A stretch of DNA of 52,024 nucleotides, from NCBI GenBank assembly GCA_028867595.1, contig JAGWGB010000010.1, positions 1-52,024 on the forward strand. The letters are read 5' to 3'. Both the position numbers and the translations under genes were made by a program. Of this stretch, positions 1-52,024 are shown piece after piece. Source of the DNA: Nitrososphaerota archaeon (GTDB taxonomy: Archaea; Thermoproteota; Nitrososphaeria; Nitrososphaerales; Nitrosopumilaceae). The stretch's first letter is position 1. The number at the start of each line of letters is the position of its first letter. The notes beneath the pieces are model-generated. The model was not told where the DNA came from. It made no database searches and was given only the letters and a program-made list of their open reading frames with translations.

Positions 1-1018
1 CAAAGTATCCTGAACCCCAGAATCTTACAATGAAATGGTTCACACCTGACTTGATGAATCTCTCAAATACCGGTATGATGTCATCTGGCGTTCCCATACC
101 TATTGAGGAGCGCGCAACCTTGTCAGGTATTGTCTGTGCAGCCTCTCTCATCTTAACTATCCATTCCTGGTTTGACATTGAATATTCCGTGAAATATTTC
201 TTGAAATCAAACCCTGCAATATCCTTGATTCCATGCACCTTGAGAACTTCGGGCTTGAAGAGGCTTACCTTTACTGCATTTTTCATTTTTGCCCAAGCAG
301 CCTCTGCATCATCTGCAAAGTAAACGTCGATATCTACACCGAATTGAAACTTGGAGCTGTCTCTGCCATTTTCTTTCATGGATTGCTTGATTGCCTTGAC
401 ATGTTCTTCGTAAAGCTCTGGTGTATATCCTATTGGAATCCAACCATCTCCGTATTTTCCACACAATGCCAGAGTTCGCGGTGCACCTGCTGCCATGTAT
501 ATTGGGGGGTGTGGGTCTCGTATTGGCTTTGCCTGAAGACATGCCTCCTCAAGCTGGTAAAACTCTCCCTTGAAATTAACACGATGTTCTGGCGAAGAGC
601 CAAAAAGCAATTTGATTACCTGCAGCTGTTCTTCAAATCTTCCAACTGGCTTGTCCCACTGTATCTTGAACTCTTTGATGTTTTGTGCCTCGCCTGCACC
701 AATTCCAAGCGTTCCTCTTCCATGTGAGACTCTGTCAAGTGTAATTGTAGATAGTGCAATGTTTGAGGGGTGTCTTCTGACAGCATCTGTTACACACGTT
801 CCAAGCTCCACCTTGTTTGTAATCGAGGCTATGGCCGAGAGCATAACCCATGGGTCATTTACAATTGCATGATTCCACTGAGGGACGTTGCTGTGGTCCA
901 TGTACCAAATCGAATCATATCCTACTTTGTCAGCAAGTACACATGCTGTAAGGATTTGATCTTCTGTTAGCCCAAGTCGAGCAACATTCAACCCCTGTTG
1001 AATTCCAAACTTGATCAT
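1..1018 (-). CDS. LLM-class F420/flavin-dependent oxidoreductase (Mer-like), 3' partial
   Basis: The first 339 residues of a luciferase-like (LLM superfamily) oxidoreductase; the C-terminus lies beyond the left edge. Reading the minus strand from ATG at 1018 gives one uninterrupted frame starting MIKFGIQQGLNVARLGL. Family-typical segments are visible: TDAVRRHPSNIALSTITL followed by GRGTLGIGAGE, which resemble the F420-binding core of methylenetetrahydromethanopterin reductase and F420-dependent alcohol dehydrogenases. A later PPIYMAAGAPRTLALCGKYGDGW segment, cited here only by its ends PPIYMAAG and GKYGDGW, is also typical. It would be a cytosolic TIM-barrel enzyme using reduced F420 or flavin. 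The substrate cannot be read from sequence; Mer-like naming reflects resemblance only, and similar paralogues are common in Thaumarchaeota, which do not make methane. An AT-rich TATA-like stretch lies near 1060-1070. Confidence 0.85.
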   Translation of the reverse strand, partial: MIKFGIQQGLNVARLGLTEDQILTACVLADKVGYDSIWYMDHSNVPQWNHAIVNDPWVMLSAIASITNKVELGTCVTDAVRRHPSNIALSTITLDRVSHGRGTLGIGAGEAQNIKEFKIQWDKPVGRFEEQLQVIKLLFGSSPEHRVNFKGEFYQLEEACLQAKPIRDPHPPIYMAAGAPRTLALCGKYGDGWIPIGYTPELYEEHVKAIKQSMKENGRDSSKFQFGVDIDVYFADDAEAAWAKMKNAVKVSLFKPEVLKVHGIKDIAGFDFKKYFTEYSMSNQEWIVKMREAAQTIPDKVARSSIGMGTPDDIIPVFERFIKSGVNHFIVRFWGSGYF

Positions 1019-1149
1019 TTTATTTCGAAACCCTGTTGCACTTTGGTCAATTGAAAGCAGTATTTAAGTTTAGTAAAAATGGATTGCAATCGCAGTTTGG
1101 GCCTTGAAATTACTGCAAAATCTGAAAAACATGCCAACTGAAGACAGTT

Positions 1150-2475
1150 CTATAACTTTACCCTGTAATAGTCCCATCTTTCAGGATCAAACTGCTTTAC
1201 AAACTCGATCTTTTCATTTCGTTTTATCCTTTCTTGTATGACATCCCGTAATGCAAAGCTTGAGAGGTACTTGTATCCCTTGGAATGGGCCTGCATCATA
1301 AACAACAGTCTCATCTCACGTCCACCTTTGAGCCCCCAGTATCCCATTTTCAGTGCAATTGGTTCTAAAAATATGGTATCATTTTTTCCAAAATGGGGAT
1401 CGTTGATACCTGGTCTGAGCTTGTAACTTTCTAGCGCCTTTCCTTTTACAAAACCAACGATGGGACCGTTCTCGTCTCCATACCTTAATGTGTTGAGCAA
1501 TACACCTGGGTCTCGGATAGATTCTGCGAAGTCTGTCCTTGTAAATTGTAGCGGTGACGGCAACTCTTGAAAAATTTCAAAAAGTGCTTTTACAAACTCG
1601 TCTGTATCTCTTGTCTTGAGCGGGTCTATTGTGGGAACAAGCTGCACCTTGTCATGTATGACTGCAGCTTGGTTTTGTATCTCAGTCTGTCTTAGTCTCA
1701 TAAATCCAAGCACGTTGTCCATGAAAGACTTGCGCATGGTTCTTGGCAATGACTCTAGAATTTGATTACACATTTCTGATTCGTTATTTAAGAGATCTTC
1801 AAAATATGCCACAGCGCGAATTGAGATCAAGCTTGGATGCCATGCAAGCGAATGGGCATTCTTTTTTGCCATCTCAAGTGCATATGCAAAGTTGCCTAGT
1901 GCATACCCTCCTATCCTGTCTGATACAGAGAGGAACCATCCAAGTTTTTTATAATGTTCAATCTCTGAAGGGTTGTCTCTTGTAATGTCTGACATGGAAT
2001 AGAAATTGTCAATTAGTAATTCCGCATTTTCTTTTTTCTCGCCGCCCCAAGGATATGTAGTTCTCAGTATGAGTGATGCCACTATGTTGGAATCAATGTT
2101 TGCCTCCTTTAGCAGCATTCCTAGCATCTTGTCGGTCTTGACAAAATTTACCGCATCAGGCTCATGCGGCTTGTCAATGCGTTTTTGTGGATCGTAATCA
2201 TGAAAGAGAGCTGCTGCAAAAAGGTACTTCATGTCTTCTGTTGAGATTAGGTTTTGCTGCTTTTGCCATTGGGCTGCTATCAGTGTAACATAGGTCACCT
2301 CAAGCTCGTGCACTATATTGTGGTATCCGTAATAGTCTATGCCGAGCCCTTTTTGGTGAAACAGGTCTATTGTATAATCAAGTATCTCAGAATAACACGT
2401 TGAATCAAATCCTTCCTTATTTAGAATGCTTGCTATCTTCTCCCTTAGGTCATTGGTGCTGTATAGCTCTTGCAT
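1150..2475 (-). CDS. HD-domain metal-dependent phosphohydrolase with C-terminal acetyltransferase-like region
   Basis: A 441-residue cytosolic protein. The N-terminal half carries HD-superfamily signatures: YHNIVH at residues 51-56 supplies likely metal ligands H52 and H56, and the HD pair is H92-D93 in AAALFHDYD. HD proteins hydrolyse phosphomonoesters or phosphodiesters of nucleotides, but no substrate is indicated here. Residues about 270-430 (IDPLKTRDTDEFVKALFEIF onward, with KGGREMRLLFMMQAHSKGYK) are mixed alpha/beta and look like a GNAT-type N-acyltransferase fold; this is inference from pattern, not from a clear acetyl-CoA loop. The gene stands alone on the minus strand, 130 bases upstream of the LLM gene. 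The ATG at 2475 is followed directly by MQELYSTNDLREKI. A two-domain regulator or nucleotide-handling enzyme is plausible. Confidence 0.75.
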   Translation of the reverse strand: MQELYSTNDLREKIASILNKEGFDSTCYSEILDYTIDLFHQKGLGIDYYGYHNIVHELEVTYVTLIAAQWQKQQNLISTEDMKYLFAAALFHDYDPQKRIDKPHEPDAVNFVKTDKMLGMLLKEANIDSNIVASLILRTTYPWGGEKKENAELLIDNFYSMSDITRDNPSEIEHYKKLGWFLSVSDRIGGYALGNFAYALEMAKKNAHSLAWHPSLISIRAVAYFEDLLNNESEMCNQILESLPRTMRKSFMDNVLGFMRLRQTEIQNQAAVIHDKVQLVPTIDPLKTRDTDEFVKALFEIFQELPSPLQFTRTDFAESIRDPGVLLNTLRYGDENGPIVGFVKGKALESYKLRPGINDPHFGKNDTIFLEPIALKMGYWGLKGGREMRLLFMMQAHSKGYKYLSSFALRDVIQERIKRNEKIEFVKQFDPERWDYYRVKL

Positions 2476-2577
2476 TGTGGGACTTTCAGTTGTTTGGGGC
2501 TAGTTGCATAAAAGGTTAATCTGGTAATGAAAAAATAGGCTATTTGATAGCCTAAAATCGAAAATAAAGGAGTTTCC

Positions 2578-3522
2578 TTACATCTTGCCGTTTACGATAT
2601 CCTGTAATAATTGGATAACGTCTTGCTTTGTTACAGGAATCGGGTTTGGATCAAGGTGACCCTTGTCTGTCATGACAATGTCTGCTGCTTGGTCAAACGG
2701 TGCCTTGAGGGAAAGTTTGTCAAACTTTAATTTCTCAATTACTTCCTTGAATTTATCATAGAAGATTGATTTGTTAAATCTGTGCGCTACTGTAGTGCAC
2801 GATGAAAGTGAGTAGCCGTGTGGTACTCCTTCGTTTGAGAATACATATGACAATGCATGTCCCAATGTAGTTGATGCGTTGCCAAATCCTATTCCTGACA
2901 ACATTGAACCAAATGGATAGTTCTCTGGCTTGTTATTCATTATGGCATCATACAGTACATCAAAGGCAGACTTGCAGAGCATTTTTGTAAACTCGTTGCC
3001 TCTTTTGCTGTCGTATCCCTCTGTAGCTTGTGCGCATGCGTCACAGACGGAATTTTTGACAATGGCTTCTGGTGTTCCTTCCATAAAGTATGAGTCTATT
3101 ACTGCAGTATCTGCAAGAAATCGCTCGTCTTGCAATAGCTTCTTTTTTCCGTCAAACTTGAGCACGCAATATGTAGTCATCTCAGCGCCTGTTCCAAAGG
3201 TTGTCGGTATGAGTATCTTTGGTATCTTCAAATCGATGCTTGCATATTTTGCAACATCAAGTGAGCTACCGCCGCCAAGCCCTATTATGGCTGATGGATT
3301 TTTTGGTTTGAATTCTGCAACCACCCTGTTTACTGTCTCAATTGATGGCTCTGGTTCTACCTTGTCATATAACATGTAATCTTCTATCTTCATCTTTGTA
3401 AGCCATTTTTTTGATACTTCGGGAGGAGCTGTTGTAACAACAAGAGCATTTTTTGGATACTGTGTTTCAGATAACGCGTCTTTACCAAAGTTAATTGTTT
3501 TTGGAATTCTTACTGTATTCAT
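2578..3522 (-). CDS. Iron-containing alcohol dehydrogenase family protein, candidate malonic (or succinic) semialdehyde reductase
   Basis: A 314-residue enzyme of the group III (Fe-ADH) family. Visible signatures are the nucleotide-binding GLGGGSSLDVAK (81-92), PTTFGTGAEMT (106-116), and the metal-site region with D161, H222 (LGHALSYVF) and H235 (VPHGYS). At the position normally held by another metal-binding His in the DAxxH motif this protein has Gln165 (DACAQATEGY). In Nitrosopumilus maritimus the Fe-ADH Nmar_1110 reduces malonic semialdehyde to 3-hydroxypropionate in the 3HP/4HB carbon-fixation cycle, and homologues occur across Thaumarchaeota; this gene is a candidate orthologue or its succinic-semialdehyde-reducing paralogue. 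At 314 residues it is shorter than typical Fe-ADHs (about 380), with a compact C-terminal helical domain. Single-gene unit with an AT-rich promoter region at 3535-3555. Confidence 0.8.
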   Translation of the reverse strand: MNTVRIPKTINFGKDALSETQYPKNALVVTTAPPEVSKKWLTKMKIEDYMLYDKVEPEPSIETVNRVVAEFKPKNPSAIIGLGGGSSLDVAKYASIDLKIPKILIPTTFGTGAEMTTYCVLKFDGKKKLLQDERFLADTAVIDSYFMEGTPEAIVKNSVCDACAQATEGYDSKRGNEFTKMLCKSAFDVLYDAIMNNKPENYPFGSMLSGIGFGNASTTLGHALSYVFSNEGVPHGYSLSSCTTVAHRFNKSIFYDKFKEVIEKLKFDKLSLKAPFDQAADIVMTDKGHLDPNPIPVTKQDVIQLLQDIVNGKM

Positions 3523-3662
3523 AAAACGATTAGATCTGTAATTATTATTATACTATTGCTTGTTGCATCCAACTAGAATATGCAATGAATTTATTTGATC
3601 CGCTACCATACGAGAATAAAGGTGTGATTTTTATATCTACATGCTCTGGGATGTTTTAAGAA

Positions 3663-3965
3663 ATGAACCCAAAGAATGCTGATGAAACAATTTCAAAGAT
3701 TGATTCCATGATACGCGTTCTTTCAAAATCTTCTCCACACGGTAGCATACTTGAAGAAGGGGACATCAAGGCACTAAATCAAGTATTTCCAGAAGACCAG
3801 TTAAAACTAGCCGATAGGTTGGAGGACTTGATAATATTTCTAAAAGACGAGCCTGATAACAAAAGAAAGATACTCGAGTCCCATGACCTTGCCATGGATG
3901 AGTTTGGACACGTGAAGCCAGTTCATGACGTACTGGACTCTGTAAAGGCGTACTTTCTCAACTAG
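3663..3965 (+). CDS. Conserved-looking hypothetical protein, 100 aa
   Basis: I do not recognise the family. The protein is soluble, acidic and mostly helical by composition, with no Cys motif, signal peptide or membrane segment. It begins MNPKNADETISKIDSM and ends LDSVKAYFLN. A TATA-like TTTTTATATCTA at about 3629-3640 sits roughly 28 bases before the ATG, so the transcript is probably leaderless, which supports this start. It is divergent from the Fe-ADH gene (140-bp shared upstream region) and convergent with the zinc-ribbon gene that ends at 3972. A regulatory or adaptor role would be a guess. Confidence 0.7.
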   Translation: MNPKNADETISKIDSMIRVLSKSSPHGSILEEGDIKALNQVFPEDQLKLADRLEDLIIFLKDEPDNKRKILESHDLAMDEFGHVKPVHDVLDSVKAYFLN

Positions 3966-3971
3966 TATATT

Positions 3972-4991
3972 CTACAATCCTATGCTGTTTATTGCAGCGC
4001 CAGAGTTGGCATCGATTACCAGAATTATCTTCTTGCCCTTGTGATCATATTTTGCAAACCAGATGGGAACATGCAACAGTTCGCCACTTGAAACGTCTAA
4101 CTGGGTTTGCATCTGCTGTATCATGTGATACTTTGAATGAGCGCTCTCTGTCTGCAGCCTATCTGCTATGGTCTTGGCCTGGTTTTTTGCAAGGTCCTCA
4201 TTTATGTCTCCGTTTAAAATCTTGATTGACTTTGGAATCTTTTTTGGGTCAAAATCAACTCGCCCGTCTAGCGCAAACTCGTAATCATGAGGCTGATACA
4301 TTGTCAACGCCTTGAGCGCAATTACAGGACAATTGTAATTCTCATCAATAGTATATGCTTTTTTTGTGTTTGAAGAACCCATCATTCCACCTCCTCCTAG
4401 CATGCTACCCATCAGCATTCCGTCCATCATGCCAACACCCATGCCGCCGCTCCTTTGTCCTCCTCCAAACCCACCACCCATGGCCCCACCCATGACGCCA
4501 AACAATGCGGCTGTCGTAGCAATGTTCCCAACCTCAGCAGCAATGTCTGTTGCAACAAGATTGGTTCGGGCTGCAACTGGAATTATCCAATACGGAATCA
4601 TGCTCAAATTGATTTCCTCCAAGGTTGATGTCTCTTGCAAATGTCTATGGAACAAACCTTTGTCCATCATCTTTTTCAGTTTCAAAGTTACATCGTCTTT
4701 ATCAATTAACGATATTGGTAGCATGGTGTGTTTTTCGATATTTTTCCATCCCTTGTTTTCAAGGGTTATGCTACTGCCACAATATTCGCACGTTATGACC
4801 ATCTCTCCAAACTTGGGAGATATGGGTGCGCCACAGCTTGGGCACTTGATCTCAGTTACCCCAGATGACTGGCTTGAAACTTTTTCTACCGGTTGCTCTT
4901 GCTGTGCGGGTGTTGTTTGTTGTTTGGCACCGCATTTGACGCAAAAAGCTGCGTCGTCTGGGAGTTGTGAGCCGCATTTGATACAATACAT
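3972..4991 (-). CDS. Zinc-ribbon protein with Gly/Met-rich linker, third gene of SPFH operon
   Basis: A 339-residue protein. An N-terminal zinc ribbon uses C3/C6/C17/C20 (MYCIKCG...FCVKCG). A second ribbon follows near residues 50-75 (CPSCGAP...CEYCGSS). A globular region carries a conserved-looking SMIPYWIIPVAART segment. A long Gly/Met-rich low-complexity stretch (about residues 165-210) comes next, and the C-terminal domain ends VPIWFAKYDHKGKKI. The domain order (zinc ribbons, then a domain that may contact membrane, then a Gly-rich linker) suggests a protein working with the SPFH protein encoded immediately upstream, with only 10 bases between the genes. The glycine-rich core could insert into or sit on the membrane. 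No enzymatic motif is seen; an assembly or scaffold role is inferred from the operon only. Confidence 0.75.
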   Translation of the reverse strand: MYCIKCGSQLPDDAAFCVKCGAKQQTTPAQQEQPVEKVSSQSSGVTEIKCPSCGAPISPKFGEMVITCEYCGSSITLENKGWKNIEKHTMLPISLIDKDDVTLKLKKMMDKGLFHRHLQETSTLEEINLSMIPYWIIPVAARTNLVATDIAAEVGNIATTAALFGVMGGAMGGGFGGGQRSGGMGVGMMDGMLMGSMLGGGGMMGSSNTKKAYTIDENYNCPVIALKALTMYQPHDYEFALDGRVDFDPKKIPKSIKILNGDINEDLAKNQAKTIADRLQTESAHSKYHMIQQMQTQLDVSSGELLHVPIWFAKYDHKGKKIILVIDANSGAAINSIGL

Positions 4992-5001
4992 GTCTTTTCT
5001 C

Positions 5002-6087
5002 CTAACTTGTCTTTAGCTGCTTGCCGCAGTTGGAGCAAAACTTGGAATCGCTTGTAATGTGAGTTCCGCATTGCGGACACAGTATTCCTTCTTGAGGCTT
5101 TGGCTGTTGTGTCTGCTGTTGACCTGCACCGCAATTTGGGCAAAAGTTGTTTGATACCGGCATCATCATGCCGCATTTTATACATTGTTTCATTGGAGGC
5201 TGGTACATTCCCTGTGACATCTGTCCTGCCATGATGTACCCCAATCCAGAGCCTGCGCCAAACCCGACTCCTATTCCTGCACCTGCACCTGCAACACCGC
5301 TGGGATTCTTTGCAGCGTCTGTCATTGCTTGGCCTGCCTGGTACTGCAAGTAGTTTACTCCAAGAACAGACATTTGTGATCTTGTATCAATTGCCTTTTG
5401 CACTTCGTCTGGAAGGCTTATTGTTAGTCCTGATATCTTGTTAATTTCAACTCCATACTGGGCAAAATTAGTCGCTGAATTGGCAAGTACAACTTGTTCG
5501 ATGTTTTGTAGATTGGCAGCCAGATCAGTCACCTTCAGACCGTTGTCCTTCATCTTTCCTACTGCATTGAATACTAGAAGAACAACCTGTTCTTTGAGTC
5601 TTGATTCCACATCGTCCGAAGTCTGGGCTGCAAACGTGCCTACAAACTGGTTGACAAAGTTTTCAGGCTGGGATATCTTCCACCTATATTCTCCGAAAAT
5701 TCTAAGATTGACTATTCCAAAGACAGGGTCTACAAATTGATACGGCTGAGCAGAACCGAACTTGCCGTCGATGTATCTGTTTTGCAGATAGTATACTTCA
5801 GCAGCCTGTTGTACTCCTGTAAAGAACTTCAAAAGGCCTCCAACAATTGGAGCATTAAAGTCTGTCAGCGCATACCTGTTTGGTTTATCAAAATACGTCA
5901 GTACCTTTCCGTCTCTGAAAAATACTGCAATCTCGTCTTCTCTTACTACAATGTTGTCATTTAATCGAATCAGGCGGGGAACTTTCCACATTATGTTGCC
6001 TTCTTTGTATTGCGAGTCCCACTCTATTGTAGTGGAACCTATTACACTTCCTCCGCCAAAGTCTGGATCTTTTTTATGCCCGAACAT
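5002..6087 (-). CDS. SPFH (stomatin/prohibitin-like, YdjI-type) domain protein with two C-terminal zinc ribbons
   Basis: A 361-residue protein. After a short N-terminus (MFGHKKDPDF) residues about 20-250 resemble the SPFH/Band 7 domain of the bacterial YdjI ('virion core protein-like') branch: WKVPRLIRLNDNIVVREDE, a central beta-rich part, then a helical ISLPDEVQKAIDTRSQMSVL segment. Residues about 258-295 are a Gly/Ala-rich linker. The C-terminus has two tandem ribbons, CIKCG...CPNCG and CPQCG...CSNCG (last pair C351/C354). SPFH proteins form membrane-associated oligomers that organise membrane domains or respond to membrane stress. No signal peptide is visible, so it would act at the cytoplasmic face. 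It lies between a helical protein and another zinc-ribbon protein in one minus-strand operon. Confidence 0.82.
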   Translation of the reverse strand: MFGHKKDPDFGGGSVIGSTTIEWDSQYKEGNIMWKVPRLIRLNDNIVVREDEIAVFFRDGKVLTYFDKPNRYALTDFNAPIVGGLLKFFTGVQQAAEVYYLQNRYIDGKFGSAQPYQFVDPVFGIVNLRIFGEYRWKISQPENFVNQFVGTFAAQTSDDVESRLKEQVVLLVFNAVGKMKDNGLKVTDLAANLQNIEQVVLANSATNFAQYGVEINKISGLTISLPDEVQKAIDTRSQMSVLGVNYLQYQAGQAMTDAAKNPSGVAGAGAGIGVGFGAGSGLGYIMAGQMSQGMYQPPMKQCIKCGMMMPVSNNFCPNCGAGQQQTQQPKPQEGILCPQCGTHITSDSKFCSNCGKQLKTS

Positions 6088-6131
6088 TTACCAACCACTT
6101 ACCCTTCTTATTATTATCATTTTCATTATTC

Positions 6132-6677
6132 CTACTTTGTCACCAATATGTTCTCAACTGATTCAAGTCTTTGCTTCCATGCGTGCTTGAAATCCTCAAA
6201 CATCGGACTAATTTTGGCAGAAATTGCCTGCGCCGTTGATGTTCCTGATGTATAGTCGTTTAACGAAGATGTTATTGTGGAAAAAATCTGCTCTGCACTG
6301 TTGACAAAATTGAAATCATACTCGTATAACTTGTTTAGCGTGTTTTCATCTATTCTTATGTTTGGTGATATTCCAGCAGAGCCTTGTTGGGAATGAAACA
6401 CCTCTCCTGATATCTGCTGCAACTGTGAAACAAGTGAGCCAATCGAAGTCAGATTGTTAAAATCTCCCTTGTCTGCCATTGCCTTTCTTATCATCTCAAG
6501 CTTGTTCTTGGCACTGTCCAACTTGTCAAATACTTGCTTTCGAAGAAGTTCATCTGCAGCTCGAATATCCTCAAGCTTGCGATATTCTCTAAGGCCTGGT
6601 ACTGCAAGCTGCAGTTTTTTGAAAAAGCCTCGGCTATCTACAACCTTGTCCCTGAGGTCTGGACTATTTCCTGACAT
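6132..6677 (-). CDS. Helical hypothetical protein, first gene of SPFH/zinc-ribbon operon
   Basis: A 181-residue soluble protein, strongly helical and Gln/Ser/Lys-rich, starting MSGNSPDLRDKVVDSRGFF and ending with RLESVENILVTK. I do not recognise a named domain. Heptad-like spacing in LRKQVFDKLDSAKNKLEMIR suggests coiled coil around residues 45-70. It lies 44 bases upstream of the SPFH gene and on the same strand, so the three genes are very likely co-transcribed. By analogy with phage-shock-type modules that pair a coiled-coil protein with membrane organisers, it may be the partner of the SPFH protein; that is inference from gene order. No Cys or membrane segment is present. Confidence 0.7.
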   Translation of the reverse strand: MSGNSPDLRDKVVDSRGFFKKLQLAVPGLREYRKLEDIRAADELLRKQVFDKLDSAKNKLEMIRKAMADKGDFNNLTSIGSLVSQLQQISGEVFHSQQGSAGISPNIRIDENTLNKLYEYDFNFVNSAEQIFSTITSSLNDYTSGTSTAQAISAKISPMFEDFKHAWKQRLESVENILVTK

Positions 6678-6754
6678 GTATCACACCATACACAGCAATA
6701 TCGCTTAAGCATTGCGTAACAAAATTAGCGGTCATGTTTCTTGTAGTCTGAGAG

Positions 6755-7516
6755 TTATACCGTGATTATACCGTTAGAGATGAGCCACTGTATTCCCTTG
6801 ACAAAGTCTTGGTCACCCACTTGACCTGATGACCACCATCCAGCAGTTGTCTTGACCCAAGACGGAATTGATTGTGAACCGCTTGTAGAGCCAGACCCTG
6901 ACTGTGGAATCTGCATTATTCCTTTTTGTATTAGATATTGAATTCCTTTGATGAAATCAGAATCTCCCACTTGGCCCTTTGACCACCATCCGGCAGTTGT
7001 CTTGACCCAAGACGGAATCACTGCAGTCTGTGTTCCACCTGATTGACTGTTTGTAGAATTAGAACTTGTAGTTGAGCTTGAGCCACCGCTTAGATCTACA
7101 GTAAATGTTGCAGTCTCAGGTGGAATCGGTTGAAAGAGTATTCCGTCTACCTCTACAATTATCTGATATTTTGCAGCATCCGGAAATTGGAAGGGGTAGC
7201 TAATTGACCCTTCTGCAGTATGTAGTACTTGTCCAGTACCGCCAATCTGGTTGTTTCCTTCCATTATGGTGATTTTGTAATCTATATGCTGTTGAGCGGA
7301 ATGCGTTGATTTGTTGATAAAGCTGATGTTGAGATTTGTCTGTCCACCGGGAGTTGGGCTGGCAGGGTCAGTTGCAAAACCAACATTAATGGTACCGCCG
7401 CTGGTAGTCTGTATTGTCTGATCAGCGTATGCAGGAATTATCATGATTGAAGCGATTGCTAAAAATCCAATGTAAGCAAACAGTTTACTCTTGGAACTAG
7501 AATTCATACTTGACAT
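6755..7516 (-). CDS. Secreted protein with two Trp-rich (WVKTTAGWW) repeats
   Basis: A 253-residue exported protein. The N-terminus has a basic start, a hydrophobic core (LFAYIGFLAIASIMIIPAYA) and a likely cleavage site after AYA. Residues about 35-145 look like an immunoglobulin-like or beta-sandwich domain. A Ser/Thr-rich linker follows, then two near-identical 40-residue repeats beginning PSWVKTTAGWWSKGQVGD and PSWVKTTAGWWSSGQVGD and continuing with DFxKGIQxLIxxGIM. The same repeat, more diverged, occurs in the proteins at 17718-18572 and 42028-42687. Its function is not known to me; it probably binds cell-surface or cell-wall components outside the membrane. A perfect TATATATA-type box at about 7534-7548, roughly 25 bases before the ATG, points to a strong leaderless promoter. 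Confidence 0.8.
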   Translation of the reverse strand: MSSMNSSSKSKLFAYIGFLAIASIMIIPAYADQTIQTTSGGTINVGFATDPASPTPGGQTNLNISFINKSTHSAQQHIDYKITIMEGNNQIGGTGQVLHTAEGSISYPFQFPDAAKYQIIVEVDGILFQPIPPETATFTVDLSGGSSSTTSSNSTNSQSGGTQTAVIPSWVKTTAGWWSKGQVGDSDFIKGIQYLIQKGIMQIPQSGSGSTSGSQSIPSWVKTTAGWWSSGQVGDQDFVKGIQWLISNGIITV

Positions 7517-7635
7517 ACAATTTCTTCTTTGATACTATATATAAAAAAACTGCAAAAGGATAAGCATCCCTTTTAAATCCAGATCATATTTGACCTCAAA
7601 AAGATTCAAAGATTCGGGTCGTCTCTCTGTATTGT

Positions 7636-8919
7636 ATGATCATAAAAAATTTCAAGCAGCTTACAACAAACCAGGATAACAAATTGGCATTGTCAATAAT
7701 TGAAGAAGGTCTTGCCGCCGCTCTTCCTAACACTGTACTAAAAAGAATAACCCATTCCACATTTCTACAAATTGGTCGTAAAAGAATATCTCTGAAAAAA
7801 TACTCTCGTATCTATGTAGTCGCCATTGGCAAATCTGCTGACTTGATGACAAAGGTGGTCAATTCACACACATCGATTGACGGTGGGATTGTGGTAATAC
7901 CTAGTAAAATGAAGTCTGTTATTCATGAACGAAAATTCACAGTCGTGCACTCTGGCCATCCGATTCCTACTAAAATGAGCGTCATTGCAGCAAGAAAAGT
8001 GTCTGATTTTCTCAGGTCCTTGAAACCTGCCGATCTTGTGATCTTTCTAATCTCTGGTGGCGCGTCATCGTTAGTATCTTTGCCTGATGGTATATCGCTG
8101 AAAAGCAAACAGCTTACTACTGATCTCTTGTTGAAATCAGGGGCAAACATACGTGAGATCAACTGTATTAGAAAACACCTCTCTCAAGTCAAAGGCGGGC
8201 GGCTAGTCAAGGCACTTCCATGTGATGGAATATCTCTTGTAATGTCTGATGTGATAGGCGACGATCTTTCCGTGATTGCCTCTGGAATCACGTATTGTGA
8301 CCGATCTACGTTTTCTGATGCAAAAAAAATTCTAGCAAAGTACCATCTGACAAATCGTATCCCAAAATCTGTTCTAAAACGAATCACTCTTGGAACAAAA
8401 GGCCTGATACCAGAGACTCCAAAAAAACCTAAAATTGAAAATTATGTCATCTCTACAAACAAAGACTGTATCAATTCTATGGTATCCAAAGTAAAAAAAC
8501 TTGGATTTGTAACAAAAACGATCTCGCCACTAGGTGGTGATGTCAAAGATGCGGCAGAAAAGATCTCACGACATTTTTCTACTCGCACAAATTCTTGTCT
8601 TATCTTTGGGGGTGAAACTACGGTTACAGTAAAGGGAACTGGATATGGAGGAAGAAATCAGGAATTGATCTTGAATTTGTTAAAAAAACTGCAAAATAAT
8701 AAAGAAAAAATTGTCATCGTGTCTGTGGGAACTGATGGAATAGATGGAAATACTCTAGTTGCAGGGGCGATTGCAGATTCTACCATGACAGTAAAACCAA
8801 TTGATGCATATCTGAAGAAAAATAATTCTCATTTTTACTTTAAGAAATATGGTGGATCAATCACCACTGGACCCACACACACTAATCTTATGGATATAGG
8901 GCTGATATTACAAAAGTAG
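7636..8919 (+). CDS. Glycerate kinase, MOFRL/DUF4147 family (probable glycerate 2-kinase)
   Basis: A 427-residue cytosolic enzyme of the MOFRL family, which phosphorylates D-glycerate to 2-phosphoglycerate with ATP and so feeds lower glycolysis/gluconeogenesis. Diagnostic segments are AIGKSADLM (63-71), FLISGGASSLVSLP (137-150), a KHLSQVKGGRL helix (180-190), SDVIGDD (204-210), the MOFRL-like GGETTVTVKGTGYGGRNQE near 330-348, and GTDGIDGNT near 365-373. Length and motif order match the family. It is divergent from the Trp-repeat protein gene (119-bp gap) and its last 12 bases overlap the convergent gene at 8908. The 2-phosphoglycerate specificity is family knowledge, not read here. Confidence 0.9.
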   Translation: MIIKNFKQLTTNQDNKLALSIIEEGLAAALPNTVLKRITHSTFLQIGRKRISLKKYSRIYVVAIGKSADLMTKVVNSHTSIDGGIVVIPSKMKSVIHERKFTVVHSGHPIPTKMSVIAARKVSDFLRSLKPADLVIFLISGGASSLVSLPDGISLKSKQLTTDLLLKSGANIREINCIRKHLSQVKGGRLVKALPCDGISLVMSDVIGDDLSVIASGITYCDRSTFSDAKKILAKYHLTNRIPKSVLKRITLGTKGLIPETPKKPKIENYVISTNKDCINSMVSKVKKLGFVTKTISPLGGDVKDAAEKISRHFSTRTNSCLIFGGETTVTVKGTGYGGRNQELILNLLKKLQNNKEKIVIVSVGTDGIDGNTLVAGAIADSTMTVKPIDAYLKKNNSHFYFKKYGGSITTGPTHTNLMDIGLILQK

Positions 8920-9291
8920 CAAAGTTGCCTTGTTATCACTAGGTTCGATCATTTTGTATCTAATTGAAAGCCTTCTCTGATCTATCAACTGTTTGATGAA
9001 CCCTGTTCGGGAGTTTACAAACGGATCATCATGTGTTTTATTTTCTGAGAGATGTTCAAACATTGATTTGAGATCAGTCATGACGTTTACGGTATCGCCA
9101 TTTTTTATTATGAATCTTCCAATGCTCCAAAAAATACCTACATGAAGTGCAACATACTTTGACTGCTCTGCAGATATTTTTTCATAATAATCTTCAATGT
9201 GGATTCTGAATTGATCTGATCTTGTCTCACTGTTCTCAATTGTCCATGAGATCTTTTTCTTGTCTCCGTCAAAATAATACGTGTGCTCCAT
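8908..9291 (-). CDS. Hypothetical protein, 127 aa
   Basis: A 127-residue soluble protein that I do not recognise. It begins MEHTYYFDGDKKKISWTIEN and contains a hydrophobic stretch KYVALHVGIFWSIGRFII (about 45-62) too polar at its ends to be a confident membrane helix. It ends DNKATLLLL. No Cys, His or nucleotide-binding motif is obvious. It is convergent with the glycerate kinase gene, overlapping it by 12 bases, and divergent from the small gene at 9368. An AT-rich box just upstream (about 9315-9330) is compatible with an archaeal promoter. Confidence 0.65.
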   Translation of the reverse strand: MEHTYYFDGDKKKISWTIENSETRSDQFRIHIEDYYEKISAEQSKYVALHVGIFWSIGRFIIKNGDTVNVMTDLKSMFEHLSENKTHDDPFVNSRTGFIKQLIDQRRLSIRYKMIEPSDNKATLLLL

Positions 9292-9367
9292 ATGTCAACC
9301 AAAAAGGCGTTGATTGTCTATATATTTTGAATATACAACTGAATAACAAAAATAAAAACTTGTTTTC

Positions 9368-9574
9368 GTGCTAGAAGCCAATTCATTCTTCACAAACATG
9401 GTCGACGAGTTGGTCGAGTTCTCAGCGTATGATCCTGAGCTTGCAGAAGGTCTCAAATGGATAGACACTGAGGCTCAAAAACGAGGTATAACCTTCTATG
9501 AGATGGTCTTTCATGTCTTACACAGATATGATGTTGACACGCGAGCAAAAGACTGGCTTGCTAAAAGAAATTAA
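9368..9574 (+). CDS. Small acidic helical protein, 68 aa, paralogue of the gene at 11619
   Basis: A GTG-started 68-residue protein with no known domain. It aligns along most of its length with the 77-residue protein encoded at 11619-11852: VDELVEFSAYDPELAEGLKW against VDNFVVETKDPKILDEISQL, then GITFYEM against GISFYDM. This shows a small paralogous family within 2.3 kb. The content is helical and acidic, with a conserved aromatic FYxM. It could be an adaptor or antitoxin-like peptide, but neither copy has a toxin-like neighbour; the function is unknown. Confidence 0.65.
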   Translation: MLEANSFFTNMVDELVEFSAYDPELAEGLKWIDTEAQKRGITFYEMVFHVLHRYDVDTRAKDWLAKRN

Positions 9575-9637
9575 AACCGAAATTTATCTGACACTTGCCG
9601 ACTCAATCTTTAAGATCATCTGTTGGATATTATTTCT

Positions 9638-10084
9638 ATGAAAAAGACATTCAAGAGAGCCCCCAAGAAACTTTTTGACAAGTTTTCTTTGTACTTTCCA
9701 TATTCCACTGTGGATGTAGCTATACGATGCGATGACTCGTTTATTCTGACCAGAAGAACCATATTGCCATACAAAAACAAGTGGAATCTTCCTGGAGGCA
9801 TTGTCTTTAAAACTGAAAAACTATCCGATGCAGCAAAAAGAGTTGCAAGAGAAGAGCTCAGCCTAACAGTAAAGATTGAAGGGTTTCTTGGCGTTTACGA
9901 AAATGCGATATCATCAAGGCATGATATATCTCACGTATTTGTCGCATCTGTTTTGAAGGGCGATATAGTGCTAGATTTTCAAAGCAGCAAAGCAAAACTC
10001 TTCAAAACTCCGCCCTCTGACATGGTGCCTTATCAGAAAAAGATCTTACTTGATGCAATGGCTTTTCTAAAAAGAAAAAACTAG
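9638..10084 (+). CDS. Nudix hydrolase-like protein
   Basis: A Nudix-fold protein of 148 residues from ATG 9638. Five codons upstream, in frame, is a TTG at 9623. I prefer 9638 because a TATA-like CTTTAAGATC at about 9606-9615 then lies near -28. The Nudix box region reads GGIVFKTEKLSDAAKRVARE then ELSLTV. The GxxxxxE spacing and the EE pair are present, but the R-E pair is R-V and the terminal Gly is Ser, so the box is degenerate. Active Nudix enzymes cleave nucleoside diphosphate derivatives with Mg2+; this one may have altered specificity. The 3' end overlaps the convergent gene at 10081 by 4 bases. Confidence 0.75.
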   Translation: MKKTFKRAPKKLFDKFSLYFPYSTVDVAIRCDDSFILTRRTILPYKNKWNLPGGIVFKTEKLSDAAKRVAREELSLTVKIEGFLGVYENAISSRHDISHVFVASVLKGDIVLDFQSSKAKLFKTPPSDMVPYQKKILLDAMAFLKRKN

Positions 10085-10263
10085 TGTATGGCTGAGCAGA
10101 TATCTCCAAAGACATCTGGGTTGTACTGCCCGGCATAAAATTTTACGCTTGTATTGCGAGGAATTATCTTGCATATCACATCTGGTATGAGAAAATCTGC
10201 CATGACGTAAACTCCTATGAGCAAACATCCAATCACAATAATTATGCCAAGCGGAAACTTCAC
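10081..10263 (-). CDS. Small membrane protein, 60 aa
   Basis: A GTG-started 60-residue protein with one clear N-terminal hydrophobic segment (FPLGIIIVIGCLLIGVYVMA, residues 3-22), then a short soluble tail with two cysteines (DVICK and DICSAI). No family is recognised. The tail would face either side of the membrane. It overlaps the Nudix gene end by 4 bases in convergent orientation and lies upstream of the minus-strand citrate synthase with an AT-rich gap. Its small size makes the call moderate, but the hydrophobic pattern and tidy packing support it. Confidence 0.5.
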   Translation of the reverse strand: MKFPLGIIIVIGCLLIGVYVMADFLIPDVICKIIPRNTSVKFYAGQYNPDVFGDICSAIH

Positions 10264-10319
10264 AGCGTGCCTGTGTTAGGCCTGTATAATAATCATCAAA
10301 CTAATTTTCATCTAATGTA

Positions 10320-11492
10320 TCATGATAACGTTAATCTTTTTTCAATAGGTACGTATTCGCAACCTGAAGGGCCGCAATACTTGCCGACATAAACTGCCTT
10401 TGGTCTGTACAGCATTGGCTTTGGTTGCGCCTCTGCAAATTTCTCTTCAATTACATGTGCTGTCCAGCCTGCAGTTCTTGAAATTGCAAATATTGGTGTA
10501 TTAAGATCCATTGGTATCCCTAGCATGTAGTATGTTGAGGCGCTGTACAAGTCCACATTTGGAAAAATGTCGGAGCCCTTTACTTTTTTCATCTCTTCTT
10601 CTGTCACATCTTCTACTTTTTTTGTAATCTTGTACCACGGCTGTCCTGTTTTTTCTGAAAGCCTGCGTGAGAGCTCTCTTAGCACCTCGGCCCGTGGGTC
10701 AAATGTCTTGTACACTGCATGGCCCATGCCCATTATTCTTCCGCCCTTTGCAAGTTTTTCTTTTATGATTGATTCAACTCTATCTTCAGTTTGAATCTCA
10801 AGCAGCATCTTCATCACTTGAAAATTTGCCCCTCCGTGGAGTTCCCCACTTAGAGCACCTATTGCAGCACTGACTGCAGCATACATGTGTGCGCGAGTAG
10901 AGGCAACCTCTCTTGCTGCAAAGGTAGATGCGTTAAAGCTATGCTCTGCATGCAAGATAAGACATATGTCAAAAATTCTGGAAATCTCAGAATCCGGCTC
11001 CTTTCCTGTTAACATGTAAAGGAAATTTCCTGCATGTCCAAGTTTTGTTGACGGTGCTATGGTATCTTTTCCATTTCTAATTCTGTCCCAGTATGCTATG
11101 ATTATTGGAATCTTTGAGATAAGATCAATTGCCCGATTGTAATTTGCATGTCTGTCGTCCCCTTTTTCTTTGTCATACGCAGCCAACTCTGCCACGCGAG
11201 ACTGGATGACATCCATGGGGTTGGTAGTCTTGGGTAAGTTTTTCAGATTTTTTTCTAGGCTTTCTGGTATCGTTCGTGCCTCAATCAACTTGGTTGCAAA
11301 ATCTGACAAAACGTCTTCTGTTGGAAGATCATCGCTGAGAAGCAGACATGCAGTCTCTTCAAAATTTGATTTCTTGACTAGGTCTAAAATGTCGTATCCT
11401 CTATAGATCAGCTTGCCATTAATTCCGTCTATTGCACAAATCTTTGTGTCTGCGACCTCAATATTGCGGAGGCCTATGTTCTTTGTCTGCAC
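10320..11492 (-). CDS. Citrate synthase
   Basis: Citrate synthase condenses acetyl-CoA with oxaloacetate to give citrate, the entry into the oxidative branch of the TCA cycle. Family segments are IDGINGKLIYRGYDI near the N-terminus, ILHAEHSFNASTFAAREVAS (catalytic His region), GGANFQVMKML, GMGHAVYKTFDPRAEVL (second catalytic His), and SRTAGWTAHVIEE near the end. The open frame extends up to 11627 but the true start is probably GTG at 11492. That gives about 390 residues, matches the usual N-terminus (QTKNIGLRNIEVADTKI), and leaves a TATA-like AATAATTTAA (about 11520-11529) near -28. The longer frame would also run into the divergent gene at 11619. Confidence 0.93.
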   Translation of the reverse strand: MQTKNIGLRNIEVADTKICAIDGINGKLIYRGYDILDLVKKSNFEETACLLLSDDLPTEDVLSDFATKLIEARTIPESLEKNLKNLPKTTNPMDVIQSRVAELAAYDKEKGDDRHANYNRAIDLISKIPIIIAYWDRIRNGKDTIAPSTKLGHAGNFLYMLTGKEPDSEISRIFDICLILHAEHSFNASTFAAREVASTRAHMYAAVSAAIGALSGELHGGANFQVMKMLLEIQTEDRVESIIKEKLAKGGRIMGMGHAVYKTFDPRAEVLRELSRRLSEKTGQPWYKITKKVEDVTEEEMKKVKGSDIFPNVDLYSASTYYMLGIPMDLNTPIFAISRTAGWTAHVIEEKFAEAQPKPMLYRPKAVYVGKYCGPSGCEYVPIEKRLTLS

Positions 11493-11618
11493 CAGAGTAA
11501 TATTGTAAAAATTATCTATTAAATTATTGCTAAAGGGGAAAAACGGTAAAAAATTAAGCACTGGGTCTAATCTGGCAACGTTGGAGCATATAGCAAAATT
11601 TTTAATGAATTGTATGAA

Positions 11619-11852
11619 ATGGCTCAACTGGAAGACGACTTTATAAAATTGGTCGATAATTTTGTAGTCGAGACAAAGGATCCTAAAATACTTGATGAAA
11701 TATCACAACTTGATCAGGAATCAAGGTTGCTTGGAATCTCGTTTTATGACATGTATTGTGTGGTATTGCAGGATGGCATGAAACACAAAGCTCTGGTCTC
11801 AGAATTTAAGACCTACATGAATCTCAAAAAACCTGCAACTTTTGCAGTTTAG
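11619..11852 (+). CDS. Small acidic helical protein, 77 aa, paralogue of the gene at 9368
   Basis: A 77-residue soluble, acidic, helical protein beginning MAQLEDDFIKLVDNFVVE. An in-frame TTG at 11610 exists, but a TATA-like GCATATAGC at about 11586-11594 places a leaderless start at ATG 11619. It shares its core with the product of 9368-9574, including the DP pair and GISFYDM/GITFYEM, so the two are paralogues separated by four genes. Function unknown. It is divergent from citrate synthase with a 126-bp intergenic region and precedes the DHH phosphoesterase gene by 61 bases. Confidence 0.7.
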   Translation: MAQLEDDFIKLVDNFVVETKDPKILDEISQLDQESRLLGISFYDMYCVVLQDGMKHKALVSEFKTYMNLKKPATFAV

Positions 11853-11913
11853 ACCAAACAGACAAGTAATTCGTTTTTGATTTAAATGAGGGTGGTTCTG
11901 CCTTGTTAATTCT

Positions 11914-12894
11914 ATGGCAAGAACCAAGGTCGTATGCATCTCACATAAAGAAGACGCAGACGGTGTTGGCGCAGCCTCATTGATAAGGCAGGCCTTTGGA
12001 GGCGAGACTAGGCTAGTTGATTATCCAGGGCTCATGACAGAACTTGAACAGTTGCGTTACGATGATTCTATTAAAACAGTATACATATGTGACTTGGGAC
12101 TGAGCAAGACAAACCAAGACCAGTTCGTCGAACTTTTGAAAGATTTAAGGAAAAAACGTATAGCGATAACCTACATAGATCATCATGATCTAGACGACAG
12201 CATAAAGAAAAAGATCCAATCCTTAAAAGTAAAACTAATTCATACGATAAATGAATGCACGACCGTCCAAGTCTATAACGCATTCAAATCAAAATTAAAC
12301 GACCACAGCTCTTTGATTGCAGCATGTTCTGCAGTTACAGATTACATGGAAGACAGGCCTATTGGTTCTGCACTGCTTCAAAGGTTTGATCGACAGTTTA
12401 TCCTGCTTGAAGCAACAGTTCTTACCTTTACTATTGTCAGCCATCAAAAGGACAACGAATATCTTTTGTATCTTGTCGAAGAGCTAAGCCAATTGAAATA
12501 TCCTCATGATATTCCAAATACTTTTGAGTTTGCCCGCATTCAAGCAGAACGAATCTCCGGCGTCATTCAAAAAGTCAAGGCAAACATGAAGAAGATGAAA
12601 AACCTTGCATACATGGAAGTGACAGACTCTGGGGCAAGCATGGTGGTTAATTTTGTCTTGGGTCTTTCGGGAAAAGACGTTGGAGTTTCATACAAGTTCA
12701 GAGAGGAGAAGGGAATCTATGCAGTGTCAATTCGTGGCTCAAGGTCGTGCAAAATACATTTGGGACGAATAGTTAACCAATTGGCAACAGACCTTGGCGG
12801 TTCAGGTGGAGGACATGACAAAGCATGCGGTGCAGTCATACCAAAAGAGAAAATATCTCAATTTATAAAAAAATTCAATGCCAAGCTTAACTGA
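11914..12894 (+). CDS. DHH-DHHA1 family phosphoesterase (RecJ/NrnA-like)
   Basis: A 326-residue enzyme with the full DHH set: CISHKEDADGVGAA (H11, D14, D16), DLGLS with D60, and IDHHD (D89-H90-H91-D92) as Mn-binding residues. The C-terminal DHHA1 module carries GGSGGGHDKACGAVIP (about 303-318), which binds substrate. DHH-DHHA1 proteins hydrolyse short RNA or DNA oligomers (NrnA-like), cyclic dinucleotide products or single strands (RecJ/GAN-like). With a single compact protein and no OB extension, an oligonucleotide-degrading role is the better guess. Overlaps the convergent RidA gene by 8 bases. The ATG start is followed by MARTKVVC and is the only sensible one. Confidence 0.9.
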   Translation: MARTKVVCISHKEDADGVGAASLIRQAFGGETRLVDYPGLMTELEQLRYDDSIKTVYICDLGLSKTNQDQFVELLKDLRKKRIAITYIDHHDLDDSIKKKIQSLKVKLIHTINECTTVQVYNAFKSKLNDHSSLIAACSAVTDYMEDRPIGSALLQRFDRQFILLEATVLTFTIVSHQKDNEYLLYLVEELSQLKYPHDIPNTFEFARIQAERISGVIQKVKANMKKMKNLAYMEVTDSGASMVVNFVLGLSGKDVGVSYKFREEKGIYAVSIRGSRSCKIHLGRIVNQLATDLGGSGGGHDKACGAVIPKEKISQFIKKFNAKLN

Positions 12895-13342
12895 CTTCGG
12901 CTATCATATCTATCTCAACTGTAGAATTTAACGGAAGGCTTGCAACTCCTACTGCTATTCTGGAATGCTTTCCCTTCTCACCAAATATCTCAAATAACAA
13001 GTCTGATGCCGCATTGATGATCTTGGGCTGTTCATAAAAATCGCTTGCACTGTTCACAAAGCCTGATACTCTGACAATTTTTGAAACCTTGTCCAAGCTT
13101 CCAATCTCTGCTCTGAGCTGCGCCAGGACGTTTATGACGCAAAGTTTGGCAGCTTGCTGTGCTGTTTCTATTGATACGTCTGTTGGCACCTTTCCTTGAA
13201 ATTCTACTTTGCCCTCTTTTACAGGAATCTGTCCTGAGACAAACACAAGATTTCCAGTTCTTGTAACCGGAATGTATGAGCCTGCAGGCTTGGGCGGAAC
13301 AGGAAGCAAAATGTTCAGCGATGCGATTTTTTCTTCAATCAT
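12887..13342 (-). CDS. RidA/YjgF/YER057c family protein (reactive imine deaminase-like)
   Basis: A 151-residue protein of the RidA/YjgF family, trimeric cytosolic proteins that hydrolyse reactive enamine/imine intermediates from PLP enzymes. Segments supporting this are NLVFVSGQIPVKEGKVEF, AAKLCVINVLAQLRAEIGSL, VRVSGFVNSASDF, INAASDLLFEIFGEKG and VASLPLNSTVEIDMIA. The usual active-site Arg found in archetypal RidA before the C-terminal strand (in a VARSRVxVAxLP-type motif) is represented here by HSRIAVGVASLP, with the Arg present. The longer form (YjgF 'LPS-like' subgroup, about 150 residues) is compatible with the length. It is convergent with the DHH gene. Confidence 0.88.
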   Translation of the reverse strand: MIEEKIASLNILLPVPPKPAGSYIPVTRTGNLVFVSGQIPVKEGKVEFQGKVPTDVSIETAQQAAKLCVINVLAQLRAEIGSLDKVSKIVRVSGFVNSASDFYEQPKIINAASDLLFEIFGEKGKHSRIAVGVASLPLNSTVEIDMIAEVS

Positions 13343-13406
13343 GATTTTGCTTGTCTTGTGAATCTTTTAACTTTATGTTCATATATGGTGCAAGCCGAAT
13401 CAAAAC

Positions 13407-13643
13407 GTGGAAAACTCGCATGGAAAAAAGATGCAAAAAGAACTTGATGTCATGGAATCAAGACTTGATGCACTTGAGGCTGCATCAGGCGACAAGTACC
13501 AAAAATCAATGATAAGCGTTCTCAAAGGCCTGACTGAAAACCAAAGACACCTTGTCGAAGAATTTGAGCATTTGAAAAAGGCAATAGATCTGCTCACGCT
13601 CCAGATTTTCAAAGTGGAAAAAAAACTTGATTCTGGACAATAA
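13407..13643 (+). CDS. Small coiled-coil protein, 78 aa
   Basis: A GTG-started 78-residue protein made almost wholly of predicted helix with heptad hydrophobics (MQKELDVMESRLDALEA and FEHLKKAIDLLTLQIFKVEK), so a short coiled coil. No domain name can be assigned. It precedes the cupredoxin gene by 75 bases on the same strand. A TATA-like TTATGTTCATATATGG region at 13371-13387 lies about 25-30 bases upstream. A second small helical protein of similar size is encoded at 43078. Confidence 0.6.
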   Translation: MENSHGKKMQKELDVMESRLDALEAASGDKYQKSMISVLKGLTENQRHLVEEFEHLKKAIDLLTLQIFKVEKKLDSGQ

Positions 13644-13718
13644 ATCTAAATGCCCATGTGCTTGCCAAGCAATTTATAAATAAAAGATTAAATTCAGCCG
13701 CTATTTTTTGGACAACAA

Positions 13719-15014
13719 ATGTCTGCATCAAGCGAGCCGGCAAATAACCCAAAACCTGTTGTCAAAGACAAGAATCCTCACAACTATAGAAAAGTGGGTT
13801 ATTCAATGATCGTAATCTCTGTCTCCCTTGTAGTGATTGCTTTGCTTGTGTGGGCAATAGGTGATGATTATCATTACTCTACTAATATCATGGCTCTTCA
13901 GGAAGTAGATGCAATGACTCCAAAGTCAGGATATAATATTGTCATGTTTGATATTTCCCAGCCAGTCGGTGCAAAGTTAAAGATGCTTGACCATGCAGAA
14001 GATCTTGATACCGCATTAGCCTTACAAGCCCAAGATGAAAAACAAAATACTGGAAACACAATCCAAGTGCTTCTCTTCAATGGTACCAAAGATTACAACT
14101 TGCAACTCATGTCTGATGCAGAGGTATACATTCAGACTCCTGCCAAGGGATACAACGTAGTTCTTTACCAGAGCGACTTGGCAGTTGGACAAAAAATAAC
14201 GCTTGGCATACATGAAGATCTGCTTGACAACGCTACGGCTTATCAGCAACAACAAATAGATAATCTAAAAGGAACTCCAGTCCAAGCCTTAATCTTTACA
14301 CCTGATTACCGAAGTGATCTGAAAACGATTACTGGTTCTGACATTCCTGTAGGATTTTATGCCACTATACCAAATTATACTGCCCCTATAGAACAGAATG
14401 TCACACAAACATCTACAAACCAAACTGTGCAGACAAGCACAACCAATTCTAGCTCAACTGTAACACAATTACCGCCAAGTACATCAAACCAAACTAGCGT
14501 CTCAACTAATCAAACTAATGCCGTAACCAATCCGCCTGCAACAAATAACACTCAAACTACAACTGTATCAAACATGACAATGTCAAACATGACAACAACT
14601 GCTCAAACCAAAGGAATGGTAACAATTAGCAGCGGTGCAGCTAACACAAAAGGTGAATGCTCGGACACAAACTGCTTCAACCCACAAGATGTTAACATCA
14701 ATGTGGGAGACACTGTCACATGGACAAACTCTGACACTGTTGGTCACACTGCAACAAGTGGTAAGGTGACAGACAATCAGACAGGCACTGTCTTTGACAG
14801 CAGTTTGATTGCAGCAGGCAAGTCTTACACTAGTCCTGCTTTCACAACTGCAGGAGAATATCATTACTTTTGTCAAGTTCATCCATGGATGACTGGTGAA
14901 GTAATTGTCGGAGCTGCAGGATCAACAAGTCCACATGGAAGTGGTAACGCAACTGGAACCTTGAAAACAATTAGCCTAAATGAAACAGTAGGCATGAATG
15001 CCACTGGAAAATAA
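13719..15014 (+). CDS. Membrane-anchored blue-copper (plastocyanin/cupredoxin) protein with a duplicated N-terminal extracellular domain
   Basis: A 431-residue protein. One membrane anchor spans about residues 27-47 after a polar, Pro-rich cytoplasmic start. Residues 68-136 and 141-208 are a tandem repeat of an unrecognised domain (SGYNIVMF.../KGYNVVLY..., each ending near MSDAEV/TGSDIP). A Thr/Asn/Gln-rich, probably glycosylated linker covers 220-300, and the C-terminal cupredoxin 300-398 has type 1 copper ligands H343, C385, H388 and M391 in VGHTAT and YHYFCQVHPWM. Two further cysteines (C314, C319) may form a disulfide. Ammonia-oxidising archaea use such copper proteins as extracellular electron carriers; the carrier role is inferred from the family. 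A short Ser/Gly tail follows. Confidence 0.9.
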   Translation: MSASSEPANNPKPVVKDKNPHNYRKVGYSMIVISVSLVVIALLVWAIGDDYHYSTNIMALQEVDAMTPKSGYNIVMFDISQPVGAKLKMLDHAEDLDTALALQAQDEKQNTGNTIQVLLFNGTKDYNLQLMSDAEVYIQTPAKGYNVVLYQSDLAVGQKITLGIHEDLLDNATAYQQQQIDNLKGTPVQALIFTPDYRSDLKTITGSDIPVGFYATIPNYTAPIEQNVTQTSTNQTVQTSTTNSSSTVTQLPPSTSNQTSVSTNQTNAVTNPPATNNTQTTTVSNMTMSNMTTTAQTKGMVTISSGAANTKGECSDTNCFNPQDVNINVGDTVTWTNSDTVGHTATSGKVTDNQTGTVFDSSLIAAGKSYTSPAFTTAGEYHYFCQVHPWMTGEVIVGAAGSTSPHGSGNATGTLKTISLNETVGMNATGK

Positions 15015-15019
15015 AAATT

Positions 15020-15172
15020 TTAGATCAGCTCTTCGTCAATTTCATCTATAGGATCAAGATATTGTCTGCACGAACAGTTTGGTATGAGACACCTTCCGGC
15101 TTTTATGACTGAATGGCTCTGACTTGAGGGCTCATGCGCAGCATCGGTATGATGGCAGCGTTTGCAGTTCAT
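15020..15172 (-). CDS. Cys/His-rich microprotein, 50 aa (putative metal-binding)
   Basis: A 50-residue protein encoded on the minus strand from ATG 15172 to TAA at 15020-15022. It has C3-x2-C6, His at 7, 8, 13 and 20, then C28, C33-x-C35, and an acidic end (DPIDEIDEELI). The clustering of Cys and His in so short a frame is unlikely by chance and suggests one zinc or iron-binding knuckle. It lies between the convergent cupredoxin gene (5 bases from its end) and the divergent DUF255 gene. The spacing C-x2-C, His, C, C-x-C resembles that of the 33-residue protein at 42881. Function unknown. Confidence 0.6.
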   Translation of the reverse strand: MNCKRCHHTDAAHEPSSQSHSVIKAGRCLIPNCSCRQYLDPIDEIDEELI

Positions 15173-15238
15173 ATTTGAAAGAATTTGTGCTGTTATTTAA
15201 TATTTGAACAAGAAAAGTCTTGCAAATGAATCGATATC

Positions 15239-17308
15239 ATGCAACAATACAAATACTCTTTTTTGACTTTAGAAATTGTGGAGCCAAACAGCCTAGTTCA
15301 TGAGTCAAGTCCATATCTATTGCAACACGCCTACAATCCCGTAAAGTGGTATACATGGTGCGATGAAGCATTAAAGAAGGCAAAAGATGAGAACAAACCC
15401 ATCTTTCTCAGCGTTGGCTATAGCGCCTGCCACTGGTGCCATGTTATGGCACACGAGTCTTTTGAAAATGAGGAGATTGCCCAAATCATGAATGAAAACT
15501 TTGTCAACATCAAAGTAGACCGAGAAGAAAGACCTGACATTGATGACATTTATCAAAAAGTATGCCAACTAAATACGGGAAGTGGAGGATGGCCTCTTAG
15601 TGTATTTCTTACTCCTGACCAAAGGCCATTCTATGTTGGTACGTATTTTCCACCGCTTGACAGTTACGGCAGGCCTGGATTTGGAAGCGTTGTCAGACAG
15701 CTTGCCCAAGCTTGGAAAGAAAAACCACATGATGTAGAATCTGCAGCTGAAAACTTTGTTAACGCACTGCAAAAAACCGAATCGATTTCAGTCCCGTCAA
15801 AATTAGACAAATCTGTTCTTGATGAAGCTGCGATGAATCTGCTTTCACTTGGTGATCCAACCAACGGAGGGTTTGGGCATGCACCCAAGTTTCCAAATGC
15901 GGCAAACCTTTCGTTTATGTTACGATATTCTAGGCTTTCTAAAATTTCAAAATTCCAAGAATTTGTGTTACGAACTCTTACAAAGATGGCAAACGGTGGA
16001 ATGTATGACCAGGTCGGAGGGGGGTTTCATAGGTATTCGACTGACTCTAGATGGCTTGTGCCGCACTTTGAAAAAATGCTGTATGATAACGCATTATTGC
16101 CTGTCGCATACGCAGAGGCATATCAAATAACAAAGGATGCAAGGTATCTTGAGGTGGTAAAGAACACACTGGGATATGTTTTAAAAGAAATGACATCCCC
16201 TGAAGGCGGTTTTTATTCTGCACAAGATGCAGATTCTGAAGGCGAAGAAGGCAAGTATTATGTATGGAAAAAAAATGAAATACAAAAAATACTTGGAAGC
16301 GATTCTGATGTCTTTTGCTTGTATTATGATGTTACAGATGGGGGAAATTTTGAAGGCCACACTATATTGTATAATGGCATAAACATCTCTTCTGTAGCAT
16401 TTCATTTTGGCAAGACAGAATCCGAAGTCAAAGAAATCATTGAACGAAGCAAAGTAAAACTTTTGGAAGAGCGAAACAAACGCGTAAAGCCAGGACGAGA
16501 CGAAAAAATTCTTGTAAGCTGGAATAGCTTGATGATAACTGGATTTCTAAAGGGATATCGTGTAACAAGAGATGATGACTTTCTAAGGGCTGCAGAAAAC
16601 TGCATCAGGTTCATAGAACAAAAAATGACAAAAGACGGAGAATTGCTGCATACCTACAAGGACGGGCATGCAAAACTAAAGGCGTATCTTGATGATTATG
16701 CTTATTTTGTGAATGCGCTAGTTGATTATTTTGAGGTCAAGCCGACTAGAAAATATCTTGATCTTGCTACTCATTATGCAACATACTTGCTTGATCATTT
16801 TTGGGATGACACCGAAAAGAGCTTTTTTTTCACTGCAGATAATCATGAAAAGCTAATAGTTCGAACAAAAAACATCTACGACCTATCAATGCCGTCTGGA
16901 AACTCTGTTGCAGCAGGAGTAATGCTACGACTCTATCATATTACTCAGGATAGAAAATACCTTGATGCATCACTTAAAGTGATGGAGTCTCTTTCTACCA
17001 TGGCAGCAGAAAACCCGTTTGGCTTTGGACAGTTGCTAAATGTAATCTACATGTATTTGAAAAAGCCAACTGAGATAACGATGATAAATTATTCAAACAA
17101 AGATCTGTATTCCTGGCTTGAAAAGAGTTTTCTTCCAGAATCCATACTTGTTGGAATTGAAAACCAAGCAATCCTGAAAGAGCTTCAACAATTGCCGTTT
17201 TTTTCAGGCAAGGAATTTGATGAAACAAAGACCAAGGTTTACGTTTGCAAGGACTTTGCATGTTCCTTGCCGCTTGAAAAGATTGAAGATATAGAAAAAC
17301 TAGTCTAG
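15239..17308 (+). CDS. DUF255 thioredoxin-domain protein (YyaL / SSP411 family)
   Basis: A 689-residue cytosolic protein. The N-terminal thioredoxin-like DUF255 domain (about residues 15-175) holds [20 protein letters not shown] and the redox-like C64-H-W-C67 in [18 protein letters not shown], followed by [10 protein letters not shown]. The rest is an alpha/alpha-barrel of the glycoside-hydrolase-like six-hairpin type ([37 protein letters not shown]). The family (YyaL in Bacillus, SPATA20 in animals) is widespread but its reaction is not established. ATG 15239 is used; an in-frame GTG at 15278 would start [11 protein letters not shown] and is the other option, closer to many homologues. A TATTTAATATTTG box lies at about 15191-15203. 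Confidence 0.9.
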
Positions 17309-17625
17309 ATTTTTTTAATGTTGATTTCTAGCCTTTGACCGACTTGAGGGCTGCCCATCCTTTCATATCTTCGCTTTGGCATCGTTATTGTTATTGCAGT
17401 CTGTGCATAGCTCTTGATTGCAATAGTTGGCTGGGCCTGAAGTATGGCCTCCAAAAATGGAAGAATCTGGTCTTTTAACTCTGGGTCTAGTTTTTTGTTA
17501 ATTGCCTCCAGCATTAGTTGCTTTTGTGAAACTGGCTCTGTTTGTACATCTTCTACAAGAGTGAGTTGCACGGTCTGACCATTGTCAACTAGTTGCTGAA
17601 TCTGGTACTGGACTATTTCAGACAT
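17305..17625 (-). CDS. Hypothetical protein, 106 aa (possibly arcadin-1-like)
   Basis: A 106-residue soluble protein starting [18 protein letters not shown], with a beta-rich start, a helical middle ([20 protein letters not shown]) and a C-terminus [20 protein letters not shown] that looks like a strand-turn-helix with a basic patch. I faintly associate this C-terminal pattern with arcadin-1, a small protein linked to archaeal actin, but I cannot verify it and no crenactin gene is nearby. Convergent with the DUF255 gene, sharing 4 bases at the stop. No membrane segment or metal motif. Confidence 0.6.
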
Positions 17626-17717
17626 GGATTGTAGTTTACCACATCAGAATTTATCTGTATGGCATCAAAACCATCCAAACACAAAAACAAAAGACGAATC
17701 AATCTATCTTGGAAAAT

Positions 17718-18572
17718 CTAGTGGTTTAGTATGGTCAGTTTAGATTTTTCTGTTACATTGAATTTGTCTACAAAGCCTGAGGTAACTTCCAAGACATATT
17801 TTGTATTCTGTCTGTTTCCGTCGTAAACCTGACATGGTGAACTGTCATTGCATGGTGAAAGATTTTTTTCAATATGTACTACATTTCCGTTGTTGTCAAA
17901 CCAAATCATGTCTAGTGGAAACTGCATGTCTTTCATCCACATTGCAACTATCTGCGGTTCTGAAAAGACAAAGATCATTCCTTGATTGTACGGGAGCGGT
18001 TTTTGAAATTGCAATCCTTCAGTCATCTTATCTGGAGTATCTGCAATCTGGACATCAAGTATGGTTCCATCTATGCTTATCTTGCCTTTTGCAAAGTTGT
18101 TTGATAGTATCTCAGAGCTTTGTCCTCTTGTTTGATTTGCTGTAGGCTGAAGTTTGATGTCACTATTGTTGATAAGGTATTGCATGTCTGAAAGAAAATC
18201 ATAGTCTGAGATACTGCCATTTGCCCACCATGTGCCAACATTTCTCACCCACAAAGGGATGGGTTTTTGCAGATCAGCATTGACATATTCATGGGGAAGA
18301 AACGCGATATCATTTGCTACAATATACTGCATTCCTACGATAAATTGTGAATCATCAAGCTTTCCATGTGCCCAGAGGCTTGTGTTATTTTTTATCCAGC
18401 CTTGGATTGGAGCCATGTTTTCAATAGATTGAAAACTGTCTGTACTGTTGTTTGATGATTGTGCAAATGCTGTATAGTTTACGTGAGCACCATTTTGTGA
18501 TATCGGATTGTCTATACAAGTTATTGTAATTAACCCAACACAGAAAATTAGCAAAATCTTCTGGTCCAACAC
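17718..18572 (-). CDS. Secreted protein: two Trp-rich repeats fused to a DUF192 domain
   Basis: A 284-residue exported protein. A hydrophobic N-terminus (ILLIFCVGLITITCI) acts as signal peptide or lipobox-like anchor. Two diverged Trp repeats follow: MAPIQGWIKNNTSLWAHGKL with DSQFIVGMQYIVANDI, and PIPLWVRNVGTWWANGSISD with DFLSDMQYLINNSDI. The C-terminal domain (about 165-282) is DUF192, recognised by ADTPDKMTEGLQFQ, GMIFVFSEPQIVAMWMKDMQ, PLDMIWFDNNGNVVHIE and YVLEVTSGFVDKF. DUF192 proteins are extracytoplasmic and of unknown activity. The frame opens at GTG 18572 with a TTG next (18569). The repeat links this protein to those at 6755 and 42028. Confidence 0.85.
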   Translation of the reverse strand: MLDQKILLIFCVGLITITCIDNPISQNGAHVNYTAFAQSSNNSTDSFQSIENMAPIQGWIKNNTSLWAHGKLDDSQFIVGMQYIVANDIAFLPHEYVNADLQKPIPLWVRNVGTWWANGSISDYDFLSDMQYLINNSDIKLQPTANQTRGQSSEILSNNFAKGKISIDGTILDVQIADTPDKMTEGLQFQKPLPYNQGMIFVFSEPQIVAMWMKDMQFPLDMIWFDNNGNVVHIEKNLSPCNDSSPCQVYDGNRQNTKYVLEVTSGFVDKFNVTEKSKLTILNH

Positions 18573-18633
18573 TCGTCTGTCCTTATTTGCTGTATTAAAA
18601 AGCTTGAATTGTTTACTGAATCAAAACATCGCA

Positions 18634-18915
18634 CTAGATTTTTGCGTCAATAATGCTTCGCTTTATCTGAGCCGCCCTTTTCTTGACAAGCTGCGTGAAT
18701 TCCTGCATGTCTTCAAGAGATGGTTTTTGTTGCTGATTTGTATATGACTGGATAAACGCAGAATAGATGGAGCCAAGTATGATTCCAAAGGTTGCTGAAT
18801 GTATGTCCTCTACCTCGTCAGAGTATGATTTTGCCATTTGCTTGTAAGAGCCTGCCTCGCTTATGTAATAGTCTACCAAGCTGTCAATGAAGCTCTTGGT
18901 TGTTGCAGAAATCAT
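18634..18915 (-). CDS. Hypothetical helical protein, 93 aa
   Basis: A 93-residue protein of unknown family, starting MISATTKSFIDSLVDYYISE. It is mainly helical with a mildly hydrophobic middle (ATFGIILGSIYSAFIQSY) and a basic C-terminus (VKKRAAQIKRSIIDAKI) that could bind nucleic acid or acidic lipid head groups. No Cys motif. It is upstream of the DUF192 gene on the same strand, separated by 61 bases, so co-transcription is possible. AT-rich DNA at 18935-18955 could carry its promoter. Confidence 0.6.
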   Translation of the reverse strand: MISATTKSFIDSLVDYYISEAGSYKQMAKSYSDEVEDIHSATFGIILGSIYSAFIQSYTNQQQKPSLEDMQEFTQLVKKRAAQIKRSIIDAKI

Positions 18916-19015
18916 AAACTAGCGTTCTCCTTTATTCTTTATAATGTTTGATTTGAAGTAGTTGCTAACATAATTTGACCTTGTTTCTTTTGTAGAAAAA
19001 CAATAATGGTTACTC

Positions 19016-19135
19016 ATGCCGATTGAAATTAATCGTATCAATAGGGAATGCCCACAATGCAAAAATTCCACCATATTTAACACTGGCAAGGGCTATTTTT
19101 GCGGCAAGTGCCTTAACTCTATTTCCATATCCTAA
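19016..19135 (+). CDS. Zinc-ribbon microprotein, 39 aa
   Basis: A 39-residue frame, MPIEINRINRECPQCKNSTI continuing to FNTGKGYFCGKCLNSISIS, with C12-x2-C15 and C29-x2-C32 separated by 13 residues. This is a classic minimal zinc ribbon. The ATG at 19016 is in frame right up to TAA at 19133-19135. It is 28 bases upstream of the same-strand gene at 19164 and could be co-transcribed. Ribbon microproteins often act as small RNA/DNA or protein adaptors; none is demonstrated here. Its short length keeps confidence moderate. Confidence 0.55.
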   Translation: MPIEINRINRECPQCKNSTIFNTGKGYFCGKCLNSISIS

Positions 19136-19163
19136 TCAACAAGTTATCTCTAGGTAGAGCATA

Positions 19164-19616
19164 ATGTGGAAGGTAGAGCGAGACGGTCATTATTTTAAAA
19201 TATATGACAAGAAAAAAAACTTGGTAGGCTATTTTGCCCCCGAATATGGTGATATCTATCCTGAAGAAAAAACAGAGGAGATAATCGAGCAGATGCACAA
19301 AAGACATGAAAAGATAGCGGGTGGGTATCTCATGATTCCGATGATAAAGTTTGGAATCTTTGACGGGCGAGATATGAATTTAGAGTACTTGGTAAAACAA
19401 CTAGATGACGTAAAAATGCGTCTAGATTACTGGGTTGACTTTGTTTCAGCCAACGGCATGAAGCAATACAAGATCACTGTATCTCACACCGACAGCGACA
19501 TGCTTAGCATCACATTGCACGTGATGTTTTCATCTCCTGTAGAACTTGAAAAAGATTCCATGCAAAGTGAGATCTCAAAAATACTAGATCCGCTTCAATC
19601 ACTTGGCTTACTGTGA
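19164..19616 (+). CDS. Hypothetical protein, 150 aa
   Basis: A 150-residue soluble alpha/beta protein, beginning MWKVERDGHYFKIYDKKKNL and ending ILDPLQSLGLL. It contains an aromatic beta-rich start, a helical EKTEEIIEQMHKRHEKIAGG segment and a strand-rich end (YKITVSHTDSDMLSITLHV). No known domain is recognised and no Cys or membrane segment is present. Convergent with the membrane protein at 19608 (9-base overlap). It follows the zinc-ribbon microprotein gene closely. Confidence 0.65.
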   Translation: MWKVERDGHYFKIYDKKKNLVGYFAPEYGDIYPEEKTEEIIEQMHKRHEKIAGGYLMIPMIKFGIFDGRDMNLEYLVKQLDDVKMRLDYWVDFVSANGMKQYKITVSHTDSDMLSITLHVMFSSPVELEKDSMQSEISKILDPLQSLGLL

Positions 19617-20126
19617 GCTTCCAGTTTTGGCATTGTTGTACGATTGTAGTGCGTTCATCTCGTACTGGAGTGACTCTTGAAGCATCTGGTCTGATTTTGC
19701 CCTAGTGGCATTGTCTCCTGTTTGAACCCATTCTTTGAGCATGTTATCGCTATCTATCTGTGACTGGGTTGACAATCTGAAGAGCTGCAATGATGCAACA
19801 AATGGTTCAGGCGGGCTCAAACTGTCATATCTTGCTAGAATGTCTTGCATTTTTGCAATGTGTGCATCAGTTATGTTTAACATCTGGTCTTTTGATATCT
19901 GTCCTTTTTCATACATTGTAAGCTTGGCGTCAAAGCTCAGAGTTTCATTGCTCAAATCTGACTGGACCAATGACAGGTTCTCCCCAAATCTCTGTCCCTT
20001 GAGATTGGATTGATCCAAATTGTAATTGACTGCAATAACTGCAACCACTATTGCCACCCCTATTCCTATTGCAATCTTCATCCTCTTCTTAGGATCAGGA
20101 GGCTGAATCACTTTCTTCTTCTTCAC
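19608..20126 (-). CDS. Membrane-anchored extracytoplasmic helical protein, 172 aa
   Basis: A GTG-started 172-residue protein with a Lys-rich cytoplasmic start (KKKKVIQPPDPKKRMK), one membrane anchor (IAIGIGVAIVVAVIAVNY, about 18-35) and an extracytoplasmic helical domain rich in Gln, Ser and Asp. The outside part resembles a short helical bundle (DAHIAKMQDILARYDSL, MLQESLQYEMNALQSY). No catalytic or metal residues stand out. Type II orientation is expected from the positive N-terminus. Function unknown; a membrane sensor or structural role is possible. Confidence 0.65.
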   Translation of the reverse strand: MKKKKVIQPPDPKKRMKIAIGIGVAIVVAVIAVNYNLDQSNLKGQRFGENLSLVQSDLSNETLSFDAKLTMYEKGQISKDQMLNITDAHIAKMQDILARYDSLSPPEPFVASLQLFRLSTQSQIDSDNMLKEWVQTGDNATRAKSDQMLQESLQYEMNALQSYNNAKTGSSQ

Positions 20127-20191
20127 AAGCCGACTAGATTGTTATCTGAAATAAACTGTTTGTTAAAATGTGCTTTGCGACGTATGCGTTC

Positions 20192-20479
20192 TTAATCTAT
20201 GTAGTTTCCTTCTGCGTCAGCTTTCAACTCAATTATCTTGACGCTTCCGCTGATATAGGAATCATTTCTCACTGTTCTAACGCGTCCAACGTCAAGGTGA
20301 TATGGCCACACGTTTACCACTATGGTACCAATTTTCACATCAGACGGTGCGTCTGTTATCATAATATCTTCTTTTTTTATTCCATAATCCATTAGTTTTT
20401 TGATACAGTGGTCAAGCAACGGTTGTGGAAGTCCATGATTGATTGCCCATACTGTTCCCTCATAATCGATTTTTTCCAA
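20192..20479 (-). CDS. Hypothetical protein, 95 aa
   Basis: A 95-residue soluble protein of unknown family, TTG-started (MEKIDYEGTVWAINHGLPQP). It contains a helix LLDHCIKKLMDYGIKKEDIM and a strand-rich C-terminus (GTIVVNVWPYHLDVGRVRTV). A TATA-like CTTTAAAAAAAC at about 20500-20511 sits near -26 and a GGTGAT at about 20487-20492 could act as ribosome binding site. It is 48 bases from the stand-alone Lrp-type gene, which is upstream on the same strand, so co-transcription is possible. Confidence 0.6.
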   Translation of the reverse strand: MEKIDYEGTVWAINHGLPQPLLDHCIKKLMDYGIKKEDIMITDAPSDVKIGTIVVNVWPYHLDVGRVRTVRNDSYISGSVKIIELKADAEGNYID

Positions 20480-20527
20480 CTGATTATCACCAAGTTAGCG
20501 TTTTTTTAAAGCTATCTGAATCAAAAG

Positions 20528-20764
20528 TTATTGAGGCCCTGTCACCTTGAGCGTCATAGTGCTCTCAACTCTTGATATTCTTCGAATCTTATGTGATACT
20601 GTTTGATCGAACTCCTCTGCAGTAGGGGCCTGTATCTCTGCCACCACATCATAGGCACCAAACGTTATGTGTGCGCCTACCACCTGAGGCAAGAGTTTTA
20701 GCTCTTCAACTACATACTCTTCCGCACCAATATCGCAATTGATTAAAACAAACCCCTTTTCCAT
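20528..20764 (-). CDS. Stand-alone Lrp/AsnC ligand-binding (RAM) domain protein
   Basis: A 78-residue protein equal to the ligand-binding RAM domain of Lrp/AsnC regulators with no DNA-binding part. Typical segments are MEKGFVLINCDIGAEEYVVE, the core VVGAHITFGAYDVVAEI and a C-terminal RRISRVESTMTLKVTG. Such proteins form octameric rings that bind amino acids or other small molecules and can pair with full-length Lrp proteins. It is paralogous to the gene at 28579 within the purine operon. The ATG at 20764 is preceded by AT-rich DNA. The ligand is not known. Confidence 0.85.
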   Translation of the reverse strand: MEKGFVLINCDIGAEEYVVEELKLLPQVVGAHITFGAYDVVAEIQAPTAEEFDQTVSHKIRRISRVESTMTLKVTGPQ

Positions 20765-20879
20765 ATTGTACTCAAATCTTTAACTTACTTAACTTTGTCT
20801 GTTCATTTGCAAGTATCAAACCCGCGCATTTTATTTTTTAAATGAAAACAAATTTGAGACATTTTTAAATTATGAAAAA

Positions 20880-20953
20880 GCCAATGAGGGGATTTGGACC
20901 CCCGACCTTCTGATTACAAGTCAGATGCTCTAGCCAGGCTGAGCTACATTGGC
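20880..20953 (-). tRNA. tRNA-Thr (TGT)
   Basis: A 74-base tRNA on the minus strand. The acceptor stem GCCAATG pairs with CATTGGC at the other end. The anticodon stem is TCTGA/TCAGA around loop CTTGTAA, giving anticodon TGT (Thr, ACA). The T-arm reads GGGGG-TCCAAAT-CCCCT style and the D-arm holds AGCTCAGCCTGGCTAGAGC. CCA is not encoded. A TATA-like TTTAAA element at about 20980-20988 lies about 30 bases upstream of the 5' end. Confidence 0.95.
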
Positions 20954-21137
20954 ATGAGGTATTGGCATTTGGAGGGTGGTTTAAAATGTTATTACGCTAC
21001 GGCCTGATTGAAAACCCTGCCTTGGAATATACAACGTGTTTGCAGATCTTGCAAAACCTATTTTGTTATTGCAATGAAATGGATTTAATCCAATTAAAAA
21101 GAAACGACTAATTATAATATGATCTCAGATCAAAAAA

Positions 21138-21596
21138 GTGAAAAAAGAAAATTTTAACAAGATAATGGTTGACAAGTCTCTCCTAGCGGAAAAAAGGAAT
21201 TACTTTCTGGGCACGGTAATATTGCATGATATCTCGCAAAATATAGGCGTCAGAGATCAAAAAGTCTACTATGCTGCCTTCAAAAACGGAGCGCGGACCA
21301 AGGTCCACTATCATGAAGGGGGGCAAATATTGATGGTTACAGAGGGCAAGGGCATTCTTGTTTTGTACAAAAAAGTCCAAACAACTGGTAAAAATGTCAA
21401 AATAAAACAAGATGCCAAATCGCTGCTAAAAACAGGCGACATGGTTTACATTCCAAAAAACACGCTTCATTGGCATGGTGCGCTTGGCAGAAATTTTGCT
21501 CATGTGGCATTCAATGGCTTTACCGAGAAAGGAAAGGAGGCAAAAACAATCTGGTATGACTCTAATTTCAAATCCCATGCAGTGAAAATATCTTAA
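21138..21596 (+). CDS. Cupin-fold protein
   Basis: A GTG-started 152-residue single-domain cupin. Motif 1 is seen as ARTKVHYHEGGQILMVTEGK (His pair plus later Gln/Glu) and motif 2 as GDMVYIPKNTLHWHGAL, giving the His-rich metal centre of a beta-barrel oxygenase, isomerase or carrier. The substrate cannot be predicted. It is a single gene between tRNA-Thr and the convergent methyltransferase. A TTATAATATG box at about 21111-21121 lies about 20-25 bases upstream of GTG 21138. Confidence 0.82.
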   Translation: MKKENFNKIMVDKSLLAEKRNYFLGTVILHDISQNIGVRDQKVYYAAFKNGARTKVHYHEGGQILMVTEGKGILVLYKKVQTTGKNVKIKQDAKSLLKTGDMVYIPKNTLHWHGALGRNFAHVAFNGFTEKGKEAKTIWYDSNFKSHAVKIS

Positions 21597-21608
21597 AGTG
21601 TATTTGCT

Positions 21609-22445
21609 TTAAGATGCTGATACTATGAAAATTGTCCATGGAAAAGTTATCTTGTCATCCTTGAGATAGGGTGATACGTTTTCTTTTGACTCGTTTTTTA
21701 TTGATGACATGATGTCACTTCCGGCATTTTCAATTTTGGGTCTGATTGAATTTGCAGTAGAGTGCATATAGTCCTGCCAGTATTCTTCAAAAGATCCTGC
21801 CTCATAACTGAAAACGCGTCGCGACGCAGATATGTTAGCAAATCCTGCACTTTCAAGTTCTTTTTCCAAGTCTGCCGGGTTGCCAAATCTGTGTACATTG
21901 GGTGCCCCGCTTGGCCTTATGTCTGGAATGTATTTCAAAATAGGTTTCATTATTGCACTAAAATATGGAACATCCTCTGCAGTGCCGTGAACAACAAGAA
22001 CAATCTTGCCACGGATACTCAAAATTTTTCTTGCAGTTTCCAGTACTTTTCTTACGTTTGGAAAAAACATGATACCGTATTGGCACAATATTTTGTCAAA
22101 CGTAAAACGAAATGCCATGTTTTCTGCATCCATCTCAAAAAAGTTTGTATTATCTTTGTTCACAGATTGTTTTGCAATCGTTAGTGCAGTTCTTGACAGA
22201 TCAACGCCTACTAGCAGGCCAGTTTCATCAAGGCGGCGCGATATCTCTTTTGAGACTACACCAGTACCGCATGCAATGTCAAGCACCTTGTCTGACGGAC
22301 TTATTTCTGCTAAACGTACTGCCTCGATGGTTGACTTGAAAGGTCCAACATGCTCGTTTGCCCAATTATAGTGATAATCTGGCGCTACCGTATTCCAATT
22401 GGCCCTTGAGCTTATCTTGTATTCTGTAGGATCAAAACCGGGCAT
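21609..22445 (-). CDS. Class I SAM-dependent methyltransferase (UbiE/COQ5-like)
   Basis: A 278-residue methyltransferase. Motif I reads KVLDIACGTGVVSKEISRRL, followed by the acidic strand LVGVDLSRTALTIAKQ, motif II-like NFFEMDAENMAF and ILCQYGIMFFPNVRKVLE (post-I/IV region). The N-terminus WNTVAPDYHYNWANEHVG is typical of UbiE/menaquinone-type and other small-molecule methyltransferases. Cytosolic. The acceptor is unknown; no quinone-biosynthesis gene is next to it. Convergent with the cupin gene, with only 12 bases between stops. Confidence 0.88.
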   Translation of the reverse strand: MPGFDPTEYKISSRANWNTVAPDYHYNWANEHVGPFKSTIEAVRLAEISPSDKVLDIACGTGVVSKEISRRLDETGLLVGVDLSRTALTIAKQSVNKDNTNFFEMDAENMAFRFTFDKILCQYGIMFFPNVRKVLETARKILSIRGKIVLVVHGTAEDVPYFSAIMKPILKYIPDIRPSGAPNVHRFGNPADLEKELESAGFANISASRRVFSYEAGSFEEYWQDYMHSTANSIRPKIENAGSDIMSSIKNESKENVSPYLKDDKITFPWTIFIVSAS

Positions 22446-22541
22446 TGCGTATTTTCTTGCTAAAGGCTAATTTGTACTGTAAGCCGCGGTAAACGATACT
22501 ATGGTAGAACCCTTAAATTAATTATATTTTGTACAAACTGC

Positions 22542-22802
22542 ATGCCATCTTTTCTGGTCAATGTGATAATTGAAAACAAGCCTGGAATAGCTGACCCTGA
22601 GGGTGATACCATATTGAGTGACCTTGTGCTAAAAGACAAAAAAACATCGGTCAAGAAGATACGCTCTGCCAAGATGCTCAAGTTCCAGATAGAGGCAAAA
22701 AACAAAGAGTCTGCAGAAAAGTCTGTCATGGATTTGTGTAATGAATTTAGAATATACAATCCTCTGGTGAGCAAGGTATCAGTTGAGACCTCAGGCGCCT
22801 AG
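22542..22802 (+). CDS. purS: FGAM synthase subunit PurS
   Basis: The 86-residue PurS subunit of phosphoribosylformylglycinamidine synthase. PurS forms a dimer that bridges PurL and PurQ for glutamine-dependent conversion of FGAR to FGAM in purine synthesis. Recognised by MPSFLVNVIIENKPGIADPE and KTSVKKIRSAKMLKF, ending VSKVSVETSGA. It is not next to purQ/purL but 1.5 kb away, separated by the CBS and rhomboid genes on the other strand. A TATA-like ATTATATTTTG (about 22521-22531) precedes the ATG by about 20 bases, consistent with a leaderless transcript. Its last 4 bases overlap the convergent CBS gene. Confidence 0.93.
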   Translation: MPSFLVNVIIENKPGIADPEGDTILSDLVLKDKKTSVKKIRSAKMLKFQIEAKNKESAEKSVMDLCNEFRIYNPLVSKVSVETSGA

Positions 22803-23239
22803 CCGTTTTTTACAACTTTTCTGTTCAGTGCAGTGACATCGTCCATTGCTCCATCTATGAGAAGCTTGCTGCGTAGATATCGTGCAAGGTCTGTCTCCGT
22901 TATGATGCCTACCAATTTGCCATTGTCTAAAACAAGAAGCCTGCGTATGTTCTTGTTTGTCATCTTTTGTACTGCATCCTCAATGGGAGTCATAGGTTCA
23001 ACCCACCTAAAGTTTGCAGACATTATCTCAGAGAGAGGCACTTCAGAGCTTTTTCTGTCAGTTGTAGAAACTTTACGTGCCAGGTCTCTTTCTGTGACAA
23101 GACCGATTGGAGTTCCTTCTTTTACAACTACAAGTGAACTGATGCTTTTCTCCGTCATGATGATTGCAACATCCTTTGCTGTCTTGTCGTGTTCTATGGT
23201 GATGACATTATTGACCATGATGTCGCGAACTAGGCCCAT
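22799..23239 (-). CDS. CBS-domain pair protein
   Basis: A 146-residue protein with two CBS domains (VRDIMVNNVITIEHDKTAKD, VVVKEGTPIGLVTERDLARK, then LSEIMSANFRWVEPM and VLDNGKLVGIITETDLARYL). CBS pairs bind adenine nucleotides and act as energy or ligand sensors. The frame continues upstream to a TTG at 23281, but ATG 23239 is preferred. A TTTTTATT box at about 23263-23272 then sits near -27, and CBS proteins commonly begin M...VRDIM. Convergent with purS (4-base overlap). Which partner it regulates is unknown; the closeness to purine genes is notable but may be chance. Confidence 0.88.
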   Translation of the reverse strand: MGLVRDIMVNNVITIEHDKTAKDVAIIMTEKSISSLVVVKEGTPIGLVTERDLARKVSTTDRKSSEVPLSEIMSANFRWVEPMTPIEDAVQKMTNKNIRRLLVLDNGKLVGIITETDLARYLRSKLLIDGAMDDVTALNRKVVKNG

Positions 23240-23410
23240 AGCCAGTACCAAAGAGTATTGGAATAAAAACGATTTGCTCAATTGATCCTAAAATCAAAAT
23301 ATTGTTGTAAAAATTTCACAATCTTGTTCCAGTTGATAAAAAATACGAGTTTGCAGTTATTTGCTTAGTATACGCCCTTCTTAATTATCCAGTCTGGTGA
23401 TGTAAAACAA

Positions 23411-23458
23411 GAGACTGCAGAGCTGCTCTTTCCTACCAAACAAAAGCTCTGCAGTTTC
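23411..23458 (-). terminator. Long hairpin, possible rhomboid terminator or small RNA
   Basis: Inverted repeat in the 215-bp gap between the CBS and rhomboid genes. Arm GAGACTGCAGAGCT (23411-23424) pairs with AGCTCTGCAGTTTC (23445-23458), with one G-U pair and a 20-base loop. On the minus strand it lies 38 bases beyond the rhomboid stop, and is followed by CTTGTTTTAC, a terminator-like layout. Bidirectional termination or a structured small RNA are alternatives. Confidence 0.45.
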
Positions 23459-23496
23459 CTATTTTTGTATCGTAAAATAATCTGAATGCTGTAAAA

Positions 23497-24117
23497 CTAG
23501 GTGGAAAATGTATTGGAGCGCCAGTTTCTTTTTCTGCGTTCAATTTCTATCATTGCCTTTGTCAGCAACAATCCTGTAAGAAATCCTCCAACGTGTGCCA
23601 TAAAAGCTATGGAAAGAGAGGTGACAGATCCAATAAAGACATACAACACTTGGATTGCAAGCCAATAATACCCTCGCATATCTCCCAATGCAGCTGACAC
23701 GCCTAAAACTCCGGAAATTGCGCCAGATGCGCCGATAAGTATGCTGTCTCCACTTGATAGGACATATGATGCAACAACACCATGAAGCAGTCCGCCTCCT
23801 ATGCCAGAAACAAGATACAACAAAATGAATCTTGGAACACCCATTGATCTCTCGGCAAAACCTCCCATGTAAACAAGTGCAAAGAGGTTGAACGCAATAT
23901 GGGCAATGTTTGCATGTATGAACATAGAAGTAAACAAACGCAAAAGGCTGTCTGGCAGAAACGAGTTATCTGCCTGAAAGAGCTCATTTGGAATAAAACC
24001 GTAATGCGCAATGATGCTCTGCTGGGTCTGGGTTATCATTCCATATGCAAAAATTAGCGCGTTAATGACTACCAAAAAAATAGTAATTGGCGGAGGATGA
24101 CCGAAAAATCTTAACAT
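23497..24117 (-). CDS. Rhomboid family intramembrane serine protease
   Basis: A 206-residue rhomboid protease with about six membrane segments. The catalytic Ser is S131 in LIGASGAISG and the catalytic His is H175 in FMAHVGGFLTG. Supporting residues are seen in TSMFIHANIAHIAFN (H68, H73, N77). The N-terminus is a short cytoplasmic FFGHPPP before the first helix (ITIFLVVINALIFAYG), and the C-terminus is basic (RRKRNWRSN). It cleaves membrane protein substrates within the bilayer; substrates are not known. It is a single gene on the minus strand, followed by the strong hairpin at 23411-23458 and divergent from purQ (190-bp region). Confidence 0.92.
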   Translation of the reverse strand: MLRFFGHPPPITIFLVVINALIFAYGMITQTQQSIIAHYGFIPNELFQADNSFLPDSLLRLFTSMFIHANIAHIAFNLFALVYMGGFAERSMGVPRFILLYLVSGIGGGLLHGVVASYVLSSGDSILIGASGAISGVLGVSAALGDMRGYYWLAIQVLYVFIGSVTSLSIAFMAHVGGFLTGLLLTKAMIEIERRKRNWRSNTFST

Positions 24118-24307
24118 TCATTGTTCAGAACTTGGCTACATAATAAATGGTATGAGGACTACCTAATCTTCAGACAAAATTTCAAACAAATTGTATTGCT
24201 TATTGCAGATAAAACCTGATCGCATTTTTAATAAAAATAATGGAATTGTTCTGTAATTGGGAATTTTTTTCGATTCGATTTAATATTGCTGGCGACTAAG
24301 GGTATCT

Positions 24308-24988
24308 GTGAGGGTTGCAGTAATAGTTTTTCCCGGAAGCAATTGCGATCGAGACATGCACCATGTACTAACAGATGTCTTCAAGCTAGAGTCTCAACTT
24401 GTGTGGCATACTGACGAACTACCAAAAAACATAGATGCCATAGTGCTGCCAGGAGGGTTTTCTTATGGCGACAGATTGCGCGCCGGAGTCATTGCAGCTC
24501 ACAGTCCAGTTATTGCCCAAGTAAAAAAGATGGCAGAAAAAGGCATGCCGATATTGGGTGTCTGCAACGGCTTTCAAATATTGACAGAGGCCGGCCTCTT
24601 ACCTGGGGCGCTCTTGAAAAACACCTCTCTTAGTTACATCTGTAGGTGGACTGAGATTATAGTAAAAAATAACAAAACTCCGTTTACAAACAAGTTCAAG
24701 CTAAACCAAAGGATTCCAATCGCAATTGCAAATGGAGAGGGTCGATACTATGCAGATAAAGAAACATTGCATTTGCTAAAGAAGAATAATCAGATAGTCT
24801 TCACTTATGCAGAAGATGTCAACGGTTCTACAATGAATATTGCAAGCATATGCAACAAAGAGGGAAATGTTGTTGGCATGATGCCACATCCAGAAAGATC
24901 TGCGGAGCAAATCCTTAATCCAAAAGATGCCAAGCCTGCGTCGATGATATTTGAATCACTACTTAATACACTGGGTGTTACAGCATGA
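24308..24988 (+). CDS. purQ: FGAM synthase subunit PurQ (glutaminase)
   Basis: The 226-residue glutamine amidotransferase subunit that delivers ammonia to PurL. The class I glutaminase motif GMPILGVCNGFQILTEAGL carries the nucleophile Cys, VVGMMPHPERS the His-Glu pair, and VIVFPGSNCDRDM the usual N-terminus. GTG 24308 is the start, about 25 bases after a TATA-like GATTTAATATTG (24277-24288), so this promoter likely drives purQ-purL-purF-RAM-purC as one unit. It overlaps purL by an ATGA junction. Confidence 0.95.
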   Translation: MRVAVIVFPGSNCDRDMHHVLTDVFKLESQLVWHTDELPKNIDAIVLPGGFSYGDRLRAGVIAAHSPVIAQVKKMAEKGMPILGVCNGFQILTEAGLLPGALLKNTSLSYICRWTEIIVKNNKTPFTNKFKLNQRIPIAIANGEGRYYADKETLHLLKKNNQIVFTYAEDVNGSTMNIASICNKEGNVVGMMPHPERSAEQILNPKDAKPASMIFESLLNTLGVTA

Positions 24989-27147
24989 GCCTTACTCCGC
25001 AGGAGTTTGACTATCTCGAAAAAAAGATAGGGCGAAAACCAAACCCTCTGGAGCTGCAGATAGTTGCAGCAGAATGGTCAGAGCACTGTTCCTACAAGTC
25101 ATCCAAGAAACACCTCAAAACGCTACCTCGAGAAGGAAAGCGCGTAATCTCCGGGCCAGGATATGATTCCGGTGTACTGGATGTTGGGGACGGCTATGTA
25201 ATCACAGTACACATTGAGAGCCATAACCACCCTTCTGCAGTAGAGCCATACGGCGGCGCTGCAACAGGCGTGGGTGGAGTCATACGTGACATCTTGTCCG
25301 CAGGTACACGACCTATTGCAATTTTGGACGGTCTTAGATTTGGCGATATTGAAAAGGATATGCATGCCAGATGGCTTTTCAAAAATGCTGTACGCGGAAT
25401 AGCTGATTATGGCAACTGTCTTGGGATTCCAACAGTCGGAGGAGAGATTGAGTTTGACAAGTGCTTTACAAATTATGCTCTTGTAGATGTTGCCTCTGTC
25501 GGATTTGGAAAAAAAGAGAGACTCATACAAAACAGGGCAGACAAGGGCGATTATGTTGTATTGATAGGTGGTTCTACTGGAAGAGATGGAATTGGAGGCT
25601 CGCAATTTGCATCTGACAAGTTAGAGTCTGAGAATCGCTCCGCTGTGCAAATTCCTGACCCGTTCATAGAAAAGTTGGTAATTGAAGCAATCTTAGAAGC
25701 CAGAAACCAAAATTGCATCAAAGCAATGAAAGACTTGGGAGGTGGAGGGCTTTCATGCGCAATCTCTGAAACATCAGATGCATTATCTGTTGGAATCGAA
25801 CTTGATGTTTCTCTTATTCACAAAAGAGAACAGAACATGTCCCCCACTGAACTAATGGTGTCTGAATCTCAAGAAAGAATGCTTGTGATAACATCTCCTG
25901 AAAAACTGCAAAAACTAAAAGAAATCTGCGAAAAACTGCGGGTGTCATACTCTGTTGTAGGTAAAGTTACCACTGATCACACAATGCAGATAATGTCTGA
26001 AAAAAATACTGTGGCAAAACTTCCAAGCGATGTAGTTGCAAATGCACCACTTCTTGACAGGCCTGCAAGCGTTCCAAAATACCTTGCCACTATATCTTCA
26101 ATTAAAAAACCAAAAACTCCGAATTTATCGAAAACATTGCTGAAGATGCTTTCAAACCCAAACATTGCAAGCAAGCGTTGGGTGTATACACAATATGATC
26201 ATGAGGTGGGCATTCGAACTGTAATCAAGCCAGGACAAGATGCTCCAGTTCTAAGGCTTGACAACGGCAAGTTTCTCTCTATAAAAATAGACGGCAATTC
26301 AAAGCACTGCTATGTCAATCCAAAACAAGGGGTAATTGGCTGCTTTGATGAGGCCTGCAGAAATGTTGTTTGTACTGGTGCCACTCCAATTGGGATGGTT
26401 GATCATCTGCAATTTGGAAACCCTGAAGATCCTGAAATTTTTTGGACCTTCAAGGAATCAATCGAGGGCATAATTGAATACGCAAAATATTTCCAGATTC
26501 CTTGCGTGGGAGGAAAAGTAAGCCTATACAACGAGACTGACAACGGACCAATCAAGCCGACTCCACTCATAGGTGTATTGGGCCTAATCGAACACAAACC
26601 CCTAATTCCACAAAAAGCAAAAGGAAATGATCATCTTATCATTGTAGGTATCACAAAAGACGAGCTTGGTGGCTCTGAATACTATGAATACATTCATGAT
26701 ATTGTAGGAGGCGTATGCCCTACTGTTGACCTACAGTCTTCAAAGGCAAACCAAGAGGCAGTCTTGGAAATCATAAAGCAAGACTTGGTAAAATCTGCAC
26801 ACGATTGCTCAAAGGGAGGACTAGGCGTGGCAGTATCTGAAATTTGCATGACTCATGATATTGGATGCCTGGTATCTGTGGATAAGGTACCGTCTGAGAG
26901 CCTCAAAGACGATGAACTGCTTTTTTCAGAATCCCATTCTAGATTCCTGATAGTAGCGGATCCATCAAAGCTCAAAATGATAAAAAACGTGCTTGAAAAA
27001 CATAAAGTCAAGCATGAAGTAATAGGCAAGTTTTCAGGCAAAAATATTGTGTTTAAGAATAAAACAAAAACAATTGCAAGTGTAAGGGTTGATAAGGCAC
27101 AAGAAAAATGGTTAAACTCGTTGGGGTCATTGGTTAGTCATGGTTAA
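24985..27147 (+). CDS. purL: FGAM synthase subunit PurL
   Basis: The 720-residue ATP-dependent synthetase subunit of the small-form PurL type. Motifs include EWSEHCSYKSSKKHLKTLP, the ESHNHPSAVEPYGGAATGVG loop (ATP site), LIGGSTGRDGIGGSQFAS, and KDLGGGGLSCAISETSD, with the second half repeating the AIR synthase-like fold (CVGGKVSLYNETD, VKSAHDCSKGGLGVAVSEI). Length matches archaeal and Bacillus type PurL, which needs separate PurQ and PurS. It overlaps purQ by four bases and purF by eight, suggesting tightly coupled expression. Confidence 0.96.
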   Translation: MSLTPQEFDYLEKKIGRKPNPLELQIVAAEWSEHCSYKSSKKHLKTLPREGKRVISGPGYDSGVLDVGDGYVITVHIESHNHPSAVEPYGGAATGVGGVIRDILSAGTRPIAILDGLRFGDIEKDMHARWLFKNAVRGIADYGNCLGIPTVGGEIEFDKCFTNYALVDVASVGFGKKERLIQNRADKGDYVVLIGGSTGRDGIGGSQFASDKLESENRSAVQIPDPFIEKLVIEAILEARNQNCIKAMKDLGGGGLSCAISETSDALSVGIELDVSLIHKREQNMSPTELMVSESQERMLVITSPEKLQKLKEICEKLRVSYSVVGKVTTDHTMQIMSEKNTVAKLPSDVVANAPLLDRPASVPKYLATISSIKKPKTPNLSKTLLKMLSNPNIASKRWVYTQYDHEVGIRTVIKPGQDAPVLRLDNGKFLSIKIDGNSKHCYVNPKQGVIGCFDEACRNVVCTGATPIGMVDHLQFGNPEDPEIFWTFKESIEGIIEYAKYFQIPCVGGKVSLYNETDNGPIKPTPLIGVLGLIEHKPLIPQKAKGNDHLIIVGITKDELGGSEYYEYIHDIVGGVCPTVDLQSSKANQEAVLEIIKQDLVKSAHDCSKGGLGVAVSEICMTHDIGCLVSVDKVPSESLKDDELLFSESHSRFLIVADPSKLKMIKNVLEKHKVKHEVIGKFSGKNIVFKNKTKTIASVRVDKAQEKWLNSLGSLVSHG

Positions 27148-28576
27148 AGAAAACTGCGGTGTAGTCGGAGTTTTCAGCCTGGATGGTGCAAACGTTATAC
27201 CAATGGTCATAGATGCATTGCGGGCTTTGCAGCACCGGGGACAGGAAGCATGGGGTGTGGCTGTGCCAAAAAAACAACCACACAAACAACTTGGCTTGGT
27301 GTCATCAGCAGTATCTGACTTTGATAGGATTACACGTGACTATGCTTCCCCTTCTGCCATTGGACACGTAAGATATTCTACTATTGGTAAAAGCAACTTG
27401 GAAAATGCCCAGCCATTAAAAGTAAAAGATCTTTGTATTGCTCATAACGGTACAATATCCAACGTTGAAGAGTTAGCAGGGATGGTAGGGGGATGCACAT
27501 TTACCCCGCAAAACGCAAGTGATACGCTTGTAGCTGCACAGCGACTTGTTTCACTCATGTCCGAAAACGCTAAACTCGGAAGTGCGTTATCTATTCTAAA
27601 AAACGAAATGATTGGCTCTTTCTGCTTTACGTTTGTTTCTGATGATAATGCTGTATATGCTGCTCGAGACCCGCGAGGTTTCAGACCTATGGTCATAGGG
27701 CACAGGAAAGACAACAACTCTTACATCGTAGCATCAGAGTCTGTAGCACTTTCTGCCGTAGGTGCACAACTTGTAAGAGATGTAAGACCTGGCGAACTTG
27801 TAAAAATCAGCAGTGCTGGACTAGAGTCCGAAATGTTCTCTGATGAAAAAAAACCAGCGCATTGTTCTTTTGAGTTTACTTATTTTGCACATCCTTCAAG
27901 CGTTATGGAAGGCTCTAACATCTATGTGGCAAGAAAGAGGATTGGCCAATTCCTGGCAAGAAAATACCCTATCAAGGATGCAGATATCGTTGTACCAGTG
28001 CCTGACTCTGCTAGACCTGCTGCGCTTGGATATGCACAAGAGCTTGGAGTTACATTTGAAGAAGGGCTACTCAAAGATAGATACAGCAGAAAAGGCCCAC
28101 TTCGAAGTTTCATTGAGCCACATCAAAGCGATCGAGTAGAAATTAATCGATGGATAATTCCAATTACCCAAGTAATTAGTGGCAAGCACGTTGTTGTAGT
28201 AGATGACAGCCTAGTGCGAGGCACAAGTTCAAAAGCAATCATCAAAGCTCTAAGGAGGGCAGGAGCTCGAAAGATAAGTATGGTCATAACTTTTCCGCCA
28301 ATCAAGTTTCCATGTTATGCTGGAATAGACTTTCCGTCCCAAGACGAACTTGTCACATATCTTGGAGATGGAAAGGATTACACTGAAGAAGAGATCACAG
28401 AAAAAGTAAGACAGCTGATAGGTGCAGATTTTCTTGTATACAATGATTCTAAAAATCTCGCAGATGCGGTAGGAATGGATTCCAATTCATTATGTTTTAC
28501 TTGCTATTCTGGGGATTATTCTACTCTGGGAATAAAACCTACATTTAAGAGCCGAGCGGAAATCAAGGGGGAGTAG
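27140..28576 (+). CDS. purF: Amidophosphoribosyltransferase PurF
   Basis: The 478-residue first enzyme of de novo purine synthesis, making phosphoribosylamine from PRPP and glutamine. The class II glutaminase Cys is C6 in MVKENCGVVGVFSLDG, preceded by a five-residue leader that would be removed in the mature enzyme. ALRALQHRGQEAWG and SAIGHVRYSTIG are family-typical, and the PRPP loop VVVDDSLVRGTSSKAI lies near 350-365. Four C-terminal cysteines (CYAG, CFTCYSG) could hold the Fe-S cluster known from the Bacillus-type enzyme. Start overlaps purL by 8 bases. Confidence 0.95.
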   Translation: MVKENCGVVGVFSLDGANVIPMVIDALRALQHRGQEAWGVAVPKKQPHKQLGLVSSAVSDFDRITRDYASPSAIGHVRYSTIGKSNLENAQPLKVKDLCIAHNGTISNVEELAGMVGGCTFTPQNASDTLVAAQRLVSLMSENAKLGSALSILKNEMIGSFCFTFVSDDNAVYAARDPRGFRPMVIGHRKDNNSYIVASESVALSAVGAQLVRDVRPGELVKISSAGLESEMFSDEKKPAHCSFEFTYFAHPSSVMEGSNIYVARKRIGQFLARKYPIKDADIVVPVPDSARPAALGYAQELGVTFEEGLLKDRYSRKGPLRSFIEPHQSDRVEINRWIIPITQVISGKHVVVVDDSLVRGTSSKAIIKALRRAGARKISMVITFPPIKFPCYAGIDFPSQDELVTYLGDGKDYTEEEITEKVRQLIGADFLVYNDSKNLADAVGMDSNSLCFTCYSGDYSTLGIKPTFKSRAEIKGE

Positions 28577-28578
28577 AT

Positions 28579-28824
28579 TTGGAGCTAGCATTCGTTCTTG
28601 TAAAAAGCAAGATGGGACATGAAATGGATGTAATGAATGCCATACTCAAAATAGACGGAATAAAAGAAGTGATGGGAACATTTGGGCAATATGACATATT
28701 TGCCAAGGTCCAAGCCCCAACTCGAGCACAAGTTGAAAAAATAATCACAAAGGAGATACGCAAAATACCAAACGTGATCTCAACTACTACATTGCCTGTA
28801 ATACCAGGCCAAGGCGAAAAGTAG
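28579..28824 (+). CDS. Stand-alone Lrp/AsnC ligand-binding (RAM) domain protein, purine-operon linked
   Basis: An 81-residue TTG-started stand-alone RAM domain: MELAFVLVKSKMGHEMDVMN, GIKEVMGTFGQYDIFAKVQA and RKIPNVISTTTLPVIPG. No HTH. It starts two bases after the purF stop and is followed by purC 58 bases on, so it is almost certainly in the purine operon. It is a paralogue of the gene at 20528. RAM domains bind small ligands and form rings; in this place a role sensing an amino acid, a purine or an intermediate is plausible but unproven. Confidence 0.85.
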   Translation: MELAFVLVKSKMGHEMDVMNAILKIDGIKEVMGTFGQYDIFAKVQAPTRAQVEKIITKEIRKIPNVISTTTLPVIPGQGEK

Positions 28825-28882
28825 CCTTAAAATCAAGTTCTCTTCTATCAACTTAAATTCTAGCCAGCCTAATGACGCCTCA

Positions 28883-29710
28883 TTGAGGTTTTTACGTTCA
28901 GGCAAGGTCAAGGACATATACGAAGTGGACGAAGAACACGTCTTGTTTCATTTCTCAGATAGGGTCTCTGCCTTTGATGTTAAATTTCCAACTCCTATAC
29001 CTAGAAAAGGTGAGGTGCTATGCAAATTTGCCGAATTTTGGTTCAATAAACTGCCTGTCAAGAGCCATTATGTTAGAACCGAAGCAAAAGACAAGATAGT
29101 TGTCAAGAAAATGAACATGATTCCAATCGAGTGCGTTGTAAGAGGCTACTTTTACGGAAGCCTGATTCAAAGATGGAAAGAAGGCCAAGTCAAGATACCT
29201 GAAGGCACAGATACACAAATTGCAGCAAAGCTTCCAAGACCAATCTTTGATCCTACCACAAAATCTGAAACACATGATATGCCTATAACAAGAGATGATG
29301 CATTACGCATGAAACTTGCAAGTCCTGACGAGTATGACTGGCTAGAAAAAACATCGCTTGCAATTTATCAAAAAATGTTTGAGATTTCAGAAAAAGCAGG
29401 ATTCATACTTGCAGATTTGAAGATGGAATTTGGAAAGATTGGAAACGAGACTGTTCTAGGTGATTCTATAGGGCCTGATGAATATAGGATGTGGCCAAAA
29501 GAATCGTACGCCGTAGGGAAGATTCAGGAAAGCTATGACAAGCAACTCTTGCGTGACTGGCTTGCTGCCAAGGGACTGCAAAAAAAGTTTGAGGATGAGC
29601 GAAAACAAGGGAAAGAACCTGTTGCACCTCCGTTGCCAACTGATCTCTGCATGGAATTGTCTTCAAGATACATTGCTTCTTACGAGCGCATCACTGGCAC
29701 TCGTCTTTAA
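28883..29710 (+). CDS. purC: SAICAR synthetase PurC
   Basis: The 275-residue phosphoribosylaminoimidazole-succinocarboxamide synthase, which joins CAIR and aspartate with ATP. It is recognised by FLRSGKVKDIYEVDEEHVLF, FSDRVSAFDVKFPTPIPRKG, MIPIECVVRGYFYGSL, ADLKMEFGKIG and LGDSIGPDEYRMWP. The start is TTG 28883; an in-frame upstream stop supports it. Genes purB and the purE/K type enzymes that flank it in the pathway are not in the window. After its stop comes a 317-base non-coding stretch. Confidence 0.94.
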   Translation: MRFLRSGKVKDIYEVDEEHVLFHFSDRVSAFDVKFPTPIPRKGEVLCKFAEFWFNKLPVKSHYVRTEAKDKIVVKKMNMIPIECVVRGYFYGSLIQRWKEGQVKIPEGTDTQIAAKLPRPIFDPTTKSETHDMPITRDDALRMKLASPDEYDWLEKTSLAIYQKMFEISEKAGFILADLKMEFGKIGNETVLGDSIGPDEYRMWPKESYAVGKIQESYDKQLLRDWLAAKGLQKKFEDERKQGKEPVAPPLPTDLCMELSSRYIASYERITGTRL

Positions 29711-29821
29711 CTCGAATTTTGTTTTAGGCCAATAACGCAAAACCCTATTCTTGCACCTTATTTTTGCCACGCAAGGAAACCTTTTCCCAAAAAACCAAAA
29801 AATTTTTCATTTTTTAGTTTT

Positions 29822-29837
29822 ATTGTAATGTTACAAT
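29822..29837. promoter_or_regulatory. Inverted repeat ATTGTAA-TG-TTACAAT
   Basis: Perfect 7-base arms around a 2-base centre, in non-coding DNA about 190 bases before the ArsR-like gene. A further TTACAAT sits at 29904-29910, close to the likely TATA box. The size and symmetry fit a dimeric winged-helix operator; binding by the neighbouring regulator is inferred. Confidence 0.45.
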
Positions 29838-29841
29838 GTAT

Positions 29842-29877
29842 CTAGTAATGATACTAATTAGTACATATTGCTACTAG
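29842..29877. promoter_or_regulatory. Two nested TAGTA/TACTA inverted repeats
   Basis: TAGTA-atga-TACTA at 29843-29856 is followed by TAGTA-8 bases-TACTA at 29859-29876, and the outer CTAGTA/TACTAG pair (29842-29847 and 29872-29877) is itself symmetrical. Four alternating half-sites spaced over 36 bases look like a cooperative operator. AT-rich DNA makes short repeats easy by chance, so the evidence is the regular alternation. Confidence 0.4.
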
Positions 29878-30027
29878 TTGTATGATTATGTATCTATCAA
29901 TCTTACAATTTAATTAAAAAATTCAAAACATCCCTATTGCAATAGTAGCGTGAAAAAAAATTACGTATTGGACAAAGAAATTATGATCCCTCGATCTTTT
30001 AGGATGAATTAAAACTCAAGTTAGGAA

Positions 30028-30558
30028 ATGTCAACTTTACTGCAAAAAGAAATAAAAATAAACAAAACTCTTGCCACAAATATCGAACAAGCAAAAGCCC
30101 TTGACGATTATGCCAGAATTCGAATTCTGCAAATATTATACCATAAGCAATTATCTACAGAACAGATTGTAAATGAACTTCACAAGGAAGGATACAAAAA
30201 AGCAACTACAACAATAAGGCATCATCTTGACGTTCTAAAAGAAGCAGGATTGGTGGAAATTGTAAAAATGGAAGAAATCCGAGGGGCAGTTTTGAAATAT
30301 TACGGTACGACAGTAAAAGTTTTGGGACATAAACTTCCTTCCAATTTTGACAATGAATTTTCTAAAACAATAACTGACGCATCAGTTAAACTAGAAAAAA
30401 TAATGAAAAACATTGCGCAAAATGCGAGCACAAAAATGAAAAAGAAGTCCTCAAAAAATAACTCAGAGCCAAACTACGAAGAATATCTTTTGGTGGAAAT
30501 TATGAATCGTGCCATGACCAAAGTGTTCGAAGAAAATAATTTACTGCTTCAAAAATAA
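30028..30558 (+). CDS. ArsR-like winged helix-turn-helix regulator
   Basis: A 176-residue protein with an N-terminal winged helix (about 25-105): DDYARIRILQILYHKQLSTE, then the recognition region TTTIRHHLDVLKEAGLVEIV and a wing EEIRGAVLKYYG. The C-terminal half is helical and Lys/Asn-rich, suitable for dimerisation. No Cys-rich metal site is visible. A DNA-binding repressor of the ArsR/thaumarchaeal type is likely; the effector is unknown. The gene follows a palindrome-rich upstream region. Convergent with the DUF371 gene, with stops separated by no bases. Confidence 0.85.
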   Translation: MSTLLQKEIKINKTLATNIEQAKALDDYARIRILQILYHKQLSTEQIVNELHKEGYKKATTTIRHHLDVLKEAGLVEIVKMEEIRGAVLKYYGTTVKVLGHKLPSNFDNEFSKTITDASVKLEKIMKNIAQNASTKMKKKSSKNNSEPNYEEYLLVEIMNRAMTKVFEENNLLLQK

Positions 30559-30975
30559 TCAAGTAACTTCGATTACAAAAGTTCCTTGTACATCAGGATT
30601 TTGCAATGCTTTTACAATTTGCCTTGGAATAAAATCCGATGCCACATCGCAATTTGTCGCCAATGTTCTTGGACACACAAAGGAGCTTTTCCTAATTACG
30701 ATATCGTGAGGATTTGTCAGAGTTAGCTTGTCGTTGCCTTTGCCTTTTATTTTAAACGTCATGTCCTTTACAACAATTGCACAGTTGACATCTGATTTTG
30801 AATTTTGCAAAAGTGTTTTCAACTTTTCTGGCAAATCGTTACAACCTGAGCTTGCTTTTACTCCAACTATGCAGTCTCCGTTTGTAGTAAGATGCGACTC
30901 TGTTGTTATTTCAATTGTTTTTGGATGCAGTGATCTTATGTTTTCATGACCATAGAAAGGGATCTCAAAACGCAT
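30559..30975 (-). CDS. DUF371 family protein
   Basis: A 138-residue archaeal DUF371 protein from ATG 30975 (a TTG at 30984 is the other option). It is recognised by MRFEIPFYGHENIRSLHPKT, EITTESHLTTNGDCIVGVKA and a C-terminal VIRKSSFVCPRTLATNCDVA. DUF371 is conserved in archaea and of unknown function; Cys residues C34-like (GDCIVG), GCND and CPRT are present but no clear metal site. It is divergent from psmA, with only 53 bases between start codons and a shared AT-rich promoter element. Confidence 0.85.
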   Translation of the reverse strand: MRFEIPFYGHENIRSLHPKTIEITTESHLTTNGDCIVGVKASSGCNDLPEKLKTLLQNSKSDVNCAIVVKDMTFKIKGKGNDKLTLTNPHDIVIRKSSFVCPRTLATNCDVASDFIPRQIVKALQNPDVQGTFVIEVT

Positions 30976-30994
30976 GATTTTCAACTTGTATAAA

Positions 30995-31006
30995 CTTAAA
31001 TTAAAC
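30995..31006. promoter_or_regulatory. Shared bidirectional TATA element of DUF371 and psmA
   Basis: CTTAAATTAAAC lies between the two divergent start codons, its centre about 28 bases from the psmA ATG (31029) and 26 bases from the DUF371 ATG (30975). The sequence is nearly self-complementary (TTAAATTAA), so it could serve as the TATA box in both directions, and both messages would be leaderless. Confidence 0.5.
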
Positions 31007-31028
31007 CTTCAAAGGTAGGAAATTTGAA

Positions 31029-31769
31029 ATGCTTCCAGCCGCAGCAGGTTATGATAGAGCAATTACTGTCTTTTCTCCTGATGGTAGACTCTATCAAGTT
31101 GAATATGCTATTGAAACAGTAAGACGAGGTACACTTGCAATAGGCGTTAAAAGCAAAGACGGTATTGTTTTGGCAGTAGAAGAAAAACCAAGAAAACTCC
31201 AAAATTCTGACATTACTCAAAAGATATTCCAAGTAGACGATCACATTGGAGTGGCAGCAGCAGGATACATTCCTGATGCAAGATCGCAAGTAGATAACGC
31301 TAGATTCTTTTCACAAAGCAACAGAATGATCTACGACGAGCCAATTGAAGTAGAATCTGTTGCAAAACATCTTGCTGACCAATGTCAGCAGTTTACCCAG
31401 TATGCAGGTGTTCGTCCATTTGGTGTCGCATTGATAATAGCCGGTATTGACAAGAGTGGAAGCACAATATACTTGACTGACCCAAGCGGTACCTACATTT
31501 CATACGATGCTGTTGCTATCGGCGCAGGTGCTGACCAAGTAACGGAATATCTTGAAAAATTCTATAAAAAAGACATGCCTCTTGAAGACGCAGCAGCATT
31601 AGCAATTGAATCCATCTATCTTGTAAGTGAAGAGAAGGAAGGAGTAAAACACATCAAGATGGCACAAATTCTAAATGATGCCAAAATCATGACACGAACT
31701 GCAGAAAAAGACATTGAAAGATACGCAGTTAAAGCAAAAGACAACCTTGCCAAGAGACAGCAAAAATAG
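31029..31769 (+). CDS. psmA: Proteasome alpha subunit PsmA
   Basis: The 246-residue alpha-ring subunit of the archaeal 20S proteasome. The conserved N-terminus AGYDRAITVFSPDGRLYQVE is present, then YAIETVRRGTLAIGVKSKDG and the family-typical RPFGVALIIAGIDKSG and YLTDPSGTYISYDAVAIGAG. The gate residues and alpha-type N-terminal helix are intact; a catalytic Thr is not expected in alpha subunits. Cytosolic. It is followed 38 bases on by the SPOUT methyltransferase gene. Confidence 0.96.
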   Translation: MLPAAAGYDRAITVFSPDGRLYQVEYAIETVRRGTLAIGVKSKDGIVLAVEEKPRKLQNSDITQKIFQVDDHIGVAAAGYIPDARSQVDNARFFSQSNRMIYDEPIEVESVAKHLADQCQQFTQYAGVRPFGVALIIAGIDKSGSTIYLTDPSGTYISYDAVAIGAGADQVTEYLEKFYKKDMPLEDAAALAIESIYLVSEEKEGVKHIKMAQILNDAKIMTRTAEKDIERYAVKAKDNLAKRQQK

Positions 31770-31807
31770 CATCTAGCATTTTATAACACGTCAAAGTATT
31801 TGCAATA

Positions 31808-32623
31808 TTGAAAATTTCAGTTGCTATTCCAGATTCGTCATTAATTGAAGAGCCTTCTCCGCTTGACAAGGCATTGAAAATATCTCAGATTGCACGCGCC
31901 TGTTCAATATTTCGGGTAAATACGATCTATGTGTATCATGAAGCAGACGGCAGAGACCGCGATAGATCGCTTTTACGCATTACACTGCGGTTTCTTGAAA
32001 CGCCTCAGTATCTACGAAGAACATTGTTTAGAAAAACAGATGAACTCAAGTTTGCAGGAAGTCTAAGCCCTCTTAAAATTCCCTCACATGTACAAACACC
32101 AGATCCAAAAAAAGTAAAGCAAGGCGATATCCGTGATGGGGTGATCGTCTTTGCAAGAGGAGGAAAATACATTGATGTTGGATTTGAACAACTCATTCCG
32201 TATTATGGATCTGAAGACGTAGGTAAAAGAATAATCGTACAATTCAAAGAGGGGTTTCCAAACTTGTCAGTAAAGCAGATCAGACGGGAGGAGATCAAAC
32301 AGTATTGGGGTTATGAAGTCAAAGAGTCTTCAAGCTTGAGCAATTTGCTGTCTGCTTGGAATTCACACGTTATTTTCACATCACGAAAAGGAAAAACCAT
32401 ACATAGAACGCAAAAATATTTCCAAGAAATTTCTGATTCCGAGGTGCTTGTAGTATTCGGGTCGCCAAAAAGAGGCGTCCATGAAATTCTAGGTAAGGCT
32501 TTGGGCAACATACCTCGATCTCAGATCTTAAATTTTTTCCCAGATCAGGCTACTGAAACTGTCAGAATGGAAGAAGCAATACTTGGAACACTTGCGATCT
32601 TGAACATATTATCACACAACTAA
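31808..32623 (+). CDS. SPOUT-fold RNA methyltransferase (COG2106 type)
   Basis: A TTG-started 271-residue protein of the COG2106 SPOUT family, with an OB-like insertion. Segments: MKISVAIPDSSLIEEPSPLD, RACSIFRVNTIYVYHEADGR, an inserted beta domain from KKVKQGDIRDGVIVFARGGK, and the C-terminal knot region VLVVFGSPKRGVHEILGKAL. Eukaryotic homologues methylate 28S rRNA (m3U) or act in the centromere; the archaeal enzymes are presumed rRNA methyltransferases. The gene sits just upstream of the ribosomal cluster, as in many archaea. Confidence 0.88.
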   Translation: MKISVAIPDSSLIEEPSPLDKALKISQIARACSIFRVNTIYVYHEADGRDRDRSLLRITLRFLETPQYLRRTLFRKTDELKFAGSLSPLKIPSHVQTPDPKKVKQGDIRDGVIVFARGGKYIDVGFEQLIPYYGSEDVGKRIIVQFKEGFPNLSVKQIRREEIKQYWGYEVKESSSLSNLLSAWNSHVIFTSRKGKTIHRTQKYFQEISDSEVLVVFGSPKRGVHEILGKALGNIPRSQILNFFPDQATETVRMEEAILGTLAILNILSHN

Positions 32624-32650
32624 TTTAATATTGAATATTCAGTCCGTCAT

Positions 32651-32758
32651 ATGTTGTTGAAAGACAAAAGATTTTTTCTGATTGCAATTATGGCTGGAAT
32701 CGCAGGTATTATTATTGGAAGTCTAGTTATTGTAACACATCTTATGCATTTTTTATAA
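32651..32758 (+). CDS. Tiny membrane peptide, 35 aa
   Basis: A 35-residue frame from ATG 32651 to TAA at 32756-32758. After MLLKDKRFF comes one very hydrophobic segment (LIAIMAGIAGIIIGSLVIVT) ending HLMHFL. The composition is that of a single-span membrane microprotein with a positive-inside start. It is located in the 223-base gap between the SPOUT gene and rpl3. No homologue is recognised; real coding is suggested by the clean amphipathic-free hydrophobic run, but short frames can arise by chance. Confidence 0.45.
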   Translation: MLLKDKRFFLIAIMAGIAGIIIGSLVIVTHLMHFL

Positions 32759-32846
32759 AAATCAAAAGTTTTACAAAAAAATAATCACAAGTTGCCTTTT
32801 CTACTAATAGACTTATAATGGGGTACTCGACTTTTAGCGTTTATCC

Positions 32847-33839
32847 ATGGGTCATAGGAAGCATAGTCAGCCAAGGAGGGGAAGCCTTGCATATTTGCCA
32901 AGGTCTAGAGCGAAGAGCATGGAAGCAAGAATACGCACTTGGCCTGATGTTGCAACTGATGAACCAAAACTCCAAGGACATGCAGGATTCAAGGCCGCAT
33001 GTATGCGCATTGCAAGCATAGATGACAGAGAAAAGACACCAAATTTTGGCAAGCAACTTGTAAGTCTTGGAACAGTTGTTGTTACTCCCCCTATGACAAT
33101 TATAGGAATTAGAGGATATTCAAAAGACCGATACGGACTAGATTCAATTTACGATGTTTATGCAAAGGATCTACCAAAAGAACTTTCCAGACTTTTCAAG
33201 ACAAAGCCTGATGAAAAAAGTCTTGAAAGAGCTGAAAAATCACTTGGTCGCACTGAAGAACTTTTTGCAGTTGCATGTGTTGTACCTACTCGAGCAGGAC
33301 TTGAACAAAAAAAGCCATTTGTGTTTGAAATTTCTGTAAAAGGCGGAGACATAAAAAAACAGTTTGCTTTCCTAAAAGATCTTCTGGGAAAAGAAGTAAA
33401 GGTTGATCAAGTTTTCCAAAAAGGTGCTGAAGTTGATGTTGCCGCAATTACAAAAGGAAAAGGATTCGAAGGTCCAATTGCCAGATGGGGAGTCAAAAAG
33501 AAACAACACAAATCAAGAAAGAGTGTGAGAGCACTTGGTACTCTTGGTCCTATCAGCCCTGCAACCATCATGTACACAGTTCCAAGGGCAGGACAACGAG
33601 GATTCCATCAAAGAATACAGTACAACAACAGAATAATGATAATGGGAAATTCTGAAAATGAAGAATACAAAATTAATCCTTCAGGCGGTTACAAACATTT
33701 TGGAATAGTAAAAGGCGATTATGTTATTTTGCGCGGTTCAATTCCTGGAACTTATAGCAGAATGGTAAAACTTCGCGCACCTGTTAGACCAAAGGTAACC
33801 AAAATTAATCCTCCTAAAATTCTGGAGATAATGATATGA
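32847..33839 (+). CDS. rpl3: Ribosomal protein L3
   Basis: The 330-residue archaeal uL3, an early 50S assembly protein near the peptidyl transferase centre. It is recognised by MGHRKHSQPRRGSLAYLPRS, IRTWPDVATDEPKLQGHAGF and IGIRGYSKDRYGL, and the C-terminal VPRAGQRGFHQRIQYNNRIM. Length matches archaeal L3 with its central extension. It heads the ribosomal cluster; an upstream start frame beginning at 32818 in another phase is not coding. Overlaps rpl4 by four bases. Confidence 0.96.
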   Translation: MGHRKHSQPRRGSLAYLPRSRAKSMEARIRTWPDVATDEPKLQGHAGFKAACMRIASIDDREKTPNFGKQLVSLGTVVVTPPMTIIGIRGYSKDRYGLDSIYDVYAKDLPKELSRLFKTKPDEKSLERAEKSLGRTEELFAVACVVPTRAGLEQKKPFVFEISVKGGDIKKQFAFLKDLLGKEVKVDQVFQKGAEVDVAAITKGKGFEGPIARWGVKKKQHKSRKSVRALGTLGPISPATIMYTVPRAGQRGFHQRIQYNNRIMIMGNSENEEYKINPSGGYKHFGIVKGDYVILRGSIPGTYSRMVKLRAPVRPKVTKINPPKILEIMI

Positions 33840-34651
33840 AAGCTCCAGTCCTGTCAGTTTCCGGTGCAAAAGATGGTGAAGTAGAACTACCGCTAGTTTT
33901 TTCTACGCCGATTAGAACTGATTTAATTCACAAGGCATATGTGCATTTAGAGTCTCATAGTTTCCAGCGACAAGGAAGATATCCTAATGCTGGTATGGAT
34001 GTAGTTGCAGAATCAAACAGTCCGCCAACTGGACACCATGCAGCAAGAGTTGCACGTATGCGCGGAGGCGGAGGCGGAAGACAAGGTCAAGGTGGTGGTG
34101 TGGCAATGGTAAGAAAAGGCAGACAAGCACATCCCCCAAACTCTGACAAAGTCATATACAAATTATTGAATAAAAAAGAAAACATGCTTGCATTGTGTTC
34201 TGCAATCGCAGCCACATCGTCTGCTTCTTTCGTAAAACTTAGAGGCCACAAAGTCGACAAAATAGAGTCATTTCCAATTATAGTCTCAGACTCGATAGAA
34301 TCCGTATCAAAATCAAAAGAGCTTTCCAAGGTCTTGGACTCGTTACACATATCTCAAGACGTTTCTAGGCTTGAAAGCAGACTAAAACGTCGTTCAGGCA
34401 AACCGCAATTGCGTGGCAGAAGTACCAAGGTAGGAAAAAGCATCCTTTTTGTGGTAAAAGATGCAAAAAAACTTGCCAAGGCATCAAGCTCAATTCCTGG
34501 AGTAGATGTTGTTGAAGCTAAAAACTTGAGCGTTATTGACTTGGCACCAGGTGCAAAACCAATAAGGCTTACTGCATATTCCAAGGGAGCTCTAGATGAG
34601 ATTGCAAAACTCCAATCGCCACATCTTGAATTAATGGTGACAATCAAATGA
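33836..34651 (+). CDS. rpl4: Ribosomal protein L4 (L1e/uL4)
   Basis: The 271-residue uL4. Supporting segments are GDRIFRTDLIHKAYVH-like sequence here read as RTDLIHKAYVHLESHSFQRQ, the loop HHAARVARMRGGGGGRQGQG that reaches into the exit tunnel, and a C-terminal VEAKNLSVIDLAPGAKPIRL. The ATG overlaps the rpl3 stop (ATGATATGA context) with GGAGAT at 33824-33829 as ribosome binding site. Overlaps rpl23 by four bases at its end. Confidence 0.95.
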   Translation: MKAPVLSVSGAKDGEVELPLVFSTPIRTDLIHKAYVHLESHSFQRQGRYPNAGMDVVAESNSPPTGHHAARVARMRGGGGGRQGQGGGVAMVRKGRQAHPPNSDKVIYKLLNKKENMLALCSAIAATSSASFVKLRGHKVDKIESFPIIVSDSIESVSKSKELSKVLDSLHISQDVSRLESRLKRRSGKPQLRGRSTKVGKSILFVVKDAKKLAKASSSIPGVDVVEAKNLSVIDLAPGAKPIRLTAYSKGALDEIAKLQSPHLELMVTIK

Positions 34652-34914
34652 ATGTAGAAGAAGCTACTCACATCATACTCAAACCATATGTAACTGAAAA
34701 GACATTTGCACTAGTTGAAAACGAGAGTAGAATTTGTTTCCTAGTGCGAGAAAACACTACCAAACCCAAGATATCTGAAGCAATCAAGGTACTCTACAAC
34801 GAAACTCCAGTGGGGGTAAACGTATGCAGAACAGTGTACGGAAAGAAAGCTTTTGTAAAATTCGAGTCAATTGAAAAAGCAAGAGACCTTGCAACTAAGA
34901 TAGGAATGCTATAA
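34648..34914 (+). CDS. rpl23: Ribosomal protein L23
   Basis: The 88-residue uL23, which lines the ribosome tunnel exit and is the docking site for SRP and chaperones. Recognised by ILKPYVTEKTFALVENESRI, CFLVRENTTKPKISEAIKVL and the end YGKKAFVKFESIEKARDLAT. Overlaps rpl4 by ATGA. In most archaea rpl2 follows; here the next gene is rps19 after a 38-base gap. Confidence 0.94.
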   Translation: MNVEEATHIILKPYVTEKTFALVENESRICFLVRENTTKPKISEAIKVLYNETPVGVNVCRTVYGKKAFVKFESIEKARDLATKIGML

Positions 34915-34952
34915 TATGGTCATTCGTGAACAAATTTCAAAGGTGGAAATAA

Positions 34953-35348
34953 TTGGTTAAAGAATTCAAGTATCGCGGAATGTCTATCGAGGAATTACAG
35001 GGTCTATCACTTGAAAAGTTATTTGAGCTCTTGCCAGCACGTGCAAGAAGATCCCTGACAAGAGGAATTACTGATGCCAAAAGAAAATTACTAGAGGAGA
35101 CTAAACTTGCAAAAGCAGGCAAACTAAAAACTCCTATCAAAACACATCTTAGAGATGTTATAATTTTGCCATACATGGTAGGTCTTAACATTAGCGTATT
35201 TTCCGGTAAAGAATTTCTTCCAGTTGACATAAAACCAGATATGGTAGGACACTATCTTGGTGAGTTTGCAATGACAAACAAAAGAGTTGTTCACGGAGCA
35301 CCTGGTGTGGGAGCATCAAGGTCAAGTCTATACGTCCCATTAAAGTGA
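34953..35348 (+). CDS. rps19: Ribosomal protein S19
   Basis: The 131-residue uS19 of the 30S head. It is recognised by KTHLRDVIILPYMVGLNISV, and the C-terminal HYLGEFAMTNKRVVHGAPGV. The start is TTG 34953, fixed by an in-frame TAA directly before it. Upstream within the 38-base gap is AAAGGTGGAAATAATTG, a GGTGG ribosome site near -10. The N-terminal extension (KEFKYRGMSIEELQGLSLEK) is typical for archaea. No L2 gene precedes it. Confidence 0.95.
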   Translation: MVKEFKYRGMSIEELQGLSLEKLFELLPARARRSLTRGITDAKRKLLEETKLAKAGKLKTPIKTHLRDVIILPYMVGLNISVFSGKEFLPVDIKPDMVGHYLGEFAMTNKRVVHGAPGVGASRSSLYVPLK

Positions 35349-35353
35349 TTTTC

Positions 35354-35809
35354 ATGCATTTTGAATATTCTTTTCAAAACTATGACAAAACACGACATGT
35401 ACGTGCCGCACTGAGGGAAAAGACAATATCTCATAAACACGCACGTGAAATCGCTGTTGCCATCAAAGGCATGTCAATTGAAAAGGCAAGAAATTATTTG
35501 CAAGCTGTTGTCAATTTGGAACGAGCAGTACCGTTTCGTAGATACCATAATGAAGTAGGACACAAAGCTGACACTGGAGTCATGTCTGGAAGATATCCAA
35601 AAAAGGCAGCGACAGAATTTTCACGTCTTCTTGATAACTTGGAATCAAATGCAGAATATAGAGGAATGGATCTTGATAGATTGAAGATAATTAACGCAAC
35701 AGTTCACAAGGGAAGAAAAATTCAAAGATTTACTCCTCGTGCACAGGGTAGAGCAACGCCCAAGATTGACATTTTGACACATGTAGAGCTGGTGGCTCAG
35801 GAGATTTAG
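35354..35809 (+). CDS. rpl22: Ribosomal protein L22
   Basis: The uL22 of the exit tunnel (about 151 residues from ATG 35354; a GTG at 35345 would add three residues). The preferred start follows GTGAT (35345-35349) by four bases, where GTGAT is a Shine-Dalgarno core containing the rps19 TGA stop. Segments: RAALREKTISHKHAREIAVA, GMSIEKARNYLQAVVNLERA and RAQGRATPKIDILTHVELV. The 3' end precedes rps3 by one base. Confidence 0.95.
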   Translation: MHFEYSFQNYDKTRHVRAALREKTISHKHAREIAVAIKGMSIEKARNYLQAVVNLERAVPFRRYHNEVGHKADTGVMSGRYPKKAATEFSRLLDNLESNAEYRGMDLDRLKIINATVHKGRKIQRFTPRAQGRATPKIDILTHVELVAQEI

Positions 35810-35810
35810 A

Positions 35811-36563
35811 ATGTCATCAGTGAAAAACGTAATTCAAGACAGCTACAAACTCATGCTTTTGAAAGATTATCTTAGAACTGCAATCAAAGAAGCAGGTTTT
35901 TCAGAGGTTGATATTCAAAAAACTCCAACAGGTACTAGAGTGGGATTGCATGTCACAAGACCAGGAATTGTAATCGGAAGAAAAGGTAGCGGAATTCGCG
36001 ACCTGACAAAAGTTCTTGAAAAGGACTTTGGCCTTAAGAGCCCGCAAATTTCTGTAATTGAAATTCCACGTCCAGAACTTGAACCAAGTGTAATGTGCAA
36101 TAGAATGTCGCAACATCTTGCAAGAGGTACTGCATTTAGACGGGCTGTCATGTGGACATTGCAAACTATTATGGAGGCAGGTGCCATGGGAGTACAAATT
36201 ACAATATCTGGAAAACTTAGAGGCGAACGTTCATCATTTGAAAAACATAGCAAAGGAATCTTGCCTCGTGCTGGATATCAAGCAGGAATAGTGGTATCAG
36301 AAGACATTGTTCATGTGGAAACAAAGATGGGGCTTATCGGTATTCGAATCAGAATTGCAAAAAAAGAGCGATTTGTGCCAGAATTTGAGATGAAGGCAAG
36401 AAAAGCAGAACCAAAGAAAGTTGTAACCGAAGAAAAAGAAGTACTTGACGAATCACAGATCGATCACACTAAACCGCGTACAGAGAGCGAAGAAGTAGAA
36501 CTAGAAGAAAAATTAATCGAAAAAGTAGAAACCTTTGAAGAAGTAGAGGAGGAGCTAAAGTAA
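35811..36563 (+). CDS. rps3: Ribosomal protein S3
   Basis: The 250-residue uS3 at the mRNA entry site of the 30S subunit. N-terminal KH domain with RPGIVIGRKGSGIRDLTKVL, then the C-domain GAMGVQITISGKLRGERSSF and HSKGILPRAGYQAGIVVSED. The last 60 residues are a highly charged Glu/Lys-rich tail (EEVELEEKLIEKVETFEEVE), longer than in many archaea and likely disordered. Overlaps rpl29 at one base. Confidence 0.95.
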   Translation: MSSVKNVIQDSYKLMLLKDYLRTAIKEAGFSEVDIQKTPTGTRVGLHVTRPGIVIGRKGSGIRDLTKVLEKDFGLKSPQISVIEIPRPELEPSVMCNRMSQHLARGTAFRRAVMWTLQTIMEAGAMGVQITISGKLRGERSSFEKHSKGILPRAGYQAGIVVSEDIVHVETKMGLIGIRIRIAKKERFVPEFEMKARKAEPKKVVTEEKEVLDESQIDHTKPRTESEEVELEEKLIEKVETFEEVEEELK

Positions 36564-36766
36564 TGTCTAGACTGAAGATGAAAACAGTGCGTGAACTTAA
36601 CGAGACTGATCTAAAGGACAGACTTGACCAACTTCGTTCTGAACTGACAAAGCTTAGAATTGAATCATCCAAGGGAACACTGCGAAAAGACAGTGGTAAA
36701 GTAAAACCACTACGAAGAGATATAGCAAGAGTGCTGACAAGACTAAACGAGATGAAGACAAAATGA
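36563..36766 (+). CDS. rpl29: Ribosomal protein L29
   Basis: The 67-residue uL29 (two helices), found near L23 at the tunnel exit. Recognised by MKTVRELNETDLKDRLDQLR, SELTKLRIESSKGTLRKDSG and RRDIARVLTRLNEMKT. A strong GGAGGAG sequence (36549-36555) precedes the ATG. It overlaps the rnp1 start by an ATGA junction. Confidence 0.94.
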   Translation: MSRLKMKTVRELNETDLKDRLDQLRSELTKLRIESSKGTLRKDSGKVKPLRRDIARVLTRLNEMKTK

Positions 36767-37029
36767 TAACTAGAGATAATATTGCATCACACGAACTAAT
36801 TGGACTGCATGCCGAGATCGTAGAATCTGGCAACAAGCAAATTGTTGGAGTGCACGGAAAAGTTGTAGATGAAACAAAATTCATGTTCACACTAGATACT
36901 CAAAAAGGCCTCAAAAGATTTTCAAAAGATTCTGCTAGCTGGAAATTTGCTTTCAATAATGATGAAGCAGTACTAGTTGGCGCCAAATTGACAAAAAGAT
37001 CATACGAACGAATGGGAGTAAAGGCATGA
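36763..37029 (+). CDS. rnp1: Ribonuclease P protein component 1 (Rpp29/Pop4)
   Basis: The 88-residue archaeal RNase P protein homologous to eukaryotic Pop4/Rpp29, which helps the RNA subunit cut tRNA 5' leaders. Family segments: LIGLHAEIVESGNKQIVGVH and GKVVDETKFMFTLDTQKGLK, ending LVGAKLTKRSYERMG. Location between rpl29 and rps17 is the standard archaeal place. Overlaps both neighbours by four bases. Confidence 0.93.
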   Translation: MITRDNIASHELIGLHAEIVESGNKQIVGVHGKVVDETKFMFTLDTQKGLKRFSKDSASWKFAFNNDEAVLVGAKLTKRSYERMGVKA

Positions 37030-37349
37030 CTCGAAACATTGGACTCCAAGTCCCAGCTCCGAAATCTGAATGCAAAGACGATGACTGTCCATTTCATGGA
37101 ACTCTAAGCATCAGAGGAAAACTCATTCAGGGAAAAGTGGTTAGCGCAAAGGCTCCAAAGATGGTTGTAGTGCAACAAGAGGCTCCAAAATTTGTGCCAA
37201 AATACAAAAGATATGCACGTAGCCAAAGCAAGATTCACGCTCACAGACCACTGTGCATTGATGTTAAAGAAGGCGATATTGTATTGACTGCAGAATGTAG
37301 GCCGCTGTCAAAGAGTGTATCATTTGTTGTTGTGGAGGTCATTTCATAA
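37026..37349 (+). CDS. rps17: Ribosomal protein S17
   Basis: The 107-residue uS17, an OB-fold primary 16S binder. It is recognised by MTRNIGLQVPAPKSECKDDD, CPFHGTLSIRGKLIQGKVVS and RYARSQSKIHAHRPLCIDVK, followed by GDIVLTAECRPLSKSVSFVV. The C-x-x-x-x-C in the N-terminal extension is common to archaeal S17. Starts within the rnp1 stop and shares one base with rpl14. Confidence 0.95.
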   Translation: MTRNIGLQVPAPKSECKDDDCPFHGTLSIRGKLIQGKVVSAKAPKMVVVQQEAPKFVPKYKRYARSQSKIHAHRPLCIDVKEGDIVLTAECRPLSKSVSFVVVEVIS

Positions 37350-37786
37350 TGGCAGCAACAAAAAGTCGTGCAGTATCTGCAAAAGGCGTACAAGAATTTA
37401 GGCCATATGTTACAAGACCTCTGCCACTTGGAGCGCAGGTTACATGTGCAGACAATACGGGTGCCAAGATCTTGGAGATTGTAATGGTACAAAAAACAAA
37501 GACCAGAGTAGCCAGATATCCATCTGCAGCAGTTGGAGATTTTGTAAACGTTGTAGTTAAGAAAGGACCAGGCGAGCTTAGAGGACAAATATTTGGTGCA
37601 GTGATAATCAGACAAAAATATGCAATTCACAGATTAAGCGGTGTTAGAGTTACATTCGAAGATAATGCAGCTGTACTTGTTACGCCAGAAGGCGAAATCA
37701 AAGGAACCGAGATAAAAGGTCCAGTTGCAGTAGAAGCATCAGAAAAATGGCCAAGGATAGCAAACTTGGCATCAATGGTGGTATAA
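37349..37786 (+). CDS. rpl14: Ribosomal protein L14
   Basis: The 145-residue uL14 (intersubunit bridge B8). Core segments: GAQVTCADNTGAKILEIVMV, SAAVGDFVNVVVKKGPGELR and IFGAVIIRQKYAIHRLSGVR, with end EKWPRIANLASMVV. The N-terminal 20 residues are an archaeal extension (MAATKSRAVSAKGVQEFRPY). Separated by one base from rpl24. Confidence 0.95.
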   Translation: MAATKSRAVSAKGVQEFRPYVTRPLPLGAQVTCADNTGAKILEIVMVQKTKTRVARYPSAAVGDFVNVVVKKGPGELRGQIFGAVIIRQKYAIHRLSGVRVTFEDNAAVLVTPEGEIKGTEIKGPVAVEASEKWPRIANLASMVV

Positions 37787-37787
37787 A

Positions 37788-38312
37788 ATGAAACCAACAA
37801 CAGTAAGACACCGAATGATGTACATTGCACCACTGCACTATGTAAGCAAGCAATTGGCAGCTCCACTATCTGATGAATTACAAGAAAAATACCACCAGCA
37901 TAGCGCTCGCGTCGTAGAAGGAGACAGCGTCAAAGTTCTAAGAGGAGAATTCAAAGGAATCGAAGGAAAAGTAACTCACGTATCTACAGAAAGACGAGGA
38001 GTCGCAATTGAGGGAATCAAGCGTGAAAAGCTAAAGGGAGGAAATGTAGACATTTACATTCATCCATCTAAGGTAATGATTACAACATTAAATCTAGAAG
38101 ACAAGTGGAGACAAAACAGACTTGAAGGACAAAAGCCAAAAACTGCAAAACCTGCTCCAGCCGAACCACAGAAAGAAGTAACAAAACCAAAAGAACAACC
38201 AAAGGATGCTGAAAAGAAAGAACAAAAACCAAAACAAAAAGAAACAAAAGCAGCTGGAAAGACCGAAAAGACAGTGTCAAAGTCTCCAAAAACAAAAAAG
38301 AGTGATAAATAA
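37788..38312 (+). CDS. rpl24: Ribosomal protein L24, with Lys/Pro/Glu-rich tail
   Basis: The 174-residue uL24. The KOW domain is seen in VVEGDSVKVLRGEFKGIEGK and VTHVSTERRGVAIEGIKREK, with N-terminal TVRHRMMYIAPLHYVSKQLA. From about residue 110 onward the protein is a low-complexity tail rich in Lys, Pro, Glu and Ala, an extension of roughly 60 residues beyond the folded part. Overlaps rps4e by one base. Confidence 0.95.
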   Translation: MKPTTVRHRMMYIAPLHYVSKQLAAPLSDELQEKYHQHSARVVEGDSVKVLRGEFKGIEGKVTHVSTERRGVAIEGIKREKLKGGNVDIYIHPSKVMITTLNLEDKWRQNRLEGQKPKTAKPAPAEPQKEVTKPKEQPKDAEKKEQKPKQKETKAAGKTEKTVSKSPKTKKSDK

Positions 38313-39028
38313 TGGTAAGCATAGCAGGAAGTAAGAAACTAAAAAGACAGATGGCCCCACTTTTCTGGGGAATAACAAGAAAGGACAAGAGATTTGTTGT
38401 TACGGTAAAGCCAGGCGGTCACAAAAAAAATGTATCAATACCAACTGCAGTCTTTGTTCGTGACACATTAAAACTTGCAAACTCACTTAGAGAAACCAAG
38501 TCTGTCATATATGGGGGAAAGATCAAAGTAGACGGCGTCACACGCAAGTCACTTCATCATGGCATAGGACTCATGGATGTGGTAGAATTAGAAGGCGTTC
38601 CAGAGATATACCGACTTGTTCCAAAAGACCTGACTGTTTTACAGCCTATTGCAATAAACGCATCTGAAAAAACAAAAAAATTACTCAAAGTGACCAAAAA
38701 AGTCACAATTAAGGATAAAAAAACACAGCTAGGTTTCCACGATGGTAGAATTTTGATATCTGACACCAAAGTCAATGTAGGTGATACATGTCTAGTCCAA
38801 GTTCCAGAAACCAAAATAATTGATGTTATCAAACTCGAAAAAGGTATGCAGGTTGTCGTAACAAGCGGAGTTAACGCAGGAAAGATGGGAAAGGTAGCTG
38901 AAATCAAAGAAGGTACGTTTGTATTGCCAAAACGAGCATTGGTTGATATTGACGATAGGCAAATCGAAATTCCATCCGAATCCATTATGGCAGTTGGAAA
39001 GGACAAACCAGTGATACAAATACAGTGA
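38312..39028 (+). CDS. rps4e: Ribosomal protein S4e
   Basis: The 238-residue eS4, an archaeal/eukaryotic 30S protein with an S4-like and a KOW domain. Recognised by GSKKLKRQMAPLFWGITRKD, KFVVTVKPGGHKKNVSIPT-type N-terminus, SVIYGGKIKVDGVTRKSLHH and GMQVVVTSGVNAGKMGKVAE. The 3' end precedes rpl5 with its TGA inside the GTGAT ribosome site. Confidence 0.95.
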   Translation: MVSIAGSKKLKRQMAPLFWGITRKDKRFVVTVKPGGHKKNVSIPTAVFVRDTLKLANSLRETKSVIYGGKIKVDGVTRKSLHHGIGLMDVVELEGVPEIYRLVPKDLTVLQPIAINASEKTKKLLKVTKKVTIKDKKTQLGFHDGRILISDTKVNVGDTCLVQVPETKIIDVIKLEKGMQVVVTSGVNAGKMGKVAEIKEGTFVLPKRALVDIDDRQIEIPSESIMAVGKDKPVIQIQ

Positions 39029-39033
39029 TAGAT

Positions 39034-39555
39034 ATGTCGCAAAAAATTGAATCTCCAATGAAAAAAATAACTGTTTCAAAGGTAGTGCTAAACATGGGTG
39101 TTGGAAAATCAGGTGAACCAATAGAGCGCGCCAAACGTGCATTGGAGCAGATATCAGGACAGAAACCATCTCCACGCGCAGCCAAGGCCACGCAAAGAGA
39201 TTGGGGTGTTCACAAAGGAGAGCCAATAGGTGTTGCAGTCACTCTTAGAAAAAAGCCTGCGATTGAATTGATAAAACGATTATTCACAGCTAAAGGAAAT
39301 CAGATTAAAAGTTCATCATTTGACGATTTTGGAAACGTTTCTTTTGGAATAAGAGAGCATATTGATATTCCAGGAGTAAAATATGATCCAAACATCGGAA
39401 TTGTAGGATTGAATATTTCCATTTCGCTACAAAGACCAGGATTTAACATTAGGATACGAAGTAAGCATAAAGCAAGTGTTGGCCATAACCACATAATAAC
39501 TGCCGAAGATGCCAAGGCCTTTTTGGCTCACGAATTTGGTCTTCAAGTGATATAA
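39034..39555 (+). CDS. rpl5: Ribosomal protein L5
   Basis: The uL5 (173 residues from ATG 39034; a GTG at 39025 would add three). The chosen start follows GTGAT (39025-39029) by four bases. Segments: ITVSKVVLNMGVGKSGEPIE, GQKPSPRAAKATQRDWGVHK and GVKYDPNIGIVGLNISISLQ. It binds 5S rRNA and P-site tRNA. One base lies between its stop and the rps14 ATG. Confidence 0.95.
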   Translation: MSQKIESPMKKITVSKVVLNMGVGKSGEPIERAKRALEQISGQKPSPRAAKATQRDWGVHKGEPIGVAVTLRKKPAIELIKRLFTAKGNQIKSSSFDDFGNVSFGIREHIDIPGVKYDPNIGIVGLNISISLQRPGFNIRIRSKHKASVGHNHIITAEDAKAFLAHEFGLQVI

Positions 39556-39556
39556 A

Positions 39557-39736
39557 ATGGGCAAAAATCGAGAGTACAAGTTCACAGGTAGGAAAGAGCA
39601 CAAGTTTGGCAAAGGCTCTAGATGGTGCAAAAGATGTGGCGATTACAATGCAGTAATTCAAAAATATGATTTAATACTATGCAGGCGATGTTTCAGAGAA
39701 GTGGCAAATTCATTGGGGTTTAACAAGTTTAGGTGA
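39557..39736 (+). CDS. rps14: Ribosomal protein S14 (zinc-binding type)
   Basis: A 59-residue zinc-type uS14: MGKNREYKFTGRKEHKFGKG then SRWCKRCGDYNAVIQKYDLI and LCRRCFREVANSLGFNKFR. Ligands C24/C27 and C42/C45 form the zinc knuckle. Position between rpl5 and rps8 is canonical. The TGA stop (39734-39736) is embedded in the AGGTGAT that serves rps8. Confidence 0.96.
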   Translation: MGKNREYKFTGRKEHKFGKGSRWCKRCGDYNAVIQKYDLILCRRCFREVANSLGFNKFR

Positions 39737-39741
39737 TAGGA

Positions 39742-40134
39742 ATGCCGGCAACTAATATTTTAGCAAACATGTTTGTGACGCTGTACAATAGCGAGGCTAG
39801 AAGAAAGGGAGACTGTGTCATATTACCAACATCAAAACTTGCAACAGAGGTACTCAAGACACTGCAAAACCACGACTACATTGGTGAGTTTGAGCATGTA
39901 GACGACAAGAAAGGTGGCAAGTTCAAGATACAATTATTGGCAAAGATAAACAAATGTGGTGCAATTACCCCAAGATTCAAGGTAAGCAAAGATGGATACG
40001 CCAGATGGGAACAGCAGTACCTTCCTTCGTATTCTAGGGGAATGTTAATTGTCACTACAAATCAGGGTGTAATGTCACATCACGAGGCAGTTGAAAAAGG
40101 AATTGGAGGATTATTGATAGGATATGTCTACTGA
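39742..40134 (+). CDS. rps8: Ribosomal protein S8
   Basis: The uS8 (130 residues from ATG 39742; GTG 39733 would add three). A perfect GGTGAT (39732-39737) lies four bases before the ATG. Recognised by MPATNILANMFVTLYNSEAR, RKGDCVILPTSKLATEVLKT and ITPRFKVSKDGYARWEQQYL, ending TNQGVMSHHEAVEKG. It overlaps rpl6 by 11 bases. Confidence 0.95.
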   Translation: MPATNILANMFVTLYNSEARRKGDCVILPTSKLATEVLKTLQNHDYIGEFEHVDDKKGGKFKIQLLAKINKCGAITPRFKVSKDGYARWEQQYLPSYSRGMLIVTTNQGVMSHHEAVEKGIGGLLIGYVY

Positions 40135-40681
40135 GCAAGTCGAGATTCATGAGGTAACAATTGAAATTCCAGATAAAGTAAAGGTATCTGAACATCACAG
40201 GATTCTCAATGTGGAAGGACCTCTTGGGAAAACAAGAAAGAACTTTAAGAAAATTCCAGTGGTTCTGCAAATAAACGGAAAAAATATTGTAGTAAAGTCC
40301 ATTGGTACCCGCAAAAAAGATTATGCAATATTCAAGACTGCAGAATCACTTATTCGAGCACTCATCAAGGGGGTCCAGACTGGATATACATTCAAAATGA
40401 AAATAGTTTATGCCCACTTTCCAATCACTGTCAAGGTAAAAGACGGTTACATTCACGTCGAGAATTTTCAGGGTGAGCGCGCTGCGCGAGTATCAAAAGT
40501 ATTTGGTGCAACAAAAGTTGTCTCAAAGGGAGACGATGTCATAATCACAGGACCAGTACTCACTGATGTCTCTCAGACAGCTGCAAGTCTTCAACAAAAC
40601 ACCAAAGTAAAAAACAAAGACTCGAGAGTTTTTCTTGACGGCATCTATCTTTTTGAAAAACAAGACGGGATCGAAAAGTAA
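40124..40681 (+). CDS. rpl6: Ribosomal protein L6
   Basis: The 185-residue uL6 near the factor-binding site. Recognised by VTIEIPDKVKVSEHHRILNV, EGPLGKTRKNFKKIPVV and GERAARVSKVFGATKVVSKG, and the end DSRVFLDGIYLFEKQDGIEK. It ends the cluster here: L32e, L19e, L18, S5, L30 and L15, which follow in many archaea, are not present, and a tRNA gene comes next. Confidence 0.95.
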   Translation: MSTEQVEIHEVTIEIPDKVKVSEHHRILNVEGPLGKTRKNFKKIPVVLQINGKNIVVKSIGTRKKDYAIFKTAESLIRALIKGVQTGYTFKMKIVYAHFPITVKVKDGYIHVENFQGERAARVSKVFGATKVVSKGDDVIITGPVLTDVSQTAASLQQNTKVKNKDSRVFLDGIYLFEKQDGIEK

Positions 40682-40725
40682 TATCAGCAAGGATTAAATC
40701 GGCTTATCCTACGAACAAGTCTGTT

Positions 40726-40799
40726 GCCGCCCTAGCTCAGCGTGGTAGAGCAGCTGACTGTTAATCAGCGGGTCGTCAGTTCAAGTCTGACGGGTGGCG
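40726..40799 (+). tRNA. tRNA-Asn (GTT)
   Basis: A 74-base tRNA 44 bases after rpl6. The acceptor GCCGCCC pairs with GGGTGGC (one G-U). Anticodon stem GCTGA/TCAGC surrounds loop CTGTTAA, giving GTT (Asn). The T-arm is GTCAG-TTCAAGT-CTGAC and the D-arm AGCTCAGCGTGGTAGAGC. CCA is not encoded. GGATTAAATC at 40691-40700 is a suitable TATA box about 30 bases upstream. Confidence 0.96.
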
Positions 40800-40807
40800 C
40801 TTTAATC

Positions 40808-40829
40808 TTTCTAAATTCGAATTTAGAAA
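40808..40829. repeat. 22-bp perfect palindrome, copy 1
   Basis: The half-site TTTCTAAATTC is followed directly by its exact reverse complement. It begins nine bases after tRNA-Asn and is followed by CATTGTTT, so that on the minus strand the palindrome is preceded by AAACAATG, exactly as copy 3 is on the plus strand. Identical in its 22 bases to the copy at 44534-44555. Confidence 0.85.
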
Positions 40830-40884
40830 CATTGTTTTTCTAGTTGTGCCCTGCATGTGAATTGTTTTAGCATGTTTGTAATCT

Positions 40885-40914
40885 AATATTTCTAAATTCG
40901 AATTACGAAATATT
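40885..40914. repeat. Imperfect copy 2 of the AATTCGAATT palindrome
   Basis: Arms AATATTTC and GAAATATT enclose TAAATTCGAATTA, keeping the TTTCTAAATTCGAATT part of the 22-bp palindrome but with AC in place of TA in the right arm. It lies 88 bases upstream of the ribosome site of the zinc-ribbon gene at 41002, between it and tRNA-Asn. Confidence 0.7.
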
Positions 40915-41001
40915 GTGATACGATCACATTTTGGTTCATTCTATTAGACTGCATAGATCTAATACTGATCGCTACATACTCACATATGCAGGAGGTCCGC
41001 A

Positions 41002-41259
41002 TTGGCCAGAACAAGACGCGCAAATAGGTATTGCGTGGATTGTGGGGGAAGGCTAGTTTACTATCCCCGCCTTTCGAACCCAAAAGCTCCTAACGAGTAT
41101 AGGGTGCTGGTATATGCATGTCCCGACTGCACTAAAGATTTTGATAAACCAAAGATGTTTTCAATACGACGAAATGTAGTTGAAGAACCTATAGAGACAG
41201 TCGAAATAGAGATAGTCCAAGCAAGGGAAAAGATTCCAGAAATTGTCAAATCTGCCTAG
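41002..41259 (+). CDS. Zinc-ribbon protein, 85 aa
   Basis: A TTG-started 85-residue protein with a clear zinc ribbon: C11-x2-C14 (YCVDCGG) and C40-x2-C43 (YACPDC), then an acidic beta-rich end (VEEPIETVEIEIVQAREKIP). A perfect GGAGGT at 40991-40996 sits five bases before the TTG, a strong reason to accept the start. It lies downstream of two palindrome copies. Function unknown; the basic start (MARTRRANR) plus ribbon could bind nucleic acid. Confidence 0.75.
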   Translation: MARTRRANRYCVDCGGRLVYYPRLSNPKAPNEYRVLVYACPDCTKDFDKPKMFSIRRNVVEEPIETVEIEIVQAREKIPEIVKSA

Positions 41260-41316
41260 GACATACAAGAATATCGCAGCAAAACCCAAGTACAACATAC
41301 AAGAAAACCAACCCAG

Positions 41317-41640
41317 ATGCGTGTCTTCTATACTCAAAATCTTGAAAGCATCTTAGACCGAATAGAACTAAATGATTGGAGGCAAAGGTTGCAAGAACCA
41401 TTAACTTATCGTGAGCAGTCCTTGTCTGATAATTGGAAATATTGTGCATTAGGGGAGAGGATAAAAAGAGAGGGCAGGGATCTTGACAAAGTAAAAGATC
41501 TGACACCTGAAGCCATAAAACTGGGATTTAGTTTTGCAACTGCAGTAAAACGCCGAGATAGTACGGCGGCCTTGGAAATTTTGGAGCAAATTGAAAAACT
41601 GCCTTCCATATGGCGAAATGCTGCTGAACTAAACCAATAG
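41317..41640 (+). CDS. Hypothetical helical protein, 107 aa
   Basis: A 107-residue soluble helical protein of unknown family, beginning MRVFYTQNLESILDRIELND and ending LPSIWRNAAELNQ. The C-terminal half (PEAIKLGFSFATAVKRRDST) could be a small helix-turn repeat. It is 57 bases after the zinc-ribbon gene on the same strand. Its stop opens the 387-base G-run region. Confidence 0.6.
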   Translation: MRVFYTQNLESILDRIELNDWRQRLQEPLTYREQSLSDNWKYCALGERIKREGRDLDKVKDLTPEAIKLGFSFATAVKRRDSTAALEILEQIEKLPSIWRNAAELNQ

Positions 41641-41709
41641 AGGGCCTTTTTTCAATACATTTTATGTCTTGGGGGGGGGCTAATGGCATCTATTATATGT
41701 CAAAACATT

Positions 41710-41724
41710 ATTTTTTCAAAAATG
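41710..41724 (+). repeat. ATTTTTTCAAAAATG motif, copy A
   Basis: ATTTTTTCAAAAATG followed by GCAC. Matched in reverse orientation at 41901-41915 and in direct orientation at 42760-42774. The motif is itself a near palindrome (ATTTTT/AAAAAT arms around TC). Confidence 0.6.
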
Positions 41725-41900
41725 GCACTACCCAGACCAGCTGTAACAGCAGCATTTTAACATGAAAAAAGTCCAAAAACGGGGGTTTAGCTTTTGTTCA
41801 GTGGATATGAAGAATTGGAAACTCTTGCTGGGTAATGGGGGTGTTTTGACCCTTGGCTGCTATATGTACGCACAAGTGTTAAACCCCCCATAAAATTGAC

Positions 41901-41915
41901 CATTTTTGAAAAAAT
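41901..41915 (-). repeat. ATTTTTTCAAAAATG motif, copy B (inverted)
   Basis: The plus strand reads CATTTTTGAAAAAAT, the reverse complement of copy A; including the flanking G/C the match is 16 bases. It lies 176 bases from copy A, so the two could pair as a long stem in RNA. Confidence 0.6.
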
Positions 41916-42027
41916 CAGCCTAGGCATAATTATTGGAAAATAACAGGGGGTTTAGCCTTTAGATATGGTTACCTTTTGCTCTATAAACGAGAATAAAACC
42001 AGTAAAACCACAATGTAATACCTTGTG

Positions 42028-42687
42028 TTATCCGATTATTTGGTTGTTGATAAGATATTGCACCAAATCTACAAACTCATCGTTTGTGATTTTTCCATCT
42101 GATAACCAAATTGCATCATTTTTCAACCATGATGGTAAGGATCCTTCATCTAATGTCATGTTTGAATTTATGACTTGATAGTCTATCAGATTGCTGATAG
42201 AATGAAAATAGTCAGACTCTCTTATTTTGCCGTCATACCATAGCCTTGAAGCATCTTTGAACCATGTTGGGATTGTTTTTGATGGTACTGTATCGGTAGA
42301 AGACTGGTTGGATAGTTTTATGACTGATTCGTAGGTCTCGCTTCTCGTATGACCGTATACACTCCCGCCAAGAAACAACGCATAAAAGTGAAACGGACTA
42401 CCATTGTCTTTTGGAACTGCCTGCCAGTAAGCCGTAAACTTGCCGTCAGAATCTGTTGTAGTGACTGCCAAAATTATGTTAGGACGCGTATAAGACGTGT
42501 CATCCTCAATGAATATGGCACGATAAGGTATTGGCGTCCCACTAGATGTAGTCAACAGGCCAGAAAATACGACATTGGATCCCTCTCTTACTTCCCCCAC
42601 AGGATCTAAATGCAATGTTGCGTAAGATGATGCATAGACAGACGGCACACCAATTAGCAAAATCGCAATTAGACAGTTTTTCCACAT
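42028..42687 (-). CDS. Secreted beta-domain protein with two diverged Trp-type repeats
   Basis: A 219-residue exported protein from ATG 42687 (a GTG at 42690 is in frame). The signal peptide is CLIAILLIGVPSVYASS. Residues about 25-130 look like an Ig-like or transthyretin-like beta domain (GREGSNVVFSGLLTTSSGTP-like, TTTDSDGKFTAYWQAV). The C-terminal 80 residues hold two repeats related to the WVKTTAGWW family: IPTWFKDASRLWYDGKIRES and LPSWLKNDAIWLSDGKITND, each followed by a DF/DY...LI..QVI segment. Extracytoplasmic; ligand unknown. It ends against the G-run region. Confidence 0.78.
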   Translation of the reverse strand: MWKNCLIAILLIGVPSVYASSYATLHLDPVGEVREGSNVVFSGLLTTSSGTPIPYRAIFIEDDTSYTRPNIILAVTTTDSDGKFTAYWQAVPKDNGSPFHFYALFLGGSVYGHTRSETYESVIKLSNQSSTDTVPSKTIPTWFKDASRLWYDGKIRESDYFHSISNLIDYQVINSNMTLDEGSLPSWLKNDAIWLSDGKITNDEFVDLVQYLINNQIIG

Positions 42688-42759
42688 CACACAAACTCCC
42701 CTCCAACTGACATTATTTCAAATCTCTTTTGATTGTGTTCTTTAAATTGTTTTAAAACC

Positions 42760-42774
42760 ATTTTTTCAAAAATG
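42760..42774 (+). repeat. ATTTTTTCAAAAATG motif, copy C
   Basis: Third copy, upstream of the secreted protein gene (start 42687) and flanked by two TTTAAAACCATT direct repeats. It is in the likely promoter region of that gene, unlike copies A and B, which lie beyond its 3' end. Confidence 0.55.
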
Positions 42775-42880
42775 CACCATTTAAAACCATTTATTTTAGA
42801 TCTCATACGATTTTGCCTTCTTTTGATACTCGATAGGGTGGTACAAATAACCCGTAAAGCATCAAAGAATTTGAATATCA

Positions 42881-42982
42881 ATGGTTCTTTGTCACAAATG
42901 CTCTGATGAAAAGCATGGAGAATGCATGGGAAAAGCAGGCATGTTTGACTGTGACTGTAAACTCTGCAAATCACACGATTAG
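42881..42982 (+). CDS. Cys-rich microprotein, 33 aa
   Basis: A 33-residue frame from ATG 42881 to TAG 42980-42982: MVLCHKCSDEKHGECMGKAG then MFDCDCKLCKSHD. Six of 33 residues are Cys (4, 7, 15, 24, 26, 29), with C-x2-C, C-x-C-x2-C spacing typical of a metal knuckle. Such Cys density strongly suggests coding. It is divergent from the secreted protein gene. The layout C-x2-C ... H ... C ... C-x-C is like the 50-residue protein at 15020. Function unknown. Confidence 0.6.
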   Translation: MVLCHKCSDEKHGECMGKAGMFDCDCKLCKSHD

Positions 42983-43077
42983 GTAGTTTATCTCATAGAA
43001 CGAGGTAAAGATCGATTCACTAAAGTAAAAAAGATGATTTTCTGGCTTTAAATAGATGAGACCTTCATGGATTCACT

Positions 43078-43332
43078 ATGACCCGACAAGAAGAAGGCAA
43101 TATGCCTACAGGTGCTGAAGTAAAGAAGATAGTATCTGACGAAGTAAGGCCACTTCTTGAAAAGCTGACTGAGCTTGTAGATAAGATGGAAAGATACCAC
43201 AGGCATGATGTAGAGTTTCAACAGAAATTGATACTCTTGATATCTCAAATGTTCAAAAACCAGGAAATCTCAATGGAGGGATTTGACAAGCTTGACTCTT
43301 TTCTGCGAAAGGAATTCTTCTGGGGCAAGTAA
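43078..43332 (+). CDS. Small coiled-coil protein, 84 aa
   Basis: An 84-residue helical protein: MTRQEEGNMPTGAEVKKIVS then DEVRPLLEKLTELVDKMERY. Heptad hydrophobics run through LLEKLTELVDKM and FQQKLILLISQMF, suggesting a short coiled coil or helical hairpin. No known domain. A TTTAAATAG box at 43046-43054 lies about 28 bases before the ATG, consistent with a leaderless message. Confidence 0.65.
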   Translation: MTRQEEGNMPTGAEVKKIVSDEVRPLLEKLTELVDKMERYHRHDVEFQQKLILLISQMFKNQEISMEGFDKLDSFLRKEFFWGK

Positions 43333-43441
43333 ATACAAGAAGAATAATTTGTAAAAAACAAACAAACTCTGAAATTTCTTCAAGTCGTTGTTTAGATGAA
43401 TTGATCTTCACATTAAATAGCAAGATTTTTCAAAAATTGTT

Positions 43442-43783
43442 ATGGAAAAGTTTGACCTTAAGATATCGATAAACAAAAAGCCAACTGATGCCCAAATCAA
43501 AAAACTTCAAGATTATTTTGCTGAAATGCCAATGGATGAAATTCTTGGTGGACTTTATTTTGCGAAAAATAGATGGAAAGCCAAGGATGCAGGAGTTCTC
43601 AAAGTAGGCAGAAAAAGCATCATAAAAAAAGAAATTCACTCTATAACTTCAGAGCAGGCACAATGGCGCCTCAAAAACTGGAAGATGATGATAGCAAATT
43701 ATCGCAGACTTGGATATAGCTATCCGACCATATCTAGAATTAAGAAACTTTTGGTAGAGACAAGCAAGAGAAAACCTAGATAG
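43442..43783 (+). CDS. Hypothetical basic protein, 113 aa
   Basis: A 113-residue strongly basic, helical protein: MEKFDLKISINKKPTDAQIK, FAEMPMDEILGGLYFAKNRW and a C-terminal IANYRRLGYSYPTISRIKKL ending ETSKRKPR. The C-terminal helices with many Arg/Lys could form a DNA-binding unit of unknown type. ATTAAATAGC at 43413-43422 is a TATA box near -25. Its stop overlaps the convergent cdvB gene by eight bases. Confidence 0.6.
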   Translation: MEKFDLKISINKKPTDAQIKKLQDYFAEMPMDEILGGLYFAKNRWKAKDAGVLKVGRKSIIKKEIHSITSEQAQWRLKNWKMMIANYRRLGYSYPTISRIKKLLVETSKRKPR

Positions 43784-44414
43784 TTTCTTGCTTTCTTACC
43801 GTAGACGGTAGGGTTGATGGCAAGTCCGGAATGCTTTGTCTTACCTGTCCCTCTAATACCGCGTGTGCCTCTTCTAATATTTGACTTGTTTCTGCGCTTG
43901 TTGCATCCACAGTGAACGTATTTTCTGAGTTCATGGATGCACCAGCCATTATGTCCCCCAATATGTTTGACAAGTCTTGCATTGAAGAATTGGCTTCTGG
44001 CATAAGTCCACTCAAGCCTGAGCCCAATCCTTTGATGATTGACATGCATGGACTTAGCGTAACCACAACGTCTCCAAGCTCCGAGATTGTATTTAGTCTG
44101 AGCTGAATCTGTTCCATGGCTAATTTGGCCCCAACTACCATGTTAGTCATCTTTCTAATCTCGTGCAGTTCAGTTGCGTATGCCTGAGAATATGGTTTAT
44201 TGTGAGATCTTACTGATTCTACTACCTTTTTGAAAATGTATTCATCTTTTTCTTTTAGTTTTCTTGAGATGGAATCAAGTTTGGAAATTTGAAGTTGCAG
44301 CCTTTTTTGTGCCTCATCAATCTTTGGCCTAAGAGGTGCATCTGGTTTTACCTTATCGATTACTTTTTGTGAGAGGCTATCTTTCTGTATATTCCATCTT
44401 GCTGCAAAGTTCAT
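43776..44414 (-). CDS. cdvB: CdvB/ESCRT-III (Snf7-family) cell-division protein paralogue
   Basis: An ESCRT-III-like protein of the archaeal CdvB family, which polymerises at the membrane during thaumarchaeal and crenarchaeal division and vesicle budding. From ATG 44414 it has 212 residues: MNFAARWNIQKDSLSQKVID, DAPLRPKIDEAQKRLQLQIS and SKLDSISRKLKEKDEYIFKK form the basic alpha1/alpha2 hairpin, followed by TNMVVGAKLAMEQIQLRLNT. The frame extends to ATG 44453, but TTTTAAAC at 44444-44451 fits a TATA box for the 44414 start. The acidic C-terminus has no obvious winged helix or proline-rich MIM2 motif I can name. Thaumarchaea have several CdvB paralogues; which this is cannot be told. Confidence 0.88.
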   Translation of the reverse strand: MNFAARWNIQKDSLSQKVIDKVKPDAPLRPKIDEAQKRLQLQISKLDSISRKLKEKDEYIFKKVVESVRSHNKPYSQAYATELHEIRKMTNMVVGAKLAMEQIQLRLNTISELGDVVVTLSPCMSIIKGLGSGLSGLMPEANSSMQDLSNILGDIMAGASMNSENTFTVDATSAETSQILEEAHAVLEGQVRQSIPDLPSTLPSTVRKQETI

Positions 44415-44533
44415 TATTGACTGCGTCTTGATCTGAATTAATGTTTTAAACATTCATGTTCTGCAATTTGATGTAACTGCAGTGACACCTGTCTGTAGAT
44501 ACATACAAGTTTGACACCTTTTGATAAACAATG

Positions 44534-44555
44534 TTTCTAAATTCGAATTTAGAAA
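44534..44555. repeat. 22-bp perfect palindrome, copy 3, upstream of cdvB
   Basis: Exact repeat of the palindrome at 40808-40829 (TTTCTAAATTC plus its reverse complement), preceded by AAACAATG. It lies between the cdvB start (44414) and the end of the TlpA-like gene (44575), about 120 bases upstream of cdvB, so it could act on that promoter. Confidence 0.85.
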
Positions 44556-44574
44556 TATCATTCATCAAACATGG

Positions 44575-45687
44575 CTATCCAAACGTAAATGTGTAGATTT
44601 GAAATCCAGGTTTTCCTATTAAAGTAAGGGTATGTGAGCCTGCCTGGGGAGATGAGATTATGTTGTACAATCTGTTCTCTGATACGTGGACAGTGCTATT
44701 TTGAGTATCTTGTCCGGCATCGCTGTTTCCAACGGGCTTTCCATCAAGTAATACCTGCACATCTACACCAGGTCCAGTAGCTACAATATGGACATCTTTT
44801 GCAAAATATGGTAGAACGATCTTTCCAGTATCTGAAGATAACTTCATACTGTCTGACAAATTCTGCCAATCACCATCTAGGTAAAAATGATCTTGTTGCA
44901 AGTTTGATGGAAGTGCGTATGTAACTGTCAGATTTGGATGAAATCCTTCTTGGTTACCAATGAAACTTCTTCCAGTTGCAAAGTCGTAACCAAAATAAAG
45001 TTCTGGAGTCTGTTGATCAGAAAACTCATGCGGTTGTAAATCTACTAGTGACATGTTTGCATTTACATCAAGTCCAAGAGCTTGCGCTCGTTGATTCAAT
45101 AGTAATTGTATTGTTTGTTCTGTTTGATCATAATCTCCTTCTCCAAAATGAACGTGTCGTATATGTCCAAGATAATCTGTCATGTATTCTGCAGGCCAGT
45201 ATCTGTTACCAAATGCATTCCACGTTGAATGATCACTGTCTAGCACAACGGGATATGGTATTTTGTATTTTTGCACTGCCATCTTGACATTATCAATGTT
45301 TTTCTCAAATTCAAATTCTGGTGAATGAATACCTACTATAACCAGTCCCTTGTTTGCATATTTTGCATTCCATTCTTCAAGATATGGAAGTGTACGCAAA
45401 CAATTGATGCAACTATACGTCCAAAAATCATAAAGCACAACTTTATTTTTTATGGTGCTTTGTAGCTGGTCTGGTGTGGTATTGATATAGCCTGATATTC
45501 CAACTAGACTTGGTGCAAGAGGGTATTGGCTTTCATCTGTTGTTGCATTGCTAGAAATTGACTGTGTCAATACAGAATTATCCGTTGTGCCAGGTTTATC
45601 AAGTGACATAAAATATGTTGCAACACCAGCTATTGCAACAACTACCACTATTCCCGCTATGATTGCATTTTTGATCTCTTTTTTCAT
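44575..45687 (-). CDS. Membrane-anchored TlpA/ResA-like thioredoxin with C-terminal DipZ-like beta domain
   Basis: A 370-residue protein with an N-terminal anchor (IIAGIVVVVAIAGVATYF, about 9-26), a linker rich in Ser/Asp/Asn, and a thioredoxin-like domain (about 60-200) with redox motif C93-I-N-C96 in DFWTYSCINCLRTLPYLEEW, then GIHSPEFEFEKN and FGNRYWPAEYMTD. The C-terminal 150 residues are a beta-sandwich like that of DipZ proteins (VQVLLDGKPVGNSDAG, YNIISSPQAGSHTLTLIGKP). It would reduce disulfides outside the cytoplasm with electrons from the CcdA protein encoded six bases upstream. In DipZ the two parts are fused; here they are separate. Confidence 0.88.
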   Translation of the reverse strand: MKKEIKNAIIAGIVVVVAIAGVATYFMSLDKPGTTDNSVLTQSISSNATTDESQYPLAPSLVGISGYINTTPDQLQSTIKNKVVLYDFWTYSCINCLRTLPYLEEWNAKYANKGLVIVGIHSPEFEFEKNIDNVKMAVQKYKIPYPVVLDSDHSTWNAFGNRYWPAEYMTDYLGHIRHVHFGEGDYDQTEQTIQLLLNQRAQALGLDVNANMSLVDLQPHEFSDQQTPELYFGYDFATGRSFIGNQEGFHPNLTVTYALPSNLQQDHFYLDGDWQNLSDSMKLSSDTGKIVLPYFAKDVHIVATGPGVDVQVLLDGKPVGNSDAGQDTQNSTVHVSENRLYNIISSPQAGSHTLTLIGKPGFQIYTFTFG

Positions 45688-45693
45688 AACATC

Positions 45694-46425
45694 TCAACCT
45701 AACAATGCATTATTTAGAAGGGGAAAACTGGCTATGGCTGCTAATTGGTTGGTATACACCAAGACTCCAAGTGTAATGATGAGTGCTCCCATTATAATTG
45801 AATAATATTTCAAGTGCTTACTCATTGATCTGATAAATCTTGTAAATCTTGAAAAGAATATTCCCATTAGTATGAATGGAATCCCTAATCCTATTGAATA
45901 TGAAAGTAATAGAATAAAGGCATGTCCTGGTGAAGTTGCAGCAAGTGTCAAAATGCTTCCCAAGATTGGTCCAATGCATGGAGTCCAACCGGTGGCAAAT
46001 GCTAATCCAAATACAAACGAAAGAGGATAACTTGTATTTGCTCTGTTTGGGATTATCTTTTTTTCAAAGTTCAATTTTGATATCTTTGAAGATAACAACA
46101 TGAATACTCCGAATGCAATTATTATGATTCCGCCTATGTGATTAAAGTCTGTAAATATTTTTCCTGTTGTGTTAGATAGCACACTGTTGAGAACAACTCC
46201 TAATATCGAGAAAACAACTGTAAATCCTGCGACAAAAAATATTGTATTTAGTAAAATGTTTAATCTGCTTGCAACAATGTTGATGGTACCGTTGTTTTTT
46301 TGAAGATCAGTCAGAGTCGTGCCTGAAATGTATGCGAGAAACGCTGGAATCATTGGCAAGATGCATGGTGCAAGAAACGAGCCTAGCCCTGCTACTGCCG
46401 CAATGCCTATGCTTAGTTCTACCAT
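45694..46425 (-). CDS. ccdA: CcdA/DsbD-like transmembrane electron carrier
   Basis: A 243-residue protein with six membrane segments. The two redox cysteines are C21 in LGSFLAPCILPMIPAFLAYI and C150 in LAFATGWTPCIGPILGSIL, typical of CcdA. It carries thiol reducing power from cytoplasmic thioredoxin across the membrane to the TlpA-like partner. The start ATG 46425 is preceded at about 46441-46456 by a TTAATAAAAAAAG box. The six-base gap to the next gene shows an operon. Confidence 0.9.
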   Translation of the reverse strand: MVELSIGIAAVAGLGSFLAPCILPMIPAFLAYISGTTLTDLQKNNGTINIVASRLNILLNTIFFVAGFTVVFSILGVVLNSVLSNTTGKIFTDFNHIGGIIIIAFGVFMLLSSKISKLNFEKKIIPNRANTSYPLSFVFGLAFATGWTPCIGPILGSILTLAATSPGHAFILLLSYSIGLGIPFILMGIFFSRFTRFIRSMSKHLKYYSIIMGALIITLGVLVYTNQLAAIASFPLLNNALLG

Positions 46426-46485
46426 GAATACATGATGTTCTTTTTTTATTAATACCTTGTTCCAAATCTAATCCAAATCACTTCC

Positions 46486-47616
46486 TTATGTTATTCTAAA
46501 CTTTTTTCCTGCCTTTTCAAACACATCAAGTGATCTTGATATGTTGTCTTTTGTAAGCCACGCAGTAACTGAAATCCTAATTCTTGCCGAACCTAATTTC
46601 ACGGTAGGGTATCTTATTGGCTGCGCAAAAATTCCGTTATCAAAAAGATACTTGCCAAACTCCATCGTTTTCTTCTCAGCTCCAATTATGATTGGAATTA
46701 TTTGACTCTGTGAATCTATGTGATATCCTAGTGATTCCAAGCCATTTTTTACAAGTTTTATGTTCTTCCATAACTTGATTCTTTTTTGTTCCCTACTGGA
46801 TGCCATATTATCTAGAGCAACCTGAACCAAAAAGCTTGGAAGTGCAGAAGTATAGATAAACGGCCTTGAAGAGTTTACTGCAAAATCAATTACTTCTTTT
46901 TTTGAGGCAGCATATCCACCAAATGCGCCAAGGCCTTTACTCAAACTGCTAATGTATACATCAATCTTGTTTGCAACTCCCATGTGTGCAGCAGAACCGC
47001 GGCCATCATGGCCTGCAACAAAGTCACCATGCGCATCGTCTAAAACCAGAACTGCATTATGTTTACTGCACATCTCTGTAATCTCACCCAACCTTGAAAA
47101 ATCCCCATTCATGGAAAAGATGCCTTCGGTAATCACAAACTTGCGTCGACCTTTTCTTTTCAGTTTGTTTTCTAGATCATTCATGTTGTTGTGTTTGTAT
47201 ATTGATCTTTTTGCATGAGACAGCCTACACGAATCTATGATGCTTGCATGGTTGAGTTCATCGCTTAAAATCAAATCTCCTTTCTGTGGTAGAATTGAAA
47301 TAATTCCAAGGTTTGCCATGTATCCAGTTGGAAAGACAAGTGATGCTTGTTGAGACTTGTGGGATGCAATCTTATGCTCAAGTTTTTTAAATAAATTGTC
47401 ATTTCCTGCAATCAATCTTGAGCTTGATTGTAACTGGGTTTTGGAAAATTTTGTTGCTCCAAGTCCAAGATAATCATTTGATGATAAATTGACTAGTCTT
47501 TTTTTTCCTATTGTGATGTATGCTCCGGAGACTTTGCTATTGTGTAAACTGCGGTACAATTCTGCCTTTTTGATATCTCGCAGCCTAGTACGTATGAAAC
47601 TGAATTTAGGCTTCAA
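46486..47616 (-). CDS. bioF: 8-amino-7-oxononanoate synthase BioF
   Basis: The 376-residue PLP enzyme that joins pimeloyl thioester and alanine in biotin synthesis. Segments: NLSSNDYLGLGATKFSKTQL, GNDNLFKKLEHKIASHKSQ, FPTGYMANLGIISILPQKGD, SDELNHASIIDSCRL, VLVLDDAHGDFVAGHDGRGS (D193, H196) and SSLSKGLGAFGGYAASK with PLP Lys227. TTG 47616 is the start, and it overlaps the bioB stop by 11 bases. It is the last gene of the bioB-bioF unit. Confidence 0.93.
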   Translation of the reverse strand: MKPKFSFIRTRLRDIKKAELYRSLHNSKVSGAYITIGKKRLVNLSSNDYLGLGATKFSKTQLQSSSRLIAGNDNLFKKLEHKIASHKSQQASLVFPTGYMANLGIISILPQKGDLILSDELNHASIIDSCRLSHAKRSIYKHNNMNDLENKLKRKGRRKFVITEGIFSMNGDFSRLGEITEMCSKHNAVLVLDDAHGDFVAGHDGRGSAAHMGVANKIDVYISSLSKGLGAFGGYAASKKEVIDFAVNSSRPFIYTSALPSFLVQVALDNMASSREQKRIKLWKNIKLVKNGLESLGYHIDSQSQIIPIIIGAEKKTMEFGKYLFDNGIFAQPIRYPTVKLGSARIRISVTAWLTKDNISRSLDVFEKAGKKFRIT

Positions 47617-48586
47617 GGCCTATCTTTGATATCATCGCAAAGTCTCTGTCAGGCGAGTTTCCGCCTATTGTGAGATATCCTCCTGTGATGATTCCGTTTG
47701 CCCCGCCTAAAAGTGCCTTTTCCTGTTCGCTTGAAAGATAAACCTCACGCCCTCCAGCAATCTTCAAAATGGTTTTTGGCATGAGAAATCTGAAAACAGC
47801 TATTGTGCGCAGAATCTCTTGAAGGGAAAGCCTTTGCTGTGTCTCAAGAGGTGTTCCTTTTTGCGGTACAAGTATGTTAATTGGGCATTCTTCAGGACTG
47901 AGTTTTGCTAAATCAAGTCCAAGCTCCAATCTCTGCATTCTAGTCTCACCCATTCCAATGATTCCACCGCAACACAGTTCTAGGCCAGTTTTTTTTACAA
48001 TTAGATTTGTATCCATTCTTTCGTCGTATGTATGCGTACTGCATATCTTGGAAAAGAAACTTCTTGACGCCTCCAGGTTGTGGTTGTATCGTTTTACTTT
48101 GAGCTCTTTTAGTCGTAACGCCATGGATTCATCTATGAATCCAAGTGAACAATTTACCTCGATCCCTACTTTGTCATTGATCTCTTTGATTATCTCGCAG
48201 ATCTGCTCAAAATCGTTTTGTGTAGGGCCGCGCCATGCGCAAACCAGGCAAAAGCTCTTGACTCCACTTTCTTTTGACATTTGTGCATTTTGCACAATTG
48301 TCTCTGCTGGTAATAGTTTGTAGGTGTCAATTCCGCTTTTATAGAATGCGGACTGGGAACAAAATGAACAATCTTCTTGACATTTTCCTTTTTTTGCATT
48401 GATTAAAGCTTCTACATCAACTAAATTGCCGCTAATCTTGCGAGTGATTTCATTTGCAGCATCGGACAAAAACTGTAATGATTCATCTGAGACACTGATG
48501 AGCTTTTCAGCTTCATCGCCTGTTATGTTATTTCCTGATAATACCTTGTCTTTACATAAAGTGATAAACTCTCGTTCATAACTCAT
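47606..48586 (-). CDS. bioB: Biotin synthase BioB (radical SAM)
   Basis: The 326-residue radical SAM enzyme that inserts sulfur into dethiobiotin. The 4Fe-4S motif C69-x3-C73-x2-C76 is in KKGKCQEDCSFCSQSAFYKS, and the second-cluster region includes CCGGIIGMGET and NILVPQKGTPLETQ. The size is typical. The start ATG 48586 is preceded by ATTAATTAATA at about 48610-48620 as TATA box, so bioB-bioF form a unit of their own. Followed by bioF with an overlap. Confidence 0.95.
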   Translation of the reverse strand: MSYEREFITLCKDKVLSGNNITGDEAEKLISVSDESLQFLSDAANEITRKISGNLVDVEALINAKKGKCQEDCSFCSQSAFYKSGIDTYKLLPAETIVQNAQMSKESGVKSFCLVCAWRGPTQNDFEQICEIIKEINDKVGIEVNCSLGFIDESMALRLKELKVKRYNHNLEASRSFFSKICSTHTYDERMDTNLIVKKTGLELCCGGIIGMGETRMQRLELGLDLAKLSPEECPINILVPQKGTPLETQQRLSLQEILRTIAVFRFLMPKTILKIAGGREVYLSSEQEKALLGGANGIITGGYLTIGGNSPDRDFAMISKIGLEA

Positions 48587-48683
48587 GGTTTGTTTTTTTA
48601 TCTACTCTATTAATTAATATTATTATGGTAAACCTCAAGAATCGTACAGGTTTACTAATGTACTGAACAAGGCTGTTTTGAAA

Positions 48684-50000
48684 TTATTTTAATTTTTTTG
48701 TAACTTTTTTGATGATGTCTATGGTTCCATCTGTCAAAAACTCAAGTTCCTTCTGGGATATTGCAAGGGGAGGAACTAGCATTACTATGTTGCCTAGCGT
48801 CCTCAGATAGATCTTGTGCTTTTTGGCCTCATTGAAAATTCTCTGCTGCATGCGTTTTTCAGGCGTGATTGGGGATTTTTTGTCCTTGTCACTTACAATC
48901 TCTATTCCCATGAGCATTCCTTTATGTCTCACATCTCCAACTAGGTCAAGTTCTAAGATCTCATCGATACGTCTTTGCAGATAGGCAGCACTTTTCTTAA
49001 TTTTTGAGATGATATTGTACTTCTTATATAGAGAAAGATTTGTGATTGCGGTTGCGCATGCCATTGGATTTCCAGTAAATGTATGTCCATGGAAAAAGTG
49101 TTTCATTTCCTGATTTTGACCCAAAAATGCATCATAGACTTTTTTGCTTGCCAATGTAGCTGCAAGCGGTAAATATCCTGCAGTTAGCATCTTGCCAAAG
49201 GAAACAATATCTGGAATACTTTTTTGGTTTTGATATTCTATCATGGAGCCGAGCCTGCCAAAACCTGTGGCAATCTCATCTAGTATGAATAAAACGCCAT
49301 GTCTTTTGCATATTTTGCTTATCTTTCTTTGAAAACCGTCTGGATATATGGTGACCCCACCAGCTATCTGGGCTCCGCTTTCCATTACAAATGCTGCAAC
49401 GTTATCATTTTGTGAAAATACCTTTTCAATTTTATCTAGGCAGTGTTGCTGAAACTCATCAAAAGTAAATCCAATTGGAACTCGGTATTTGTTTGGGGAT
49501 GGTATTCTTGTTACAGAAAACAGAACAGGCTTGTATCGTGAAAAAAAGGCTGGAACATATCCTAAAGACATGGTTCCAATGGTATCTCCATGGTATCCAT
49601 TTTCAAGTGTAACAAATTTTGTCTTCTTCTTTTCTCCTTTGTTGTACCAGTATTGCAACGCCATCTTTGCAGAAACCTCCATTGCCGTAGAGCCATCATC
49701 TGAATAGAACACCTTGTGCATGTTTGGTGCTAATTTTACAAGGCTTGATGCTAGCTCTTCAGCCCTGTCGTTTGTAAGATTGAAGAGTGAAGAATGCTGT
49801 AATTTCTTGGCCTGCATTGTCATTGTTCTTACTATCTCATTTTTAGAATGCCCCCATACATTACACCACATACTTGCAACTCCATCTAGGAATCTGTCGC
49901 CCTTTGAATTGTAAAGCCACATTCCTTTTCCCTTGATTATGACCTCAAAATCTCTCCATTCCTTCATCTGGGTATAAGGATGCCATACATGACTTTGCAT
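48684..50000 (-). CDS. bioA: Adenosylmethionine-8-amino-7-oxononanoate aminotransferase BioA
   Basis: The 438-residue PLP aminotransferase that makes 7,8-diaminopelargonic acid with SAM as amino donor. Segments: HPYTQMKEWRDFEVIIKGKG, DGVASMWCNVWGHSKNEIVR, VFYSDDGSTAMEVSAKMALQ, HGVLFILDEIATGFGRLGSM (D241) and SFGKMLTAGYLPLAATLA with PLP Lys270. The W at HVWHPY and the Tyr-Gly YHGDT region fit BioA rather than ornithine aminotransferase. It is followed at 97 bases by bioB on the same strand. Confidence 0.93.
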   Translation of the reverse strand: MQSHVWHPYTQMKEWRDFEVIIKGKGMWLYNSKGDRFLDGVASMWCNVWGHSKNEIVRTMTMQAKKLQHSSLFNLTNDRAEELASSLVKLAPNMHKVFYSDDGSTAMEVSAKMALQYWYNKGEKKKTKFVTLENGYHGDTIGTMSLGYVPAFFSRYKPVLFSVTRIPSPNKYRVPIGFTFDEFQQHCLDKIEKVFSQNDNVAAFVMESGAQIAGGVTIYPDGFQRKISKICKRHGVLFILDEIATGFGRLGSMIEYQNQKSIPDIVSFGKMLTAGYLPLAATLASKKVYDAFLGQNQEMKHFFHGHTFTGNPMACATAITNLSLYKKYNIISKIKKSAAYLQRRIDEILELDLVGDVRHKGMLMGIEIVSDKDKKSPITPEKRMQQRIFNEAKKHKIYLRTLGNIVMLVPPLAISQKELEFLTDGTIDIIKKVTKKLK

Positions 50001-50175
50001 ACGTGAATCTCTAACCTAATTGCATAAAAATGGTCTATTATCTGAATCTGCGTTTAAAATGACAAAAATCTCGTGATTTTGTTCCTAATTTGAGACAATA
50101 ACCTTTGATTTTTTAGTAATTGTATCGGTGTATGATTTTGTTAGTTGTACTTTCTTGACGTGATCTTAACTTCTG

Positions 50176-51036
50176 TTAATAACACAGTTGGGAATTTTCC
50201 CATGAATATTCAAATAACTTGCGCAAAGGCTCGTTCAAAGATTTAGAGTTTGACCACATTGCAAACACATTGTGAGATGGATGGGCAGCATTTCTTAAAA
50301 ATAGCATTATCTCATCACTATCTTTTATTACAAAACATTGATTGTTGTTTTGCTCATCAGGTATGACTCTGATCTTCTTTTTGTCAAACTCGTTAAGAAA
50401 ATCAGGCATTCTCAAAGCAGGAGAGATGATCACTCTTGCATCAATTATGGAATTAAACGCCATTTCAATAATTTCGGAATGGTAAAATCTTGAAATATCT
50501 TTTTCACTTCCAAATATGACTATTTGTTCTCTTGCAGTTCTCATCATCTCTTTTATCTTTGAGTAGATCTGTCCAGTTCCTTCCATTGTTTGTAATCTAT
50601 CTTGTTTTGTCTCCGTTGTTTCTACTGCAAACGTGGGAACTTCTTTCCACATGTCTGTAACTTGTTTTTCTTGTCTTGCAAGAATGTCCAGATTTTCTTT
50701 TTCAGTGTTGATTAGAGTGGATATTGCCTGCTCTATTGGTAATGCGGTATATCTTGTTGGAGAAGAAAACTCTGCTGTTACAATTCCTTTATTTTGCAAA
50801 GTATTGAGTATGAAATAAGTCTCTGTCCTTGGCATGCCAAGAGATTTGACCACTTCGGGTGCAGTCTTTGCACCATATTTGCCCAGGTACACGTATACTT
50901 TGGACTGGTTTTGCGTGAGCCCAAATTTTACAAGCTCATTTTTTATCTTGTCTAACTTTATCTTGTATTCGTAAAGACTCGAGTCTTTGCCTGCTGCAAA
51001 AACCTCAATTTGAGATTCCGTATCTATCTGCTTCAT
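50176..51036 (-). CDS. TrmB-like transcriptional regulator, candidate biotin-cluster regulator
   Basis: A 286-residue protein from ATG 51036 (TTG 51042 is in frame). N-terminal coiled-coil-like helices are followed by a TrmB-type winged helix (about 28-95): ELVKFGLTQNQSKVYVYLGK, APEVVKSLGMPRTETYFILN and TLQNKGIVTAEFSSPTRYTA. The C-terminal domain is of the TrmB/PLD-like type (EQIVIFGSEKDISRFYHSEI, VIDEQNNNQCFVIKDSDEI-like). TrmB proteins commonly sense sugars; here the ligand is unknown and the location between bioA and bioD suggests biotin or acyl-group control. Its start region carries an inverted repeat. Confidence 0.85.
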   Translation of the reverse strand: MKQIDTESQIEVFAAGKDSSLYEYKIKLDKIKNELVKFGLTQNQSKVYVYLGKYGAKTAPEVVKSLGMPRTETYFILNTLQNKGIVTAEFSSPTRYTALPIEQAISTLINTEKENLDILARQEKQVTDMWKEVPTFAVETTETKQDRLQTMEGTGQIYSKIKEMMRTAREQIVIFGSEKDISRFYHSEIIEMAFNSIIDARVIISPALRMPDFLNEFDKKKIRVIPDEQNNNQCFVIKDSDEIMLFLRNAAHPSHNVFAMWSNSKSLNEPLRKLFEYSWENSQLCY

Positions 51037-51044
51037 TCCCAACC

Positions 51045-51062
51045 CGGATCGATCGTAATCCG
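51045..51062. promoter_or_regulatory. Inverted repeat CGGAT-8-ATCCG between TATA and start of the TrmB-like gene
   Basis: CGGAT (51045-51049) and ATCCG (51058-51062) flank CGATCGTA, whose CGATCG is itself a palindrome. On the minus strand an ATCTTAATAC TATA-like box (about 51063-51072) lies directly upstream and ATG 51036 directly downstream, so a bound protein would cover the transcription start. Autoregulation is the simplest reading. Confidence 0.45.
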
Positions 51063-51077
51063 TATTAAGATATTATA

Positions 51078-51231
51078 GATTTGGATGCAAATTGCGTCAA
51101 ACGGCGTCACAATTCTATTGCGATTTGGATGAGGCGTTCCTCTCATGTTCTTGCAAAAAATCATGAAAATTGTCTCAAACCATGTTCTGAACTCTCATCC
51201 TACATTGCGTTGGGTTCTTAAATAACGCCTC
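51078..51231. promoter_or_regulatory. bioD upstream region with direct and inverted repeats
   Basis: GATTTGGATG occurs twice (51078-51087 and 51122-51131). GAGGCGTT at 51131-51138 is inverted as AACGCCTC at 51224-51231, right after the CTTAAATAA TATA box (51217-51225). These could be operator sites for a biotin-linked regulator. Short repeats, so moderate weight only. Confidence 0.35.
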
Positions 51232-51243
51232 CAATTGTTTTAC

Positions 51244-51936
51244 GTGAAATCGTACTTTATTGCTGGGACTGATACGGGGGTCGGCAAGACTACAATAACT
51301 GCTGCAATCGCGGCATCTCTTAGAAAGCGCAACATCGATGTTGGAGTTATGAAACCGGTTGCAACCGGGCTTGCTCAAAAAACAGGATTCAAGTCACAAG
51401 ACGTTGCCTTGCTGCATGATGCTGCCCAGGTAAATGACGACGAAAAAACCATAAACCCTGTATTTCTGCCCCTGCCCACATCACCATACGATGCTTCAAA
51501 AATTCTGAACATGAAAATTGATATGAGTATAGTATTTGAAAGATATCGATATCTTGTAAAATCTCATCAGATGGTGCTTGTAGAAGGAATTGGTGGGATA
51601 ATGACTCCAATTACCAGAGACTTTTTTGTAGCAGATATGATAAAGCAGATGAATCTTGAAACAATTGTGGTAACGCGTTCAACTCTTGGCACCATAAACC
51701 ATACCGTCCTGACAATCGAATTGTGTAAAAAGTATCAGATTCCAGTCAAGGGATTAATAATTAATTATTTTGATGAAAAAGGAGGGCCTGCAGAAAGAAA
51801 CTCTCCGTCTACTTTGCACGAAGTCACAGGCTTGCCAATTCTTGGCATAATTCCTTTTGTAAAAGATTACCAGAAATTTGAAGTAATGGCAAATGTTGTG
51901 GAAAAAAACATGGACATGAATGTATTCATATCCTGA
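51244..51936 (+). CDS. bioD: Dethiobiotin synthetase BioD
   Basis: The 230-residue enzyme that closes the ureido ring using CO2 and ATP. The P-loop is FIAGTDTGVGKTTITAAIAA, then VMKPVATGLAQKTGFKSQDV, LVEGIGGIMTPITRDFFVAD and VVTRSTLGTINHTVLTIELC, with GLIINYFDEKGG near the end. GTG 51244 is preferred over TTG 51235, because the CTTAAATAA TATA box then lies near -23 to -27 and the product begins VKSYFIAGTDTG. It is divergent from the TrmB-like gene. Confidence 0.93.
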   Translation: MKSYFIAGTDTGVGKTTITAAIAASLRKRNIDVGVMKPVATGLAQKTGFKSQDVALLHDAAQVNDDEKTINPVFLPLPTSPYDASKILNMKIDMSIVFERYRYLVKSHQMVLVEGIGGIMTPITRDFFVADMIKQMNLETIVVTRSTLGTINHTVLTIELCKKYQIPVKGLIINYFDEKGGPAERNSPSTLHEVTGLPILGIIPFVKDYQKFEVMANVVEKNMDMNVFIS

Positions 51937-52024
51937 AAATCTTAAGTTTTGATTGTTTCTTACCTGATGAAAAGCTTATCAGATCGTTGATTATTTTTGC
52001 AAAGCTGAATTCCTTATCAAGTGT
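51926..52024 (-). CDS. C-terminal fragment of an unknown protein, 5' beyond the right edge
   Basis: From the right edge the minus strand reads an open frame of 32 codons to TGA at 51926-51928: TLDKEFSFAKIINDLISFSS then GKKQSKLKIFRI. The basic helical end has no recognisable motif. Convergent overlap with bioD by 11 bases is like several other gene pairs in the window, which supports it. The frame is short and could be chance. Confidence 0.4.
   Translation of the reverse strand, partial: TLDKEFSFAKIINDLISFSSGKKQSKLKIFRI

Follow-up and report, generated by a model that had tools for sequence, protein, structure and literature searches.

Among archaea, SegAB is known from Crenarchaea and Euryarchaea; in E. 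coli, the matS sites extend over a macrodomain of several hundred kb. Ammonia-oxidizing archaea (AOA) are globally abundant, carry a single copy of the chromosome and divide by means of Cdv proteins. The SegB motif of Sulfolobus is a 13-bp sequence, TCTAGASTCTAGA, present at about 45 sites chromosome-wide, mostly inside genes (PMC12284271), and the AspA centromere of pNOB8 is a 23-bp palindrome upstream of the gene for a small dimeric binder (PMC5120986). A cluster of palindromes in the AOA has the look of a DNA address, not described before, through which the chromosome may be organised or segregated.

The window, which is the whole stretch of 52,024 nucleotides that was analysed, belongs to a Nitrosotalea genome of 1,684,419 bases and contains the following features around the cluster:

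40124..40681, + strand: final gene of the ribosomal protein operon, identified as L6 from its position and conservation; the conserved boundary of the cluster
40726..40800, + strand: tRNA-Asn (GTT)
40805..40832, no strand: site 1, 28-bp palindromic unit with a perfect 22-bp core at 40808-40829, directly 3' of tRNA-Asn
40885..40914, no strand: site 2, AATATTTCTAAATTCGAATTACGAAATATT, two changes, core at 40889-40910
41002..41259, + strand: zinc-ribbon protein of 85 aa, a conserved neighbour of paired sites in Nitrosopumilaceae
43428..43448, no strand: probable decayed site, TTTCAAAAATTGTTATGGAAA, read directly at the start codon of the 113-aa gene
43442..43783, + strand: 113-aa orphan protein, here named F17, a candidate for binding the sites
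43776..44453, - strand: CdvB1/B2-like ESCRT-III (Snf7) paralogue, convergent with F17
44531..44558, no strand: site 3, perfect core at 44534-44555, about 80 bp ahead of the start of the CdvB paralogue

A reading of the sequence alone had described two exact copies of the 22-mer TTTCTAAATTCGAATTTAGAAA (40808-40829 and 44534-44555), a diverged third copy at 40885-40914 and a shared flank AAACAATG, all of which were borne out, the flank by inverted repeat I2 (36 nt, 94%). It had also judged the palindrome to be beyond chance, and indeed only 0.01 matches at up to three mismatches were expected in the window, and three copies were obtained in no shuffle. The genome has exactly three copies at up to three mismatches, all within 40.8-44.6 kb and not scattered at random, and a reversed control pattern had no match at this threshold in the whole genome. 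The gene downstream of the third copy, previously called cdvB, is a CdvB1/B2-like Snf7 paralogue, its best NCBIfam match being CdvB1/B2 (E 3.5e-44), yet under the curated cut-off.

The consensus of the palindrome is ATRTTTCTAAAYTCGARTTTAGAAAYAT. The earlier estimate of about 30 bases for the repeat unit was right, since conservation spans 28 bp in 311-313 sites drawn from many genomes and is only weak in the flanks outside. By far the commonest form is the 22-mer that is identical at sites 1 and 3 (105 of 311 distinct sites), and the symmetric centre, AAYTCGARTT, is the most conserved and most symmetric part. The two halves vary independently of each other across these sites, which fits a DNA site for a dimer and does not fit an RNA stem. 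An RNA hairpin was rejected, as symmetric positions pair no more than they would for independent halves, or show only a slight excess of pairing where variation is greatest; an Rfam search at the palindrome sites found nothing. Sites 1 and 2 are 81 bp apart, and pair spacings of 59-82 bp are seen again in other genera, clustering at 59-60, 69-72 and 80-82 bp, in steps of one helical turn. Matches of the TTTCGAAATTCGAATTTCGAAA type in bacterial genomes were taken as chance or other repeats and were set aside because they are isolated and without AT flanks.

Nearly all genomes of Nitrosopumilaceae, Nitrosocaldaceae and Nitrososphaeraceae have one cluster of 2-5 intergenic copies adjoining the S10/spc ribosomal operon, with the sites of each genome lying within about 1-15 kb and almost no similar sites elsewhere. 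Sites are present in Nitrosopumilus, Nitrosarchaeum, Nitrosotenuis, Nitrosotalea, Nitrosopelagicus, Nitrosocaldus and Nitrososphaera, in a diverged form in a Cenarchaeum-like genome of 2,045,086 bp, and, with a relaxed pattern, in G052. This conservation at orthologous places in relatives, together with the independence of the halves, supports the earlier suggestion that the symmetric site is bound by some dimeric DNA-binding protein.

The motif was found in 12 of the 2.9 million contigs of IMG/VR, and 11 of these 12 belong to one family of circular elements of about 4.2 kb. These are viruses or plasmids, undescribed, and the motif links the family to AOA hosts. Each motif-bearing element has a single copy at one of two intergenic places, either between divergent genes (six elements) or in another intergenic region (five), and about half of the family is without the site. 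A PHROGs search with the proteins of these mini-replicons yielded essentially nothing, and no recognisable recombinase or recognised replication gene was found in them.

The presence of the same site in circular elements, and the variable genes between the chromosomal sites, might suggest that the palindromes are the ends of an integrated mobile segment, or remnants of one, as the sequence-only reading had offered as one of its two meanings. However, the cluster occurs in every AOA family, mostly at the same place and with recurring internal spacings; no presence/absence pattern with an empty site was seen across the families, and there is no element-like cargo between the sites. For this locus the mobile-segment reading is hardly credible, being already refuted by this conservation. 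Throughout the lineage the sites are a fixed part of the chromosome and not segment ends, although a family of small mobile replicons does carry a copy.

In 23 single-contig genomes from 11 genera, the distance between the cluster and orc1/cdc6 is 0.40-0.49 of the circle, an antipodal position with P about 1e-9 when one value is counted per genus. ORB-type repeats, TGGAGTGGAAATAAAGGGG, adjoin orc1/cdc6 in 13 of 14 genomes and are not at the palindrome cluster. Thus orc1/cdc6 is the origin side, and the region of the replication terminus is marked by the cluster opposite it. When 20 stretches were sampled from each of G006 and G025, neither GC skew nor coding-strand bias showed a usable origin-terminus axis. 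Part of the antipodal position is inherited along with the ribosomal operon.

It could be argued that the palindrome is itself an origin or replication-initiator site and that the true origin is far from orc1/cdc6, there being one cluster per chromosome and one copy in mini-replicons that have no recognised replication gene. This is very improbable, as the known archaeal initiator sites, the ORB-type repeats, are beside orc1/cdc6 and not at the cluster, and as N. maritimus has a single mapped origin (PMC5333045); the origin predicted for this species by Ori-Finder 2 agrees with DoriC (PMC4164010). Clustering of several copies in the terminus region would also fit a replication-fork barrier or termination site comparable to Tus-Ter or RTP-ter, but the near-perfect symmetry gives no polarity, the copies are packed into a few kb rather than placed on either side of the region, and the 4-kb circles would stall their own forks; such a role seems improbable. 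An equally poor candidate is a dif-like site at which a tyrosine recombinase would resolve chromosome dimers, and which integrative mini-elements would borrow as Xer-dependent phages do. The terminus location, the 28-bp symmetric site and its carriage by small circles encoding no recognisable recombinase are all in keeping with this, but no tyrosine recombinase is universal: no PF00589 match was found in the site-bearing genomes G000, G088, G094, G102 and G133 (the last four being single-contig and 97-99% complete), and Thaumarchaea are without xerA in a published survey (PMC2958812). Recombination among 2-5 close copies would, moreover, delete or invert the intervening DNA, and the most symmetric and conserved part of the palindrome is its centre, unlike the dif spacer.

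The taxonomic range of F17 almost equals that of the palindrome. Of the 150 genomes of the order, 126 encode F17, and 125 of those 126 have sites, a co-distribution that largely reflects one ancestral gain and so represents few independent events. In N. maritimus the orthologue is at 717819-718157 of the 1,645,259-bp chromosome. The gene is usually within 15 kb of the sites, and in Nitrosocaldaceae, family f3, Nitrososphaeraceae and Nitrosotalea a site is found at its promoter or start codon; several congeners have TTTCAAAATTCGAATATGGAAA at the position of the probable decayed site of the window. Exceptions are G052 and G070, with sites and no F17 detected, G155, with F17 and no sites, and G133 and two Cenarchaeum-like genomes, in which F17 is far away from the sites. 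The protein is modelled as all-helical, and weak matches suggest a helix-turn-helix-like C-terminus. Sequence and fold searches of the PDB and a fold search of BFVD gave no credible match, Pfam gave no ParB match, and F17 was not found among the viral contigs. From its distribution and genomic position, we infer that F17 may bind the palindrome sites.

The main rival explanation is that F17 or another regulator controls a small regulon here, consisting of the genes for F17, the zinc-ribbon protein and the CdvB paralogue, from a local operator that the mini-replicons borrow for divergent promoters. The sites are intergenic; one overlaps or just precedes the F17 start in four families, as is typical of autoregulation; the paired sites are upstream of the zinc-ribbon gene, site 3 is upstream of the CdvB paralogue, and six mini-replicons have the site between divergent genes. 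Against this, Nitrosopumilus has one site between two convergent genes and none at F17, the sites persist while the neighbouring genes change between genera, five mini-replicons use the different intergenic region, and near-invariance over deep divergence combined with confinement to the terminus is unusual for an operator. A local regulon is considered less likely than the reading preferred below. The plain operator tying division genes to others that had been envisaged earlier fits poorly with one locus per genome and with a cdvB link that is present in Nitrosotalea, Nitrosocaldaceae, family f3 and Nitrososphaeraceae but absent in N. maritimus. The two meanings proposed from sequence alone were too narrow.

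The reading preferred here, to which an even chance is given, is that the cluster is a centromere-like or terminus-organising site bound by F17 and borrowed by mini-replicons. The palindrome, which is vertically inherited as a single cluster of 2-5 copies in the terminus region of AOA chromosomes, would act in cis as the target of a DNA-binding protein that is dimeric (or paired). AOA-specific F17 would bind the sites, assisted by helically phased close pairs, and form a nucleoprotein focus acting as a centromere or terminus organiser, which might mark the DNA replicated last, so that it can be segregated, unlinked or coordinated with Cdv division. Circles of about 4.2 kb carrying one copy could then be maintained or tethered by the same machinery. 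Against this reading stand the failure of the searches to find a fold relative of F17, the genomes in which F17 and the sites are not found together or are far apart, the sampled GC skew, the partly inherited antipodal position, the placement of bacterial parS clusters near origins and the mini-replicons that are without the site. The fuller picture of an AOA terminus centromere, at which F17, as a member of a new fold family, couples the last-replicated DNA to Cdv division and which 4-kb circles hijack for partition, is offered tentatively. The locus provides a DNA site, a candidate protein, a chromosomal position and test species for the question of AOA segregation, and the motif is a marker with which further tiny circular AOA replicons may be found.

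Compared with known systems, the AOA cluster resembles the parS clusters of ParABS in having several copies of one perfect palindrome at one chromosomal locus, usually with the gene for the binder (a candidate in AOA) nearby, and in the use of the site by plasmids; however, bacterial parS clusters are near the origin whereas the AOA cluster is opposite it, and, as far as the tests went, neither the AOA site nor F17 is related to parS or ParB. The SegB sites of Sulfolobus SegAB are likewise archaeal palindromes with one copy upstream of the operon of the binder, but differ in consensus and distribution from the AOA site of 28 bp with its few intergenic copies at one locus. As with MatP/matS of E. 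coli, the terminus region is marked by a palindromic site that could connect it to the machinery of division, although the AOA sites lie within a few kb and not across a macrodomain. The dif sites of XerC/D or XerA are also 28-bp symmetric terminus sites borrowed by small mobile elements, but dif is single and has an asymmetric spacer, whereas AOA have multiple copies with a symmetric centre and no universal tyrosine recombinase. The AspA centromere of pNOB8 shares with the AOA locus a palindrome upstream of the gene for a small binder, a candidate in AOA, but pNOB8 is a plasmid system with ParA and ParB partners, whereas the AOA site is chromosomal.

The sequence-only reading had placed two perfect 22-bp palindromes and a diverged third copy in the window, and re-examination bore out all three positions. 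They are the sole matches at up to 3 mismatches in the genome of this Nitrosotalea member (170 contigs, 1.68 Mb, 96.5% complete). A fourth copy, at the start codon of the 113-aa orphan protein F17, appears decayed, so just three are left.

Features of the cluster interval in the window
40805-40832, palindromic site
40885-40914, palindromic site, diverged
41710-41725, 41900-41915 and 42757-42773, short AT-rich repeat CCATTTTTGAAAAAAT and its inverse
42028-42690 (-), 220-aa protein, predicted to be secreted
43428-43448, apparently decayed fourth site
43442-43783 (+), F17
43776-44453 (-), CdvB paralogue (CdvB1/B2-like ESCRT-III)
44531-44558, palindromic site

The AT-rich repeat (up to 16 nt exact, three occurrences within the interval) has no relation to the palindrome. 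The predicted secreted protein, encoded between sites, has no Pfam match and no relative among the compared loci.

The consensus ATRTTTCTAAAYTCGARTTTAGAAAYAT, drawn from 311-313 distinct sites, spans 28 bp and has sharp edges; of 311 cores, 121 are perfectly palindromic, and the identical 22-mer accounts for 105. Changes in one half-site mostly occur without a matching change in the other, and at core position 8 the combinations C/A (46) and T/G (40) are found, versus fewer C/G (27); this is consistent with two half-sites being read as DNA and not with an RNA stem. Of 56 close pairs, 52 have spacings of 59-60, 69-72 or 80-82 bp, in steps of about one helical turn; the value observed in a phasing test on distinct spacings was reached by the null in 3% of draws, which we treat as supportive and no more because spacings are partly inherited. 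A search of open-access papers found no description of the motif.

Sites are present in 24 of 25 Nitrosotalea genomes (including that of the window), mostly grouped in a single cluster, with 3-5 copies over about 4 kb, which contig ends sometimes split in the drafts. When the GTDB species genomes were scanned with TTTCNNAATTCGAATTNNGAAA, Thaumarchaeota supplied most stretches among the matches listed (Nitrosopumilus, Nitrosarchaeum, Nitrosotenuis, Nitrosotalea, Nitrosopelagicus, Nitrosocaldus, Nitrososphaera, Cenarchaeum and Marine Group I), frequently with 2-3 copies near each other, and the bacterial matches listed were isolated and without AT flanks. In a draw of 150 genomes from the order, 119 have sites at ≤1 mismatch, including nearly every member of families f1, f2, f3 and f8 (f1, f2 and f8 being probably Nitrosopumilaceae, Nitrosocaldaceae and Nitrososphaeraceae, respectively); no convincing sites were found at this threshold in f4, f7, f9, f10, f12, f13 and f14. 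The relaxed core TTTCNNAAYTCGARTTNNGAAA, at ≤2 mismatches, revealed clusters in eight further F17-bearing genomes, among them the Cenarchaeum-like G124 (2,045,086 bp), with sites in diverged form, and G151, where about 1 kb contains four sites that match TTTCCGAACCCGAGTTCAGAAA or differ from it slightly. The four copies in the GC-rich, Cenarchaeum-related G151 (C1:2986783-2987820) are of a derived, slightly asymmetric site with core AACCCGAGTT, about 2 Mb away from F17, and are a natural case of site evolution.

In most genomes examined, the cluster is intergenic and starts where the ribosomal protein operon ends (L6). Its neighbours are a zinc-ribbon protein, F17 and the CdvB paralogue in Nitrosotalea, and a zinc ribbon with several other small genes in Nitrosopumilus; as neighbours vary by genus, the site set outlives them. 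The N. maritimus site at 703318 sits between convergent genes ending at 703305 and 703382. A gene for a histone-H1-like, Lys/Ala-rich protein adjoins a site in N. maritimus near 703.4 kb (L300:3383-3793, minus strand), and likewise in two stretches from Nitrosopumilus-type genomes (L261, L264).

The cluster lies opposite the ORB-bearing orc1/cdc6 gene, at 0.397-0.488 of the circle from the best orc1/cdc6 (mean 0.458) in 23 single-contig genomes, which are not independent because the ribosomal operon is itself a conserved neighbour of the cluster; with one value per genus (11 genera), the probability under uniform position is about 1e-9. In N. maritimus SCM1 (1,645,259 bp) the sites span 703318-707077 and orc1/cdc6 is at base 197. 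In 13 of 14 genomes orc1/cdc6 has next to it at least two direct or inverted TGGAGTGGAAATAAAGGGG-like copies, 61-62 bp apart, which are of the archaeal ORB type; leaving aside a control stretch that proved to be an orc1/cdc6 region, repeats of this quality are almost absent from 1.1 Mb of control stretches. This places the origin on the orc1/cdc6 side and the cluster near the terminus. N. maritimus is reported to have a single origin (PMC5333045), and origin prediction for it is in accord with DoriC (PMC4164010); GC skew was uninformative on this axis. The ORB-type repeats of ammonia-oxidizing archaea (AOA) comprise two direct copies at that spacing, often with extra inverted copies.

Stretches with TGGAGTGGAAATAAAGGGG ORB-type repeats beside orc1/cdc6
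L368/L367 (N. maritimus bases 1-15000 and end)
L372, L374, L376-L382, L384, L385

A dif-like site acting with a tyrosine recombinase is disfavoured, because no match to such a recombinase was found in five site-bearing genomes and because the site is multi-copy and symmetric at its centre.

The candidate site-binding protein, F17, is encoded in 126 of the 150 genomes, nearly always once; it was not found in the remaining families of this draw, nor in any genome drawn from the phylum outside the order. Sites accompany it in 125 of 126 genomes (the exception is G155), and two of the 24 genomes without it (G052, G070) have a small site cluster; a contingency table built with the strict motif pattern gives Fisher P = 4e-17, but this co-distribution reflects few evolutionary events. 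In most genomes no more than about 15 kb separates F17 from the sites; it is distant from them in G133, G124 and G151. A site overlaps its start codon in most Nitrosotalea, and one lies about 15-60 bp before the start in Nitrosocaldaceae (G025, G056), in f3 (G026) and in Nitrososphaeraceae (G031, G057, G061, G079, G101, G103, G087). Autoregulation of F17 is probable whether the sites are local operators or form a protein-DNA focus at the terminus, and for this reason the operator model stays the main rival. No match to F17 was found in Pfam, NCBIfam, PDB or by fold search, apart from sub-threshold matches of Pfam HTH_32 to two members. Its AlphaFold model is all helical (pLDDT 88.5, pTM 0.50), and in its best-conserved part, WRLKNWKMMIANYRxxGYSYPTISRIKK, a turn connects two helices, read as a putative helix-turn-helix. 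We infer that F17 binds the sites, as a dimer.

The reading that we consider most likely is that F17 would assemble a protein-DNA focus at the terminus that may serve segregation or terminus organisation. The relaxed motif was also found in 12 of 2.9 million IMG/VR contigs, 11 of them from a single family whose contigs are 4.1-4.4 kb long and have terminal repeats of 36-144 bp, which marks them as circular mini-replicons. Exactly one motif-perfect copy is present in 11 of 21 members examined; the others have no trace or one weak match. The copy lies between divergent genes in six members and in another intergenic region in five, in all of which a different palindrome, TTCTCTATTCTNAGAATAGAGAA, occupies the divergent region. 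In 2.9 Mb of stretches, most of them chromosomal, no copy of this second palindrome was found at ≤3 mismatches. The small proteins have no PHROGs identity, and a search of viral contigs for F17 found none.

Mini-replicon contigs in IMG/VR
L248, L249, L320-L346: members of the family
L321, L324, L328, L331, L336 and relatives: TTCTCTATTCTNAGAATAGAGAA between divergent genes

The motif suggests that the hosts of this family are AOA. The sites may serve to segregate or organise the terminus or to maintain replicons; one copy per circle, in either of two places, is the pattern to be expected of a replicon-level site for partition, tethering or resolution.
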